Virus record (IMG/VR): IMGVR_UViG_3300034021_000225
Location: 1 to 43,857 of that record
Direction: 5' to 3' (one strand)
From: a virus
Length of the DNA: 43,857 bases
Position 1 is the stretch's first letter; each line of letters opens with the position of its first letter. Both the position numbers and the translations under genes were made by a program. Below the pieces are notes generated by a model. The model saw nothing but the letters and a program-made list of their open reading frames with translations. It did no database searches and was not told where the DNA came from. Positions 1-43,857 of the stretch are shown here, in pieces.

Positions 1-61
1 GAAAAAGAGCCAAGAAGGCAAGAGTTTCGTAGGAAACTTTAAGACCAAGAAAGGTAAGCAT
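1..61 (-). CDS. Partial copy (N-terminus) of the 66-aa membrane protein
   Basis: This is the first 20 codons of the small membrane protein whose complete copy lies at 43591-43791. It is cut only by the left edge of the linearised assembly. It is not a second gene. Confidence 0.95.
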   Translation of the reverse strand, partial: MLTFLGLKVSYETLAFLALF

Positions 62-127
62 TTGGTGTTAGCGGCCTTGACCGCGAGAAAGTTTTTTGTT
101 GCCCTTGGGAAGGCTATGTTGTCCCTG
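1..127. repeat. Left copy of 127-bp terminal direct repeat
   Basis: Bases 1-127 are identical to 43731-43857. The length equals a k-mer size commonly used by short-read assemblers, so the repeat most likely marks a circularised assembly rather than the physical terminal repeat. It cuts through two genes: the start of the 66-aa membrane protein (positions 61 down to 1, complete at 43591-43791) and the end of the 43-aa basic protein. The non-redundant genome is therefore 43,730 bp. Confidence 0.97.
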
Positions 128-199
128 CCCTTGCCTTGTTTTCTTCGGAGGACCGGGAACGTGAACAACTTTATTTAAAGAACCCTTTGGTTTAGCCAT
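68..199 (-). CDS. Small basic late protein, 43 aa
   Basis: A 43-residue, Lys/Arg/Gly/Pro-rich protein beginning MAKPKGSLNK and ending KLSRGQGR. It lies between the 83-aa coiled-coil gene (start 17 bp before this ATG) and the 66-aa membrane protein gene in the late region. It has no hydrophobic segment and few acidic residues, so nucleic-acid or capsid contact is plausible, but no domain is recognised. The only ATG that fits the gap was chosen. Small basic proteins of this style recur in this phage (see 39928-40062 and 41986-42138). Function unknown. Confidence 0.75.
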   Translation of the reverse strand: MAKPKGSLNKVVHVPGPPKKTRQGQGQHSLPKGNKKLSRGQGR

Positions 200-215
200 T
201 TAAGTTTATTAAAAT

Positions 216-467
216 TTACTGCTCTTCTAGTTCGGCAAGTTGATCTGCAATCACATCACGAATGATAATCGACTTGAGCTGTTCGGTTTTGTGCTCCTCC
301 AGCAAGGTTGCAAGGCGATCTCGAAATGCAATCATAACAGCATTGTCAGCGTACTCAGCGTTAATTTTAAGAATGGCGCGAGAGTAATTATCAATGTTAA
401 TCTGATAATTTAGCACTTCATCTTCACGAATTGCTAAAGCAGATCGCAGGTTTTCAATTTTGTTCAT
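216..467 (-). CDS. Hypothetical coiled-coil protein, 83 aa
   Basis: The protein is almost entirely predicted amphipathic helix: it begins MNKIENLRSALAIREDEV and ends DQLAELEEQ, with regularly spaced Leu, Ile and charged residues typical of a coiled coil. There is no signal peptide or membrane segment. It starts 5 bp after the propeller gene stops, so it belongs to the late transcript that also carries the tail fibre. A virion-associated or chaperone role is possible from context. No family was recognised. Confidence 0.75.
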   Translation of the reverse strand: MNKIENLRSALAIREDEVLNYQINIDNYSRAILKINAEYADNAVMIAFRDRLATLLEEHKTEQLKSIIIRDVIADQLAELEEQ

Positions 468-472
468 GGTGC

Positions 473-1588
473 TTAAGGGGAAAAATCAATGCCACGAGAG
501 GATCCTGTTGGCAAGGTGGCTGGATCAGCGTATTTAACTCCGAACCCAGATGCAGACCAGGGATATGCACTGACATAGGGGCTGCTATCGTGAGCAACAG
601 CAATAGTAGAACCGTCAGGGCTGAAAGTTACACCGTAACCTTGACCAGCAGGCATCGTCGCTGGATCAGAATACAAGGTTCCAAATCCAGAACCAGACCA
701 AGAATAGACACTAATAGTTCTAGCGCCCAATGGTCCTTGATGAACCATTGCAATAGCCGTGCCATCTGGACTAAAAGCCGCGCCTAAAACAGGAGCAGGC
801 AACGATGAGGCTGGATTAGCGTATTTAGTGCCAAACCCAGAAGACCAGGGGTAGGCGGCGATTCGGCCAGTGCCACCATCCCCTATAACAATAGCATTAC
901 CGCTTGGATTAAATGTAACACATTGTCCATTTCCGGTAGGTAAACTTGCTGGATCACTGTACTTAGTTCCAAATCCAGAGGACCAAGGATAGACGCTAAT
1001 AAACGGGGTTGTATTATGAGCTACAGCGATATCATTACCGCTTGGGCTAAAGACAACACCATTTCCAGTTCCAGTGGGCAAAGTTGATGGGTCACTGTAT
1101 TTAGTGCCAAACCCAGAAGATGACCAAGGAAAAGCCGTAACGTAAGGTGAACCTTCATGTGCTACGGCAATGTCATTTCCACTTGGACTAAACGCTACAC
1201 TGGTTGGGTTATTAGCTGGCAACCCTACTGGATTGCTGTATTTAACACCAAATCCATTGGACCAGCGATAGGCAGTAACCCGTGGAGAAGCTCCGTGTGC
1301 TACGGCAATGTCATTCCCATTTGGATGAAATTTTACCTGCCTAGCATTACCTGTCGGCAAAACAGCTGGATTTGAACATTTAACCCCAAAACCTAAAAAC
1401 CATGGATAAACATGCACATAAGGAGTTGCAAACATTGCAACCGCAAGGTATCCACTATACGGGAAGGTTGGCTGTGGAATTGATTGGGCTTTGACGTTTA
1501 AAGATGCCCCGCTAGGTTTTTGTAAAGTCACCTTTCCGGGAACATAGGTCAGCCCGTCGTCGTAACCAGGCCGCCAAACTAATGTCAT
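473..1588 (-). CDS. Seven-bladed beta-propeller protein, tail-associated (predicted)
   Basis: 371 aa. A leader of about 50 residues is followed by seven tandem repeats of about 46 residues. Each repeat reads roughly P-x-V-x-x-YPWS, FGxKYSxPxxLP, then VxFSPSGNDIAVAH. The last repeat stops at GIDFSP, so its missing strand can be supplied by the first repeat (YLAVAMFATPYVHVY), the usual ring closure of a propeller. Similar WD-like repeats are familiar in marine cyanophage hypothetical proteins (recall, not checked). The gene follows the 89-aa gene with an ATGA overlap (1585-1588) and lies two genes after the tail fibre. I infer a virion surface or receptor-contact role. No enzyme motif is visible. 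Confidence 0.8.
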   Translation of the reverse strand: MTLVWRPGYDDGLTYVPGKVTLQKPSGASLNVKAQSIPQPTFPYSGYLAVAMFATPYVHVYPWFLGFGVKCSNPAVLPTGNARQVKFHPNGNDIAVAHGASPRVTAYRWSNGFGVKYSNPVGLPANNPTSVAFSPSGNDIAVAHEGSPYVTAFPWSSSGFGTKYSDPSTLPTGTGNGVVFSPSGNDIAVAHNTTPFISVYPWSSGFGTKYSDPASLPTGNGQCVTFNPSGNAIVIGDGGTGRIAAYPWSSGFGTKYANPASSLPAPVLGAAFSPDGTAIAMVHQGPLGARTISVYSWSGSGFGTLYSDPATMPAGQGYGVTFSPDGSTIAVAHDSSPYVSAYPWSASGFGVKYADPATLPTGSSRGIDFSP

Positions 1589-1854
1589 GCTTCTGACTCC
1601 TGCCCTTCTTCGGGCTCAGGCAGTGGATCGACATAGCCAAACGGCTTACCGTCAGCCCTGAACTGAGGATCAACAGGACCTGCGTAATAAGGGCCAACTT
1701 TATAAAGCTCAGCGCGTTGGCGGACAGTTTCCACCACGCTGCCAGCAAAATATTCTTCAGGGGTGGTAGCACTGACGCTACCTTGGACAAGGCTAAATTC
1801 CGCTACTAGGGCAGGCAGCAGTTCGTCGGGGATGTTAAGAATGAATTGGGCCAT
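1585..1854 (-). CDS. Hypothetical tail-region protein, 89 aa
   Basis: A small acidic protein beginning MAQFILNIPDELLPAL and ending with a Pro/Glu-rich tail (PLPEPEEGQESEA). It is sandwiched between the tail fibre gene (which ends at 1864) and the propeller gene, with a 4-bp ATGA overlap to the latter. This suggests translational coupling and a role in the same structure, for example as an assembly factor or fibre cap. No domain is recognised and there is no membrane segment. Confidence 0.8.
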   Translation of the reverse strand: MAQFILNIPDELLPALVAEFSLVQGSVSATTPEEYFAGSVVETVRQRAELYKVGPYYAGPVDPQFRADGKPFGYVDPLPEPEEGQESEA

Positions 1855-1863
1855 GATGCCTCC

Positions 1864-4797
1864 TTAGGATTTAATGATAGCGAAACCAATAACAATGGCT
1901 TCACTAAGAGAGCCCGCAGTGATGTTGCGGACGTTGATGGTGGCTGAACCAGCAGCAGCTTGGGCATTAAGTAAATAAGACCCAGCCGTACCAGCACTAA
2001 CGTGATTCAAGATCAATACGTCGTTTGCAGCAATAGAACTATTTGTTAAGGTAAATGAAACGGTTGTACTTGCAGACAATGCTGCGCCGTTCATCGTAAT
2101 TCGTCCACATGGAGCATCAAGCGTCACCCCCGTGCTTTTGTTAGTTGCCTGAGTAACATTACCGCTGCCAGCTGTGTATCCAAATGTGCCAGTTGATACA
2201 TCATAACCCAAATTTCCACCAGCTTGAACTCCTGCATTATTGTAGGTTACTTGCCCAGAGCTGCCTGCAACAAGCGCGACAGTGCCAGTAGCATTGGGAA
2301 ATGTGATTGTGCGGTTGGCAGTAGCCGTGACCGATTGAATTGTAGTGGCAAAGGTGCCACCGTCATCAAGGTTGATGTCACCAGGAATTTCCAATTCATC
2401 ATTAATGGAATCCCAAAGAAATCCGGTAACATCTCCTAGTTGTCCGGCTCCATCATTAATTTGAATGGATCCAGCAATACCAGCAGGCGTTGCGCCGCCA
2501 ACAGAACCCCATTGTGAACCATCATAGCCCTCAAAGCTTCCGTCAGTACTGTTAAAGCGGAAGTAACCAGCACTGGGGCTAGCGTCACGTTGAACCGTGG
2601 TGCCAGTAGGAATGATAGCCGAACCAACCGCACTGGTCTTCTGAACGCCACTAGAAGCAGCAGCAGGAATGGTTACGACACCAGTCTTTTGATCAACAAT
2701 AAAGGTATCACCAACCTTAAACTTACCGTTTTGGTCCGTGCTAGATTGCCATACCTTACCATTATTAAGGTTCTTTACTTGATTGGCTTCAACAGCCACA
2801 CCACCATAATCAGGAAGACCACGATAGTCCGTACCAGAACCAACGTATTCAAACGTATGGCCACCGGTACTAATTATAGACCGAAGGAAGAACCTTACGG
2901 TAGTTCCATTGGTTAGTTGTGCAATCAAACCAAGGTTAATACTAAGATCAGCCGGATCTGGATTAGAAATGGTTACATCATATCCAGCACCATTAATGGC
3001 ACTACTCAGGATTGGATAGATCGTACCACCCGTACCGTTAGCATTACCACCAATTTGGACAAGCATGTTATCCAAAGGACGTGGATTGGTTTGATCACCA
3101 TGCCACGACGCATCAGGCGTTGTCCCCGAAATGGTAAAGGTAATCTGACCTGCGTTGGTCGTACCGTTAGCAGTGGCGGTAAAGATGTTCGTAGGACTCT
3201 TACCATCAGCAATCAAACCATACTCACCAAAGTCAGTGGTACAGTTACTTAGGTTAAGTTGACCACCATTAAGAGACTTGGCGTGATACTTACAGAACGT
3301 ACCAAAGAACGAAACAAGTTGAGCATACCCATTATTGGTACACAGAACCCCCGGACCATTAAGAAGGATCTGGGTGAACGAGTCCACCACCATACTCCGC
3401 AGTGGACTGGTGATGATAGGCACATCCCCATCAATCAACAAACCACCACCGGTTGGAGCCGATGTTTGGTCACCACCAAGGCCAGAAGATGGCAGGTTAG
3501 TCTGGTCGTACTTAACTGAGTTATCAATGCCAGAGTCAGCAAAGTTAGTACAGTTTTGAATGTACGGACTCTTCTTAATAAATGCGTTATTGTAAAAAGC
3601 TACAGCCCAACCTTGGTTGGCAGGAAGGCCATACGTAGCTCCAGGGTCCAACGCATTAGCACCAGCAGTACCACTTGCCTTAAGACCAACAAAGGTCATG
3701 TTAGCAAGCAACGTACCACTGTTGACCTCAAACATCGTGTTTGTTTCAGTAGCCTGGGTAGGCTGAACAAAACAACTACGAAGAGCAGTACCAACAATAG
3801 AGACATTCTCACGTTGGATTTGAATTGGAAGGGTTTCCTGATAAACACCAGGAGCCACAACAATCAAACTACCATCACCATTATTGGCGTTAATCAGATC
3901 AACAGCACGCTTAATGGAACGCAGAGGCGCTTGAGGAAGGAAACCCGTCACATCAACAGCATCACTACCGTTGGTGGCATCCACATAACGAACAATGGTG
4001 GCGGTAGTAGGACTATACGGCTGTCCAACAGCCACAAGCCGCCAGCTGCTGCCATCATAAATACGATGCTCTTGATTACCAGGCGTAATATTGAGCCACT
4101 GCTTACCAACCTGAGTAGTGGTGGGTTGCGTGGTACTCACGATCACGTCATGCCGTTCTGCAATAGCAGCAGCAGTAGCAACATAAGCATCACCCCAACT
4201 TGGAAGTTGAGCAATCTGTTCGGCTGCGGTGATGACGTCTGCTGGTTTAATGCGATCAAAGTCAACCGACCCAGCACTTAACCCAACAGTGATCTGACCA
4301 GAACCAGGAGTATTATCGGAAATGGAAACTCCATCTGCTCCAAAAATATCTCCAGTCAAAGCTAGGTCAATTTTAGAATCAACACGTTGATCAATTGATT
4401 GAGTAGTGGCAATATAAGCATCACTAGATACCCATGCCTCTACGGATTCAATCGTTTGATCTGTGTTATTCCAACTATTATCAATTAGCTCTTGACGAGT
4501 ATAAAGGGCTTGATCGAAATTGTCATTCAGATCAGAGGCCCTAATGGACGACCCAGGAAAGAAGGTAGCTGCGTTGGTGTCGTTAGCAGTAGTACGTTGA
4601 ATGTAAACTTTAGCTCCATTGCTAGGAGCAGCTACAAATTCAATTGTGGTGGCGTTGGCAAAGAAATATTGAGTTGTAATGGTCTGAAGAGCGCCATTTA
4701 CATAGACGTCTACATCAGCTGAATCAATGTATGGAAAGGTAATGGAAAATAGTTTGTTAGAACCATTCCCCGTGTAAGTGTTGCTAGTGATTGCCAT
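1864..4797 (-). CDS. Tail fibre / tailspike, T7 gp17-like N-terminus with beta-helix body
   Basis: 977 aa. Residues 1 to about 130 match the T7 tail-fibre N-terminal domain that docks on the tail (MAITSNTYTGNGS, then FPYIDSADVDVYVNG, SSIRASDLNDNF). From about residue 280 there is a right-handed beta-helix-like region (APLRSIKRAVDLI, VVAPGVYQETLPIQ, ENVSIVGTALRSC), as in pectate-lyase-type tailspikes. The rest is Gly/Thr/Asn-rich beta repeats ending in a compact hydrophobic C-terminus that may trimerise. It is the probable receptor-binding protein. It starts 3 bp after the large internal virion gene. Whether it has depolymerase activity cannot be told from sequence. Confidence 0.88.
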   Translation of the reverse strand: MAITSNTYTGNGSNKLFSITFPYIDSADVDVYVNGALQTITTQYFFANATTIEFVAAPSNGAKVYIQRTTANDTNAATFFPGSSIRASDLNDNFDQALYTRQELIDNSWNNTDQTIESVEAWVSSDAYIATTQSIDQRVDSKIDLALTGDIFGADGVSISDNTPGSGQITVGLSAGSVDFDRIKPADVITAAEQIAQLPSWGDAYVATAAAIAERHDVIVSTTQPTTTQVGKQWLNITPGNQEHRIYDGSSWRLVAVGQPYSPTTATIVRYVDATNGSDAVDVTGFLPQAPLRSIKRAVDLINANNGDGSLIVVAPGVYQETLPIQIQRENVSIVGTALRSCFVQPTQATETNTMFEVNSGTLLANMTFVGLKASGTAGANALDPGATYGLPANQGWAVAFYNNAFIKKSPYIQNCTNFADSGIDNSVKYDQTNLPSSGLGGDQTSAPTGGGLLIDGDVPIITSPLRSMVVDSFTQILLNGPGVLCTNNGYAQLVSFFGTFCKYHAKSLNGGQLNLSNCTTDFGEYGLIADGKSPTNIFTATANGTTNAGQITFTISGTTPDASWHGDQTNPRPLDNMLVQIGGNANGTGGTIYPILSSAINGAGYDVTISNPDPADLSINLGLIAQLTNGTTVRFFLRSIISTGGHTFEYVGSGTDYRGLPDYGGVAVEANQVKNLNNGKVWQSSTDQNGKFKVGDTFIVDQKTGVVTIPAAASSGVQKTSAVGSAIIPTGTTVQRDASPSAGYFRFNSTDGSFEGYDGSQWGSVGGATPAGIAGSIQINDGAGQLGDVTGFLWDSINDELEIPGDINLDDGGTFATTIQSVTATANRTITFPNATGTVALVAGSSGQVTYNNAGVQAGGNLGYDVSTGTFGYTAGSGNVTQATNKSTGVTLDAPCGRITMNGAALSASTTVSFTLTNSSIAANDVLILNHVSAGTAGSYLLNAQAAAGSATINVRNITAGSLSEAIVIGFAIIKS

Positions 4798-4800
4798 CTG

Positions 4801-7800
4801 TTAGAAATTCAAAATGGTTTCTATTCGTTTCTTATTGATTGCATCCAGTTCCTGTGCATTTACTTTAGGAGCAGTGGCACTTCCGCCATAAATGCCTGCT
4901 TTAAATTGAGCTGTGGTGATGTTTTTTTCACGTACTTGACTAGCAAAGTCATCCACGTTTTCAGCTTCTAGACGTGCAAATGCAACGGCCTTTGCCTTTT
5001 TAAAAGCCTTTGCAATTTCAAGATAATACCTAGGTTGAGTGGTTTCATCATTTGGATTAAATGGACGATTCTTAAACTCATCCATATCATCCTTGAACCA
5101 CTGCTGCTTGTTTAAATTAACAAGATCCTTACGCAGTCCAGCTTTATACATTTCTTTACGAACAAAGTTTTTCTGCTCTGCCGTAAGAGAAACACCTTTA
5201 TAACTATCAAGTTTATCATTCCAGTTGTAACGTGCCTTCATCAGCATGTTTTTAACCGGATCCTCTTCTTTAACAGCGACCTCAAATGGCATGTTGGCGT
5301 TCCAAACATTACCGTTGGGGTTTTTCATCTGTTGCCCAGTAAGAATGTCAATCTTGGATGGCATCATGTTTCTCAGAAATGGTGTATTGCCTTGAAACAC
5401 CCGTTGCCATTCATTATCGTATTCCCGTTGGTACGGATCAAAAGCATTGGCAAATCCCCTCACAGAACCAGACAGAGGAACTGCGGAACTAAAAGCAAAA
5501 TTTGCCATCATCTTTTCAATCTTTTGGGGTGACATATTGTCAATGTCAATGAAAGATGCTAGAGCTTCAAAGTTAGCAAAGTAAGATTTCTCTGTAAAAC
5601 TAGCAGCAATAGCAAGAGTCATTTGAGTAGCAAAGCGCTCCATGAGCACTTGGCCGCCAACATCCTCCTTGAACAGTGACGCCCATTGAGCGATATCTGT
5701 TGCAGCAGCAATAATGTTATTAAGAGGTTCAATAGCATTATAAGAGATGTAGACATTTCCGTATGGATTAAACGATCTCGGACGAATACCTAAATCTTGC
5801 CACCGTTTCCGTTCTGCTGGATCAACAGGAAGATTACCAGTAAAGCGGCCAGTAGTTCCCAAAAGAAATGCGCTAGTAAATACAAAAGCCCCAATGGCCA
5901 TTCGACCTTCAATTTCAGCCACCATCAATTCATCACCGCTTGCCACAGCATCAGCATATTTCTTGCTGAATTTATGGGTCAATGGAACAAATTCCAGCTG
6001 ATACTTCATTAGGTTAGCAGGAGTCCTAATAAAGGGAACCAAGAATTTAGCGAAGGGCACAGCCTCTACCATGCCCGAAAGCATGTTAATTGCCTTACCT
6101 GGATCGTCTTGGAACGTGCCAATTTCAGTATAAACTGCCAAACCCTTGTCAAGGATTTTACCAGTAGATGGATCAATATACTTAGAGTATTTCTCCATGT
6201 ACTTGTCCAAAAATTCAGCCCGCTGGGAAACATTAGGTGCTTCATTAAAAGCATCCATTGTGGCCATCTGAGCAATCCGTTGACGAGCAATAATGGTCTT
6301 CATGAAATCATCAGTAGAAGTCAGAAGACGACCAGGCCAGTCCATAACAGGAGATTGCCCAAAACGCATGGTAAACTTAGCAAAACCCACAGCCAATTCT
6401 TCCTGCGGATTTTTAGCCATAGTTTCCATCATAGCGATGGTCTTTTCAAGTTCAGCCTGTTCAATGATCTGCTGACTAGTTCCCGTAATAGACATACGAG
6501 AATCCCAAGTAATTTTACTGACTCGCCAGGCTTCACTCAGGGATGATGCAATTGAATTCAATCCAGCAAGACCAGCTTGAACTTGAGCTTCATTGCCACC
6601 AGGAAGTTTTCCACGAAGAGCAATAGCAGCCGGATCCAAAAACACACGAATAATACCAGAAGTGTTACGAGCTGCGGTTTTAAATCCAGACAGAATATTA
6701 TTCATAAAGATGTGTTCAGCACCCTTATGCCAAATATTAAAAGCCGCCTTGCTAAAGCGCATTGTTTTAGCAGGATCTCCTCCTGCCAATACCATAGCCC
6801 GGACTAACGTTCTGAATTCTTCTTGTGCTTGAGGGTCACCTTTACGGGAAAGGTTTTTAATATTATCGGCCCATTTTTTAACGGCACCATACGTCAACTC
6901 GTCAGAGGCTTTAATATCCTCAATAACTTGACGTTCACCAGAAAATGCAGCCTTAATACGAGCCTTAAAGCCTTGCAAAGAGGAGCCAGTATACTGAGCA
7001 CTCTCTTTATAAATGCCAAGAAGGCCAACAAACCTATCAATCAGACGATCATAATTATTGATACCACCAATGCCAGAATAGTCAAGCTCTTCAGCAGCAT
7101 AAGCAATATCATAAATCTTAGATGTGAAGTCCCCAATTAGTGCTTTAACAGCAGCAGCACCTTCCACGTTTGCAAAGGTTTGCCGACTGCCAAGATCCAC
7201 AAGTCCACCACCAGCATTAGCAATGGCTTTGAGCATCTCTTTATCACTTAGTTCTTCATCAAGATTTTTAAAGACATCAGCCACATCATTGTAGATACGT
7301 TCCGCAGCTACTTTAATCTGATCTATGGTCTTACCAGTACGCCTGGCAATGTCCTCAAAATCAATTTTGCTACTAAATTCATCAATAATAGATTTGAAGT
7401 TACCATCAAAGTTATTGATTTTATTTTGAGCATCCGTAAAGACATAGTTGCTACCACCAGATCTCAGAACACGACCAGTGCCATCATCAGCTTCTTCAAC
7501 AAGAATTTGATCAGCTACAACTTTAGAAGGTGGATCGGATTTACGGAATGTCGCTTGGGTTTCCCAATATTCACGCTTATCATCAGGATCTGCATTCCTA
7601 AAGAACTGGGCTTCTAGATCAGAGATTTCACTTTTGACATCATCAATCTCGCCTTTAATTCTCGTGATCTCATCAGCATCGGCCTCTGGATCTAGCCGGG
7701 ACAGTTGCTCATTGAGTTCTGCATCTTTATTAAGAGCAGCATTCATTTGAGTTTCGTTGGCTTCTGTCCACTTAACACGTTCCACTTCATTGTCAACTTC

Positions 7801-8766
7801 ATCTGACTTCATCAGTTCATCAGACTTGTCATCAATAGCCTTAACACCAGCAGCTAGAGCCTCATCATCAGAACCACCAGCAGCCTTAACAGCTTGGGCA
7901 GCCTTCTTACCAAAGACAAGAGCAACCAGACCATTACCAATGGCGTTTAGTGGTCCACCTTCAGCAGTAGAACGAAGTCGATTCACCCAAGGGTTATCAT
8001 CTTCTTTCGCTGCCAAGGCAAACATGAAGTTATCTCGAAACTTTTCAGGAACGAGATTTTGAACAGCATTACTAACGTTACCAGAACGAGGATCTGTAAG
8101 AATAAAATCAGCAACAGCACCAGGAATTAAACCTTCAGTAGCCAGACGTTTGGCTTTAGCGCCACGAAGGGCCATACCCTTCAACCCAGCAGGAACAGGA
8201 GAAGTTCCAAGTTTACCAGCAGGACCCAGGGCTTTTCCAGCCAATTTGGTTCCAATCAAAAAACTAGCAATGGTGGCTCCAGCTTTGCCAAGTTCAGTTT
8301 TAGGAGTGATGCCAAAGTCCCATGCGGCACGAAGGTACTCATCCTTACTTTTCCCTTGGTTAACAGTCAAATCCATAACGGCCTGACTGCCTACGTTTAG
8401 AACGCCCTCAGCCACGCCTGTAATGCCCTTTAAGAGCGTCCTACGTCCTTCTTGATAGAATTCAGCAGGACCTTCCAATGGAGTGCCTTTAAGGGGCTTA
8501 GGGATGTCCCCTGTTTGGGTAGCCGCTTGAACAAACTGTTGAATGCCTTTTGCTGGATTAACTGTCCGGGCATCAAGAGCTTTCTTGCGCTTTTTTTCTT
8601 CCAAGACAGCAGCATTCTGCCTTTCAATTTCAGCTTTTGCTTTGGCTTCCTTTTCTTCTAGTTCTTTTTTCTGTTTAAGAGCAAGGTCTTTTTGTGTTTT
8701 AAGATAGTATTCTGGTGATTTACCACTGACTTCTTCAGGGTTATCCAGAGGGCTCCATTCTGCCAT
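4801..8766 (-). CDS. Large internal virion protein (T7 gp16 position)
   Basis: 1321 aa. The N-terminal 70 residues are a Lys/Glu-rich coiled coil. Gly/Ala-rich helices follow (for example GATIASFLIGTKLAGKAL near residue 180), with further hydrophobic helices near FVFTSAFLLGTTGRF. Position between the lysozyme-bearing internal protein and the tail fibre, plus size, match T7 gp16, which is ejected with the DNA. I see no SLT transglycosylase motif at the N-terminus, unlike T7 gp16; in this phage the wall-cutting domain is in the neighbouring 1028-aa protein. Stretches are helical and repetitive, as expected for a channel-forming ejection protein. Confidence 0.8.
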   Translation of the reverse strand: MAEWSPLDNPEEVSGKSPEYYLKTQKDLALKQKKELEEKEAKAKAEIERQNAAVLEEKKRKKALDARTVNPAKGIQQFVQAATQTGDIPKPLKGTPLEGPAEFYQEGRRTLLKGITGVAEGVLNVGSQAVMDLTVNQGKSKDEYLRAAWDFGITPKTELGKAGATIASFLIGTKLAGKALGPAGKLGTSPVPAGLKGMALRGAKAKRLATEGLIPGAVADFILTDPRSGNVSNAVQNLVPEKFRDNFMFALAAKEDDNPWVNRLRSTAEGGPLNAIGNGLVALVFGKKAAQAVKAAGGSDDEALAAGVKAIDDKSDELMKSDEVDNEVERVKWTEANETQMNAALNKDAELNEQLSRLDPEADADEITRIKGEIDDVKSEISDLEAQFFRNADPDDKREYWETQATFRKSDPPSKVVADQILVEEADDGTGRVLRSGGSNYVFTDAQNKINNFDGNFKSIIDEFSSKIDFEDIARRTGKTIDQIKVAAERIYNDVADVFKNLDEELSDKEMLKAIANAGGGLVDLGSRQTFANVEGAAAVKALIGDFTSKIYDIAYAAEELDYSGIGGINNYDRLIDRFVGLLGIYKESAQYTGSSLQGFKARIKAAFSGERQVIEDIKASDELTYGAVKKWADNIKNLSRKGDPQAQEEFRTLVRAMVLAGGDPAKTMRFSKAAFNIWHKGAEHIFMNNILSGFKTAARNTSGIIRVFLDPAAIALRGKLPGGNEAQVQAGLAGLNSIASSLSEAWRVSKITWDSRMSITGTSQQIIEQAELEKTIAMMETMAKNPQEELAVGFAKFTMRFGQSPVMDWPGRLLTSTDDFMKTIIARQRIAQMATMDAFNEAPNVSQRAEFLDKYMEKYSKYIDPSTGKILDKGLAVYTEIGTFQDDPGKAINMLSGMVEAVPFAKFLVPFIRTPANLMKYQLEFVPLTHKFSKKYADAVASGDELMVAEIEGRMAIGAFVFTSAFLLGTTGRFTGNLPVDPAERKRWQDLGIRPRSFNPYGNVYISYNAIEPLNNIIAAATDIAQWASLFKEDVGGQVLMERFATQMTLAIAASFTEKSYFANFEALASFIDIDNMSPQKIEKMMANFAFSSAVPLSGSVRGFANAFDPYQREYDNEWQRVFQGNTPFLRNMMPSKIDILTGQQMKNPNGNVWNANMPFEVAVKEEDPVKNMLMKARYNWNDKLDSYKGVSLTAEQKNFVRKEMYKAGLRKDLVNLNKQQWFKDDMDEFKNRPFNPNDETTQPRYYLEIAKAFKKAKAVAFARLEAENVDDFASQVREKNITTAQFKAGIYGGSATAPKVNAQELDAINKKRIETILNF

Positions 8767-8790
8767 GTAAGTTAGTTCCCGCAGGAAAAT

Positions 8791-8832
8791 AAAAAAAGGT
8801 GGTGGGCTTAAACATTCGCAAATGAATAAGCC
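8791..8832 (-). terminator. Candidate intrinsic terminator between internal virion genes
   Basis: Minus-strand hairpin: GGCTTA pairs with TAAGCC (8827-8832 with 8805-8810), followed by a TT/TT internal loop and an inner CATT/AATG stem with a 4-base loop. After seven bases (8798-8804) comes a run of seven T (8791-8797). It lies within 10 bp of the stop of the 1028-aa gene. The gap between stem and T-run makes it weaker than a classical terminator, so partial read-through is likely. Confidence 0.5.
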
Positions 8833-8841
8833 TTAGTGGAA

Positions 8842-11800
8842 TTAAAACGGACGCCCAGATTCAATTTGGGCCTTTAACCTATTTGCAAGTTGTAACCAAT
8901 TGCGATAGGGAGTCATGCTATTGCTTCCCGCAGGAGCAGGCGCAAGAAAATCTACGCTAGCAATTGTACCATCTTGAGATACAACCCGACCAGTGCCTCC
9001 TTGAATACCTACCATTTGGCCTGGATTAATACGTTGTCCAGGTGTCACAGAGATATTATCAAGGTGAGCATAAACCACATCAACTTGATCGCCAGTTACT
9101 GGATCGGTAGATTCAACAACAATCATGTTTCCATAATTACCATTGTTCCTACGAATCTCTTTAACAGTTCCAGGCAGCACTGCGCCAAACCGTTTATCAG
9201 CAAACCAGAGATCCATGCCAGGTTGGAAAGAATTGCCTGGTGTTTCAATACGAACTGATTGAATGTTGCTGGCAGACATATTAACGGGTGTTCCCCGTCC
9301 CATCCGTTCTTGCCGCATACGTTGAAGCATGACGGACGCATCTAGGGTAGCCCGATTACCAGCAATATTGGTATAAGGGTTCCTGCCATTAAAATCTTTA
9401 ACAGCAGCAAACTCATTACTAAGATCCGCAAGTGCGCCTTGTAGATCATTAGTCCGACCACTTACATAACCAGCAAGCCGAGTACGACCATTGCTTCCAT
9501 TTGTAAAATAACTTTCAAACAAACGATCCTGAACTTCAGGAGTAAATTTGCTAGTTAGAGGAATACCCGTGTCTCTCAACAAGGCTTGAAGTGTAGTCTT
9601 CTTGAATTGATAGCCACCAAGAACATTATACCCACCAGTGTCATAAGTCTTAAGGACTTGCTGAATGGTCATGTTTGTCAAGTTGGGAACACCACCAGGG
9701 GTATCATCAGCATTGCCCCTATTGGCAGCATTATAGCCCATTGCCCCGCCTTCTTTAGCGCGAATCGCATCACGAAGATCAGTATAGGCTTGGCCTTGTC
9801 CAGCACTTTGACTATACATGGTACGATTTTTATCTCTAGTGAGAGCCGAACGTGCTTGAGAAATTTGTAGGGCGCTAGAACGTGGATTGGCAAGAATACG
9901 AGCAGCCGTCGGATTAAGAGCGAAGTTTGCTTGATAAATCTTTTGAGCTGCCGATTGATCCATTCCACTTACATCAATTTGAAGTGGCTTGGCTTGAGAT
10001 TTAAGTAATTGATACGGGTCAACACCAGCAGCCGAAGCAATCAACGTTGTGCGTTCATCAGGCTTGCCACCTGCCTTAATGGCGTCAACATTTCTTTGAA
10101 TCTCTTCAGCACTGAGATTTTTGCCGTAAGAAGATACAACAGGAGGAAGACTACTAAGAGCAGAGTTAACAAGATTTTTAATGGAAGGAGGAGCTTTTAC
10201 GGTATACCTATCAGCACCAAAGGCACTCAAATTAGGCAGAGTTGCTTTACCACTAGAGTCTCGTCCAACTTCATACCTTTTATTGGTTTCTAATTGTTTA
10301 CGTCCCCAATCAAGAAGTTCCTGTGTAAGATACGTTACAGTAAGTCCTTCACCTTTCTTTCTAGCAGCCGCTTCCAAGCTTTTTCCGTAAACCAATGCTT
10401 CATAAGCCAAGGCTTTGGCAAAGGGAGTGGCGGTTGCCCTTGCGTTTTCTGGATCACCATCCGTCAAGGATAGTTTAGAAATTAGGTCAGTCCTAAAGGT
10501 TCCAATCAACGAGGGCAATAAAGCTTCTAGCTTGGCTTCTCCAACATCATCAACAAAATCAGCCTTCTTAGTATTATAAGCATCCTGACCAATATAACCC
10601 TCAGCATAGAGAGCATTTAGCTGAGCTTTATTATTAACGGTTCGCAGAATTGCCTCTTCATTAGCTTTAGAGTAATTCCGTTCAAAACCTTTAAGTTTAA
10701 GAAGACCAGCCGCAGCCGCAGCAGGATTAGTCTTACCTAACTCAGTAAACAGTTGGAAGGCTTTATCGTAAACCTTTTGTGCTTCTTGAAGGTTGCCAGT
10801 CGTTTGGGCAAGAGTAACTTCACTAAGAATATCTTCGGATCGCTTAGCCGTGTCTTGTTCTTCTTTAAGATCAATTTGCTCCTGTTCGACTTCAATAGAC
10901 TTTCGGAGCTGATTCATTTCTCCAAGGAACCGCTGGCCAAACGTACCAAGCCCAGGCTTTTCAGGATTCAAAAAGTATCCATCAATTTTGTTGAGAAAAG
11001 TATCACGTTCAGAAGGAGCTAACGTACCCGCAATGTCTTGAATTTGTTTAAAGATCCAAGAGTTTGCTTTTGAGTAATCTCCATTAAAAACGGTTTCCTT
11101 AACTTCTTCAAGGACTCCTGTAATAAAAGCCTGACCAAGCTCTGGATTAAGCAACGTGTTGACGCCGTTGTTCAATTTAACAATCAGCGTTTCCTGCTTC
11201 AAGCCTTTACGATTTATGTTAATCTCTTGCATCTTTTCAGCGGAAAGCTTCTGCTTAACGCGCATCAAAGTAGGAACAAGGTACTCCGAAAGAATTGCTG
11301 GATTAACATTTTCAAGTTTAGACGCCGTAATAAACTCTTGCGTTGCATAAGCCATTACAGCTTTTAGTTCTGGATCATCCGTGGGTGTAGCAGGGGTGAT
11401 CGTTTTTGTAGAACCATCAGCTAGCCTAATGGGAATCTGAATATCAGATTTAGTCAGGAAATTATTAAAAAAAGACTCAGCATTACCGGCTGCCAGTTCT
11501 GCCAAACCAGTTGCTTGACCTACGCGTTCCCATTCGTTAAGCCTACGACTCTGTTTGCGAAACGTTTCAGCAGCAGCAGGGTCAACTGTTTCCAATTGAT
11601 TGACTACTTGTTGATCAGCAGCCGCCCCTTCTTTAAGCAACCCAACCTTTTGTTTATATTGTTGAAATGCTTCAGGATCAGGAGTCAACTCTCCATTTAA
11701 AACTCTAAACCGTTCTCGATCAAAATCAGCCTTATTTTTTTCTTTTTGTTTATTAACAATGAATCCAGAAAGAGTTTCGCTGAATTGAGCAAAAGCCTGA

Positions 11801-11928
11801 AGATCCTGTTCGGACTGCCGTAGCATCATTCGCGAAGGATCGTATGCGTCGACGGGTTGAAAAGAAGGATTGGTTTGAGATCCAGTTAGAGCAACCTGCT
11901 GGCCAGGGGATTCATAAATACTAGCCAT
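8842..11928 (-). CDS. Internal virion protein with lysozyme-like and degenerate LytM domains (T7 gp15 position)
   Basis: 1028 aa. Residues 1 to about 700 are mostly charged helix without recognisable motifs. Residues about 714-860 resemble a lysozyme-type domain, with candidate catalytic Glu726 in AIRAKEGG followed by GYNAANRG and GGYQFKKTTLQAL. Residues about 895-1000 align with the LytM/M23 peptidase core (FQPGMDLW, GNYGNMIVVES, VVYAHLDNISV, PGQMVGIQGGTGR). The zinc-binding positions are altered: HxxxD is Gln902-PGM-Asp906 and HxHF is SVDF with Asp993, while His955 of YAHL is kept. It is likely ejected to open the cell wall at infection. It follows the gp14-like gene closely. Confidence 0.82.
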   Translation of the reverse strand: MASIYESPGQQVALTGSQTNPSFQPVDAYDPSRMMLRQSEQDLQAFAQFSETLSGFIVNKQKEKNKADFDRERFRVLNGELTPDPEAFQQYKQKVGLLKEGAAADQQVVNQLETVDPAAAETFRKQSRRLNEWERVGQATGLAELAAGNAESFFNNFLTKSDIQIPIRLADGSTKTITPATPTDDPELKAVMAYATQEFITASKLENVNPAILSEYLVPTLMRVKQKLSAEKMQEININRKGLKQETLIVKLNNGVNTLLNPELGQAFITGVLEEVKETVFNGDYSKANSWIFKQIQDIAGTLAPSERDTFLNKIDGYFLNPEKPGLGTFGQRFLGEMNQLRKSIEVEQEQIDLKEEQDTAKRSEDILSEVTLAQTTGNLQEAQKVYDKAFQLFTELGKTNPAAAAAGLLKLKGFERNYSKANEEAILRTVNNKAQLNALYAEGYIGQDAYNTKKADFVDDVGEAKLEALLPSLIGTFRTDLISKLSLTDGDPENARATATPFAKALAYEALVYGKSLEAAARKKGEGLTVTYLTQELLDWGRKQLETNKRYEVGRDSSGKATLPNLSAFGADRYTVKAPPSIKNLVNSALSSLPPVVSSYGKNLSAEEIQRNVDAIKAGGKPDERTTLIASAAGVDPYQLLKSQAKPLQIDVSGMDQSAAQKIYQANFALNPTAARILANPRSSALQISQARSALTRDKNRTMYSQSAGQGQAYTDLRDAIRAKEGGAMGYNAANRGNADDTPGGVPNLTNMTIQQVLKTYDTGGYNVLGGYQFKKTTLQALLRDTGIPLTSKFTPEVQDRLFESYFTNGSNGRTRLAGYVSGRTNDLQGALADLSNEFAAVKDFNGRNPYTNIAGNRATLDASVMLQRMRQERMGRGTPVNMSASNIQSVRIETPGNSFQPGMDLWFADKRFGAVLPGTVKEIRRNNGNYGNMIVVESTDPVTGDQVDVVYAHLDNISVTPGQRINPGQMVGIQGGTGRVVSQDGTIASVDFLAPAPAGSNSMTPYRNWLQLANRLKAQIESGRPF

Positions 11929-11934
11929 AGTTAG

Positions 11935-12462
11935 TTACTTAGGTTTAAGCGATTCAGCAGTAGTGTAACCAGTAAGAGCAGAGCCAGCCAACCCAAGCGC
12001 AAGTCCCCCCATGCTAGGCTTAGCCAACCTTTGCGAGGCAGCAGAAATGTTAGCAGTCTTTTGTTGGTTATAAATGCTTTCCATGCCAAAGAAATAATCC
12101 TGTTGGGCATAAGCAAGGTTCATACCAAGAGCCCCTAGATCCTTTCCTTCAACACGTTCAGCATCGGCTAGAAGGCCCCCGATAGATTGCCCAGTACGTC
12201 CAGCAGACAAGACAGTTCCTTGCGCCTGGAGACGTTTTACAAGACCCTCCTCTGCCTGTTGAGATGCTTTTTCCACCTCACCCTTCAGCTTAAGTTGTGT
12301 TTGTTGGTAAGCTCGGTTAGCAGCTTCTTGATTAAGATTACGTTGTTGCTGGTAAGCTCGTTCTGAAGCGGCAGCCGCTTGACTTTGAGCTTGAAATCCA
12401 GCAATAGATTGAACGGCGCTCATCAAGCCCGTTGCAATTCCTATGGTAATAGGTTCGCACAT
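11935..12462 (-). CDS. Internal virion protein, T7 gp14-like
   Basis: 175 aa. N-terminal hydrophobic/Gly-Ala segment (MCEPITIGIATGLMSAVQ), a long Gln/Ala-rich helix (AQSQAAAASERAYQQQRN), and a C-terminal Gly-rich hydrophobic segment (MGGLALGLAGSALTGY). Composition, size and place between the gp13-like and gp15-position genes fit T7 gp14, a virion protein that enters the outer membrane during DNA ejection. It overlaps the gp13-like gene by 22 bp in another frame, which suggests coupled translation. Confidence 0.78.
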   Translation of the reverse strand: MCEPITIGIATGLMSAVQSIAGFQAQSQAAAASERAYQQQRNLNQEAANRAYQQTQLKLKGEVEKASQQAEEGLVKRLQAQGTVLSAGRTGQSIGGLLADAERVEGKDLGALGMNLAYAQQDYFFGMESIYNQQKTANISAASQRLAKPSMGGLALGLAGSALTGYTTAESLKPK

Positions 12463-12911
12463 GATTTTGTTAATTTAGCAAATTCAACATAAGTAAGATT
12501 GGTTTGAGTGGTAACATACATAAGCTTTTTAAATCCAAGCATATGGAGCAGTTTCATGTGCATCCTATTTCTTGGATCAGCAATGTTATGTAACATCTCA
12601 TAGGAGGTCTGTTGTTCGACCCATTTCTTAGCCTCCTTAAAAAATAGTTTGGGATACGGACGGACATGTGGTGTAGTAAGCATCCATATGGCTCCGCAAT
12701 GGGCATCGGTTCTGGATACCCCCGCTATCCCGCAGATCTCTCCAAGGGGATTCCTGAAGGTCACAGGGTTGTCTGAGAGGTCCATAGAAAGGCAGAGGGC
12801 GGCCTCCATAATTTTATGGCCAAGACCCTCTAGTTCCCTTCGATCATCTTCTTGTAGGTGCTGAGCCACCCAGATTGCGTCTGAGCGGCTCGCTTTGTGG
12901 ATTAGGTTCAC
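12441..12911 (-). CDS. T7 gp13-like protein, GNAT-like fold (predicted)
   Basis: 156 aa. The sequence (MNLIHKASRSDAIWVAQHL, GLGHKIMEAA, GEICGIAGVSRTDAHCGAIW, MHMKLLHMLGFKK) has the layout of an acetyltransferase-like fold: substrate helix, strand with Gly-Ile-Ala-Gly, and the terminal helix-strand of the acceptor domain. T7 gp13, needed for virion morphogenesis, occupies the same position after tail tube B and belongs to this type. Catalytic activity is not implied. It starts 3 bp after the tail tube B stop. Confidence 0.75.
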   Translation of the reverse strand: MNLIHKASRSDAIWVAQHLQEDDRRELEGLGHKIMEAALCLSMDLSDNPVTFRNPLGEICGIAGVSRTDAHCGAIWMLTTPHVRPYPKLFFKEAKKWVEQQTSYEMLHNIADPRNRMHMKLLHMLGFKKLMYVTTQTNLTYVEFAKLTKSCANLLP

Positions 12912-12914
12912 GTT

Positions 12915-15827
12915 TTAAAGGGACTGGATTCCCTTGTTATTGTAAGTACCTTCCCAATCAATCGAAGTAAAAGCTGTTGGGAATGGATTATCAGCAACAA
13001 GTTTAAATTCAAACCGATTACCCTTAGCCATGATAGGGACCACGCTTTGAGCATTCCGGATGATTGGAACATTATTGGCTAGATAATAATTAGCATTGAT
13101 TTGTGGTAATTCCAACGTAAAATCAGCACGTCCTTCAGATTTAACAATAGCCTTATATGGGCCAGAGTTATAACTGTTGATCCGTAGCCGATGAACAGTA
13201 GGAATGTTTAGGGTATCTTTATTAGCACTGGTGGCATCCCTTACAAAGTAGAAGGCAGGAAGCTCAGCGGTAGCAGTATACTTGTACCCAATAGCAAACT
13301 TTGATGTGGTTTGATCACCTTCAGCCGTAAGGAAATACTTTTGTCCCGCTGGCTTGGTATTATCAAATTGCAAAGTTTGTTCTTCAAAGTACCCAGCAAC
13401 ATCTGGATTCATATACATCAATACGGGCTGCTCATTTGTGTTCTCAAATCCCTCTTTAAAGCAGATGTGAGTAAGATCAGTAACCGAATCGTAAGTAAGA
13501 ACTGGATTGTAATCAAAGAAATCCAACCTTACATCAATGTATTGACCTTCAAACAGCAGTGATTGACTGGGGGTATCCGTCAACAATGCCATCTTACTAA
13601 GTACATAGTTACTACCTTGTTTGGTAACCATATACATCATGTCTTGGTCAAAATCAAATGCTTCAACAGTTCCTGGGAACAGCCAACGTGACCATGAAGA
13701 CAACCTACCTTGATCACCATTTTGGAACCACCGATAGATATAAATAGAACTGGGTTCAGATTTACTAAGGATGGCCATTACTCCAGCACTTGTGGAGCAT
13801 TTAATTCTAGAAATGCCAGTAGGAATATAATAAGGAATAAACCTTGTTAATTCAACAACAGTAGGCTTTCCAGTGTTACTAGTTGCATCCATTTCATAAA
13901 GAGAAGATGCCCTTTGCCCTTCTTCAAGGAACACATAACTAGGGCCAATGTCAACAGGAGAAATGGTATCTGTAAGGCTATAAGTAGCCAAAACGTTTAC
14001 TTCAGCTGTTTTAGGAGAGAAGGCTTCTGTTGTCGTATTAAGTAGATACTGCCCATTGTCTCCAAAGATATAAAGACCATTAGGTCCAGGAATGGCATCT
14101 TTAAACCGGATGGGTTTAAGAGAGCTGGCACTAAGATCAATTGGATCACTGTCAATCAGTGTAATCACTGTATCAGCAAAGAAATTAAAATAATCTCCTG
14201 CCTGTGAGCAAATCACATTCTGACGAGAAGTGAAGATCAGACGATTCTTATAAAAGGCAATGGCGTCAATTGGGTAACCAACAAAGGTTGGAGTTGGGTT
14301 TGTTTCAACGTCACCAACAATTCTAGGTTTCCAATATTTAAGCCGCGCATCGTCTCCACTTAGGTTTGCGGAGTTAACGGACACCACAGTAAATGTATCT
14401 CCAGCAGCACTGGTTACCGTATTAGCTGCCGTGTATCCTTGACCAGCTTGCTGAATACGAACGGTATCAATTACACCAGTTGTTGTGGTAGTAATTGTTA
14501 GGCCAGCTCTAAGAGTATTATTAATGGTAGCAAACGTACCATTGGGGGTATAAACTATGTTACCGACAGTTAAAGATGATCCAAAAGTATCACCAATCTC
14601 TTCTCCATTAAGATACCAAGTCTTAAAGAAACTACCTTGAACAACGTAACTAGAAGACGTTGCTAGAGTTGTAGAGGTGGTAACATTAGTTTTAATTTTT
14701 GTTACCAAAAGTCTTAAATTACTACCTGATCCACCAGTTACCGCAAACGATTCATCGACTACATGTCCACCACTTGTAGCAGACAGGACGCTAATGGAAT
14801 TAGGAATGCCAGTAACACTTGTCAAACCAGCACTAGCCAAAGCAGACGCTTCATCAAGCTTACGATAGGTAAAGGTTCCGTTTGCTTCCCTGATAATGGC
14901 ATGAGGCATTGTCTCCTCATTGATGGTGGTTACCGTGTTTGGAGCAATTGTCTCCTCCCACACCCCAGCACCCGAAGCTGTATTATCAGTTGTTTGAAAA
15001 ATTACCCAATAATCATCAGCACCCGTATCATTAGACCCAGATACTTTAATCTTAAGCCCATCAAGGAATTGCTTAGGAAGCTGACCAGGAGATGTCACAG
15101 ACCCCTTATATGCTTCAATGGATGTACCAGCATTACCACCCCTTGCTTCAATAGCAAAGTCAGCATTGTCAGCACGTCTAATATGAATGTTGTTGCCAAC
15201 ACCAGTGGCTACCCAAGAAGCATTTAGGTTGATGGTAGTAACTAAATTATCAACAATATCTTTAACGTTTAACTGGTTTGTGGTACCAGATGTAACGTTT
15301 TCAGGTGTTGTGTAGGTAAACTCTGTGCTATTGAGTTTGATGGTATATGTTGATTTATAAGCAATTGTATTAATTGCAACAAACGCATAAGGATTAATTG
15401 ATGCGCTTGTCGTTGCTGCCATGCTTACGGTCTTGTTCCTATTGAGAACAAAGATGTAATCATTAATTTGAAGAACTTGAAGATCGTCCTGTGAATCATG
15501 AACAGCATAAGCCGTGGATTCTGCCGCCACTGCGTTAACAGTCTGCTGAATACCAGTGTTGGCACTCCAAATCTTGAGAGCACCAGCTTGGCTAAATTGC
15601 ATGACGTACTTTTCATCATTGTCCCGAAAGACCATGAACCACGTACCATCAGCAACTGGGTTGTCCAACTTACGAATTGCTTGAAGACCAGGACGCTTCA
15701 TCAACCCAAGGGCAACATCTGGATAATAATTATCACAGCTTCTTAGTTGCCCATTAAATTTAACAGTATCAGGTTGCTGGGAAACACCACCAATAAGACT
15801 ACTGATTTTCTGTGAAATAGCTGCCAT
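12915..15827 (-). CDS. Tail tubular protein B (T7 gp12-like)
   Basis: 970 aa. The opening is diagnostic of the gp12 nozzle family: MAAISQKISSLIGGVSQQP, then LRSCDNYYPDVALGLMKRPG. The remainder is beta-rich with an insert of about 250 residues in the first half compared with T7 gp12 (794 aa). It forms the nozzle below the gp11 ring. It follows tail tube A with a one-base overlap (TAATG at 15827), so the two are probably co-translated. Confidence 0.93.
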   Translation of the reverse strand: MAAISQKISSLIGGVSQQPDTVKFNGQLRSCDNYYPDVALGLMKRPGLQAIRKLDNPVADGTWFMVFRDNDEKYVMQFSQAGALKIWSANTGIQQTVNAVAAESTAYAVHDSQDDLQVLQINDYIFVLNRNKTVSMAATTSASINPYAFVAINTIAYKSTYTIKLNSTEFTYTTPENVTSGTTNQLNVKDIVDNLVTTINLNASWVATGVGNNIHIRRADNADFAIEARGGNAGTSIEAYKGSVTSPGQLPKQFLDGLKIKVSGSNDTGADDYWVIFQTTDNTASGAGVWEETIAPNTVTTINEETMPHAIIREANGTFTYRKLDEASALASAGLTSVTGIPNSISVLSATSGGHVVDESFAVTGGSGSNLRLLVTKIKTNVTTSTTLATSSSYVVQGSFFKTWYLNGEEIGDTFGSSLTVGNIVYTPNGTFATINNTLRAGLTITTTTTGVIDTVRIQQAGQGYTAANTVTSAAGDTFTVVSVNSANLSGDDARLKYWKPRIVGDVETNPTPTFVGYPIDAIAFYKNRLIFTSRQNVICSQAGDYFNFFADTVITLIDSDPIDLSASSLKPIRFKDAIPGPNGLYIFGDNGQYLLNTTTEAFSPKTAEVNVLATYSLTDTISPVDIGPSYVFLEEGQRASSLYEMDATSNTGKPTVVELTRFIPYYIPTGISRIKCSTSAGVMAILSKSEPSSIYIYRWFQNGDQGRLSSWSRWLFPGTVEAFDFDQDMMYMVTKQGSNYVLSKMALLTDTPSQSLLFEGQYIDVRLDFFDYNPVLTYDSVTDLTHICFKEGFENTNEQPVLMYMNPDVAGYFEEQTLQFDNTKPAGQKYFLTAEGDQTTSKFAIGYKYTATAELPAFYFVRDATSANKDTLNIPTVHRLRINSYNSGPYKAIVKSEGRADFTLELPQINANYYLANNVPIIRNAQSVVPIMAKGNRFEFKLVADNPFPTAFTSIDWEGTYNNKGIQSL

Positions 15828-16426
15828 TATCGTGCAATCGTACGGAACGGAGTATAAGAAATATAGAAATTCTGACCCGTTTCAACGCCAAAGATGTTTA
15901 CATCAGATGTGCTTGTATCATAAGCGATACAGTTAGCACGGAGAATACCTTCATCTTGCTGGTTAAATTGGAACATTTCCTTTGATCCAACGACACTTCC
16001 AGCAAACACACGGGCAGCACGTTGAGTGATATAGTCTTTAAAGACCTGAGGAAGATCTTCAAAATCAAACAACCACACCACGTCACAACGGACAGGAACT
16101 GGATTGGTAAATTTATAAGTATGGTTTACTTTATCGTAGAGTTTGCCATCCCTTAATACGGTCTGGTATTGTTGAACATTCGAGTTCTTGTTGTCAGAGA
16201 TTTGAAGTACATTAGTGGGGACTACAATCTCGTTGTTAATATTAGGGGTAAAGGGATAGTTAACTTCGGTATTAAAGTGCCATCCTTCCCCTTGAACTTC
16301 TCGATTAACATTATCAAGAATACTCAATGCCGAGGCAATCTCTGGGTTAGCGATGTCGAGCGACACCACAGGTGCCTGCCCGATGCCAGTCAACATCTGG
16401 TTGATAGCTTGAAGTTGGGTTGTCAT
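15827..16426 (-). CDS. Tail tubular protein A (T7 gp11-like)
   Basis: 199 aa from the ATG giving MTTQLQAINQMLTGIGQAPV, which matches the conserved start of gp11 proteins. A longer in-frame ATG at 16459 exists but would run through the terminator hairpin. Conserved segments include REVQGEGWHFNTE and DYITQRAARVFAGS. The protein forms the ring joining portal and nozzle. It lies just downstream of the capsid terminator, so its level depends on read-through. Confidence 0.92.
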   Translation of the reverse strand: MTTQLQAINQMLTGIGQAPVVSLDIANPEIASALSILDNVNREVQGEGWHFNTEVNYPFTPNINNEIVVPTNVLQISDNKNSNVQQYQTVLRDGKLYDKVNHTYKFTNPVPVRCDVVWLFDFEDLPQVFKDYITQRAARVFAGSVVGSKEMFQFNQQDEGILRANCIAYDTSTSDVNIFGVETGQNFYISYTPFRTIAR

Positions 16427-16442
16427 AGTTCGGACAGGTAAG

Positions 16443-16468
16443 AAAAAAGGGCCACCCAAAGGCAGCCC
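16443..16468 (-). terminator. Intrinsic terminator after the major capsid gene
   Basis: On the minus strand an 8-bp stem GGGCTGCC/GGTGGCCC (two G-T pairs) with loop TTTG is followed directly by TTTTTTCTT. It sits between the capsid stop (16493) and the tail tube A start, the position of T7 T-phi. This is the best-formed terminator in the window. Confidence 0.8.
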
Positions 16469-16492
16469 AATAATACATGAGAGGAACGATCC

Positions 16493-17512
16493 TCAAACGT
16501 TACGGAAAGCACCGGCAACGCCGACGCGCACAGCACCGCAACCATAGGCCAGACGGCCCACGATCACGTCACCTTGGTAGATCACCTTGGTATCGGCGCC
16601 CGTGGTTTGCACGGAGGGACCGATGGCCTCCACAACGCCAGCAGCGTCACGGTGGAAGATCAGGCCGCAGCTATTGGTGAAGTCAGTAGCAACACCATAG
16701 CTGTTGTTTTCGCCAGTCACGGCAGCAGCATCAATAGCAGCACCAGCAGCAGAGCCGTACTTCCCAAGGAAGGGGATGTTGTTGGACTTCTTGATGGAGA
16801 TACCAGCGATCTCATAGAGACCATCACCAGAGTTCATGCTACCACCGGAAGCACCATACTCACGGTTGAGGATGTTGGTATCAACCTGAGAGATCAGGGC
16901 ATAGTATTGACGGGGGCTCAGAACAGCCACACGGCCATCCTTAGGAGCAGCCACTTCGTCAAGACGGGCAGCAGCTTCAAAGAAGCCATCAACCAGTGCT
17001 TGAGCGTCATACTCTTTGCCAGCACCAAGGTTGATTTGGAAACCACCAGGTTCGCCAGTCACAGCAGCAGTAGCAGCCGAGGCACGGTCCAGAACGCGGA
17101 AGATACGGCGATCATAGAACTCAGCCAGGCTTTGGCCGATTTGACGGGCAATAGGACCACGAATGTCATACTGACTCATGATCTCGTCAAGGTTATCCAC
17201 AAAGGCGGATGCCACCAGCAGGTCATCCAGCGCGATGGTGGTTTCGGCTGCCGGGGGGTTGCCCGAACCGAGGATAGGCACACCAGGCGTGCGATAACCA
17301 GCCGAGATACGGCCAGTGTGAATGAATTGAGCTTGCTTACCACCACGGAGGGTCCGGTTCATCACCAGATCCTTAGCAATAGTAGAGTTACGGAAAGCCT
17401 CATACACTTCGCCCGTGAAGAGCTTCAGGAAGAGGTTAGTACGTTGGGCGTAAGAGGGGGATTGACCACCCGTCTTATTAACTTCGCCAAGATAAGTTAC
17501 AGTTGCAGTCAT
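16493..17512 (-). CDS. Major capsid protein (T7 gp10-like, HK97 fold)
   Basis: 339 aa. Begins MTATVTYLGEVNKTGG, followed by the N-arm and spine-helix region (TNLFLKLFTGEVYEAFRN) and the conserved HTGRISAGYRTPGVPI and LDDLLVASAFVDNLDE segments of T7-type capsid proteins. Length is close to T7 gp10A (345 aa). No frameshifted minor form is evident. It is isolated between two terminators (17671-17699 upstream, 16443-16468 downstream) and preceded by about 200 bp of leader. The leader has no obvious Shine-Dalgarno sequence next to the ATG. Confidence 0.96.
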   Translation of the reverse strand: MTATVTYLGEVNKTGGQSPSYAQRTNLFLKLFTGEVYEAFRNSTIAKDLVMNRTLRGGKQAQFIHTGRISAGYRTPGVPILGSGNPPAAETTIALDDLLVASAFVDNLDEIMSQYDIRGPIARQIGQSLAEFYDRRIFRVLDRASAATAAVTGEPGGFQINLGAGKEYDAQALVDGFFEAAARLDEVAAPKDGRVAVLSPRQYYALISQVDTNILNREYGASGGSMNSGDGLYEIAGISIKKSNNIPFLGKYGSAAGAAIDAAAVTGENNSYGVATDFTNSCGLIFHRDAAGVVEAIGPSVQTTGADTKVIYQGDVIVGRLAYGCGAVRVGVAGAFRNV

Positions 17513-17670
17513 TTGTTTGGGAATGAATAATGTTTATCAGTTCCCTAGTACTAGGAGTTGTTGCGCAAATAATATTCGGTTTTTAGGCAATACATGTGTT
17601 GTATTGGGTGTCCACCGCAGCGGGCCAATACTCCAACCGGTTGGGTTTTTAACGTGGTCCCTCCACAAAG
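17513..17670 (-). promoter_or_regulatory. Non-coding leader of the capsid gene
   Basis: About 160 bp without a gene, downstream of the RlpA terminator. It holds a perfect 12-bp palindrome CCTAGTACTAGG (17544-17555) about 32 bp upstream of the capsid ATG, a second inverted repeat CCAACCGGTTGG (17634-17645), and ATTGG/CCAAT arms at about 17605-17630. T7 has its strongest promoter and an mRNA leader here, but I found no copy of the candidate phage promoter 20-mer in this stretch. The hairpins could protect the capsid mRNA or define a processed 5' end. Confidence 0.5.
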
Positions 17671-17699
17671 AAAAGGGGGTCCTACTCCGAGGTGCCCCC
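17671..17699 (-). terminator. Candidate intrinsic terminator upstream of the capsid gene
   Basis: Minus strand: GGGGG (17695-17699 region) ... CCCCC (17675-17679), a 5-bp GC stem extended by CC/GG inside, followed by TTTTCTTTG. It starts 10 bp after the RlpA-like gene stops, so it ends or attenuates the connector/scaffold transcript before the capsid gene. T7 has no terminator here, only after gene 10. Confidence 0.6.
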
Positions 17700-17709
17700 A
17701 ATCCAAAAG

Positions 17710-18006
17710 TTAATTAAGTCGAGTAATAGATACTCTACCAACTCCAGAGCCGGTTAGACCGATCTTGTCAGCCGCACCTTTACTTAGATCAAGACTCCTA
17801 CCATGAGCATAGGGACCCCGATCATTGACCCGAACAACGGCACACCTATTGTAACAAACCTTGAGGCGTGTTCCAAAGGGTAGTGTCTTGTGCGCTGCCG
17901 TAAGGCCGTTTTGATTGTATCGTTCGCCATTGGCAGTTAGGTTTCCATGGAAGCCAGGACCATACCAAGAGCTGATAACAGACAGAGTAGTTAGAAGAGG
18001 TAGCAT
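17710..18006 (-). CDS. RlpA-like lytic transglycosylase (double-psi beta-barrel)
   Basis: 98 aa, almost entirely an RlpA domain: SSWYGPGFHGNLTANGE, LTAAHKTLPFGTRLKV, VVRVNDRGPYAHGRSLDLS, AAADKIG-type ending. The conserved His39 (TAAHKTLP) and Asp62 (NDRGP) that define active RlpA enzymes are present. RlpA cleaves peptidoglycan strands lacking stem peptides. A Cys51/Cys55 pair (CYNRC) is unusual. Only about 12 hydrophobic residues precede the domain; a short export signal is possible, and in-frame codons upstream of the ATG add Lys and more hydrophobics but offer no standard start. Position between scaffold and capsid genes is unexpected for a lysis gene. Role could be lysis or virion entry. 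Confidence 0.85.
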   Translation of the reverse strand: MLPLLTTLSVISSWYGPGFHGNLTANGERYNQNGLTAAHKTLPFGTRLKVCYNRCAVVRVNDRGPYAHGRSLDLSKGAADKIGLTGSGVGRVSITRLN

Positions 18007-18061
18007 GAGAAATTTGCAAAGAACTTTTATATTGCTTACAACGCGTCAAGTGGGAACCAAT

Positions 18062-18910
18062 TTAGAGCAAGTCGCCAGAGGCGGCTAGTTTTTGTTCGAC
18101 ATCATACCGATAAGCAGGGTCAGTACGATACCGTCGATCACTGATAGCAGCTGCTAGTTCAGCGTTAGAGCGGAATCCTTTGACCGTACTCTTGGGCGCT
18201 TTGCCTGATACTTGTTGACCTTCAAACCCAACGGAATCCTTATAACGTTGATTGAGGGCTTGAACAGCAAAGAAGATAGCATCCTTGTTGCCGCTGTTAA
18301 CAACATTATCATAAGCAGCAACTTCCTCAGGTTTGAGGTTATCGGCTGCCCATGCTAGGGTGTCATTATAAGCCTCCTGTCCCCCGACAGAAGCAACAAT
18401 TTCCTTAGCAGCATCATCAGAGAGAGGCTGTGACTGGGTGGTTGGATTACTTTTTTGCCATTCCATGTATGCCTCGATGAGGTCTTCCGAAGGCATCTCC
18501 TTAAGCTTCTCAATTGTTTCAGGCTTAAGTTGATTATCATTAGAGTAATACTCTTCTGATGCCTCCTTGAGGAAGCTGACACGTTTGGCTACTGGGGATT
18601 CAGTTTCCTGTTCCTCAGCTTCCCCGTCATCACTCTCGGTTTCTTCGGTCGAAGAGGACTCATCGGTTTCTTTTTGACCTAGTTTCTTTTGAAGTTCTAG
18701 GTAAGCTTTTTCAAGATCTTCTGCTGATTTAAATTTACCAGCATACTGGCTGTGTTCTTCTGCTTCAAGTTGACTGCGGCGATACTTTTCTTCGACCTCA
18801 GCTTCTTGTTTTTCGATGAGCTGATTACCTTGCTCAATGAGCCGTAGCTCTTCTGTTTCACGGGCAGACGTAATGTCTGGATCCGTAGCATCAAAAACAA
18901 TTTCAGACAT
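18062..18910 (-). CDS. Capsid assembly scaffolding protein (T7 gp9-like)
   Basis: 282 aa, strongly acidic and helical, with a Glu/Ser/Thr-rich middle (TDESSSTEETESDDGEAEEQ) and a basic C-terminal end (AAISDRRYRTDPAYRYDVEQ). This resembles the helical C-terminus with which scaffolds contact capsid protein. Place after the portal and before the capsid gene matches T7 gene 9. It starts 5 bp after the 54-aa gene. Confidence 0.88.
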   Translation of the reverse strand: MSEIVFDATDPDITSARETEELRLIEQGNQLIEKQEAEVEEKYRRSQLEAEEHSQYAGKFKSAEDLEKAYLELQKKLGQKETDESSSTEETESDDGEAEEQETESPVAKRVSFLKEASEEYYSNDNQLKPETIEKLKEMPSEDLIEAYMEWQKSNPTTQSQPLSDDAAKEIVASVGGQEAYNDTLAWAADNLKPEEVAAYDNVVNSGNKDAIFFAVQALNQRYKDSVGFEGQQVSGKAPKSTVKGFRSNAELAAAISDRRYRTDPAYRYDVEQKLAASGDLL

Positions 18911-18915
18911 GTGGT

Positions 18916-19080
18916 TTAGTGAATAACAATGGAAACACGGCCTACACCAGGAGAGGTGACTTTAGCGTCACCATATTTAAATTGTTCCTTAGGTGTAATT
19001 TTTACCGGAGCTTCTTCCTCATTGCTGGGGAGGTTGTCCTGGTTGTTGGCCGGTTGCTTGCGAGGCGGAGTTGACGACAT
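18916..19080 (-). CDS. Small protein between portal and scaffold, 54 aa
   Basis: Found by reading the gap between portal and scaffold. An ATG at 19080 opens a 54-residue frame (MSSTPPRKQPANNQDNLPS, then EEEAPVKITPKEQFKYGDA, ending GRVSIVIH). Its first 62 bp overlap the 3' end of the portal gene in another frame. The part outside the overlap has protein-like composition and fills the gap exactly (stop 5 bp before the scaffold ATG). Disordered Pro/Asn-rich N-terminus and short beta-like C-terminus. Function unknown; a virion or assembly role is inferred from position. Confidence 0.7.
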   Translation of the reverse strand: MSSTPPRKQPANNQDNLPSNEEEAPVKITPKEQFKYGDAKVTSPGVGRVSIVIH

Positions 19081-20665
19081 TTTGAAGTGCTTCAATAGAA
19101 TCAGGGTTTTTGGTTGGATCCATCATAGGAGCCTTGGCAAGTTGCCCTGCCTGGCCAACAAGACTTGTGCTCATGTTAAGTTGCATGGCCTTCTGTTGTT
19201 CTTGTTGACGCATCTCTGCGGTCTTGACCAGCTTGAGGGTATCAATACCTTGAGCAGCAGCAAGACGCTTAACGGCTTCTTCTGGATCAATGTATTGAGC
19301 CATTGCTTCGGGACCAAGGGCTTGTGAGATTGTTTGAAGGAACATCATGAGAGATTCCCTATCTTGTCCCCTACCGATGCCTTCAAGTCCAGCAACGATG
19401 GTGGGGAACACAATGCCCTTAGGAAGCTGAGGAAGTTCCTTGGACCGTTGGAGAGTAAAGAGTTTCCGTTGGAGGTACGGGCGAACCAGTTCTACGGTAA
19501 GGTTACCATAGATGCCTCCAAGCTGCTCATTAAGCTCCTGTTGGGTAGCACGGATCTCTTCGGCGGTGGTCCGTTCTGATTGCCGTACCGAAAGAATCAG
19601 GAATGCTTCCGACAGTCGCTGGGTCAGGGACTGGATCATCTGATAAGCAGAAGAGAAGTCAGCCTGCTTACTTACTTGAACAGCAGTCACGTCCTCAGCA
19701 CGGCCCTGGATAATAGCTCCATTGCCTGCCTTAGCAAGCGTAGAGGGCTTTACAGTGGCCGCTGGAGAGACAAGGAATACTACCTTAGCAGCAGCGGCAG
19801 AACCCTCCACCATGGCTTGCATGAGCCCCTCAAGGGACTTCAGATCGCCAAGGTACTCTTCAATACGTCCACGTCCATAATCTTCCCCATCAACCACATT
19901 AAAGCGGAGAGGAAGCCAAGGCGTGGTGTTCTTAGGAGCCTTACCAAGAGAGTCAGGAAGAATCTTCCCTTCTACTTCTTGACGCCATCTCCATTGTCCA
20001 TCCTTGAGCTTAGCCCAAGTATAAACGGCTACTTCATTTTCACCAACAGTAACATCAACATTAGGAGCACTAGTGTTGTCTGCTACATCATTGACATTTC
20101 GAACTGCTTCCGTTTGAAATTCAGCAGGAAGGAATTGACGGTCAATTGATTCAACAGTAACGATCTCGGTGGGATTACCCTCTCCATCACGGACGACCAC
20201 AAATCGGTCAAGAGGGTAAAGTTTAACACCACTTGAACCCATGTATACCAGAGCATTTCCGGTTACAATCAAGTGCTTCATTGCCTGGTGGAGGATAACT
20301 CGATCCTGTGATTCGGCAATGTTTTGCATGACCACCCGTTCCATTTTGGAAAGGGAAAGATCAATCTCTGATTTAACAGCAGCACTCAAACTGGGGTCCA
20401 AGCTGAGCTTACCATCATTTACTTGAAGCTTAAAGAAAGTTGCGTTCACAGGGAACAAACTTAGCATCAGCTTCGATGCCATGACGTTAACGCCTTTAGC
20501 GCCCATAGATTGCCAAGGAGTGGGCAGCTTCTGTCCATTAACAACACCCGTAGGTGTCAGCAGATAAGGAACAGAAAGTGCCGCACAATCCCTAGCAGTA
20601 TCGAGAAAGATCGTTCTGTCGCTAGCCAGCTTTGCGTAACGACTTGCGGCAGATTGATTTTCCAT
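19019..20665 (-). CDS. Portal / head-tail connector (T7 gp8-like)
   Basis: 548 aa, close to T7 gp8 (536 aa). The conserved region TPWQSMGAKGVNVMASKLML followed by SLFPVNATFFKL aligns with the T7 connector, as do MERVVMQNIAESQDRVILHQ and HLIVTGNALVYMG. The C-terminus is Gln/Pro/Met-rich and overlaps the 54-aa gene. It forms the dodecameric portal for DNA packaging and ejection. Confidence 0.95.
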   Translation of the reverse strand: MENQSAASRYAKLASDRTIFLDTARDCAALSVPYLLTPTGVVNGQKLPTPWQSMGAKGVNVMASKLMLSLFPVNATFFKLQVNDGKLSLDPSLSAAVKSEIDLSLSKMERVVMQNIAESQDRVILHQAMKHLIVTGNALVYMGSSGVKLYPLDRFVVVRDGEGNPTEIVTVESIDRQFLPAEFQTEAVRNVNDVADNTSAPNVDVTVGENEVAVYTWAKLKDGQWRWRQEVEGKILPDSLGKAPKNTTPWLPLRFNVVDGEDYGRGRIEEYLGDLKSLEGLMQAMVEGSAAAAKVVFLVSPAATVKPSTLAKAGNGAIIQGRAEDVTAVQVSKQADFSSAYQMIQSLTQRLSEAFLILSVRQSERTTAEEIRATQQELNEQLGGIYGNLTVELVRPYLQRKLFTLQRSKELPQLPKGIVFPTIVAGLEGIGRGQDRESLMMFLQTISQALGPEAMAQYIDPEEAVKRLAAAQGIDTLKLVKTAEMRQQEQQKAMQLNMSTSLVGQAGQLAKAPMMDPTKNPDSIEALQNVVNSASQATGQQPGQPPQQ

Positions 20666-20668
20666 TTG

Positions 20669-20881
20669 TTATTTACCAATACTAAGATTAGAAATGTTAG
20701 GCATAGCACCACCTGTGCTCAAAGGAATCGTAAGGTTAGAAGTACCCTTACTAGCTTGTTGCATAGCAGCCCGCTTGGATGGAATCTTAACAGTGGTAGG
20801 CTGAGGATTAGGTCCAAGTACCGATTCAGGCGGCGGGGGCGGCGGCTCAGGCGGGGGTGGAATTTTAGGAGAAAGGCACAT
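20669..20881 (-). CDS. Proline-rich small protein (T7 gp6.7/7.3-like position), 70 aa
   Basis: MCLSPKIP is followed by a polyproline/Glu stretch and a Ser/Thr/Asn-rich C-terminus ending ISNLSIGK. It lies 3 bp before the portal start. T7-like phages carry small virion or host-range proteins (gp6.7, gp7.3) in this position, and an MCxSP-type start is familiar among them (recall). No domain otherwise. A virion component is my best guess. Confidence 0.7.
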   Translation of the reverse strand: MCLSPKIPPPPEPPPPPPESVLGPNPQPTTVKIPSKRAAMQQASKGTSNLTIPLSTGGAMPNISNLSIGK

Positions 20882-20886
20882 GATAA

Positions 20887-21090
20887 TTAAAGCTTACGTT
20901 TTGATTTAAGAAATCGAATCACTTCAATCACACCAGCCATACGTCCAGCTTCCCACGGAGTCATCTCGTGGTCTGGATAATGGTCTGGATACATACGATC
21001 AAGTTCTTCAATAAGAGTGTTTAGATCAATCCTCCCACCAATAACACTGGTAAGAGGAATGGTTTCGGTGTCGAAGTAGGCGTCAGCCAT
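20887..21090 (-). CDS. Hypothetical acidic protein, 67 aa
   Basis: Starting at the second in-frame Met (MADAYFDTETIPLTSVIGG) gives 67 residues; an upstream ATG four codons earlier is less typical. The C-terminal half is helical (TPWEAGRMAGVIEVIRFLKS) and ends with basic KSKRKL. It sits between the HNH gene and the Pro-rich gene at the border of the metabolic and structural modules. No family recognised. Confidence 0.65.
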   Translation of the reverse strand: MADAYFDTETIPLTSVIGGRIDLNTLIEELDRMYPDHYPDHEMTPWEAGRMAGVIEVIRFLKSKRKL

Positions 21091-21116
21091 ATTGTGGAAC
21101 AAGAATAATGAAAGAC

Positions 21117-21533
21117 TTATGCATCGTAAAATCTTTCTAGATAACTTACTGCTTTTTTAATAGATTCTAAAGAATCTCCAAGCTTTCCAATACCGGTATT
21201 ACAATCGTGACATAAGATACCACGAATTTTTCCGGTTTCATGGCAGTGATCTACATGAAAAGTTCCACGGCCTTTGGGAGTGGCTGTCATACATATAGCG
21301 CAGCAATGATTTTGTTGCTTTAGCATCTCGTCAAACTGTTCAACTGTAATGCCAAACTTTGATTTGAGATGTGTATTTCTTTTTGCTCGTGGATTACTTT
21401 GTTGCCATTTAAGTGCTTTTTGGTTTTTACACTTACGGCACGAAGAATTAAGCCCATCCAAATTGCGATGTTCTGGATGAAAAGATTCTTTACCAAAAAA
21501 ATTATGGCAACATGAACAGGCTTTAATCATCAT
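21117..21533 (-). CDS. Endonuclease VII-type HNH endonuclease, 138 aa
   Basis: Two zinc-type Cys pairs (ACSCC near residue 6 and SCRKC near 32) are followed by the recombination endonuclease VII core: HCCAIC, then FHVDHCHETGKIRGILC, HDCNTGIG. These carry the HNH catalytic His and Asn. It directly follows nrdB with a TAATG overlap. A free-standing HNH gene beside ribonucleotide reductase genes is a common homing-endonuclease location; a T4-gp49-like resolvase role is the alternative, but T7-like phages already carry endonuclease I. A start three bases downstream (second ATG) is also possible. Confidence 0.85.
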   Translation of the reverse strand: MMIKACSCCHNFFGKESFHPEHRNLDGLNSSCRKCKNQKALKWQQSNPRAKRNTHLKSKFGITVEQFDEMLKQQNHCCAICMTATPKGRGTFHVDHCHETGKIRGILCHDCNTGIGKLGDSLESIKKAVSYLERFYDA

Positions 21534-22264
21534 TAGCCGTATTGTGGAAGGTCGTTGTTTGCTGCCTCAAAGAACGCAGGCATACGTGCGCGTTGCGTAT
21601 CCTTTAGGCCGGGGGCTTTCCCCCTTTCATACAGGGAATCTGATTGAGCCAACCAGAAATCTTTATCAAGATACTTGCTTTCAGATTTACCAAGCCCATC
21701 TACCACCCAGCCCACAGTTGCACGTCGCAAGCGATTGAGGCTTGGTGTGGACTTGAGGCCCAACTCGGAACAGACCATCGAGTGAATGGCAACGTGAGTT
21801 TGCTCATCACGGCTAATGTCGGCTGCTGTGGTACGGATTCCGATGTCTCCATTGAATCGGAAGAGTGGGAGGATGACGAAGAAGACACTGCGTTCAAGGA
21901 TAGCGGCTTTCAGGAGGGGATGTTCAGGGGCATCCAGCCACGCCTTAAGAATGTGCTTAGCTTCGGATTCAAACTTTTCATTTGAACCGTGAGCAGCTAC
22001 TACATAGTTAAGGGCTTGATCATGCCTTTCTTCATCCAATTGATTAGACATTAGAGCTTCCCGAACACCAGGGGTATTGGGTAGTTCTTTATCGAGTCCC
22101 TGTTGTAGGAACTCTCGCACCGGCAATTCAAGATGACGGAGGCCAAGGGCACGATAAATCGCATCCTCAGCTCCATCAACGAGTTTCCCCTTTTGAACAG
22201 CAACCGGAGTCCACTTTCTTTTTCTTGAAATTACTTGATCGTAGGGGGAAATAGTTGCGTTCAT
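21533..22264 (-). CDS. nrdB: Ribonucleotide reductase class I beta subunit (NrdB), P-SSP7 type
   Basis: 243 aa from the ATG that overlaps the nrdA stop (TAATG). Numbering below includes seven further in-frame upstream codons. Two ferritin-like metal-binding motifs are visible: Glu85-x-x-His88 in LDEERHDQ and Glu161-x-x-His164 in RDEQTHVAIH, with Glu131 (ILERSVFF) as a likely further ligand. The position four residues after His88, which holds the radical tyrosine in E. coli NrdB (His118/Tyr122), is Leu92; the nearest Tyr is Tyr94. This is shorter than canonical NrdB (about 375 aa). It matches the published re-annotation of the P-SSP7 reductase as class I with an overlooked beta subunit. It supplies the radical to NrdA. 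Confidence 0.82.
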   Translation of the reverse strand: MNATISPYDQVISRKRKWTPVAVQKGKLVDGAEDAIYRALGLRHLELPVREFLQQGLDKELPNTPGVREALMSNQLDEERHDQALNYVVAAHGSNEKFESEAKHILKAWLDAPEHPLLKAAILERSVFFVILPLFRFNGDIGIRTTAADISRDEQTHVAIHSMVCSELGLKSTPSLNRLRRATVGWVVDGLGKSESKYLDKDFWLAQSDSLYERGKAPGLKDTQRARMPAFFEAANNDLPQYG

Positions 22265-23697
22265 TATTCTCCGCAGGGAATACAAATGTTATCGTCGGTT
22301 GGTTTGGAAACAGGACAACCACAATCTTCCTCCTCAAAGGAGAATAGATCTTTAAAGTCATCATCAAGCGCGGCAAGGGCATCATCCTTTGCTTGAGTGT
22401 CAGGCATAACCTGAAGAGCATAGTAAAGGGATGTTTGAGAGGATGCCATCCAGTCCCTTAGAAATTCACGATCATACGTCACCACATCGGACCAGCTATT
22501 AAAGGAGTATCCATGGAAGAGCATCGTAGATCGGAACAAAGTAACAATCCCATCAACCACCTTACGGTAGTCATGCCATCCTACTTCCGACGCGATTTCG
22601 CAATCTGGCGGGTACGAATATGATTGAACTCCAAACGTCCCAGAATCGCGGTCAACGTGACGGCTAATAGGAGGAGCCAACTCTGGAGTGGTAGTGTAGC
22701 CCCGAAGATCAATGTTATTGTAACTACAAGAAGCGGTAGGAGCAATGGCAAAGGCCCTTGACATACCCGCTTGACGTGCAATTTGAGCGGCAATCTCAAT
22801 CGACTTGGCAAGCTCCGAGACAAGGATGTATGCTGGAGTGTACGTGGGCTGGTGTGAGTGGTAAGCATCAAGGGCTTCTCCAAATTCTTTGTAGGTTACT
22901 TTGTTTTGACAAAGGAAGTTAGCCAACCCAAGTACACCAAGTCCCACCTGCTTATCAATTTCAGGGGAAAGATACTCTCCTGTTTCTCCAACACCAGTAC
23001 GGGCATGGAGGTTAACAAGAGAAGTCATTCCTTCTACGAAAGCAGGGGTGAGATCTTCAAACTTACAAGCACCCAAATTGACGTGCTGAAGTAAACAAGT
23101 GCCACGGCTAGGAAGATAAACTTCAAGGCAGACATTTCCATAAATACGATTACCTTCTGCGTCGTAGCGAATCTTATTGAGCCAAATGTCACCCTTCTTA
23201 ATACCATCAAGGGTGGCTTCAATCAACTCCGGCGAAGCATTAGTAAGGAACCCAGGGTCCACATTAAGGCAACGCTTTACCCAAGACAAGTCAGAACGAC
23301 TAGCCTTGATAAATTCAATAGCATCAGGATGGGTGTAGTCAAGGTGGCACACAACGGCACCATTCTTATAAACACCACCCCTACGAAGAGTCTCGTTCAA
23401 GACGGAATAGATCTTGGCGAACGACACAGGGCCTGACGCCATGAGTCCTCTTCCATTCTCGCTGCCTCGTTCACGGAGTTTAGATAGGTGTACAGCGACT
23501 CCAGCTCCGTTGCGGAGAGCGTGCGAGACAAACCTCCAAGAGGCTTCGATTCCTTCTGGTCCCTCCATGCTGTCCTCAACAACGAAGACGGTACAGGAGA
23601 CGGGCAGGCGGGACTCAGGATTGTCGATCCAGTTTTGAACACGTCCGGTACGGGCAATGGTGTTTGGGGTGTCTCCAAGGTCAGCGAAGGCAGTCAT
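22264..23697 (-). CDS. nrdA: Ribonucleotide reductase class I alpha subunit (NrdA), short P-SSP7 type
   Basis: 477 aa, without an N-terminal ATP cone. Catalytic features: Cys35 in LPVSCTVF and Cys211 in NLGACKF (redox pair), Asn188/Cys190/Glu192 in GNVCLEV (active-site loop), the tandem Tyr425-Tyr426 in SLYYAL that carries the radical from a beta subunit, and the C-terminal shuttle Cys472/Cys475 (CIPCGE). The double Tyr and an adjacent nrdB indicate class I rather than class II, with which such short proteins have been confused. It makes dNDPs (or dNTPs) for phage DNA. Its start overlaps the MazG-like gene by 4 bp (ATGA) and its stop overlaps nrdB. Confidence 0.9.
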   Translation of the reverse strand: MTAFADLGDTPNTIARTGRVQNWIDNPESRLPVSCTVFVVEDSMEGPEGIEASWRFVSHALRNGAGVAVHLSKLRERGSENGRGLMASGPVSFAKIYSVLNETLRRGGVYKNGAVVCHLDYTHPDAIEFIKASRSDLSWVKRCLNVDPGFLTNASPELIEATLDGIKKGDIWLNKIRYDAEGNRIYGNVCLEVYLPSRGTCLLQHVNLGACKFEDLTPAFVEGMTSLVNLHARTGVGETGEYLSPEIDKQVGLGVLGLANFLCQNKVTYKEFGEALDAYHSHQPTYTPAYILVSELAKSIEIAAQIARQAGMSRAFAIAPTASCSYNNIDLRGYTTTPELAPPISRHVDRDSGTFGVQSYSYPPDCEIASEVGWHDYRKVVDGIVTLFRSTMLFHGYSFNSWSDVVTYDREFLRDWMASSQTSLYYALQVMPDTQAKDDALAALDDDFKDLFSFEEEDCGCPVSKPTDDNICIPCGE

Positions 23698-24071
23698 ACG
23701 AGGTCGTCAAGAAATGGTGGTTTGTAGTTGGGCCCCTTGAGTATCTTACCATCTTCGCGGCGGAGGGGCTTCCCGTCCACGAACTTGCTCATGTTGGATT
23801 CGAACACCCGCTTGAGGGCAGTGTCCAAGTTCCAGTTACGAGCCACGGCATATTGGTAGCAAACAAAAACAAGATCAGCAAGTTCCTTTAAGGTGTGGAT
23901 CTTGTCTTCATCGTTGTCCTCATTGATGTGAGCTTCAAGAAGTTCATTGAATTCCTCTCGTATGAGAGTCATCTGCATTTCTTGAACCAGCTCATCATTA
24001 GGATCAATGGATTGTTCAGCGGCAAGTCGAAAGACAAACGCCTGTTCAATCAAATGTTCAGGAGTTTCCAT
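23694..24071 (-). CDS. MazG-like nucleotide pyrophosphohydrolase, 125 aa
   Basis: All-alpha NTP-pyrophosphatase signature: REEFNELLEAH, then TLKELADLVFVCYQYA, i.e. the E-x-x-E ... E-x-x-D metal-binding arrangement, followed by the typical C-terminal SNMSKFVDGK, REDGKILKGPNYKPP. These enzymes hydrolyse (d)NTPs or alarmone-type nucleotides. Cyanophage MazG proteins have been proposed to alter host nucleotide signalling or to recycle nucleotides. Its place directly before nrdA favours a nucleotide-pool role. It overlaps DUF3310 by 14 bp. Confidence 0.83.
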   Translation of the reverse strand: METPEHLIEQAFVFRLAAEQSIDPNDELVQEMQMTLIREEFNELLEAHINEDNDEDKIHTLKELADLVFVCYQYAVARNWNLDTALKRVFESNMSKFVDGKPLRREDGKILKGPNYKPPFLDDLV

Positions 24072-24450
24072 CTTTTAGTGCTTTGATTTTACGGTCAACG
24101 TAGGCTTTAACTTTGAGCCAGTCATCAAGTTCAGACTCCTGATCTTTGTGGCCAGCACGGCAGATATACTTAATGACATTGCCAGCCAAAAAATCCAGCT
24201 GCTGATCCACAATAAAATCCCAAACCTGGAAACGTCCACGCTGATAATGTTGTGGGTCATACTTTGTCGCGGAAGAATTCTCTGTAGGCTGGATTGTTTC
24301 GGATTCCTCGGAGTTGTTGTTCCCGTAGAAATCGTCCCACTGGTCCCGGTCGTAACGATTGTTTGTCATACCACAGTCGGATTCTAAAAGCTCTTTGATA
24401 GACTTGTAGTTGGATGGTAACAAATAAGTTTTGTATTTGTAGGTATACAT
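24058..24450 (-). CDS. DUF3310 (SaV-type) protein, 130 aa
   Basis: The C-terminal half carries the DUF3310 signature HYQRGRFQVWDFI, LDFLAGNVIKYICRAGHK, ELDDWLKVKAYVDR. The family is common in tailed phages and has been loosely called a nucleotide-kinase-like or nucleotide-metabolism protein; activity is unproven. The start at MYTYKYK (24450) was chosen because the intervening residues look coding; MTNNRYDRD at 24369 is an alternative. It overlaps the MazG-like gene. Confidence 0.8.
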   Translation of the reverse strand: MYTYKYKTYLLPSNYKSIKELLESDCGMTNNRYDRDQWDDFYGNNNSEESETIQPTENSSATKYDPQHYQRGRFQVWDFIVDQQLDFLAGNVIKYICRAGHKDQESELDDWLKVKAYVDRKIKALKDGNS

Positions 24451-24504
24451 AATCGAAAAGGTTTCGATCAATAACGTATAAAAGAGCAAGGACTAGACCA
24501 ATGT

Positions 24505-25230
24505 CTAATCCGATAAGCATTGATTGGGTGTCCATAGAATTGGCTCCTTCGTTGTTGAGTTGTATTCTCCAGGTCGAAGGATCCGTGCCAATCGAGCATT
24601 GCGGATGGCGTCTTCTTCAGTCAGACCTGCTTTGATATAGCTGGCCAGAATGGCCTCCCAAGGATCCTCAGCATCGTCAAGGATCTTCTTAGCACCAACA
24701 CCACCAATACCAGGAACACCCTTGTACCCATCTACAGGATCTCCTGTAAGGCACTGTGTCCAGAACCAATAGTCAGCCTCCTCAGGCGTTACATCAAACT
24801 CTTTATCACCATTAAATAGGCGGCAAGAGATCTGTTTCATATCCTTGTCAGGAGAAACAAGAATGAACTCACGAGGATCAAGATGACACTCCAAACCTAG
24901 AGCATCATCAGCTTCAATGTTCTTGTAACGAACTACCTTATAATGTTTAGAGCACCAGTCTAGGAGTCTCCGGTAGCCCACAGGTTTCCTTTTAGTGCGT
25001 TTTCCCTTGTAGTCGGGACATACAGTCTTACGGAAGTTGTTGGTGTCTGAGAAATAGAGCGTGACCCAATCGGTGTCGAATCTTGATCGAAGGTTGTTGA
25101 GTTCTCCTTCAAAGATGTCAAGGACAACTCGGAAGTTACTAGCAATGGTGATGAGGTCATCCCCCCAATCAAGTTCAGTTTCAGCCGATTGACAAGCGCG
25201 GTAAGCATAGAAGTCAGCGTCAACACGCAA
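24505..25230 (-). CDS. 5'-3' exonuclease (T7 gp6-like, FEN family)
   Basis: 241 aa from a TTG start at 25230, 7 bp after the polymerase stop. The ORF extends 41 codons further to an ATG at 25353, but that extension is Ser/Asn/Lys-rich and lies wholly within the polymerase coding sequence, so it looks like a frame shadow. FEN-family motifs: RVDADFYAYRAC, YKGKRTKRK, NIEADDALG, SPDKDMKQI, and the helix-hairpin region TGDPVDGYKGVPGIGGVGAK. It degrades host DNA and removes RNA primers. Confidence 0.85.
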   Translation of the reverse strand: MRVDADFYAYRACQSAETELDWGDDLITIASNFRVVLDIFEGELNNLRSRFDTDWVTLYFSDTNNFRKTVCPDYKGKRTKRKPVGYRRLLDWCSKHYKVVRYKNIEADDALGLECHLDPREFILVSPDKDMKQISCRLFNGDKEFDVTPEEADYWFWTQCLTGDPVDGYKGVPGIGGVGAKKILDDAEDPWEAILASYIKAGLTEEDAIRNARLARILRPGEYNSTTKEPILWTPNQCLSD

Positions 25231-25237
25231 TTGAAGA

Positions 25238-27025
25238 TCAGTGGCAGTCCGCCCACGAGAGGCCGCTTTTTGCTTCAGAGGCAAGCGGGACTTTGAGTTT
25301 GTAGTATTCGCCTGCTTGGACGATCGCCCATTCGAGTTGGAATTTGAAGTCATTAATCAGGTGTGGTTGAACAGCGAGTTGAATTTCATCGTGGATCCAT
25401 CCGAGCCATTGGTAATCAATGCCCCATGCGTAACCAAGGTTAGTCAGTTGTTCATAAGTAATGACGTTCCACCGCTTACAAACAATTGCTCCAGCACTTT
25501 GGAGGAGGTAGTTAAGAGCAGCATGTTTCTTGCCTTGGAGCAGGATGGGACGACCATCAAGACCCTTGAGAACATCGGTTGCTGACTTCTTATTAACCAT
25601 GTTAAGAAGATCTTCAAGTCCAGGAATTGCTTCCAAAAACTTAGCACGGATCTCCTTTCCCAATACTGCTGCCTTTTTGTCATCTAGGGATTTATCCAGG
25701 GACACGCCGATCTTCTTATCAGAGGCACCATAGATAAAGGCATACGTCAGGGTTTTAACGTCCTTGCGTGAGCAGCCAACTCGATCAGCATTCTGTTGAT
25801 GAATGTCCCCATTGACAACAACGTCAGCAAAAGCGCCTCCATCAAAATAAGAAAGATAATGACCGAGCATACGAAGCTCCAAGCCAGAAGCATCCGCACC
25901 CACTTGAGCCATCCCTTCACCAGGAAGAAACAATTTACGGCAGCGCGGATCACTACTCGTTTGACCGAGGTTCGGGCGTGAGTGTGCATTACGACCTGTG
26001 TTGGTTGCAAGTTGACATACGTGGTGGATACGCCCCTCTTTAGTGACTACCTTGAGCCAAGCATTAGCACCGTCAGAGAGCTGTCCAAGGGCTTTCTGTA
26101 GTTCAAGGATACGGGCAAAGATCTTAGCCTCTTCCGTATCAATGCCCATCAATACTCCTTCATCAATCTTGGGGCGGCCACTGTCGGTAAACACCTCAGG
26201 TTGCCATCCCCTCCACGTCATGAAAGCCCAGCCGATGTGATCGCGGCTTGTGGGATTGAACTCCTTAAGTTTTGTAAATGGAGCATCCTTGATGTAACCA
26301 CGTGTTGCGTTGGGACGTTTGGGTGTCATCTGTCCCCCATCAACATACGGAAAGGTTTCCCGCATTTGATCTGCTAGTTGATCCATCTCTGTTCGGAGAG
26401 TGGCTTCTAACTTTTGAGCAGCAACAATATCGAAGGGCCAGCCAGATACTTCTTGTTTAGCCATGATGGTGGCCAAGTCGTGCTCCAACCTAATGGAGTC
26501 TTCATACCGGATAAGGCGATCCTTCTGCCCCATCAATTGAAAGAGAGAATCACAGACGTGAACATCTTGCTCACAGTAATCCTCCATTTCCTGGGACCAG
26601 TCAGCCCAGTCCGTGGTCTTACCAAACTCACCCTTGTAATCACCAAGACGATAGCCCCATGATTCCAATGAGTGCCTACCAAATAGTTTAGGCGGCATCC
26701 CTATTGGCTTCTTACGAAAGTCCCTAGAAAGAATGTCCGGGTAGAACATCCTGCTGAGGATCAGAGTGTCGAATAGGGTGGCTTTGGTTTGGAAGAACGG
26801 GTAGATTTGTTGTATAACTGGTATGTCAAAGCCAACAATATTATGGCCGATGAGAACATCAGCCTCTTGGAGAAGGGTAATACCATTGGTTACAGAATTA
26901 GAAGAACCTGTGTCGTTAAAGCGAAACACCTCTCCACTGTCAATGTCTTTAGCAACAATACAGTGGATACAGTCAAGCCCCTGACGGGGCAGGCCGTTGG
27001 TTTCAATGTCGAAGAGAAGTCTCAT
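25238..27025 (-). CDS. DNA polymerase, family A (T7 gp5-like)
   Basis: 595 aa, with 3'-5' exonuclease and polymerase domains. Exonuclease: Asp6/Glu8 in FDIETNGL, IGHNIVGFDIP. Polymerase: motif A ADASGLELRMLGH, motif B RKDVKTLTYAFIYGA, motif C WIHDEIQ. The residue equivalent to E. coli Phe762 / T7 Tyr526 is Tyr, as in T7. It is about 110 residues shorter than T7 gp5 (704 aa), so a full T7-type thioredoxin-binding loop is probably absent, and no thioredoxin gene is seen. It follows the 106-aa gene with a 4-bp overlap. Confidence 0.95.
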   Translation of the reverse strand: MRLLFDIETNGLPRQGLDCIHCIVAKDIDSGEVFRFNDTGSSNSVTNGITLLQEADVLIGHNIVGFDIPVIQQIYPFFQTKATLFDTLILSRMFYPDILSRDFRKKPIGMPPKLFGRHSLESWGYRLGDYKGEFGKTTDWADWSQEMEDYCEQDVHVCDSLFQLMGQKDRLIRYEDSIRLEHDLATIMAKQEVSGWPFDIVAAQKLEATLRTEMDQLADQMRETFPYVDGGQMTPKRPNATRGYIKDAPFTKLKEFNPTSRDHIGWAFMTWRGWQPEVFTDSGRPKIDEGVLMGIDTEEAKIFARILELQKALGQLSDGANAWLKVVTKEGRIHHVCQLATNTGRNAHSRPNLGQTSSDPRCRKLFLPGEGMAQVGADASGLELRMLGHYLSYFDGGAFADVVVNGDIHQQNADRVGCSRKDVKTLTYAFIYGASDKKIGVSLDKSLDDKKAAVLGKEIRAKFLEAIPGLEDLLNMVNKKSATDVLKGLDGRPILLQGKKHAALNYLLQSAGAIVCKRWNVITYEQLTNLGYAWGIDYQWLGWIHDEIQLAVQPHLINDFKFQLEWAIVQAGEYYKLKVPLASEAKSGLSWADCH

Positions 27026-27342
27026 TCGGGCAGGGCCTCCAGTGCGCGGCGGATGGTTTCAAAAGTAACGTTGTCAATTTCTTCACAGTTGCCAACTTGC
27101 CGCAGTGCTTGTAACGCCTGCTCCTTCAAGCTCGGGGGCTTGGGGCGACGGGCGGCGCGGAGATCGGACGCTTCAAGCCCCCAGTCATCCATCAGCGCAC
27201 AGCACGCCTCCAGCTCCTGGTCGGCACCCCATTGGGCGGCGGCTTTGGCAACTTGCTGCGACCATGCACCCGTCGGGTTTTGAAAAGCCTTGTCGTACCA
27301 CTGCTGCACCAGCTCTGGCGGTGGGGTGATGAGGTTAGTCAT
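27022..27342 (-). CDS. Cyanophage-type MTNxITPPPEL protein, 106 aa
   Basis: The start MTNLITPPPELVQQWYDKA is familiar from small proteins shared by cyanophages and marine cyanobacteria (recall, not checked). Helical middle (DQELEACCALMDDWG) and basic linker (RAARRPKPPSLKEQALQAL). The gene is visibly richer in G+C than its neighbours between about 27,100 and 27,340, which suggests a recent horizontal origin. Start chosen at 27342, overlapping the previous stop by ATGA; the longer ORF adds an Arg-rich shadow. Function unknown. Confidence 0.75.
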   Translation of the reverse strand: MTNLITPPPELVQQWYDKAFQNPTGAWSQQVAKAAAQWGADQELEACCALMDDWGLEASDLRAARRPKPPSLKEQALQALRQVGNCEEIDNVTFETIRRALEALPE

Positions 27343-27497
27343 GACCAATTGCCGGGTTCTTCCCGGTCGAGAAGTTCTTGTGTCTCGGCGGAGGGTGTAC
27401 CGCATTCTTCGCAGAACCAGCCACCAGGAATCATTTCACTGTAAATGAAAACGTTCCATCCACACGTAATACAAACCTCATCAGAATCCACATTCAT
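27339..27497 (-). CDS. Small zinc-ribbon protein, 52 aa
   Basis: Read from the gap between primase-helicase and the 106-aa gene. It encodes two CxxC knuckles, VCITCGW and WFCEECGTPSAE, 18 residues apart, typical of a zinc ribbon. It ends REEPGNWS with its TGA overlapping the next ATG (ATGA). The start at 27497 (MNVDSDEV) overlaps the primase end by 17 bp; GTG at 27491 is an alternative. Probably binds nucleic acid or protein; function unknown. Confidence 0.72.
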   Translation of the reverse strand: MNVDSDEVCITCGWNVFIYSEMIPGGWFCEECGTPSAETQELLDREEPGNWS

Positions 27498-29091
27498 AGT
27501 CATCGTCATTGTTTTGGGTGGTTGGCTTGAAGGCAGTGGTGAGGTCTTCCGTCATTCTACCAGTAGATCCGTTAAACGCAATGGTTCCAGCCTGTCCAGT
27601 TTGCCCGTTGAAACGGTTCTTAAGGACTCGGATGTTGGCCATGTTGTCCCCTGCGGATAGGTTACGTTCCAGCGCAATCACCATATCGGATAGCTGGACA
27701 ATCGAGTGAGACCCCCTAAGTTGCCCAAGGCTGACCTGTTGGCCATCCTCGTGCCCCTTGTCACCCTGAGGGCGCTTCAGGTGGCTGATCAAGAGCATCC
27801 CAATGCCAGTCTCCTCCACAAAGGAACGGAGCTTGGTCATGGTTACATCAATGAGCTTACGTTCGTCATGACTCTCATTGCCGGACATAAGAATAGATAG
27901 GTGGTCCAGAATAATCCAACCAACCTCCTTGGCAAGGGCCATAAAACGACAATCGCTAAGAATGCTGTCAGGATCCACAGACCCAAAGCCATCACGTAGA
28001 TATACGCTACCGGTGCCCAAAGAAGCATCAAAAGCCCTCTTAAGATCTTCCTCAGGCAATTCATTGTTTAGATGAAGTGGTTTGTTGGCTTTTACCGACA
28101 TTAACCGTAGAGCAGTGCGTTGAAGACTTTCCTCAAGGGCAATGTAGCCAACCTTCTCGCCTTGATCGACAAGTGATTGAGCTATCTCGCCGCAGAAGGT
28201 GCTCTTACCCACGCCTGACCCGGCTGTGATCGTGACAAGTTCTCCCCTCCTAAGACCACTAGTGATACTGTCAAGAGCAGTAAAGGGCCAATTAGCATCC
28301 CGACCATGAAGAGGCCGAGTTGCCAAGGTGAAGAGATCTCGTCCATCAATGACGGTCTTGGGACTAAATGGTTTCTTGTTCCATAGGACAGCGGAATTGA
28401 TTGCTTCGTAGTCCTTAGCAATGAGGGCTTCGTTGGCATCCTTGTAGGAATCAAGCCGCGCAATGAATAGTCGATCATGTGGAAACAAACTGGCACAGTC
28501 TTGTGCTGCCTGTTGTCCAGCATCATCATTATCAAAGAAAAGGATGATTGATTCAAACCCCATGAGCCACTTCAATTGATGTTGAAGAGACTTCTTAGCT
28601 CCTGCTGCTCCATTAGGGAGACTAACAACAGGCCAGGTCTGACGCAACTGGAACACACTAAGGCAATCCAGTTCCCCTTCGGTGATGACTATTTCCTTAC
28701 CACGTCCCCATAGTTGTTGGCCAAAGAGAGTGTGGTCTTCGTTCTTTCCTGTCCACCTAAAGTCCTTCTCTGCGTCCCGACTTTTATAGGCTACCAATTG
28801 GCCAGCCTGTGAGTAATAAGGGAAACGGAGAGTCTTGGAGTCATGGTCATATCGAACGTTGAACTTCTTCAAGGTATCTTCCCTTAGGTTTCTACCCTTG
28901 AGAGGAACAAAGTCCCCAGTAAAGTTCATGAGAGAGGTGCGGGTTGGAATGATGGGTGATGTGTCGTCCCCATGTTCATAGTGGAGGCAGGAAAAGCAAT
29001 GCCCATGTCCGTCAGTATAACGAGCAAGGGCATCACTACTACCACAACTAGGACATGGTTCGTGCCTAAGAAACTCGCTCTCGGAGTGCAT
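27481..29091 (-). CDS. DNA primase-helicase (T7 gp4-like)
   Basis: 536 aa. N-terminal zinc-binding domain with Cys13, Cys16, Cys32, Cys35 (EPCPSCGSS...HCFSC), TOPRIM primase domain (VITEGELDCLS, FFDNDDAGQQAA), then a RecA-type helicase with Walker A GSGVGKST, WIILDHLS (motif B) and LISHLKRP. The acidic C-terminus ends DDDYECGF with terminal Phe, like the T7 gp4 tail that contacts the polymerase. It unwinds the fork and lays primers on the lagging strand. Confidence 0.95.
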   Translation of the reverse strand: MHSESEFLRHEPCPSCGSSDALARYTDGHGHCFSCLHYEHGDDTSPIIPTRTSLMNFTGDFVPLKGRNLREDTLKKFNVRYDHDSKTLRFPYYSQAGQLVAYKSRDAEKDFRWTGKNEDHTLFGQQLWGRGKEIVITEGELDCLSVFQLRQTWPVVSLPNGAAGAKKSLQHQLKWLMGFESIILFFDNDDAGQQAAQDCASLFPHDRLFIARLDSYKDANEALIAKDYEAINSAVLWNKKPFSPKTVIDGRDLFTLATRPLHGRDANWPFTALDSITSGLRRGELVTITAGSGVGKSTFCGEIAQSLVDQGEKVGYIALEESLQRTALRLMSVKANKPLHLNNELPEEDLKRAFDASLGTGSVYLRDGFGSVDPDSILSDCRFMALAKEVGWIILDHLSILMSGNESHDERKLIDVTMTKLRSFVEETGIGMLLISHLKRPQGDKGHEDGQQVSLGQLRGSHSIVQLSDMVIALERNLSAGDNMANIRVLKNRFNGQTGQAGTIAFNGSTGRMTEDLTTAFKPTTQNNDDDYECGF

Positions 29092-29293
29092 GTCGAACCG
29101 ATTCAGCAGCGTTGGTCATTGAAGCATGATAAGCCATCCAATCTTCAAGCTCATCAATAATCAACTTGGCAATGTCATCAGGAGTAATTTCCTTTGTATG
29201 AACATAGTCCAGGCATTCAACAAGAGTGTCAGCAAAGTGCTCACCAAGTTGCTTAAGGATTTGTTCCTTAGTTGCCGTTGCAGTTAGAATCAT
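29066..29293 (-). CDS. Hypothetical helical protein, 75 aa
   Basis: From the ATG at 29293 (MILTATATKEQILKQLGEHF) the protein is entirely helical and acidic, with TPDDIAKLIIDELEDWMAYH near the middle. It overlaps endonuclease I by 26 bp and the primase start by 26 bp in other frames, a compact arrangement typical of translational coupling. Function unknown; it lies in the replication module. Confidence 0.75.
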   Translation of the reverse strand: MILTATATKEQILKQLGEHFADTLVECLDYVHTKEITPDDIAKLIIDELEDWMAYHASMTNAAESVRHALRERVS

Positions 29294-29645
29294 CGAACCA
29301 ATCAAGTGGAATAGCGTGGAAAGGTGCCCACAAGAAACCATTTTTTTCTGCCCACATAGCGTAGGTAGTTTTACTGGTCTTTGTAAGCGTGTTTAGGGGT
29401 TGTTGGAAGACAAGTCGAATATCAAGATGTGGATGTTGCTTCTTTACGGCAAGCATCTTCCTTCGATCTTCTGGTTTGAAATAACCCTTGGCTTCCAAGA
29501 TTACCCCATTGGGCAAGATAAAGTCTGGTGTATAGACAGCAGACAGTGTGTAGTTGAGCTTTAGAGTTTCATATTCAAACTGGTGCCCATTCAGTTCAAA
29601 CCACCGTGCCAACCTTTCTTCAAGACGGGAACGGTATACTGGCAT
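29268..29645 (-). CDS. Endonuclease I, Holliday-junction resolvase (T7 gp3-like)
   Basis: 125 aa. Catalytic pattern of T7 endonuclease I: an N-terminal Glu (RSRLEERLA, Glu9/Glu10), Asp41 in YTPDFILPNG, then Glu51-x-Lys53 in ILEAKGYF. The Asp-to-Glu spacing (10) and ExK equal those of T7 gp3 (Asp55, Glu65, Lys67). It resolves branched DNA before packaging and helps to break host DNA. It starts on the TAATG shared with the 47-aa gene. Confidence 0.93.
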   Translation of the reverse strand: MPVYRSRLEERLARWFELNGHQFEYETLKLNYTLSAVYTPDFILPNGVILEAKGYFKPEDRRKMLAVKKQHPHLDIRLVFQQPLNTLTKTSKTTYAMWAEKNGFLWAPFHAIPLDWFDDSNCNGN

Positions 29646-29788
29646 TATCCTGCCCTAAGATCCTCTAACCAATCTTCAAGGTTCTGGATCTGTCGATCAA
29701 TCTCATACCGTTTGGGTTCGGTATAATCATACATCAACATCTCTTCTTCAAGATCAGCAATGCGTTCCAAGACTGCGTACTTATCCAT
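29645..29788 (-). CDS. Small acidic coiled-coil protein, 47 aa
   Basis: Fills the gap between SSB and endonuclease I: ATG at 29788 right after the SSB stop, stop in TAATG overlapping the endonuclease start. The sequence MDKYAVLERIADLEEEML ... RQIQNLEDWLEDLRAG is a charged two-helix coiled coil. Composition and exact fit with both neighbours support it as a real gene. Function unknown. Confidence 0.75.
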   Translation of the reverse strand: MDKYAVLERIADLEEEMLMYDYTEPKRYEIDRQIQNLEDWLEDLRAG

Positions 29789-29790
29789 GA

Positions 29791-30369
29791 TCAGAAGGGT
29801 ACGTCGTCTTCGTCATAACCAACGGGACCTTCCCCTGGATCTTCATTAGGTTCAAAGCTGGGGCTACCAGTTTTAAAACCTTCTGACTTACCAAAGAGAG
29901 CTGCCACGCTGCTTTCATCCAGGCCGCCGCTATCAGAACCTCCGCCGCTAACCAGCTTGAGAACCTGTGCGCCACGTACCTTGAGGGAACAACCCACCTT
30001 GGCTCCGAACACATAAGGCTTCAGATCAATGATGAGTTTAACAACAGTGCCCTTCCAGATCTGAGTATCGAGATCAATGGGAACACCATCAGTATCCACC
30101 CAAGGGAACATAGGGCTGGAACTGTCGCCACCATACGACACCTTGACCATTCCCTCATCATCCCACTTGGGGAGTTCAGCAGAGAACCGCTTGCCTGCCA
30201 TCTTGTTCTTGCCCCATTCAAGGGCTTGTTCATAGACAGCATCAAACTTAGGAATCTCTTCCTCAGGAATACGGAATCCAATGGTACAGTTATTAAACTT
30301 ACCAGAAGGAACCAAGGCGTTGATGTACCCTTCAAGGGTGGTGGTGATAATAAAGCGAGAGTCAGACAT
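29791..30369 (-). CDS. Single-stranded DNA-binding protein (T7 gp2.5-like)
   Basis: 192 aa from MSDSRFIITTTLEGYINALV; the 15 codons upstream are not conserved-looking. An OB-fold-like core (GTVVKLIIDLKPYVFGAKVG, CSLKVRGAQVLKLVS) is followed by a Gly/Ser linker and an acidic tail ending GYDEDDVPF. The terminal Phe on an acidic tail is the T7 gp2.5 hallmark used to contact polymerase and helicase. It coats single strands during replication and recombination. Confidence 0.92.
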   Translation of the reverse strand: MSDSRFIITTTLEGYINALVPSGKFNNCTIGFRIPEEEIPKFDAVYEQALEWGKNKMAGKRFSAELPKWDDEGMVKVSYGGDSSSPMFPWVDTDGVPIDLDTQIWKGTVVKLIIDLKPYVFGAKVGCSLKVRGAQVLKLVSGGGSDSGGLDESSVAALFGKSEGFKTGSPSFEPNEDPGEGPVGYDEDDVPF

Positions 30370-30577
30370 TTTTGGTGATTTGTTCGTGGGTAGCGGAAAG
30401 AGAAAGATGATCAATCAAGTTGTCATCCAACAGTAGGTCAGCTTTGGTGGCCAGGTACTGGACGTACTCAGGTATCCAACGAAGACCATACTCAATGTTG
30501 AACTGTTCAGCCAACTCCAGCGCATACGCATCAGAGGGGATGATAAAGTCCATCAACAAGGATTCGGTGTCAGTCAT
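30362..30577 (-). CDS. Hypothetical acidic protein, 71 aa
   Basis: MTDTESLLMDFIIPSDAYALE, then helical LAEQFNIEYGLRWIPEYVQY. It overlaps the SSB start and the preceding gene by 8 bp each, consistent with an operon of coupled small genes between RNA polymerase and SSB. T7 has small host-interaction genes in this area, but no family is recognised here. Confidence 0.75.
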   Translation of the reverse strand: MTDTESLLMDFIIPSDAYALELAEQFNIEYGLRWIPEYVQYLATKADLLLDDNLIDHLSLSATHEQITKNV

Positions 30578-30830
30578 CTTTCAGTACACCTTCGATGTTG
30601 CCATAGGTTTCATCGTAGGCTTCAAGACATTGCATTGCCTCACTGCCAGAAATAGCTTCCAATAGGAAGGTACACTCGGCAAAGGTACGACAAAGGAAAT
30701 CAGCAAAGGATTCAGTAATGAAATCCTCTTCCTCATTCTCCTGTTCTGCTAGCCATTCTTCTTCGTAGTTCTCCACCACAGAAGTGTGAATGCCAAGCCT
30801 TTCAGCAATGTCTGGAATTGAATAATCCAT
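30570..30830 (-). CDS. Hypothetical protein with HTH-like N-terminus, 86 aa
   Basis: The start at 30830 overlaps the RNA polymerase stop (TGATG). Residues 1-28 (MDYSIPDIAERLGIHTSVVE) have the spacing of a helix-turn-helix, followed by an acidic helical region (EEEWLAEQENEEEDF) and LCRTFAECTFLLEAISG. Negative charge is high for a DNA binder, so mimicry or protein binding is equally possible. Coupled translation with RNA polymerase suggests a role in the transcription switch (inference). Confidence 0.7.
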   Translation of the reverse strand: MDYSIPDIAERLGIHTSVVENYEEEWLAEQENEEEDFITESFADFLCRTFAECTFLLEAISGSEAMQCLEAYDETYGNIEGVLKDD

Positions 30831-33166
30831 CAGCAAAAGAAGTAGGAGGATTGTTGGACATCGTTGATGTCAAGAGTATTTAACATGACACTCTCATCAA
30901 AGTCAACCCCCAGCTGCCTGGACCAATCCTTAAGAATTGGCTGTGAGTAGATTTCGACAAACTTGTCCCGGATCGCACTGCCCATGTCATCCATGTCACA
31001 GGAACGACCCAACACGCAGTCATGTATCACGGTAAAGGGCCTGTCCCATTCAGCAAAGACCAGATGAAGCAGAGCAGCATCCAGACTGTGAATAAGATTA
31101 GGGCTTGCTGCTGTCTTGGCCTTTTGTAGGTCAATCTGTCGTTCTTCCCAATCTTTTAGTAGGTAAGAAGCAATTTGCTCACCCAATAATTTAGTCCGAA
31201 CCCTCTCCGACTCATTGCGTCGATACTCCTGAATAACGGGAAATCCAGATGGTGTTATCCACTCAATTGTTGTTGCCCCTGATTTGATGCGTTCCCCAGC
31301 AGCCTTCTGGATAAATTCCATTGACCGACAAGGACCATCAAATACTTTCCTCACACCATAACGGTAGATGGCCTTTACAATCATCTGTAATTCACCCTTT
31401 TCAAGTTCGACACCTTTGAGTTCCTGACGGATGTAATCCCTCGCACTGTTTTCCGTCACCCCGTAAGGCGTAGTCATAACAGTGCGCTTGGTTACTTTTC
31501 TGCTGATGTGATCGTGAAGATGCTCAGGAAGAATCTCCTTTGCCTTCTCCGCGACAATCTTATACCCGTCAGAAGGTTTGTCAGTGGGAACAACATTAAC
31601 CATTTCAGCAGCAGTCCTATCCAATGCCAATGCTGACAAATGTTGAAGACCTGAACAAGTAGCATCAACAGACACAGGAAGACCAGAAGTCTTCTTAGTT
31701 CCCTTGATGACACATTGATCATACTCCAACACAGCAGCAATAAAACACCAAGGTTCTTCTACTGATGACCACTCAGAGATTGTACCCTCAGGATCATTAG
31801 CAAGATGACTCAAGAAATCATGGTTCTTAACGACCCAATCAATTCTTTCATTCATTGGTGCTTTATCCAGTCCATAAGTAGTAGCAACCTGAAAGGCTAA
31901 CCACCACTCATTAACTGGTCCTTCCTCTTGAAAATAAATAAGACTCTTGTCAAAGTCTGTTCCTTGAGGACTAAGGCTAGTTGGTATTGGATATACCCTT
32001 CCCCTAAAGTCAAATGACCAGGGAATCCAGAAGGTATCTTTCTTGTACTTGTTGGCTACGTACAGGGCTTCAGTTGTCCTGTAATTCTTCTGTGCCAGAG
32101 CTGAGTTTTGATCTTCAATTTCAGTTCTCATTCTCCGATAGGCAAGTTTATCCTCTTCCGAGGCACTTTCCCATGGCTCTGGCTTTGGCGGTGGGGGCGT
32201 GGGCTCCTCCGCTCGGAACTTACCCACAGTGATGCGGTGTTCCATACAGAAGTTGGCCAGCTCAAGAACCCTGTCGTTGATTCGATAGGGCACCTTCTGG
32301 AGCAGGTTCAGCATGACGAGGGCCTTGCTGTCCTGTAATAACAGCCACCTTCTCGGAATCCTAGTCCTGATCAGCTTTGTCAGCTTCCTAAGGTCATTGG
32401 TCAGATAGCCACCTTTAAAGTCCGCTGTCCAGTCGTTTGGTTCACACAGCATGGGCCACATACAACCAGCAAACGCCTCAGCCTGCGCTAGGAGCGCCTC
32501 CTTGGCCCTTAAAAACTCCGGTTGGTACTCCAGGTAGGTCACCCGTTCGCTTGGCCCATTAACGGCCATCCTGGTGGTCACCCACCCAGTAGCAACCGAC
32601 AACCGATCCAGCAACCACCCTCCAACAAGGTGCCGAACGCTGGTAGGCCACCGCAATGGCTCAACATCATTACGACGCATCACCGCCCGGTAACGCTGAA
32701 CCTTGTAGGAATAACCTTTGTGATCGTGGATGTGTAGCCGCGCCTTGTTAAATAACTCAGGATGCTTACCACAAAATTGATCCAACATCACTTGATGGTA
32801 GACCAACGTTCCAATATGGGTAGTAGCAGCTACATAAGTAAGACGTTCAATTCTCCTTACACCAAGAATATCAAGGACACCTTTTGCTGTAATAAGAGCT
32901 AACACAGAAGGGTCACAATCCTTGATAGGTAAGACAGCCTGAGCCTTCTCCTGAACCCATCCCTGACTCACACGATGAAGCTTACTGCTGATCTCATTAG
33001 TGATAAGCTCAAGCCCCTTGTTAATAAAGGCTGACCCATAAACCGTAGAGCTAGCATAACAGCGATCTTCAGCAGTCCTAGTCCTTTCCCTAAGGCGTTT
33101 AATCGCTTCACTCCTTGCATCAAGTTCTCGCTGTAATTGTCGGGCGAGTTGCTCAGTTGTTGCCAT
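30830..33166 (-). CDS. Single-subunit RNA polymerase (T7 gp1-like)
   Basis: 778 aa against 883 in T7; the shortening is mainly N-terminal. Catalytic motifs: VDATCSGLQHLSALAL (T7 Asp537 region), RKVTKRTVMTTPYGV (Lys631/Tyr639 region) and VIHDCVLGRSCDM (Asp812 region). Also DFRGRVYPIPTSLSPQG. The C-terminus ends YFFC, an aromatic end comparable to the T7 FAFA foot. It transcribes middle and late phage genes from its own promoters; a candidate promoter lies inside this gene at 32335-32354. It starts 7 bp after the 108-aa gene. Confidence 0.97.
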   Translation of the reverse strand: MATTEQLARQLQRELDARSEAIKRLRERTRTAEDRCYASSTVYGSAFINKGLELITNEISSKLHRVSQGWVQEKAQAVLPIKDCDPSVLALITAKGVLDILGVRRIERLTYVAATTHIGTLVYHQVMLDQFCGKHPELFNKARLHIHDHKGYSYKVQRYRAVMRRNDVEPLRWPTSVRHLVGGWLLDRLSVATGWVTTRMAVNGPSERVTYLEYQPEFLRAKEALLAQAEAFAGCMWPMLCEPNDWTADFKGGYLTNDLRKLTKLIRTRIPRRWLLLQDSKALVMLNLLQKVPYRINDRVLELANFCMEHRITVGKFRAEEPTPPPPKPEPWESASEEDKLAYRRMRTEIEDQNSALAQKNYRTTEALYVANKYKKDTFWIPWSFDFRGRVYPIPTSLSPQGTDFDKSLIYFQEEGPVNEWWLAFQVATTYGLDKAPMNERIDWVVKNHDFLSHLANDPEGTISEWSSVEEPWCFIAAVLEYDQCVIKGTKKTSGLPVSVDATCSGLQHLSALALDRTAAEMVNVVPTDKPSDGYKIVAEKAKEILPEHLHDHISRKVTKRTVMTTPYGVTENSARDYIRQELKGVELEKGELQMIVKAIYRYGVRKVFDGPCRSMEFIQKAAGERIKSGATTIEWITPSGFPVIQEYRRNESERVRTKLLGEQIASYLLKDWEERQIDLQKAKTAASPNLIHSLDAALLHLVFAEWDRPFTVIHDCVLGRSCDMDDMGSAIRDKFVEIYSQPILKDWSRQLGVDFDESVMLNTLDINDVQQSSYFFC
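32335..32354 (-). promoter_or_regulatory. Candidate phage RNA polymerase promoter (copy within RNAP gene)
   Basis: The 20 bases GAGAAGGTGGCTGTTATTAC (minus strand) occur here, inside the RNA polymerase gene around codon 270 (encoding RRWLLLQ), and again exactly at 38064-38083 after the terminase gene, in the same orientation. Flanks do not match. In cyanophage Syn5 the two reported phage promoters lie in these same two places (established knowledge), although the sequence differs. Promoter function here is inference. Confidence 0.6.
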
Positions 33167-33173
33167 ACGTTGC

Positions 33174-33500
33174 TCAGGATTCAGGTAATGGTTGATGTTT
33201 AATCAGTTCCCTAGCATTACGAATGATCATAATCCTAGACACAATCTTAACTAGTTCCTGGGTACTCTCAGCCTCCTCCTCAGCTCCATCCAATCCTAAC
33301 TGTGCCAAAAGTAACTCCTCGGGGTGTACATCAGGAAGAGCAGTGATTTCTCCTGTTTCCATATCCTTTTCATGGGTAGCTAATACATCCCCGTGCGCCT
33401 CTAACCTAGACCCAAGATCAATTAATCTATCCAGACTACAATGCAACAACTCATAAAGCTGTGCCTCATAATCATCCTGCGTGTACGATTTCCAGCCCAT
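33174..33500 (-). CDS. Hypothetical acidic early protein, 108 aa
   Basis: From MGWKSYTQDDYEAQLYELL (33500) the protein is helical with an acidic C-terminal half (PEELLLAQLGLDGAEEEAES) and a final VKIVSRIMIIRNARELIKHQ helix. A longer frame begins at 33545 inside the preceding gene but looks non-native. It lies directly upstream of RNA polymerase, the position of T7 gp0.7-type host-takeover genes, but no kinase motif is visible. Function unknown. Confidence 0.72.
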   Translation of the reverse strand: MGWKSYTQDDYEAQLYELLHCSLDRLIDLGSRLEAHGDVLATHEKDMETGEITALPDVHPEELLLAQLGLDGAEEEAESTQELVKIVSRIMIIRNARELIKHQPLPES

Positions 33501-33717
33501 TAATTTGAGGATAACGTGATGCCTTGTTAAAGGCTTGATAAGCAAGAACAGTAGCTAACCCTTTCTTATTAAGGTAGCTATATTGTTTGATGTTGTTGCG
33601 TTTGGCAAGTTTTCTAAGTTGCCTCCAAGTAAGAACATCAGCAAGGTGCCCCGCTAATTGCTCTGGGTTGGGTAGGTGTTGACGGCTGGTGATACGCAAA
33701 GCGGATTCGAAGTCCAT
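33472..33717 (-). CDS. Early protein with SAP/Rho-N-like motif, 81 aa
   Basis: The central LTWRQLRKLAKRNNIKQYSY followed by LNKKGLATVLAYQ has the pattern of SAP or Rho N-terminal helix-extended-helix modules (L-x-x-L-R-x-L-A-x-x-x-x-I-x-x-Y-S...K-x-x-L), which bind DNA or RNA. The N-terminal 30 residues are coded in DNA that also encodes the end of the 68-aa gene (64-bp overlap), an unusually long overlap for this genome. Function inferred as nucleic-acid binding only. Confidence 0.7.
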   Translation of the reverse strand: MDFESALRITSRQHLPNPEQLAGHLADVLTWRQLRKLAKRNNIKQYSYLNKKGLATVLAYQAFNKASRYPQINGLEIVHAG

Positions 33718-33860
33718 TCAGGTTCAAGACGAATTGAAAGGGAAACAATTGGTTGAGTTGGGTTAAGTTCAACAATGGTCATGATAGCATGAGCCTTGGT
33801 CTCTGCCATAACACAACCACTGGCCCCATTACTGAACCAATAAGAATAAGGCTTGATCAT
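33654..33860 (-). CDS. Hypothetical early protein, 68 aa
   Basis: MIKPYSYWFSNGASGCVMAE, then AHAIMTIVEL and a Pro/Asn-rich C-terminus (PAVNTYPTQSN). It starts in an ATGA overlap with the preceding gene. Its 3' 64 bp overlap the SAP-like gene; the C-terminal tail may be a by-product of that overlap. No domain recognised. Confidence 0.62.
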   Translation of the reverse strand: MIKPYSYWFSNGASGCVMAETKAHAIMTIVELNPTQPIVSLSIRLEPEWTSNPLCVSPAVNTYPTQSN

Positions 33861-34096
33861 CGTTTTCTTTTTGCTGGTAACCTAAAGCAATATTCTAGGT
33901 GTGCTTCCTGAATCTTATTGCGGATGTGAATAATTCTCTTTTCATCCGTCATAGCAGCAACCCTAAAAATTTGTACAACTAACATTCGTTGCATCTCATC
34001 TAAAGCATCACTGCCATAGTTTTTGATGGTGTCAATAACTCTCTTTAATTCTGGTGGATAGGAATCCCAATCAGGATCGCGTGTGGATGATGTCAT
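33857..34096 (-). CDS. Hypothetical basic early protein, 79 aa
   Basis: Hydrophilic N-terminus (MTSSTRDPDWDSYPPELKRV) followed by long helices (DALDEMQRMLVVQIFRVAAM, IIHIRNKIQEAHLEY) and a basic end (RLPAKRKR). It begins on TAATG with the 52-aa gene upstream and ends in ATGA with the next gene, so it is part of a coupled early operon. Function unknown. Confidence 0.75.
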   Translation of the reverse strand: MTSSTRDPDWDSYPPELKRVIDTIKNYGSDALDEMQRMLVVQIFRVAAMTDEKRIIHIRNKIQEAHLEYCFRLPAKRKR

Positions 34097-34254
34097 TAGT
34101 GAATTAATGTGAATGGAGAACGATAGGGCATGTCCATCTTAGACAGCTTTTTGGGTTTTGGATTCTCAAGCCCTTTCAATAACTCAAGTGCTAACTCCGT
34201 TTCGCCACGCTTGATAGCAGCTCTCACCTGTTGCTTTAAGGAACTTGCCATCAT
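34096..34254 (-). CDS. Small basic early protein, 52 aa
   Basis: Read from a gap: ATGATG at 34254/34251, then MMASSLKQQVRAAIKRGETE, LALELLKGLENPKPKKLSKM and ending YRSPFTLIH; TAA overlaps the next ATG. A helical N-terminal two-thirds with a Lys/Pro-rich tail. Exact fit between neighbours supports it. Function unknown. Confidence 0.72.
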   Translation of the reverse strand: MMASSLKQQVRAAIKRGETELALELLKGLENPKPKKLSKMDMPYRSPFTLIH

Positions 34255-34355
34255 TTAGTTAGCGTGAGGTTGCGATAAACCTTGATGAGACACATCAGTA
34301 GAATTAGGGGAATGATAATAATGCTGGGGCTTACCAAGATCGGAGACGATAGCAT
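34251..34355 (-). CDS. Alternative-frame membrane peptide, 34 aa (possible)
   Basis: A second frame nested in the 52-aa membrane gene: MLSSPILVSPSIIIIPLILL, then MCLIKVYRNLTLTK, i.e. a strong hydrophobic helix with a basic C-terminal end. Its TGA overlaps the ATGATG of the next gene. Because the host gene is itself hydrophobic in another frame, chance is a serious alternative. Listed for its membrane-protein-like composition and its fit with the next start. Confidence 0.3.
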   Translation of the reverse strand: MLSSPILVSPSIIIIPLILLMCLIKVYRNLTLTK

Positions 34356-34413
34356 AGGTGATCGTGAGAGGGATTAGGAACAAGAATAGATTGGTGATTG
34401 ATTTAATCATCAT
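34255..34413 (-). CDS. Small membrane protein, 52 aa
   Basis: Starts MMIKSITNLFLFLIPLTITY then AIVSDLG, one transmembrane helix (about residues 5-24), followed by a polar His/Ser/Pro tail (PQHYYHSPNSTDVSHQGLS). The ATGATG start overlaps the end of the acidic 36-aa gene. Early small membrane proteins in T7-like phages often target the host envelope; no function is assigned. The longer frame to 34491 is a shadow of the acidic gene. Confidence 0.6.
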   Translation of the reverse strand: MMIKSITNLFLFLIPLTITYAIVSDLGKPQHYYHSPNSTDVSHQGLSQPHAN

Positions 34414-34513
34414 TGTCGGATTCTTCGTCGTCTTCATTGTCACTAGCATACGCATCATCCTCTGCCCGTTCATACCATTCATCAAGTTCATAAGTGTTGA
34501 GAAAGTAGCTCAC
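34403..34513 (-). CDS. Small acidic early protein, 36 aa (GTG start)
   Basis: GTG at 34513 overlaps the preceding stop (GTGA). The product reads VSYFLNTYELDEWYERAEDD, then AYASDNEDDEESDNDD: over a third is Asp/Glu. Early acidic proteins of phages can mimic DNA (T7 Ocr is the classical case), but at 36 residues this is only a suggestion. The overlap at both ends supports it as real. Confidence 0.62.
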   Translation of the reverse strand: MSYFLNTYELDEWYERAEDDAYASDNEDDEESDNDD

Positions 34514-35118
34514 TTGATTAGCCTCCGATAGGTAACCCAGGTAACAGCCTGAACTTGTGTTGGGGACAATTTAACACCGCAGAGATCCACACTACGCTTC
34601 GATACTAATTGGTAGGCGCGTTGAATTGTCTCAAACAATTTAGGCGTTATGCTTGGGGTTTTGGTGGTAGGGATACGTTCCCCGATAAAAATAGCGTAGG
34701 CGTGACCGTCAACACAGACAGCGTTCTTATCACCCATAATGCATCTGTAAAAAGCAACAACCTTCTGCCCATTAAGTATTCCCGCTATGGCCTCAGTGTC
34801 TACTGATTCTAAGCTGAGAATAGCAATGGCCTTCTGTTTGTTCTTATTGAATGTACATACCTTAATCGCATTATAATCACCCCCAATGGACCATGTTTTG
34901 ATCATAGCCTCAGCATCAATACAATTCCTTTCCCATTTGTTATTTGGGGAAAGTGCTGCGATGACTCCTACGGCTTGGCCCATTGTGAGACCTTCATAGG
35001 CTTGAATAAACCGCAATGCTAAATCAGAGGCACGTTTATACCAATAGAGACCTTCAATAATGTCTGCCTGGCTTGCTAGTTGTAACATGCCGGAAATGTG
35101 GCGGGTGTTGGCTCTCAT
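34510..35118 (-). CDS. HhH-GPD (endonuclease III)-like DNA glycosylase-fold protein, 202 aa
   Basis: The layout matches E. coli endonuclease III from memory: GVIAALSPNNKWERN (residues 51-65) with LLSAQATDxxVN; FNKNKQKAIAIL (90-101) with YNSKAENIIKTC; ILNGQKVVAFYR (114-125) with the hairpin LPGVGRKTANVV; AVCVDGHAYAI (133-143) with IAVDTHIFRV; and QAVTWVTYRRL with the closing helix. Lys119 and Asp137 are 18 residues apart, the same as catalytic Lys120 and Asp138. The hairpin glycines are partly lost and no iron-sulphur cluster cysteines are present. It could excise damaged or modified bases, or bind DNA without catalysis. It starts 5 bp after the 66-aa gene. Confidence 0.6.
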   Translation of the reverse strand: MRANTRHISGMLQLASQADIIEGLYWYKRASDLALRFIQAYEGLTMGQAVGVIAALSPNNKWERNCIDAEAMIKTWSIGGDYNAIKVCTFNKNKQKAIAILSLESVDTEAIAGILNGQKVVAFYRCIMGDKNAVCVDGHAYAIFIGERIPTTKTPSITPKLFETIQRAYQLVSKRSVDLCGVKLSPTQVQAVTWVTYRRLIK

Positions 35119-35123
35119 TGGTT

Positions 35124-35324
35124 TTAGTAGAGTTGCGAAGGTGTGATCGTGGAATCATTAATCTCATTAATGCAAGTGAAGCCTAGATCCTCCATAATAG
35201 TGAGAGTTGTAGGAAGTAAAGTTTTAAATCCGCTCAGCTCACAGAGTAGCTTGGCAGTAGCGTTGACAGGATAGCAACGGATGTTGCCGTAGCTAGTGGT
35301 GATGCGGAAGGTTGCGGTTTTCAT
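35124..35324 (-). CDS. Hypothetical early protein, 66 aa
   Basis: MKTATFRITTSYGNIRCYPV, then a helix (NATAKLLCELSGFKTLLPTT) and strand-like end (GFTCINEINDSTITPSQLY). An alpha-beta sandwich of this size recurs among phage early proteins, but no family is recognised. Starts 5 bp after the preceding gene. Confidence 0.7.
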   Translation of the reverse strand: MKTATFRITTSYGNIRCYPVNATAKLLCELSGFKTLLPTTLTIMEDLGFTCINEINDSTITPSQLY

Positions 35325-35329
35325 AATGA

Positions 35330-35518
35330 TCAGCAGCCGATAGAGTAGGTTACAGCAATACGCTCAGGATCATCAATAGCAATGTTACTATTGCGAGCAT
35401 TCAATTGCCGAACAATAATAGTAGCCTCCTCAGGTGTTGCTGCTGATTGATACCATGTTGTGCGTGGTTCTTTGCCCATGTTATAATGAACATGTTGCAT
35501 GATTTTGTAGAATGTCAT
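35330..35518 (-). CDS. Hypothetical early protein, 62 aa
   Basis: MTFYKIMQHVHYNMGKEPRT, then YQSAATPEEATIIVRQLNAR and an end rich in Ile/Asp/Thr. It is preceded by leader A (35519-35599) with two hairpins and a CA-rich tract instead of a Shine-Dalgarno sequence. No family recognised. Confidence 0.7.
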   Translation of the reverse strand: MTFYKIMQHVHYNMGKEPRTTWYQSAATPEEATIIVRQLNARNSNIAIDDPERIAVTYSIGC

Positions 35519-35599
35519 TTGATTAGGTGTGTGTGTGTGTTGGGTAACCTTAATGGTTACAGAAAGGGGACTCTATTACCTGTCCCCAATGTGTAACGA
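35519..35599 (-). promoter_or_regulatory. Intercistronic leader A: double hairpin plus CA-rich tract
   Basis: 81 bp between two early genes. In mRNA order: hairpin 1 GGGGAC/GTCCCC with 10-base loop, linker TTTCT, hairpin 2 GTAACC/GGTTAC with 5-base loop, then about 20 nt of CA repeats reaching the ATG. Leader B (35912-35992) is also exactly 81 bp with both hairpins at the same positions but different paired bases. Possible roles: mRNA processing or protection, attenuation, or translation control. Confidence 0.7.
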
Positions 35600-35911
35600 T
35601 CAGGATGCAATAGCTTCCATTTCATTGACCATCTGTTGGGCTTGGCACCATAGTTCAACGGTAGCCCATACCATGTTAACCTTGAGGGTTGTAATAGTTG
35701 AACCACCGTTACGATCCACAAAATCAATCATGGACATCTCGCAATCATTCAGGTAAGAATAGATTTCTTCTTCATACTGATCGAAAAATTCTGCCACTTC
35801 ATAGTTCCAGATGAAGCTATTAACACCGCCAGCACAGCCATGGTTGGCAATGTCGCGGATCTCGTCTGCATCTGTGAAGCGATCGGTGAGGGCAGTGTGA
35901 AGGTTAGTCAT
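35600..35911 (-). CDS. Acidic early protein of a widespread phage type, 103 aa
   Basis: MTNLHTALTDRFTDADEIRD, IANHGCAGGVNSFIWNYEVA, then FFDQYEEEIYSYLNDCEMSM. The ANHGCAGG segment followed by acidic helices resembles a small family seen in many phages (DUF7222-like, from memory). Role unknown. It is preceded by leader B and followed by leader A, which suggests individually regulated expression. Confidence 0.75.
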   Translation of the reverse strand: MTNLHTALTDRFTDADEIRDIANHGCAGGVNSFIWNYEVAEFFDQYEEEIYSYLNDCEMSMIDFVDRNGGSTITTLKVNMVWATVELWCQAQQMVNEMEAIAS

Positions 35912-35992
35912 TGTGTTGTGTGTTGGTGTGGTTGTGTGTAGCTTAAGTGCTACAGGAAGGGCAGGCGATTAACTCTGCCCTACTTGTAACAA
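35912..35992 (-). promoter_or_regulatory. Intercistronic leader B: double hairpin plus CA-rich tract
   Basis: 81 bp. In mRNA order: hairpin 1 GGGCAG/CTGCCC with 10-base loop, linker TTCCT, hairpin 2 GTAGC/GCTAC with 6-base loop, then a CA-rich tract up to the ATG. Relative to leader A, hairpin 1 differs at two base pairs and both changes keep pairing (G-C to C-G twice), evidence for a conserved RNA structure. Confidence 0.7.
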
Positions 35993-36112
35993 TCAGCAAC
36001 CTTTAGCAAGTGCCAGAGCTGCCATCACTTGGCAACGGGTGAAGTCATCCATTGTTTCGTTAGCGAGGCGATCTTCAAGCCATTGAATGTGGGCGGCGAT
36101 GTTGTCGGTCAT
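35993..36112 (-). CDS. First early gene, 39-aa protein
   Basis: Not long enough for usual gene callers. ATG at 36112 gives MTDNIAAHIQWLEDRLANET, then MDDFTRCQVMAALALAKGC. An amphipathic helical pair with acidic N-terminal half. It is the first gene after the candidate host-type promoters (36136-36194) and is followed by leader B, so it is expected to be expressed very early. Function unknown. Confidence 0.7.
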   Translation of the reverse strand: MTDNIAAHIQWLEDRLANETMDDFTRCQVMAALALAKGC

Positions 36113-36135
36113 TGGTTTGTGATTGAACTGAGCTA

Positions 36136-36194
36136 ATGATGGCCCCTGGCCCTGCCAGTGTCAAGGCTTTAATGATAAGTGTTGCTAATGTCAA
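36136..36194 (-). promoter_or_regulatory. Candidate host-type early promoters
   Basis: Minus strand carries two perfect TTGACA boxes (36189-36194 and 36159-36164). The second is followed after 17 bp by CATCAT (36136-36141; 4 of 6 to TATAAT), placing a start about 15-20 bp before the first early ATG. TTATCATT occurs twice between and beside the boxes. Host sigma-70-type polymerase must start early transcription in T7-like phages. Strength and exact start are unproven. Confidence 0.5.
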
Positions 36195-36533
36195 TGATAA
36201 GCAAACCTAATGGGCACAGATTTTATATAAAAAGAACACGCGTACTACACGCGCACGCGTTACCTATGTAGCACTGGTGCATTTGTACTCCTATCCCTGT
36301 CCAAATCCTTGCGTATCTGTCTTTCAAGCAGTGACGCAGCCCAGTGATAGCAAGGGGTTTGGCCCTGTCCAGAGCCTGGTTGGACACGGTTTGGACACGA
36401 TGGGCCGGGGGTGGCCAAGAATTCCGGCGAGACGGGGGGGCATGGGGGTGATTCGGCAACCGTACATGCGTATCAGGGGTTCAGAAATTTGTGTCAAAAA
36501 TCATGAGTGACACTTAGAAGCCTCCAGAAGGGC

Positions 36534-36551
36534 CCTCCGAGAGGCCGGAGG
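36534..36551 (-). terminator. Hairpin downstream of the thyX operon
   Basis: Perfect inverted repeat CCTCCG-agaggc-CGGAGG located 11 bp beyond the stop of the 99-aa membrane gene. No T-run follows on the minus strand, so intrinsic termination would be weak; it may serve as an RNA 3'-end protector. Confidence 0.35.
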
Positions 36552-36562
36552 TGCTACGTCAC

Positions 36563-36862
36563 CTACGGAGGGTCGGAGGGGTCTTCCTGGACCGCCCAGG
36601 GCGCAGTGAGACGCATCTCGTCAAAAAAGTCACTACCTGATTCGGAATAAACAGGAGGCGACACAACAGGAGTAGGTGGGTCAATCTTTTCATATTCCTC
36701 CAGGGCAACGTCAACGGTATTGTTAATTCTTGTTTTGATGGTCCTTTCCTCAACCCACACAAGGAATCCAAGAAGAAGAAACGAGGCCCACTTCGGTAGA
36801 CCCCGCCTCAATGCACGATAGAGCGTTTTAAACTCATTAAAAATTAATTTATCACTTCCCAT
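36563..36862 (-). CDS. Small membrane protein downstream of thyX, 99 aa
   Basis: One hydrophobic segment (KWASFLLLGFLVWVEER, about residues 24-40) preceded by a basic amphipathic helix (TLYRALRRGLPK) and followed by a Pro/Ser/Asp-rich acidic tail (PPTPVVSPPVYSESGSDFFD). The basic side before the helix predicts an N-in topology. It overlaps thyX by 19 bp. Possible holin, envelope or superinfection protein; no evidence chooses between these. Confidence 0.72.
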   Translation of the reverse strand: MGSDKLIFNEFKTLYRALRRGLPKWASFLLLGFLVWVEERTIKTRINNTVDVALEEYEKIDPPTPVVSPPVYSESGSDFFDEMRLTAPWAVQEDPSDPP

Positions 36863-37518
36863 AGGTTAGGCATCTCCTTGTTGAGGATTTGATAGATCTG
36901 TTCAGCAATCTGTCGATGCTCAAGCTGTGTTTCCGGGGAACGTCGTACGGAAAGGTAATGGATCCAACTCCTGATTGTTCCCGACATGTAAAGCCGAGTA
37001 GGACTGTTCATTGGGAGGATCTTTCTTGCTGATTCCTTTGCAATACCCGAGCTGAGCATCTCCTGGTAGAGGTGTTCAAGATCCTCAAACACACTGGAGA
37101 TGCGTCGATAGAACGCCTGTGTTTCTTCTTTGGAAAGATCATCATGGCTGGCTTGACGGTTCTTCAGGTCCTGACGGCGGAGATGCGGAATCTCCAGACC
37201 ACCCAGCCCATCCACAGTCGAAGCATAGCGTTGGGAAAACTCCTGAAAGGAAAAGCTCCGATGCCTAAGAATCTGTGCGCTTATGTCTCTTGTTGTGTTG
37301 ATCTCTACGCAGGCACTTGCCATTTCAAACGGAGACCAATGGTTATGATTAACAAGATACCTGAGTAACTTCCCTGTTGTATCCAACGTCTGTTGGCCTT
37401 TGGGATTACTGACTCTTGCACAATACTCAATGGTGTGTTCTGCTGCTGGTGTGATCCAGATAAGGCGTACCTTAGAAGCGTGAGGAGATTCAAATGGTTG
37501 TTTAATGTCGGGTGCCAT
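36844..37518 (-). CDS. thyX: Flavin-dependent thymidylate synthase ThyX
   Basis: 224 aa. The ThyX signature RHRx7S is present as Arg85-His86-Arg87 ... Ser95 in RHRSFSFQEFSQRY, and the C-terminal RLYMSGTIRSWIHYLSVR motif binds substrate and FAD. It converts dUMP to dTMP using methylenetetrahydrofolate, FAD and NADPH, complementing the ribonucleotide reductase genes. ThyX is known from some cyanopodoviruses such as P60. It is preceded by the 599-bp AT-rich region and coupled to the membrane protein gene. Confidence 0.95.
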   Translation of the reverse strand: MAPDIKQPFESPHASKVRLIWITPAAEHTIEYCARVSNPKGQQTLDTTGKLLRYLVNHNHWSPFEMASACVEINTTRDISAQILRHRSFSFQEFSQRYASTVDGLGGLEIPHLRRQDLKNRQASHDDLSKEETQAFYRRISSVFEDLEHLYQEMLSSGIAKESARKILPMNSPTRLYMSGTIRSWIHYLSVRRSPETQLEHRQIAEQIYQILNKEMPNLWEVIN

Positions 37519-37606
37519 TGATAGAGGAAACAGTAGTGTTAGTAGTATTAGTAATAATAGTTATTATTGTTATTTTTTCTTTCTATAACAGCTGTATCGT
37601 AATAGG

Positions 37607-37637
37607 TCGCTATGTATCACATCGCTACCTATCGCTA
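37607..37637. repeat. TCGCTA iterons beside an AT-rich tract
   Basis: Three exact TCGCTA units at 37607-37612, 37622-37627 and 37632-37637, with ATAGGT/ACCTAT forming an outer inverted repeat (37602-37631 region). They abut the most AT-rich part of the window. Such an arrangement is typical of replication origins or protein-binding clusters; function is inferred. Confidence 0.45.
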
Positions 37638-37726
37638 TACATTCTTCCTTTAAGAATAATAAAAAAGAATATTAATGTTAATATTATTAATATTATTATT
37701 AATTAAAATAATTAACAATATATCCA

Positions 37727-37749
37727 ACAGTAGGCTTCGCATCTACTGT
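37727..37749. other. Perfect hairpin ACAGTAG/CTACTGT
   Basis: A 7-bp perfect inverted repeat with a 9-base loop (GCTTCGCAT) inside the AT-rich region. No T-run on the minus strand. Could be a packaging, nicking or RNA-end structure. Confidence 0.45.
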
Positions 37750-38063
37750 CTAATATATATACCCCCTTTCCCTTTTCTGTTTGTCGTCCCCCTTGGGGTC
37801 TTGGGCTAGAAATGTACAGGCGCTTCGCTACCTACATAGGAAAGAGGGGAGATTTGTTGTCTTCCCCCCTTCCGTGTCCATACCCCATACCCGTCCCTCT
37901 GGGTTGATAAAGCGGACGCAGTACGCGCCCTAGTTGACGGGATGGTGTTTCTGAAAATCAGCGATTTCGAGAGAGGGAGAAGACCGTAAGGAGAGACCCC
38001 CCTCTATGGTCTCCCCCCTCAGCTTGTCGCTGTTTCCACACCCAAGGAGCACCACTTCCCTGG

Positions 38064-38083
38064 GTAATAACAGCCACCTTCTC
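38064..38083 (-). promoter_or_regulatory. Candidate phage RNA polymerase promoter (copy near right genome end)
   Basis: Second exact copy of GAGAAGGTGGCTGTTATTAC, 35 bp beyond the terminase stop and pointing into the AT-rich region. The first is at 32335-32354 inside the RNA polymerase gene. Location parallels the right-end promoter of Syn5 and T7 phi-OR, which have been linked to replication or packaging rather than gene expression (family knowledge). Inference for this phage. Confidence 0.6.
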
Positions 38084-38117
38084 TAGGGGCCAGTCATGGC
38101 AAGGGTTTTCAGGAAAT

Positions 38118-39869
38118 TTAGATCCACGAAACGATGGGCCCTTCTTCGTGGGTGATGGGCTCGTCAAAGGTGCTTCCCGCGACCAGCAGATCTGTGGCCA
38201 GGGTAGGGGCATTGAGGAACCCCTCTACCATATTCTGCCATTGCTGACGGGAATGGTCGATAGCCTGCTGTTGGGCCGAGATGGCCAGCACATCCTGAAA
38301 GTACTTCACGCCAAGGGCCAGGGCGTCTACCCGGTCATCGTGCTTTACAGCCCCCTTTTCCCGACACATGCGGGTAAGTTGGTACATCAACATTCTCGGA
38401 AGCCGCTCTTCGGGGGCCATTTCCGGGTTAGAGGTGTAATCCCACTGGATGAGGCGCTGGTCGATAACCAGGCGATGCTGATTGAGGACGGGCTCCAAAG
38501 TATCAATAATTCTGTCCTCCTTCCTTGTCGTGGCGCGTACCTCCTCAAAGTTCATACCAACCTTCATTTCGGTGGCGTGTTTCCGCATAAGCTCCATAAT
38601 GGCTCCATCACCAAAGTTAGATTCAATGAGGCAGGAGGACGCGCCATACCGTTTAGCCCTCCTAAGAATCTCACAAAGGGTCTTGTCGGAGTAACCGTCT
38701 TGACTAGCAAAAATGTCCCGAATAAAGAGGAACCCATTGATCTGTGAGAGAACTACGGCAACGGTTTCGTCCTTTCCTCGTCCGGACGGATCAACGGCCA
38801 CAATAGTTTCCCCGTAACGGACAAATTCCGAAACAGCCTTAGGCCGGTGCCATCTATCGCCAGGGAGAGCGACAGCAGGCAGATCCAGCAAAGTCTCTTT
38901 ATCGGCACCCCAGACAAGATCAGATGGACCCTTTTCAAGATCCAAGGGGAGAACTGAGAAGTCACTAAGCTTGAGGGGGAACTTGAGGGCGTCACTAAGG
39001 CTGGTATCCAGCATGAATTGAAGCATGAAGTTTGATCGACTCATGCTTTGTTCCCGTTCAAGGAGGTTAATCTCCGAAAAGCGGGTATCTGTTGGGGTCC
39101 AGCTTAGGGTGTCATGTCCCTGTGTGTCGATGTCTGCTTGTAGTTGTGGGGCAAGAATGTCTTCATACCCAACAAGATTCTTTGGATACCTAGCTGGCCA
39201 AACAAAGGGTCGGTAGTTGCGTTCCCTTAGGGTTCGATAAATTGTAAAGGTAGTCTGAGGGGTTCCCAGAAACACAATTCGTGAGTCCCCCTTGGGAGTC
39301 AACACTGATTCCCCTTCGGTTACGAGTTGAAGAAGCTTCTCGCGCATCATGTCGGTGGCGGAGTTTGAGGGGACCTCCACGTCATCAAAGACAATCAGGT
39401 CAGCACGAGAACCAGTAAGCTGGCCGGTAATACCAACACTCTTTACGGATGGGCTTTGGGCAGGCCGACACCCAGCAATGTCAAAGGAGACTCGTGACCA
39501 CCGTTGGTCATCATCCACGGGTCGCATGTGGACCATCCAGTCAAACTCAAGGATACACTTTTGACAAAAGATGGTAAAGTCATCTGCCCGCTGTTTACTT
39601 GCCGAAACAACAAGGATCTTTTTGTCTCTGTCGTTCCAGAGTGTCCACAACACAAAGGCAGCAGCAATCCACGATTTACCCAGACCACGAAACGCTTGGA
39701 TCTGTAGACGCTTTGGGCCGTTTTGAAGGTATTCCGCAATGGCAAGTTGAGCCCTTGTTGGCCGAGGCAGGTCTAGCGACTTCCATACAAGGGAAAGAAA
39801 AACAGGGAATGAATTTGTAATACGCTCTTCTAAGGACCGCGAAGGGGCCTCTAGGGGGGTGGGTGCCAT
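38118..39869 (-). CDS. terL: Terminase large subunit (T7 gp19-like)
   Basis: 583 aa from MAPTPLEAPSRSLEERIT; the upstream 35 codons are a shadow. T7 gp19 is 586 aa. ATPase: RGLGKSW (Walker A), ADLIVFDDVE (Walker B with catalytic acid), FLGTPQT (coupling). Nuclease: VAVDPSGRGKDETVAVV, CLIESNFGDG, and KHDDRVDALALG. It cuts concatemers and pumps DNA into the prohead. It is the last gene before the non-coding end region. Confidence 0.96.
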   Translation of the reverse strand: MAPTPLEAPSRSLEERITNSFPVFLSLVWKSLDLPRPTRAQLAIAEYLQNGPKRLQIQAFRGLGKSWIAAAFVLWTLWNDRDKKILVVSASKQRADDFTIFCQKCILEFDWMVHMRPVDDDQRWSRVSFDIAGCRPAQSPSVKSVGITGQLTGSRADLIVFDDVEVPSNSATDMMREKLLQLVTEGESVLTPKGDSRIVFLGTPQTTFTIYRTLRERNYRPFVWPARYPKNLVGYEDILAPQLQADIDTQGHDTLSWTPTDTRFSEINLLEREQSMSRSNFMLQFMLDTSLSDALKFPLKLSDFSVLPLDLEKGPSDLVWGADKETLLDLPAVALPGDRWHRPKAVSEFVRYGETIVAVDPSGRGKDETVAVVLSQINGFLFIRDIFASQDGYSDKTLCEILRRAKRYGASSCLIESNFGDGAIMELMRKHATEMKVGMNFEEVRATTRKEDRIIDTLEPVLNQHRLVIDQRLIQWDYTSNPEMAPEERLPRMLMYQLTRMCREKGAVKHDDRVDALALGVKYFQDVLAISAQQQAIDHSRQQWQNMVEGFLNAPTLATDLLVAGSTFDEPITHEEGPIVSWI

Positions 39870-39892
39870 AAGGATACCTAAAGTGGGGTGGA

Positions 39893-39919
39893 GGGGCCAA
39901 GGAGACGATCCTAGACCCC
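39893..39919 (-). promoter_or_regulatory. Hairpin in the terminase leader
   Basis: On the minus strand GGGGTCTAGGA pairs with TCCTTGGCCCC with one mismatch (about 10 pairs, loop TCGTC). It lies about 23 bases upstream of the terminase ATG and 8 bases beyond the preceding stop. No T-run follows. It may act as an mRNA processing or stability element. Confidence 0.45.
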
Positions 39920-39927
39920 TGTGGTGA

Positions 39928-40062
39928 CTATTTACGCTTCTTGCTCTTCCCAGCTTTGGAAAGGGCAATAGCAATGGCTTGTTTTTTGGGACGGCCTTCC
40001 TTCATCATTTTGCTGATGTTGGAAGACACGGCCTTATTTGAAGATCCGCGAGATAGGGGCAT
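39928..40062 (-). CDS. Small basic protein upstream of terminase (SRGSSxKxVSSNIS type), 44 aa
   Basis: [20 protein letters not shown], then [20 protein letters not shown] and KKRK. The pattern SSNIS-x-L/M-M-KEG[11 protein letters not shown] is recurrent in small phage proteins (DUF6496-like, from memory). It may bind DNA or terminase. It was found by translating the gap before terminase; its stop is TAG. Confidence 0.8.
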
Positions 40063-40066
40063 TTAA

Positions 40067-41119
40067 TCAGCGATTAAAACGACGCTTACGAATTTCGGCT
40101 TGACTCAGAGCAGAACTCTTCTTTTTAGGAGTTGAAGTAGTCTTGCTTTCCATTTTGGGAGGCTTAGGCGCACCGATCATTTTTCCGTACTCTTCACCAC
40201 TTTTGACAGGACCAATGCTAGAAACAGCGGCCATCTTGGGCGGAGGAGGAGCACTAGGACCCTTAGGAGTCGTAGCAGCAGGACGGGAAGCGGTTGGCCG
40301 GGAAGCAGGTGCCGTAGACCGTGCTGGAGCCGTAGCGCGAGCCGGGGCCGAACGACGAGAAGGGGCAGACGAGCTAATCGCAGGCCGAGTCGTGGCTGTT
40401 GGAGGTTTACCTTTCAGGCCATAGGCACTACGAGGAGCCCGTGTGTCGGCCATTTTTTCGTAACGAAGGCCAGGCCGATCCATGTTCGGTTTTGCCGAAG
40501 CAGGCTTAGATGCCTTAGGGTTGGTACGACGGCCAGCACTAGGAGCTTTCCCGCCCTTGTTCATCTTCTGAATAAAGGGAGACTTAGCAAGCTTGTCGAA
40601 TCCGCCTTTAACATCAGCGATTTGAGAAGCGATAGCAACTGGAAGAGCCAGGCGTCCGGCGCCTTTAGCCAAATTGCCAAGTCGGGTCGAAGCAACTGCC
40701 CGTCCAACGGCTTGGTTGACACGATTAGCACCGAACATCCGGTTAGCAGAACCCGCAGGTTGGCCAACACGGTTAGGACCAGTAGTTCCACGCGAAGCGG
40801 TTGCTTGACGGGACCGGGCACTAGTACGCCGAGGATTTTCAGGCTTGGTTTCTTGACGAACCATTGCTCCACCACGCCGACCAGGAGGAAGCGCAGGACG
40901 AGCAGAACCAGTCACACGACTGGAACCCGAAGTACGTTGGGAAGCATTGGTAACACGCGCACCACCAGGACTACGCCCGCCAGCACGGCTTCCACCTTGG
41001 GTAACCCGAGCAGTGGAAGTAGATTGACGGTTAGCCCGTTGAGGGTTTTGTCCCTTGGTAACGGGCTTAGCTGCGGACCTCTTATTGCGATTGGAGGACG
41101 AAGTGATTTTGGGGGCCAT
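40067..41119 (-). CDS. Arg/Ala/Ser/Pro-rich basic disordered protein, 350 aa
   Basis: Strongly basic and of low complexity throughout (for example RSAPARATAPARSTAPASRP and GRRGGAMVRQETKPENPRRT), resembling histone H1 tails or protamines. One short ordered-looking patch, AVGRAVASTRLGNLAKGAGR then LALPVAIASQIADVKGGFDK, lies near residues 135-175. It has no acidic clusters. Position among late genes next to terminase suggests a virion or DNA-condensing role (inference). The repetitive sequence could also be an assembly trouble spot. Confidence 0.7.
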   Translation of the reverse strand: MAPKITSSSNRNKRSAAKPVTKGQNPQRANRQSTSTARVTQGGSRAGGRSPGGARVTNASQRTSGSSRVTGSARPALPPGRRGGAMVRQETKPENPRRTSARSRQATASRGTTGPNRVGQPAGSANRMFGANRVNQAVGRAVASTRLGNLAKGAGRLALPVAIASQIADVKGGFDKLAKSPFIQKMNKGGKAPSAGRRTNPKASKPASAKPNMDRPGLRYEKMADTRAPRSAYGLKGKPPTATTRPAISSSAPSRRSAPARATAPARSTAPASRPTASRPAATTPKGPSAPPPPKMAAVSSIGPVKSGEEYGKMIGAPKPPKMESKTTSTPKKKSSALSQAEIRKRRFNR

Positions 41120-41133
41120 AATAATTACCTATC

Positions 41134-41628
41134 TCAGGCGCCCACAGGGCCGGTCGTGGTAGCAACAGTCACGGAGAAGCCAGAGCCAGTACCACCGATG
41201 TTGGCGGCAGCAGCAGACAGCACTTCGCCAACGTCATAGCCAGAACCACCAGCGGTAATGGTAACAGTCGTAACAGCACCACCAGCAACCACAATGGTAG
41301 CTTGAGCGCCAGTACCCGTACCACCAGTCAGCGCAACACCCGTATAGGTGCCAGTGGTGTAAAGGGTGCCACCAACAAGAGTACCCACGGTAAGGATACG
41401 TCCTTGAACGGATTCCACACGGGTAGCGCGACCCACAGTGGTGGTGGTCACAGCTTTATCAGCAAGAGCAATGGCAAAGATGGCATCTTCAGCTTGCTTA
41501 ACGGTTGTAGCACCAGTGATGCCAGCCGAAGTTTTCGAAGCCAAAGATTTGATGTTTTCCAGTTCACTACGACGACCAGGGGCCGAAGAAATATCACCGT
41601 AAGTGGTGCTATCAGCAGTAATAGACAT
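41134..41628 (-). CDS. Virion decoration-like protein, 164 aa
   Basis: The N-terminal part is helical (SAPGRRSELENIKSLASKTS). The C-terminal part is Gly/Thr/Val-rich beta repeat (GTGAQATIVVAGGAVTTVTI, TAGGSGYDVGEVLSAAAANI, GGTGSGFSVTV) typical of repeated domains in cyanophage structural proteins. No signal peptide. A head-decoration or tail accessory role is inferred from composition and late position. Confidence 0.7.
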   Translation of the reverse strand: MSITADSTTYGDISSAPGRRSELENIKSLASKTSAGITGATTVKQAEDAIFAIALADKAVTTTTVGRATRVESVQGRILTVGTLVGGTLYTTGTYTGVALTGGTGTGAQATIVVAGGAVTTVTITAGGSGYDVGEVLSAAAANIGGTGSGFSVTVATTTGPVGA

Positions 41629-41649
41629 TTGTTTTAATGGATAAATTAA

Positions 41650-41967
41650 CTAGCTAGTTGTCCAAGAAAGGACTTTAGAGAAGTTGGAATGGTCAAAACA
41701 ATCTTGACCAACCCACCAAGATAACCAGTGGTTCGAACCTTTAGACTGGTTACATTTAAGACAAGCAGGCACTACATTTGATGATGTATCGTGACCTCCA
41801 CGAGCTTTTGGATGGATGTGATCCAGAGTAAGATTATCCGTAGATCCACAATAAGCACACTGGTTATTCCAATGTTCCTTGATAGATCTTCGCCACATTC
41901 TTTTAGCTTCGGAGGAAGTCATGGCCTTAAGGTTGTAAAGGTAATCGGAAGGGGCTTTCAGAACCAT
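41650..41967 (-). CDS. HNH endonuclease, 105 aa
   Basis: Classical HNH: CAYCGSTDNLTLDHIHPKAR, GGHDTSSN, VPACLKCNQSKG. This gives the DH (DHIHP), N and zinc CxxC pairs. Many phages carry an HNH nuclease beside the terminase, where it can stimulate terminal cleavage; homing is the alternative. It lies a few genes upstream of terL. Confidence 0.88.
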   Translation of the reverse strand: MVLKAPSDYLYNLKAMTSSEAKRMWRRSIKEHWNNQCAYCGSTDNLTLDHIHPKARGGHDTSSNVVPACLKCNQSKGSNHWLSWWVGQDCFDHSNFSKVLSWTTS

Positions 41968-41985
41968 TAAAGGATCCTGTGTGGT

Positions 41986-42138
41986 TTACTTCTTCTTCTT
42001 TTTCGGGAACCCGGCTTTCATGTTTGCGTAAGCTTTCGCAGACACCGTTGATTTGCTTTTGGGGCGACTTGTACCGGCAGCCCGGCGCTTATTCATGTTG
42101 GCGTAAAGGCCCGGAGGCTTGGCGTTTCCTTTGTTCAT
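41986..42138 (-). CDS. Small Lys-rich basic protein, 50 aa
   Basis: MNKGNAKPPGLYANMNKRRA, AGTSRPKSKSTVSAKAYANM, KAGFPKKKKK. The LYANxNKRRxAGTSRxKxxST pattern with a poly-Lys end is a recurrent small phage protein. It starts in an ATGA overlap with the preceding gene. Likely nucleic-acid or virion associated; function unknown. Confidence 0.82.
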   Translation of the reverse strand: MNKGNAKPPGLYANMNKRRAAGTSRPKSKSTVSAKAYANMKAGFPKKKKK

Positions 42139-42413
42139 TTTTTAGAACTCTTACCGTTGTGACCATTTCTGGCGCGATTCTTTGAGGGCGATTCCTTTAC
42201 TAGACGGCCACTCTTGGTATGGGAAAGATCATCACCACCCTTGCCCATCACGCCACGTTTCCGCCGCGCATCAGCAAGTTCGGCCCGATACTTCCTATCC
42301 TTTGAGGATTTGTTTTCTTTTGTATCGTAAGCAAGTTTCTTTGCGTAAGCTTCGGGATTACTCCGATAATACGCAGCACTACGCTTAGGGGTTGTTGTTT
42401 TTTTGGGCGCCAT
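42135..42413 (-). CDS. Basic phage protein (YRSNPEAYAKK type), 92 aa
   Basis: From MAPKKTTTPKRSAAYYRSNP: basic, with LAYDTKENKSSKDRKYRAEL, ARRKRGVMGKGGDDLSHTKS and PSKNRARNGHNG. The sequence type recurs widely in phage and algal-virus genomes (recall). Probably DNA or RNA binding. The longer frame to 42473 lies inside the previous gene. Confidence 0.8.
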   Translation of the reverse strand: MAPKKTTTPKRSAAYYRSNPEAYAKKLAYDTKENKSSKDRKYRAELADARRKRGVMGKGGDDLSHTKSGRLVKESPSKNRARNGHNGKSSKK

Positions 42414-42621
42414 AATTTGTATCCTTAAAGAAGATTTCATTTTCAAGGCGCTCAATCCTTGTATTAGAGGCACTCACTCTTTCGACAAGCACCTCAACTG
42501 ATTTAGCAATATTATGGAGAGTGATCAAGTGCCAACTAAAGAGACCCAAAAAGGCCGTAGCCGCTAGGTTCCTCAGCATAATTGTCACATCAATCTCGCT
42601 ATCTGATGGCTCTTTCGACAT
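42385..42621 (-). CDS. Membrane plus coiled-coil protein, spanin- or holin-like, 78 aa
   Basis: MSKEPSDSEIDVTI, then a transmembrane helix (LAATAFLGLFSWHLITLH, about residues 18-37) and a coiled coil (VEVLVERVSASNTRIERLEN). One N-terminal helix and a periplasmic-type coiled coil fit an inner-membrane spanin (T7 gp18.5 position, next to the terminase small subunit). No lipoprotein partner nested in another frame was identified. A holin is the alternative. Confidence 0.6.
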   Translation of the reverse strand: MSKEPSDSEIDVTIMLRNLAATAFLGLFSWHLITLHNIAKSVEVLVERVSASNTRIERLENEIFFKDTNYGAQKNNNP

Positions 42622-42829
42622 CCTCCAACTCCAATTCAAGGCTATTAAAGAGGGTAGCAAGTGGAGAGCCGAGTACGGGAACACCCGTAATATTGTTTTT
42701 AGCAAGCCAATCAGCTGCTGCTTTAATGTCTTGCGTTGTGGCGGTACCCGATTTAATACGCATGATCAGTTCATTTGTAACGAGACCATGAAGCTCGTTA
42801 AACTGATCCTCATTAGCACGTTGTGTCAT
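42599..42829 (-). CDS. Terminase small subunit / DNA maturase A (T7 gp18-like)
   Basis: 76 aa. MTQRANEDQFNELHGLVTNE, then LIMRIKSGTATTQDIKAAAD and WLAKNNITGVPVLGSPLA. The helical pattern (I-K-S-G-x-A-T-x-x-D-I-K-A-A-x-x-W-L-x-x-N) is typical of small terminase/maturase A proteins in cyanophages. T7 gp18 is 89 aa. Partner of the large subunit at 38118-39869; here they are separated by six genes, unlike T7. Confidence 0.78.
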   Translation of the reverse strand: MTQRANEDQFNELHGLVTNELIMRIKSGTATTQDIKAAADWLAKNNITGVPVLGSPLATLFNSLELELEDVERAIR

Positions 42830-43005
42830 GGCGTAGTATCAACCATCAACCCATTATAAATGGGATAATCAGAAGTCAATACAATTTCGGTCTTGACCCA
42901 ACCAATATTAGTATAAGTCCAACTACCGCCATGAACTGGTTCAAAAACATCTCCAATAACAGGAGCAGGGCTGGTGGGAAACGTAGGATAAACAGGATGA
43001 GACAT
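42826..43005 (-). CDS. Hypothetical late protein, 59 aa
   Basis: MSHPVYPTFPTSPAPVIGDV, then FEPVHGGSWTYTNIGWVKTE. Pro-rich start then a short beta-like domain; the W-T-Y-x-x-I-G-W-V pattern resembles carbohydrate- or capsid-contact modules in fibre-like proteins, but this is weak. Stop and next ATG overlap (ATGA). Function unknown. Confidence 0.72.
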   Translation of the reverse strand: MSHPVYPTFPTSPAPVIGDVFEPVHGGSWTYTNIGWVKTEIVLTSDYPIYNGLMVDTTP

Positions 43006-43031
43006 TGTTATTTAGCAAAAAATGGGTAAAT

Positions 43032-43586
43032 TTAGGTTATTTTTCGAAAGGTTATATACCAGCCACTGCCATTACCCTCAACCATCCACCGTTTAGACCA
43101 ATTTTTCCACGTATAGGGGACATATTTACCCCCAACACCGGGTTTTAGGTATCCACCGTTGGCATTATCCATTTCACCATAGGGGTCATGGCAAATAACA
43201 TGGGTATCAGTAATTCCAACCACGAGCATCCAGTGTCCACCGCCCTTAGGAGCATAAGCAGGACCGTGGTGAAGGATTCCACAACCCACAGGAAAGCCCT
43301 TTTCCAGCTCTTTTTCAAGAGTTGTACGGGTTCCATTCTTTAAGAAGGATGCTTTGACCTTATAATGAGAACAAGCACGGATCTGTGCAATGGTTTGGGT
43401 GGTATCTCCATACCGCAACACAGTACGGAGATAGTCATCATCGGCATTAGACCCCAAAAGGGCTGTTGGCTGGAGGTATTTTACTGCCATAGCACACGTA
43501 CTAGAAAAGCACATGCGGTCCCCATGACTGGTAGCACTATCAGTTTGAAGATAGTATTGAGGAATTGCCAACGTAATATTAGTCAC
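43032..43586 (-). CDS. C39-like cysteine peptidase, candidate endolysin, 184 aa
   Basis: Papain-like C39 family layout: Cys26 in RMCFSSTCAMAVKYL, His118 in KGGGHWMLVVGI and Asp134 in ICHDPYGEMDN. The end YTWKNWSKRWMVEGNGSGWY is typical of C39_2 proteins. In cyanophages such proteins are candidates for peptidoglycan hydrolysis. No signal peptide is seen, so release would need a holin; a small membrane protein gene lies just upstream. An internal peptidase role cannot be excluded. Confidence 0.8.
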   Translation of the reverse strand: MTNITLAIPQYYLQTDSATSHGDRMCFSSTCAMAVKYLQPTALLGSNADDDYLRTVLRYGDTTQTIAQIRACSHYKVKASFLKNGTRTTLEKELEKGFPVGCGILHHGPAYAPKGGGHWMLVVGITDTHVICHDPYGEMDNANGGYLKPGVGGKYVPYTWKNWSKRWMVEGNGSGWYITFRKIT

Positions 43587-43590
43587 AACC

Positions 43591-43791
43591 TTACTTAAGG
43601 ATGGAATCTTTGACCTTTTGAATTTTGTCGTCTTCCGAACGGAAGGGCTTCAACGAATTAACAGCGTTGAGCAGTAGTTGAACAATGCTATTCTCATTAA
43701 GTTTGCTGTTACCAACAACTTCAGAAGCAAGAAAAAGAGCCAAGAAGGCAAGAGTTTCGTAGGAAACTTTAAGACCAAGAAAGGTAAGCAT
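43591..43791 (-). CDS. Small membrane protein, holin-like candidate, 66 aa
   Basis: MLTFLGLKVSYETLAFLALF, LASEVVGNSKLNENSIVQLL, then a charged C-terminus (SEDDKIQKVKDSILK). One hydrophobic helix near residues 12-26. The sequence type (FLGLKVSYETLAFLALF) is familiar as a conserved cyanophage protein (recall). Adjacent to the C39 peptidase, it could be a holin, but a virion role is equally possible. Its N-terminus lies in the terminal repeat. Confidence 0.72.
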   Translation of the reverse strand: MLTFLGLKVSYETLAFLALFLASEVVGNSKLNENSIVQLLLNAVNSLKPFRSEDDKIQKVKDSILK

Positions 43792-43857
43792 TTGGTGTTA
43801 GCGGCCTTGACCGCGAGAAAGTTTTTTGTTGCCCTTGGGAAGGCTATGTTGTCCCTG
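43731..43857. repeat. Right copy of 127-bp terminal direct repeat
   Basis: Identical to bases 1-127. Confirms that the sequence closes on itself; the right copy should be dropped when the genome is treated as a circle. Confidence 0.97.
43798..43857 (-). CDS. Partial copy (C-terminus) of the 43-aa basic protein
   Basis: Last codons of the gene at 68-199 repeated by the assembly overlap. Not a separate gene. Confidence 0.95.
   Translation of the reverse strand, partial: QGQHSLPKGNKKLSRGQGR

Follow-up and report, generated by a model that had tools for sequence, protein, structure and literature searches.

Paired copies of a 20-nucleotide word as the probable promoters of a cyanophage RNA polymerase

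The RNA polymerase of Synechococcus phage Syn5 (NC_009531) has a biochemically defined promoter, ATTGGGCACCCGTAA (PMC3950665), which is present in only two copies, one at 4929, in codon 270 of the polymerase gene, and one at 44797, 5 nt past the end of the terL CDS (44791), with thymidylate synthase downstream. T7/SP6-type promoters likewise have an upstream recognition block plus an AT-rich block before +1, read by the specificity loop of a single-subunit polymerase, but are present in many copies rather than two. Prediction of the cognate promoter has been named as the critical limit in using new single-subunit RNA polymerases (PMC11475235). Here, we analyzed a 43,857-nt stretch of viral DNA (IMG/VR record IMGVR_UViG_3300034021_000225, positions 1 to 43,857; hereafter the window), by its relatives a virus of cyanobacteria. 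A preliminary description had noted an exact 20-nt repeat inside the RNA polymerase gene and just beyond terL, and proposed that this is the promoter of the phage, with the two-promoter architecture of Syn5 conserved while the sequence drifts.

Our analysis confirmed the repeat. The word GAGAAGGTGGCTGTTATTAC occurs exactly twice, on the minus strand in both cases, and these are the only matches with up to 3 mismatches (0 expected in 100 shuffles). The expected number of 20-mer direct pairs in the 43,730-bp circle is 0.00087, and apart from the 127-bp terminal overlap and a tandem-repeat gene at 473-1588, no other exact direct repeat of 15 nt or more exists in the circle. The first copy starts at position 3 of codon 271 of the polymerase gene, and the second lies 34 nt after the terL stop codon. 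The preliminary description gave the flanks as unrelated; they do differ, with no exact extension on either side, although the 49 nt that include the repeat and its upstream side are 71% alike. The features of the locus are as follows:

32335..32354, minus strand: promoter copy 1 (P1), inside the RNA polymerase gene, with an inferred +1 at 32335 (give or take 1-2 nt) and the promoter from -19 to -1 at 32336-32354.
38064..38083, minus strand: promoter copy 2 (P2), non-coding, 34 nt after the terL stop, with an inferred +1 at 38064 (give or take 1-2 nt).
38041..38064, minus strand: hairpin at the inferred 5' end of the P2 transcript, CCCAGGGA-AGTGGTGC-TCCTTGGG (8-bp stem with one G-U, 8-nt loop).
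38028..38040, minus strand: conserved linker TGTGGAAACAGCG after the hairpin.
37973..38020, minus strand: predicted second, G-rich hairpin; no T run was found in this lineage, so it is not a clear terminator here.
30830..33166, minus strand: T7-like single-subunit RNA polymerase, 778 aa, the presumed reader of both copies.
31118..31228, minus strand: codons 647-683 of the polymerase, the specificity loop by alignment with T7 RNA polymerase.
38118..39974, minus strand: terminase large subunit (terL); the true start may lie further in, near 39833.
36844..37518, minus strand: ThyX thymidylate synthase, downstream of P2.

The polymerase matches Pfam RNA_pol (8.1e-78) and is 44.8% identical to that of Syn5. 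The two copies occupy the same two places as in Syn5, in the same orientation, with the polymerase copy at offset 812 (codon 271) here and 809 (codon 270) in Syn5, but with a different sequence, GAGAAGGTGGCTGTTATTA here against ATTGGGCACCCGTAA in Syn5. A search for the Syn5 promoter in the window gave 4 matches with 3 mismatches (mean 0.99 in shuffles), none of them at either site, and a search for the T7 promoter TAATACGACTCACTATAGGG gave 0 matches with up to 3 mismatches.

We then compared polymerase genes and post-terL DNA ("tails") in 41 genomes or contigs for which both parts were available. These comprised 14 contigs, 7 of 20 terL contigs (of 80) that we searched for a polymerase, and 19 named phages that we chose; they include close pairs (for example S-SBP1/S-RIP2), so the counts are not independent. 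A search for terL in the records of ten polymerase contigs found none in 10 of 10, probably because these are fragments. In 38 of the 41, the best match between polymerase gene and post-terL DNA starts -9 to +5 nt from codon 271, with lineage-specific sequence. The mean score was 18.5 at this site against 10.4 for the rest of the gene, with the site above the rest in 38 of 41 and above the highest value for the rest (12.5) in 37 of 41, and the own tail was best or tied among the 41 tails for 35 of 41. For example, P60, P-SSP7, S-CBP1/2/3/4/42, S-RIP1/2, S-SBP1, S-TIP28/37, SS120-1, 9515-10a, P-SSP2/10 and S-SRP01 each have their own word at the same two places. We saw no description of these pairs in the literature passages we searched, although the original Syn5 paper (JBC 2013), which was not among them, may mention some. 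Of 19 whole-genome records tested, 18 have exactly two copies, while S-CBP2 has a third; S-B28 was skipped in this count, and the S-CBP3 record is a draft of three unordered pieces. S-B28, L025 and L041 (L numbers are our labels for related genomes or contigs) do not show the pair as best match, with S-B28 and L025 keeping a degraded one and L041 hardly any, and L039 is barely above background. Pelagibacter phage HTVC019P shows no pair, and Aquamicrobium phage P14 has a best match of 13.0, just above the background maximum of 12.5, but not at the homologous codon and beyond one more gene, which we take as negative without proof.

The paired word changes in step with the part of the polymerase expected to read it. 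Among 31 related polymerases, promoter base -9 follows specificity-loop residue 666 (R with C, Q with T, L/V with A), which ranks first of 489 variable columns, and residue 663 ranks first for base -10; residue 657 also tracks promoter bases. Published T7 contacts are N748 with -10/-11, R756 with -9 and Q758 with -8 (PMC5937735). For this analysis, three of 34 distinct polymerases (L029, L056 and L031) with unclear promoter register were dropped, the registers of L080 and L030 were set by hand after seeing the data, and the base/residue rule was first seen by eye. No loop column leads for bases -8, -6 and -5, and for -11 and -12 the top column (274) is encoded by the promoter itself. In addition, L022 breaks the rules for residues 663, 666 and 657, and L044 that for residue 657; both look recombinant between promoter and loop, natural or by chimeric assembly. 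In six relatives at 90% identity or more, 49 of 324 differences fall in residues 651-668, where 7.5 are expected. The preliminary description held that a relative with a near-identical polymerase but neither copy would count against its proposal. Such a case exists on its face, but it speaks for the idea: the polymerase of L001 is 94% identical, both copies carry the same four changes, and 9 of the 18 residues 651-668 in its specificity loop changed too.

The proposal in the preliminary description is thus supported, and although there are no transcript or enzyme data for this phage, the pair is very probably the promoter set of the phage's own T7-like RNA polymerase. In the inferred working, host polymerase transcribes the early region including the polymerase gene, and the phage polymerase then reads bases about -12 to -9 with its specificity loop, melts the AT-rich TATTA end and starts at or within 1-2 nt of the last base of the repeat. 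From P1, inside its own gene, it would transcribe about 38 kb of replication, structural and packaging genes, in an RNA that starts after codon 271 and so cannot encode a complete polymerase, with an inferred absence of self-amplification. From P2, it would transcribe the right-end segment (thyX and towards the genome junction), in an RNA opening with a conserved hairpin.

Other explanations for the repeat are very unlikely. A site-specific recombination or attachment site (integrase or dimer resolution) could appear as a direct repeat, and Syn5 has an annotated integrase gene two genes after its polymerase, but attP sites of T7-like cyanophages are described as 39-bp matches to tRNA-Leu genes directly downstream of the integrase (PMC8776855), unlike this repeat. 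There is no tRNA in the window, and of three ORFs tested between the polymerase and endonuclease genes, one is a Gp2.5-like ssDNA-binding protein and two have no PHROG match; moreover, the Syn5 pair is a defined promoter, and covariation with the specificity loop is not expected of a recombination site. Two identical non-palindromic sites could also bind a host sigma factor or a phage or host regulator, but no sigma-70-like match overlaps either copy, and the word drifts between close phages together with polymerase loop residues, which a host factor would not produce. Chance, protein-coding constraint or gene conversion without function is the least likely, since although one copy is coding and near-identical copies could be kept by conversion, the coding copy encodes different residues in different lineages (IPRRWLLLQD here, GPLGTRKQGD in Syn5), and both the chance expectation given above and the recurrence at the same two places speak against it, as does the covariation with the loop.

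Our analysis also identified a hairpin that follows the post-terL copy, but not the gene copy, at the inferred start. Its stem covaries, its loop is AGTGGTGC, and Syn5 has a hairpin with the same loop after its second copy. The alignment used 27 of 29 distinct cores (L102 with a bulge and L126 with an unlike stem were left out), all picked for containing AGTGGTG; 66 of 105 tails have it, some others have a variant loop and others a different structure. No Rfam family scored above its gathering threshold in the two stretches searched, 37500-38200 of the window and 44700-45000 of Syn5. We expected a terminator after this hairpin everywhere, but by a strict rule a terminator-like hairpin is present in 14 of 34 Syn5/P60-type and 5 of 38 AAACAGCGGTCA-type loci, and in 0 of 15 window-type and 0 of 10 AACAGCGGTA-type loci (shuffled expectation 0.1 or less, single-base shuffles), so the small-RNA idea is not general. 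Syn5 has one with a T run after P2, and a looser search listed candidates in most tails, including P-SSP7 and S-SBP1, whose loop type the strict rule did not cover.

It is possible, though tentative, that the post-terL copy is the promoter of an undescribed structured RNA (about 40-100 nt, or the 5' leader of the right-end transcript) found across many T7-like cyanophages, which would begin at the promoter's start base with a hairpin of covarying stem and AGUGGUGC loop, followed by a UGUGGA..GCGGU linker and, in some lineages, a terminator hairpin. Such an RNA would act in late infection, for example as a replication primer, a packaging-linked RNA or a leader controlling thyX/talC. The alternative that the hairpin is only a DNA element (origin, concatemer processing or packaging site) and does not act as RNA appears unlikely but is not negligible: P2 lies near the genome right end, where T7 probably has promoters linked to replication and packaging, but G-U pairs occur in the stem (8 of 27 at one position), which favours RNA, and some lineages add the terminator-like hairpin with T run.

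In nearly all T7-like cyanophages sampled here, the polymerase gene itself contains its very probable promoter at a fixed codon, and the second copy after terL checks it, so that polymerase-promoter pairs and their recognition code could be read from metagenomes. This gives promoter predictions for 17 named isolates besides Syn5, including P-SSP7 and S-CBP42, whose published tool-based predictions (PMC11475235) differ from the pairs found here, and a natural series of loop and promoter variants from which a recognition code can be read. The conserved hairpin at the second promoter is a new lead on how these viruses end their transcription, replicate or package.

The 20-mer is present exactly as the preliminary description had it, on the minus strand and at two positions, and we find it only twice with up to 3 mismatches; the expected number of 20-mer direct pairs is 0.00087. 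Apart from the 127-bp terminal overlap of a circular assembly (43,730 bp) and repeats within one tandem-repeat gene, no other exact direct repeat of 15 nt or more exists in the circle. The two copies, and other features noted in the window, are as follows.

32335-32354, minus strand: first copy (P1), starting at position 3 of codon 271 of a gene encoding a 778-aa T7-like RNA polymerase
38064-38083, minus strand: second copy (P2), 34 nt after the terL stop codon and before thyX
1-127 and 43731-43857: identical 127-bp ends, an overlap of a circular assembly and not necessarily the true terminal repeat
473-1588, minus strand: the tandem-repeat gene, encoding a 371-aa protein built of seven copies of a roughly 46-aa repeat (spacing 138-150 nt), with weak WD40/PD40 beta-propeller matches
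34510-35118, minus strand: DUF7178 protein between the polymerase and thyX genes
43032-43586, minus strand: 184-aa protein matching Peptidase_C39_2

The nearest named polymerases are all of cyanophages, and the host is therefore presumably a cyanobacterium.

Using the Syn5 polymerase promoter, ATTGGGCACCCGTAA, of which the Syn5 genome is said to have only two (PMC3950665), we located this sequence in NC_009531 at 4929, which is offset 809 (codon 270, position 3) of the polymerase gene, and at 44797, 5 nt past the terL CDS, which ends at 44791. Alignment of the two proteins showed that these codons are homologous. The two places agree between Syn5 and the window while the words differ, with the Syn5 word being at neither place in the window.

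We next took the best ungapped match between the polymerase gene and the 400 nt after terL in 41 genomes or contigs holding both the codon-271 region and the terL end (the window, 19 named phages, and 21 viral contigs, the contigs being denoted here by L numbers). In 38 of 41, this match starts -9 to +5 nt from codon 271. Masking the site gives the chance level, with a site mean of 18.5, a rest-of-gene mean of 10.4 and a rest-of-gene maximum of 12.5; the site scores above the rest in 38 of 41 and above 12.5 in 37 of 41. The four weak examples are S-B28 (pair present with a 2-nt indel), L025 (a short imperfect pair), L039 (10.5, at background) and L041. Each genome's own tail is best or tied best of 41 for 35 of 41; of the other six, S-SRP01, S-RIP1, L016 and L048 are each beaten by one other tail (L016 by L017 and L048 by L021, whose tails are nearly the same), S-B28 by seven and L041 by fourteen. 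Many of the 41 are related, and so these are not independent counts. In the 19 whole-genome records tested (the window, Syn5 and 17 others, with S-B28 skipped), the word occurs at exactly two places with 2 mismatches or fewer, searching both strands, in 18; the exception, S-CBP2, has a third promoter-like copy with 2 mismatches inside its ribonucleotide reductase gene (NC_025455, 16389, plus strand). Of two more distant T7-like phages, HTVC019P shows no pair, and P14 shows only a marginal match (13.0) away from the homologous codon. In S-CBP42 (NC_029031), terL matches in two overlapping pieces (25275-26940) with an in-frame stop, perhaps a frameshift or a sequencing error.

Comparison of close relatives demonstrated that the word and the polymerase change at the same time. 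For example, contig L001 has a polymerase 94% identical to that of the window, yet both its copies read GAGAAGGTGCTCTTTATTAC, i.e., four changes, the same in both copies. Contigs L003 and L010 differ from the window by 2-3 bases per copy, and by 2 and 1, respectively, between their own copies. The polymerase changes along with the word in the specificity loop: in six relatives at 90% identity or more, 49 of 324 amino-acid differences fall in residues 651-668, against 7.5 expected.

To examine this relationship in detail, we anchored the internal promoter of 31 distinct polymerases (70% identity or more to the window, with three of 34 dropped for unclear register) and scored all 489 variable polymerase columns against each promoter base. 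Residue 666 ranks first for base -9, with R occurring with C in 8 of 8, Q with T in 10 of 10, L or V with A in 6 of 6, K with C in 1 of 1, A with C in 2 of 2, S with C in 2 of 3, and D with T in 1 of 1. Residue 663 ranks first for base -10 (E with G, Q with C), the sole exception being L022. For residue 657, which by our count of residues aligns with T7 N748, N goes with C at -10 in 16 of 16 and R with G in 4 of 6, the two misses being L022 and L044; this residue ranks second for -12 and eighth for -11, where the top column (274) is encoded by the promoter itself. No loop column leads for -8, -6 or -5, although loop residue 653 leads for -7. The published T7 contacts are N748 with -10 and -11, R756 with -9, and Q758 with -8 (PMC5937735), and residue 666 aligns with T7 L757, one residue from R756 and Q758. 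R with C and Q with T on the non-template strand means Arg-G and Gln-A on the template strand. The sequences are related, and so these fractions count sequences rather than independent events, with the ranking among columns serving as the control. The polymerase genes of L022 (4555-6888) and L044 (78-2423) look recombinant between the internal promoter and the specificity loop: L022 is 88-100% identical to L023 and L025 in 60-residue windows up to residue 600 and 97-100% identical to L013 after it, and L044 is 92-100% identical to L042 up to residue 420 and 62-88% identical after it. Natural recombination at this location would separate an enzyme from its promoter. A regulator site, an attachment site or a conversion tract would not produce this pattern of association.

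Examination of the region following P2 showed that the second copy carries a hairpin. In the window, the inferred start base of P2 opens the stem CCCAGGGA-AGTGGTGC-TCCTTGGG (38064-38041), followed by TGTGGAAACAGCG. Using 27 of 29 distinct cores, the 8-bp stem is paired in 98.6% of cells (70.5% shuffled; 64.8% or less when slid), and the covariation score is 0.933 against 0.360 (sd 0.034) shuffled, with 0 of 500 shuffles reaching either value. All 8 pairs have a change on both sides, but this measure (6.6 shuffled, 83 of 500) and the number of pair types (18 against 15.8, 36 of 500) exceed the shuffles less. None of the 38 polymerase-gene copies examined is followed by this loop, though the copy in Syn5 is followed by another short inverted repeat. 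A P-SSP7-like group has another loop (AGGGTGGAC) in the same place, and the post-terL regions of L041, L045, L046, L104-L111, L116-L118, L120 and L123 are tails with GGTACTT/GGTGCTTGC-type words that lack the AGTGGTGC hairpin and have G-rich DNA instead. The first 110 nt after P2 fold with z = -3.65. A second hairpin with a T run follows in 14 of 34 Syn5/P60-type loci and in 5 of 38 loci of another type, but in none of 15 window-type loci and none of 10 other loci. P2 may therefore make a short structured RNA in some phages and a structured leader in others. No Rfam family reached its threshold in the stretch searched in the window or in Syn5.

A 2024 screen predicted AAAATTCTTCAAGTTTACAA as the promoter for P-SSP7 and CACTTCCACTCAACCAACCG for S-CBP42 (PMC11475235); 8 of the 26 enzymes in that screen worked, and all 16 with low DNA-binding-domain identity to T7 failed, although the two cyanophage results are not stated separately in the text we examined. 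The pairs that we find are AACCCCTACGTATA followed by CAGGGG for P-SSP7, and CATCTGGCCCATGTAA followed by GCAGGGAGA for S-CBP42, with the inferred start lying at the junction of the two parts in each case. We found no description of these pairs outside Syn5, nor of the hairpin, in literature searches restricted to open-licence papers, which did not extend to the original Syn5 paper, with PMC3950665, PMC6395800, PMC11475235, PMC13029058, PMC3350473, PMC5937735, PMC8776855 and PMC11617373 being the papers consulted.

These findings suggest a likely mode of action, in which host polymerase makes the early genes, including that of the phage polymerase, and the phage polymerase then starts at P1 inside its own gene and runs about 38 kb (distance in the circle) to terL. 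Since the RNA from P1 begins after codon 271, it cannot encode a complete polymerase, and we infer that the enzyme would not amplify itself. P2 likely serves the right-end segment (thymidylate synthase in the window, in Syn5, P60 and S-SBP1; two small ORFs and talC in P-SSP7) and perhaps replication or packaging, as right-end promoters appear to do in T7.

Follow-up and report, generated by a model that had tools for sequence, protein, structure and literature searches.

The early region of a T7-like cyanophage carries two copies of a three-strand RNA element, the middle strand of which has two conserved and mutually exclusive partners. Copies with covarying pairs lie at early-gene junctions of related phages, and the element is almost certainly a selected RNA structure. 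Its favoured reading, to which we give a probability of about 0.48, is that of a putative T7-like early-mRNA processing site with built-in refolding.

Two copies between early genes

The window, that is, the whole stretch of DNA analysed, covers 43,857 bases and is the record of a T7-like cyanophage. Its RNA polymerase gene (30830-33166, minus strand), encoding an enzyme that shares about 46% identity with its S-CBP2 counterpart and 45% with the Syn5 one, has the early genes just upstream. There, two gaps between minus-strand ORFs (35599-35519 and 35992-35912; minus-strand sequences TCGTTACACATTGGGGACAGGTAATAGAGTCCCCTTTCTGTAACCATTAAGGTTACCCAACACACACACACACCTAATCAA and TTGTTACAAGTAGGGCAGAGTTAATCGCCTGCCCTTCCTGTAGCACTTAAGCTACACACAACCACACCAACACACAACACA) are both exactly 81 bp long, as claimed in the original prediction, whose description of the two copies holds in every detail re-examined here. 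Hairpin 1 occupies the same offsets (13-34) in both, with a 6-bp stem and a 10-nt loop, and its stem reads GGGGAC/GTCCCC in one copy and GGGCAG/CTGCCC in the other, two pairs being changed and both compensated. A TTYCT linker is found in both gaps, hairpin 2 ends at offset 56 in both, and the tract up to the ATG is 92-100% A+C and devoid of a Shine-Dalgarno sequence. The genes that follow are indeed unrelated, being members of different protein families; no relatives of the 62-aa downstream protein came up in a protein search. A pattern of the shared core had exactly two matches in the window, against none across 100 shuffles. Two copies alone are nonetheless weak evidence for a selected RNA element. 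Besides, the earlier description had missed, in each copy, an upstream GTTACA pairing with the left arm of hairpin 2, as well as the extension of the fold into the UGA with which the preceding gene ends. The resulting features are the following.

35519-35602, minus strand: copy 1, element and leader (match to covariance model R2 at 35550-35603, E 1.4e-14), with the 103-aa gene upstream (35600-35911) and the 62-aa gene downstream (35330-35518), both on the minus strand
35600-35602, minus strand: copy 1, UGA, the stop that ends the upstream gene, also the 5' strand of the basal stem (partner 35551-35553; the basal stem covaries in relatives)
35592-35597, minus strand: copy 1, strand 1 of helix A, GTTACA
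35588-35591, minus strand: copy 1, 5' side of the internal loop, CATT
35566-35587, minus strand: copy 1, hairpin 1, GGGGAC-10 nt-GTCCCC (covariation)
35562-35565, minus strand: copy 1, 3' side of the internal loop, TTTC, where the proposed cleavage would fall
35556-35561, minus strand: copy 1, shared middle strand TGTAAC of helix A or helix B (triple covariation)
35544-35549, minus strand: copy 1, strand 3, GGTTAC (helix B; right arm of hairpin 2)
35519-35543, minus strand: copy 1, CA-rich spacer, devoid of a Shine-Dalgarno sequence, before the ATG at 35518
35912-35995, minus strand: copy 2, element and leader (R2 match at 35943-35996, E 5.9e-14), with a 39-aa ORF upstream (35993-36112) and the 103-aa gene downstream (35600-35911), both on the minus strand
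35993-35995, minus strand: copy 2, UGA, the stop that ends the upstream ORF, also the 5' strand of the basal stem
35985-35990, minus strand: copy 2, strand 1 of helix A, GTTACA
35981-35984, minus strand: copy 2, 5' side of the internal loop, AGTA
35959-35980, minus strand: copy 2, hairpin 1, GGGCAG-10 nt-CTGCCC
35955-35958, minus strand: copy 2, 3' side of the internal loop, TTCC
35949-35954, minus strand: copy 2, shared middle strand TGTAGC
35937-35942, minus strand: copy 2, strand 3, GCTACA (helix B)
35912-35936, minus strand: copy 2, CA-rich spacer to the ATG at 35911
36164-36136 and 36200-36172, minus strand: a pair of candidate host promoters of the sigma-70 type, ahead of the early genes (consensus matches only)

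Both candidate promoters lie in a 447-bp gap that precedes the early genes (36116-36562), in which a terminator-like hairpin is also present (36260-36236, minus strand). Elsewhere in the window, a 197-bp gap of the structural-gene region (17513-17709, minus strand) is free of the early element and holds a strong hairpin, GGGGGCACCTCGGAGTAGGACCCCC, followed by TTTTCTTT, likely a transcription terminator, while a 439-bp non-coding gap between the terminase gene and thyX (37519-37957), partly very AT-rich with TTAAT/ATTAAT runs, is a candidate replication origin or genome-end region.

One strand with two partners

At the RNA level, the left arm of hairpin 2 is a middle strand, UGUAAC or UGUAGC, the second partner of which is the upstream GUUACA (helix A). 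Helix A is prolonged by a basal stem, where the upstream UGA stop codon pairs with UCA/UUA. The alternative, helix B, brings together the downstream GCUAC and the same middle strand, and is the hairpin 2 described earlier. The long form is then made of the basal stem, the 6-bp helix A, a 4x4 internal loop and hairpin 1 (4-9 bp).

The pairs of these helices covary in relatives. When 17 close copies are aligned without gaps, every change in the three variable pairs of hairpin 1 is matched by a compensating one (100% paired), and among wider copies hairpin 1 is swapped outright, for example for CCCATCA/TGATGGG, GCCAC-UUCG-GUGGU or GGGGA-UACG-UCCCC. Stable RNA tetraloops of the UNCG type (UUCG, UACG, UCCG) cap hairpin 1 in contigs L089, L151, L152, L158, L191, L228 and L272, a further hint that hairpin 1 acts as RNA. 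Alignment A5, built with MAFFT and not fitted to structure, shows double-sided changes in 11 of 17 pairs (65 double-changed cells) and 94% of cells paired in the long form, versus 32-46% in slid registers; it was drawn from descriptor matches, so that its hairpin 1 and helix A counts share the bias of an imposed pairing. In a larger structure-fitted set, double changes reach 16 of 17 pairs and 316 cells. Since many copies are related, the covarying cells are not independent events, and in the tabulation of the descriptor matches the counts for hairpin 1 and most of helix A are not independent either, their pairing being imposed by the search. For alignment A4 the search patterns excluded the 3' arm of hairpin 1, and alignment A6 was fitted to the model. 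Neither the basal stem nor helix B was imposed by the descriptor search, and the basal stem nevertheless pairs and covaries.

As for helix B, it is found in 85 of 87 distinct copies, compared with a mean of 24.8 and a maximum of 36 after shuffling, and in 25 of the 28 copies with a non-standard middle strand (permuted mean 14.7, maximum 21). Where the middle strand differs, both partners differ with it, as seen in the triples GUUACA/UGUAGC/GCUACA, ACUACA/UGUAGU/ACUACG, AUUAUA/UAUAGU/GGCUAUG, AUUGCA/UGCAGU/GACUGC and CUCUCA/UGAGGG/CCCUCA; in S-RIP1 (UCUACA/UGUAGG/ACCUAC), helix B keeps all its pairs and helix A has lost one. Such tracking of one strand by two partners is the signature of a conserved alternative fold. 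The sub-family with the wholly different strands CTCTCA/TGAGGG/CCCTCA, often with a longer hairpin 1, is present in S-CBP3 (HQ633062, 1712-1770) and in contigs L244, L084, L180, L218, L378, L379 and L207, and sits downstream of the standard type where both are seen.

Regarding the balance between the two folds, the predicted energy of the long hairpin is below that of the double hairpin for 45 of 53 copies. For the intact leaders of the window, helix A reaches predicted pairing probabilities of 0.92-1.0 against about 0-0.01 for helix B, and the long form is predicted at about 99% in both copies, whereas a downstream piece beginning in the linker is predicted to fold into hairpin 2 in essentially every copy. 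Hairpin 2 would therefore be expected only once strand 1 is removed or covered. The double hairpin of the original prediction thus survives in part: both hairpins are supported, but hairpin 2 represents one of the conformations open to an element with three strands, and for the intact RNA the predictions favour its competitor, the long hairpin. That the element is duplicated, selected and tied to individual early genes is strongly supported by the covariation in relatives, and its proposed control of these genes is plausible.

The internal loop of the long form, CUUW/UUUC, is conserved and symmetric (4/4) in nearly all copies, and drifts much less in sequence than hairpin 1, which varies freely. 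The last C of the linker, just before the middle strand, is invariant (87 of 87 copies) and stands opposite C or A in all 56 copies tabulated, while the first U of the linker is kept in 84 of 86. Lying between two helices, this loop is likely to be a site of recognition or cutting.

Distribution among cyanophages

Relatives were gathered by pattern scans and protein-anchored scans of IMG/VR; as the records were partly selected by pattern, the counts below give no frequency, and copy numbers are at least the values stated. Covariance model R1, which covers hairpin 1 and leaves helices A and B outside, detected the element in 27 of 50 records at E<=1, and weakly in the cultured phages S-CBP4 and S-CBP3. 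The structure is conserved in relatives, as shown also by model R2, which found three copies in S-CBP4, three in S-CBP3, two in S-RIP2 and one in S-RIP1, with covarying pairs, and 42 positive records out of 50 in a second, partly pattern-chosen IMG/VR batch. Altogether, the covariance models place the element in at least dozens of IMG/VR contigs. No convincing copy was found by R2 among 15 other cyanophage records and T7: Syn5, S-CBP2, P60, S-CBP42, S-B28, S-TIP37, DSL-LC07, WH11-B, S-TIP28, the metagenomic relative AP013539 and T7 (NC_001604) gave no match, and S-CBP1, S-SRP01, S-SBP1, 9515-10a and P-SSP7 gave marginal ones only (E 0.007-0.5), that of P-SSP7 falling far outside the early region. 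A general descriptor search returned 127 matches, antisense mirrors included, versus 12 in a Markov control.

The element corresponds to no known RNA family: Rfam release 15 gave no match at or above the gathering threshold and, at E<=1, a single spurious SCARNA7 match far below it. A bacterial origin was likewise rejected, since the core pattern, run against 84,980 bacterial and archaeal genomes, had 50 matches scattered over phyla, none of them in a picocyanobacterium and all but one weak by R2. The exception, an isolated R2 match in a pattern-selected contig of a Bacteroidetes MAG (L375, 1984-2030; 31.6 bits, E 2.5e-6), may be due to chance or to a phage fragment. No earlier description was found in the literature searched, which covered few subscription papers.

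A possible joint between shuffled genes

In the window, in S-CBP3, S-CBP4, S-RIP1 and S-RIP2, and in near-full-length contigs, confident copies are confined to the first early-gene junctions before the RNA polymerase gene. The element typically begins at the upstream stop codon and stops some 25 nt short of the next AUG. Of 57 non-redundant descriptor copies, 29 have this stop codon at -5 relative to strand 1, and most of the remainder have it no more than 18 nt upstream. The following ATG is typically reached 20-33 nt past hairpin 2, and the spacer lacks a Shine-Dalgarno motif in all but one copy; it is CA-rich in the close relatives of the window and less so elsewhere. The term leader used earlier is thus only half right, as the element is intercistronic, with a 5' edge that overlaps or abuts the upstream stop codon.

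The flanking genes vary widely, with 26 protein families downstream and 23 upstream, one upstream family being combined with 10 downstream families. In line with this, relatives of the 103-aa gene of the window occur in L002, L010, L022 and L069, where unrelated genes come after the element; in L022, the element runs directly into the MKTATFRI gene, which lies one gene later in the window.

A putative processing junction and competing explanations

In the favoured reading, transcription of the early genes by the host polymerase would yield a single RNA, each junction of which would fold into a long imperfect hairpin made of the UGA-containing basal stem, the 6-bp stem, the CUUW/UUUC loop and hairpin 1. 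An endonuclease, most likely host RNase III as at the T7 early sites, would cleave within or close to the UUUC side of the loop, thereby releasing the middle strand from its 5' partner and allowing it to pair downstream as a 5'-terminal hairpin of the downstream mRNA, while hairpin 1 would remain at the 3' end of the upstream mRNA. In vivo, this refolding may stabilise the messages and influence their expression, the G-poor spacer of about 25 nt, without a Shine-Dalgarno sequence, then loading ribosomes. Termination of a ribosome on the UGA could shift the balance of the same switch.

The paired covariation, the existence of both helices, the invariant C of the linker, the predicted dominance of the long form and the early-gene position all support this processing model. 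In addition, cleavage midway through UUUC would fall 13 nt from the base of the stem, a distance equal to the 13-nt product of T7 R1.1, a 60-nt hairpin with a 4/5-nt internal loop cut into 47 + 13 nt (PMC6121014), and the presence of RNase III genes in all sequenced cyanobacteria (PMC10989914) favours it as well. The model is weakened, however, by a symmetric loop that differs from that of R1.1, by the lack of a third strand in the T7 sites, and by a basal stem that is short and has one mismatch. Furthermore, since the conservation of the loop and of helix A exceeds the generic recognition needs of RNase III, another protein may be involved.

A ribosome-sensing switch, which could be combined with the processing model, is the foremost alternative, although we consider it rather unlikely. 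Upstream translation would here set downstream processing or expression: a ribosome terminating at the UGA of the basal stem would cover strand 1 and favour the double hairpin, the long hairpin forming otherwise. The frequent location of the stop codon at -5 from strand 1, the participation of the UGA in a covarying stem and the conservation of both folds speak for it, but the position of the stop is not fixed in all copies, compact genomes would in any case force a junction element to start near a stop, and neither fold hides the start codon, about 25 nt past hairpin 2. Slightly less probable still is the action of another factor, either RNase E cutting the single-stranded UUUC linker of the double hairpin or a phage or host protein binding the loop. 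The pyrimidine linker is invariant, and RNase E is a key cyanobacterial endonuclease that is induced during infection by the T7-like cyanophage P-SSP7 (PMC10989914); against RNase E, the linker belongs to an internal loop, and not to a free single strand, in the fold predicted to dominate.

Control of transcription, by an antitermination RNA acting on the host polymerase in the manner of HK022 put or by an attenuator, appears improbable. A short structured cis RNA with two mutually exclusive folds in the early region would suit it, but hairpin 1 is followed by no U-tract (tail UUUCUGUA) and the terminator scan called none at the elements, so that an intrinsic terminator was rejected; as to antitermination, it does not require several copies within about 1 kb, each close to a start codon. 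There is very little to recommend a new self-cleaving ribozyme, despite a small conserved core joined by variable helices, as no Rfam ribozyme matched, few unpaired positions are strictly conserved, and the covariation around the shared strand has no obvious catalytic role. The least probable explanation is a DNA element, namely a phage RNA polymerase promoter or a palindromic operator. Copy 1 agrees with the Syn5 promoter ATTGGGCACCCGTAA (PMC3950665) at 12 of 15 positions, which is no better than other matches of the window, four sites of which fit equally well; moreover, hairpin 1, which holds the match, is not conserved in sequence and is replaced wholesale with compensation in relatives, and Syn5 itself is devoid of the element. 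A palindromic operator was rejected as the stems covary freely and the copies lie in sense orientation to the genes, between stop and start, the antisense model matches being mirrors of the same hairpin.

Comparison with known systems

In the early region of T7, RNase III cuts hairpins between the early genes. The cyanophage element resembles these sites (R0.3, R0.5, R1, R1.1 and R1.3) in being a repeated imperfect hairpin of about 50-60 nt at early-gene junctions, near and upstream of the phage RNA polymerase gene, with a lower stem, an internal loop about one helical turn from the base, and an upper stem. It differs from them by the absence of any sequence relation (model R2 had no match in NC_001604), by its symmetric 4/4 pyrimidine-rich loop where that of R1.1 is asymmetric (4/5), and by a third strand that re-pairs the middle strand; its cleavage is moreover a proposal. 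The element thus probably works like an early-mRNA processing junction without belonging by sequence to the T7 R-site family, and the shared-strand switch is an addition to this known kind of junction.

The PeSL (promoter early-stem-loop) cassettes of T4-type phages are duplicated stem-loops that lie between shuffled early genes and contain an early promoter. The cyanophage element is similarly repeated between varying genes, but it is a covarying three-strand RNA, and a consensus scan revealed no sense-strand promoter-like site inside it. Mutually exclusive helices are also the basis of attenuators and riboswitch-type switches, with which the element has in common a strand with two conserved and mutually exclusive partners, whereas it has no known ligand domain, terminator U-tract or hidden start site; a riboswitch expression platform is absent, with no terminator and a start codon about 25 nt beyond the structure. 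Finally, the HK022 put sites are short two-hairpin cis RNAs of early phage transcripts that act in antitermination. The likeness stops at this architecture, as the cyanophage copies occupy successive gene junctions near start codons and have a strand common to two folds.

Significance

Little is known of how T7-like cyanophages separate and stabilise their early messages. The present data indicate that a structured and strongly covarying RNA, outside Rfam, marks early-gene junctions in cultured and uncultured cyanophages, and S-CBP3, S-CBP4, S-RIP1 and S-RIP2, which carry it and have recorded Synechococcus hosts, make its function directly testable. Somewhat more tentatively than for the processing site itself, the element may represent a type of RNA switch at phage gene junctions, in which a single strand would be common to a cleavable intercistronic hairpin and to the 5' hairpin of the product, strand exchange would be triggered by the cut or by a terminating ribosome, and the early mRNAs would become separately end-protected, the whole forming a portable joint for the swapping of early genes. 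The element also offers a means of recognising the joints where small hypothetical early proteins are swapped.
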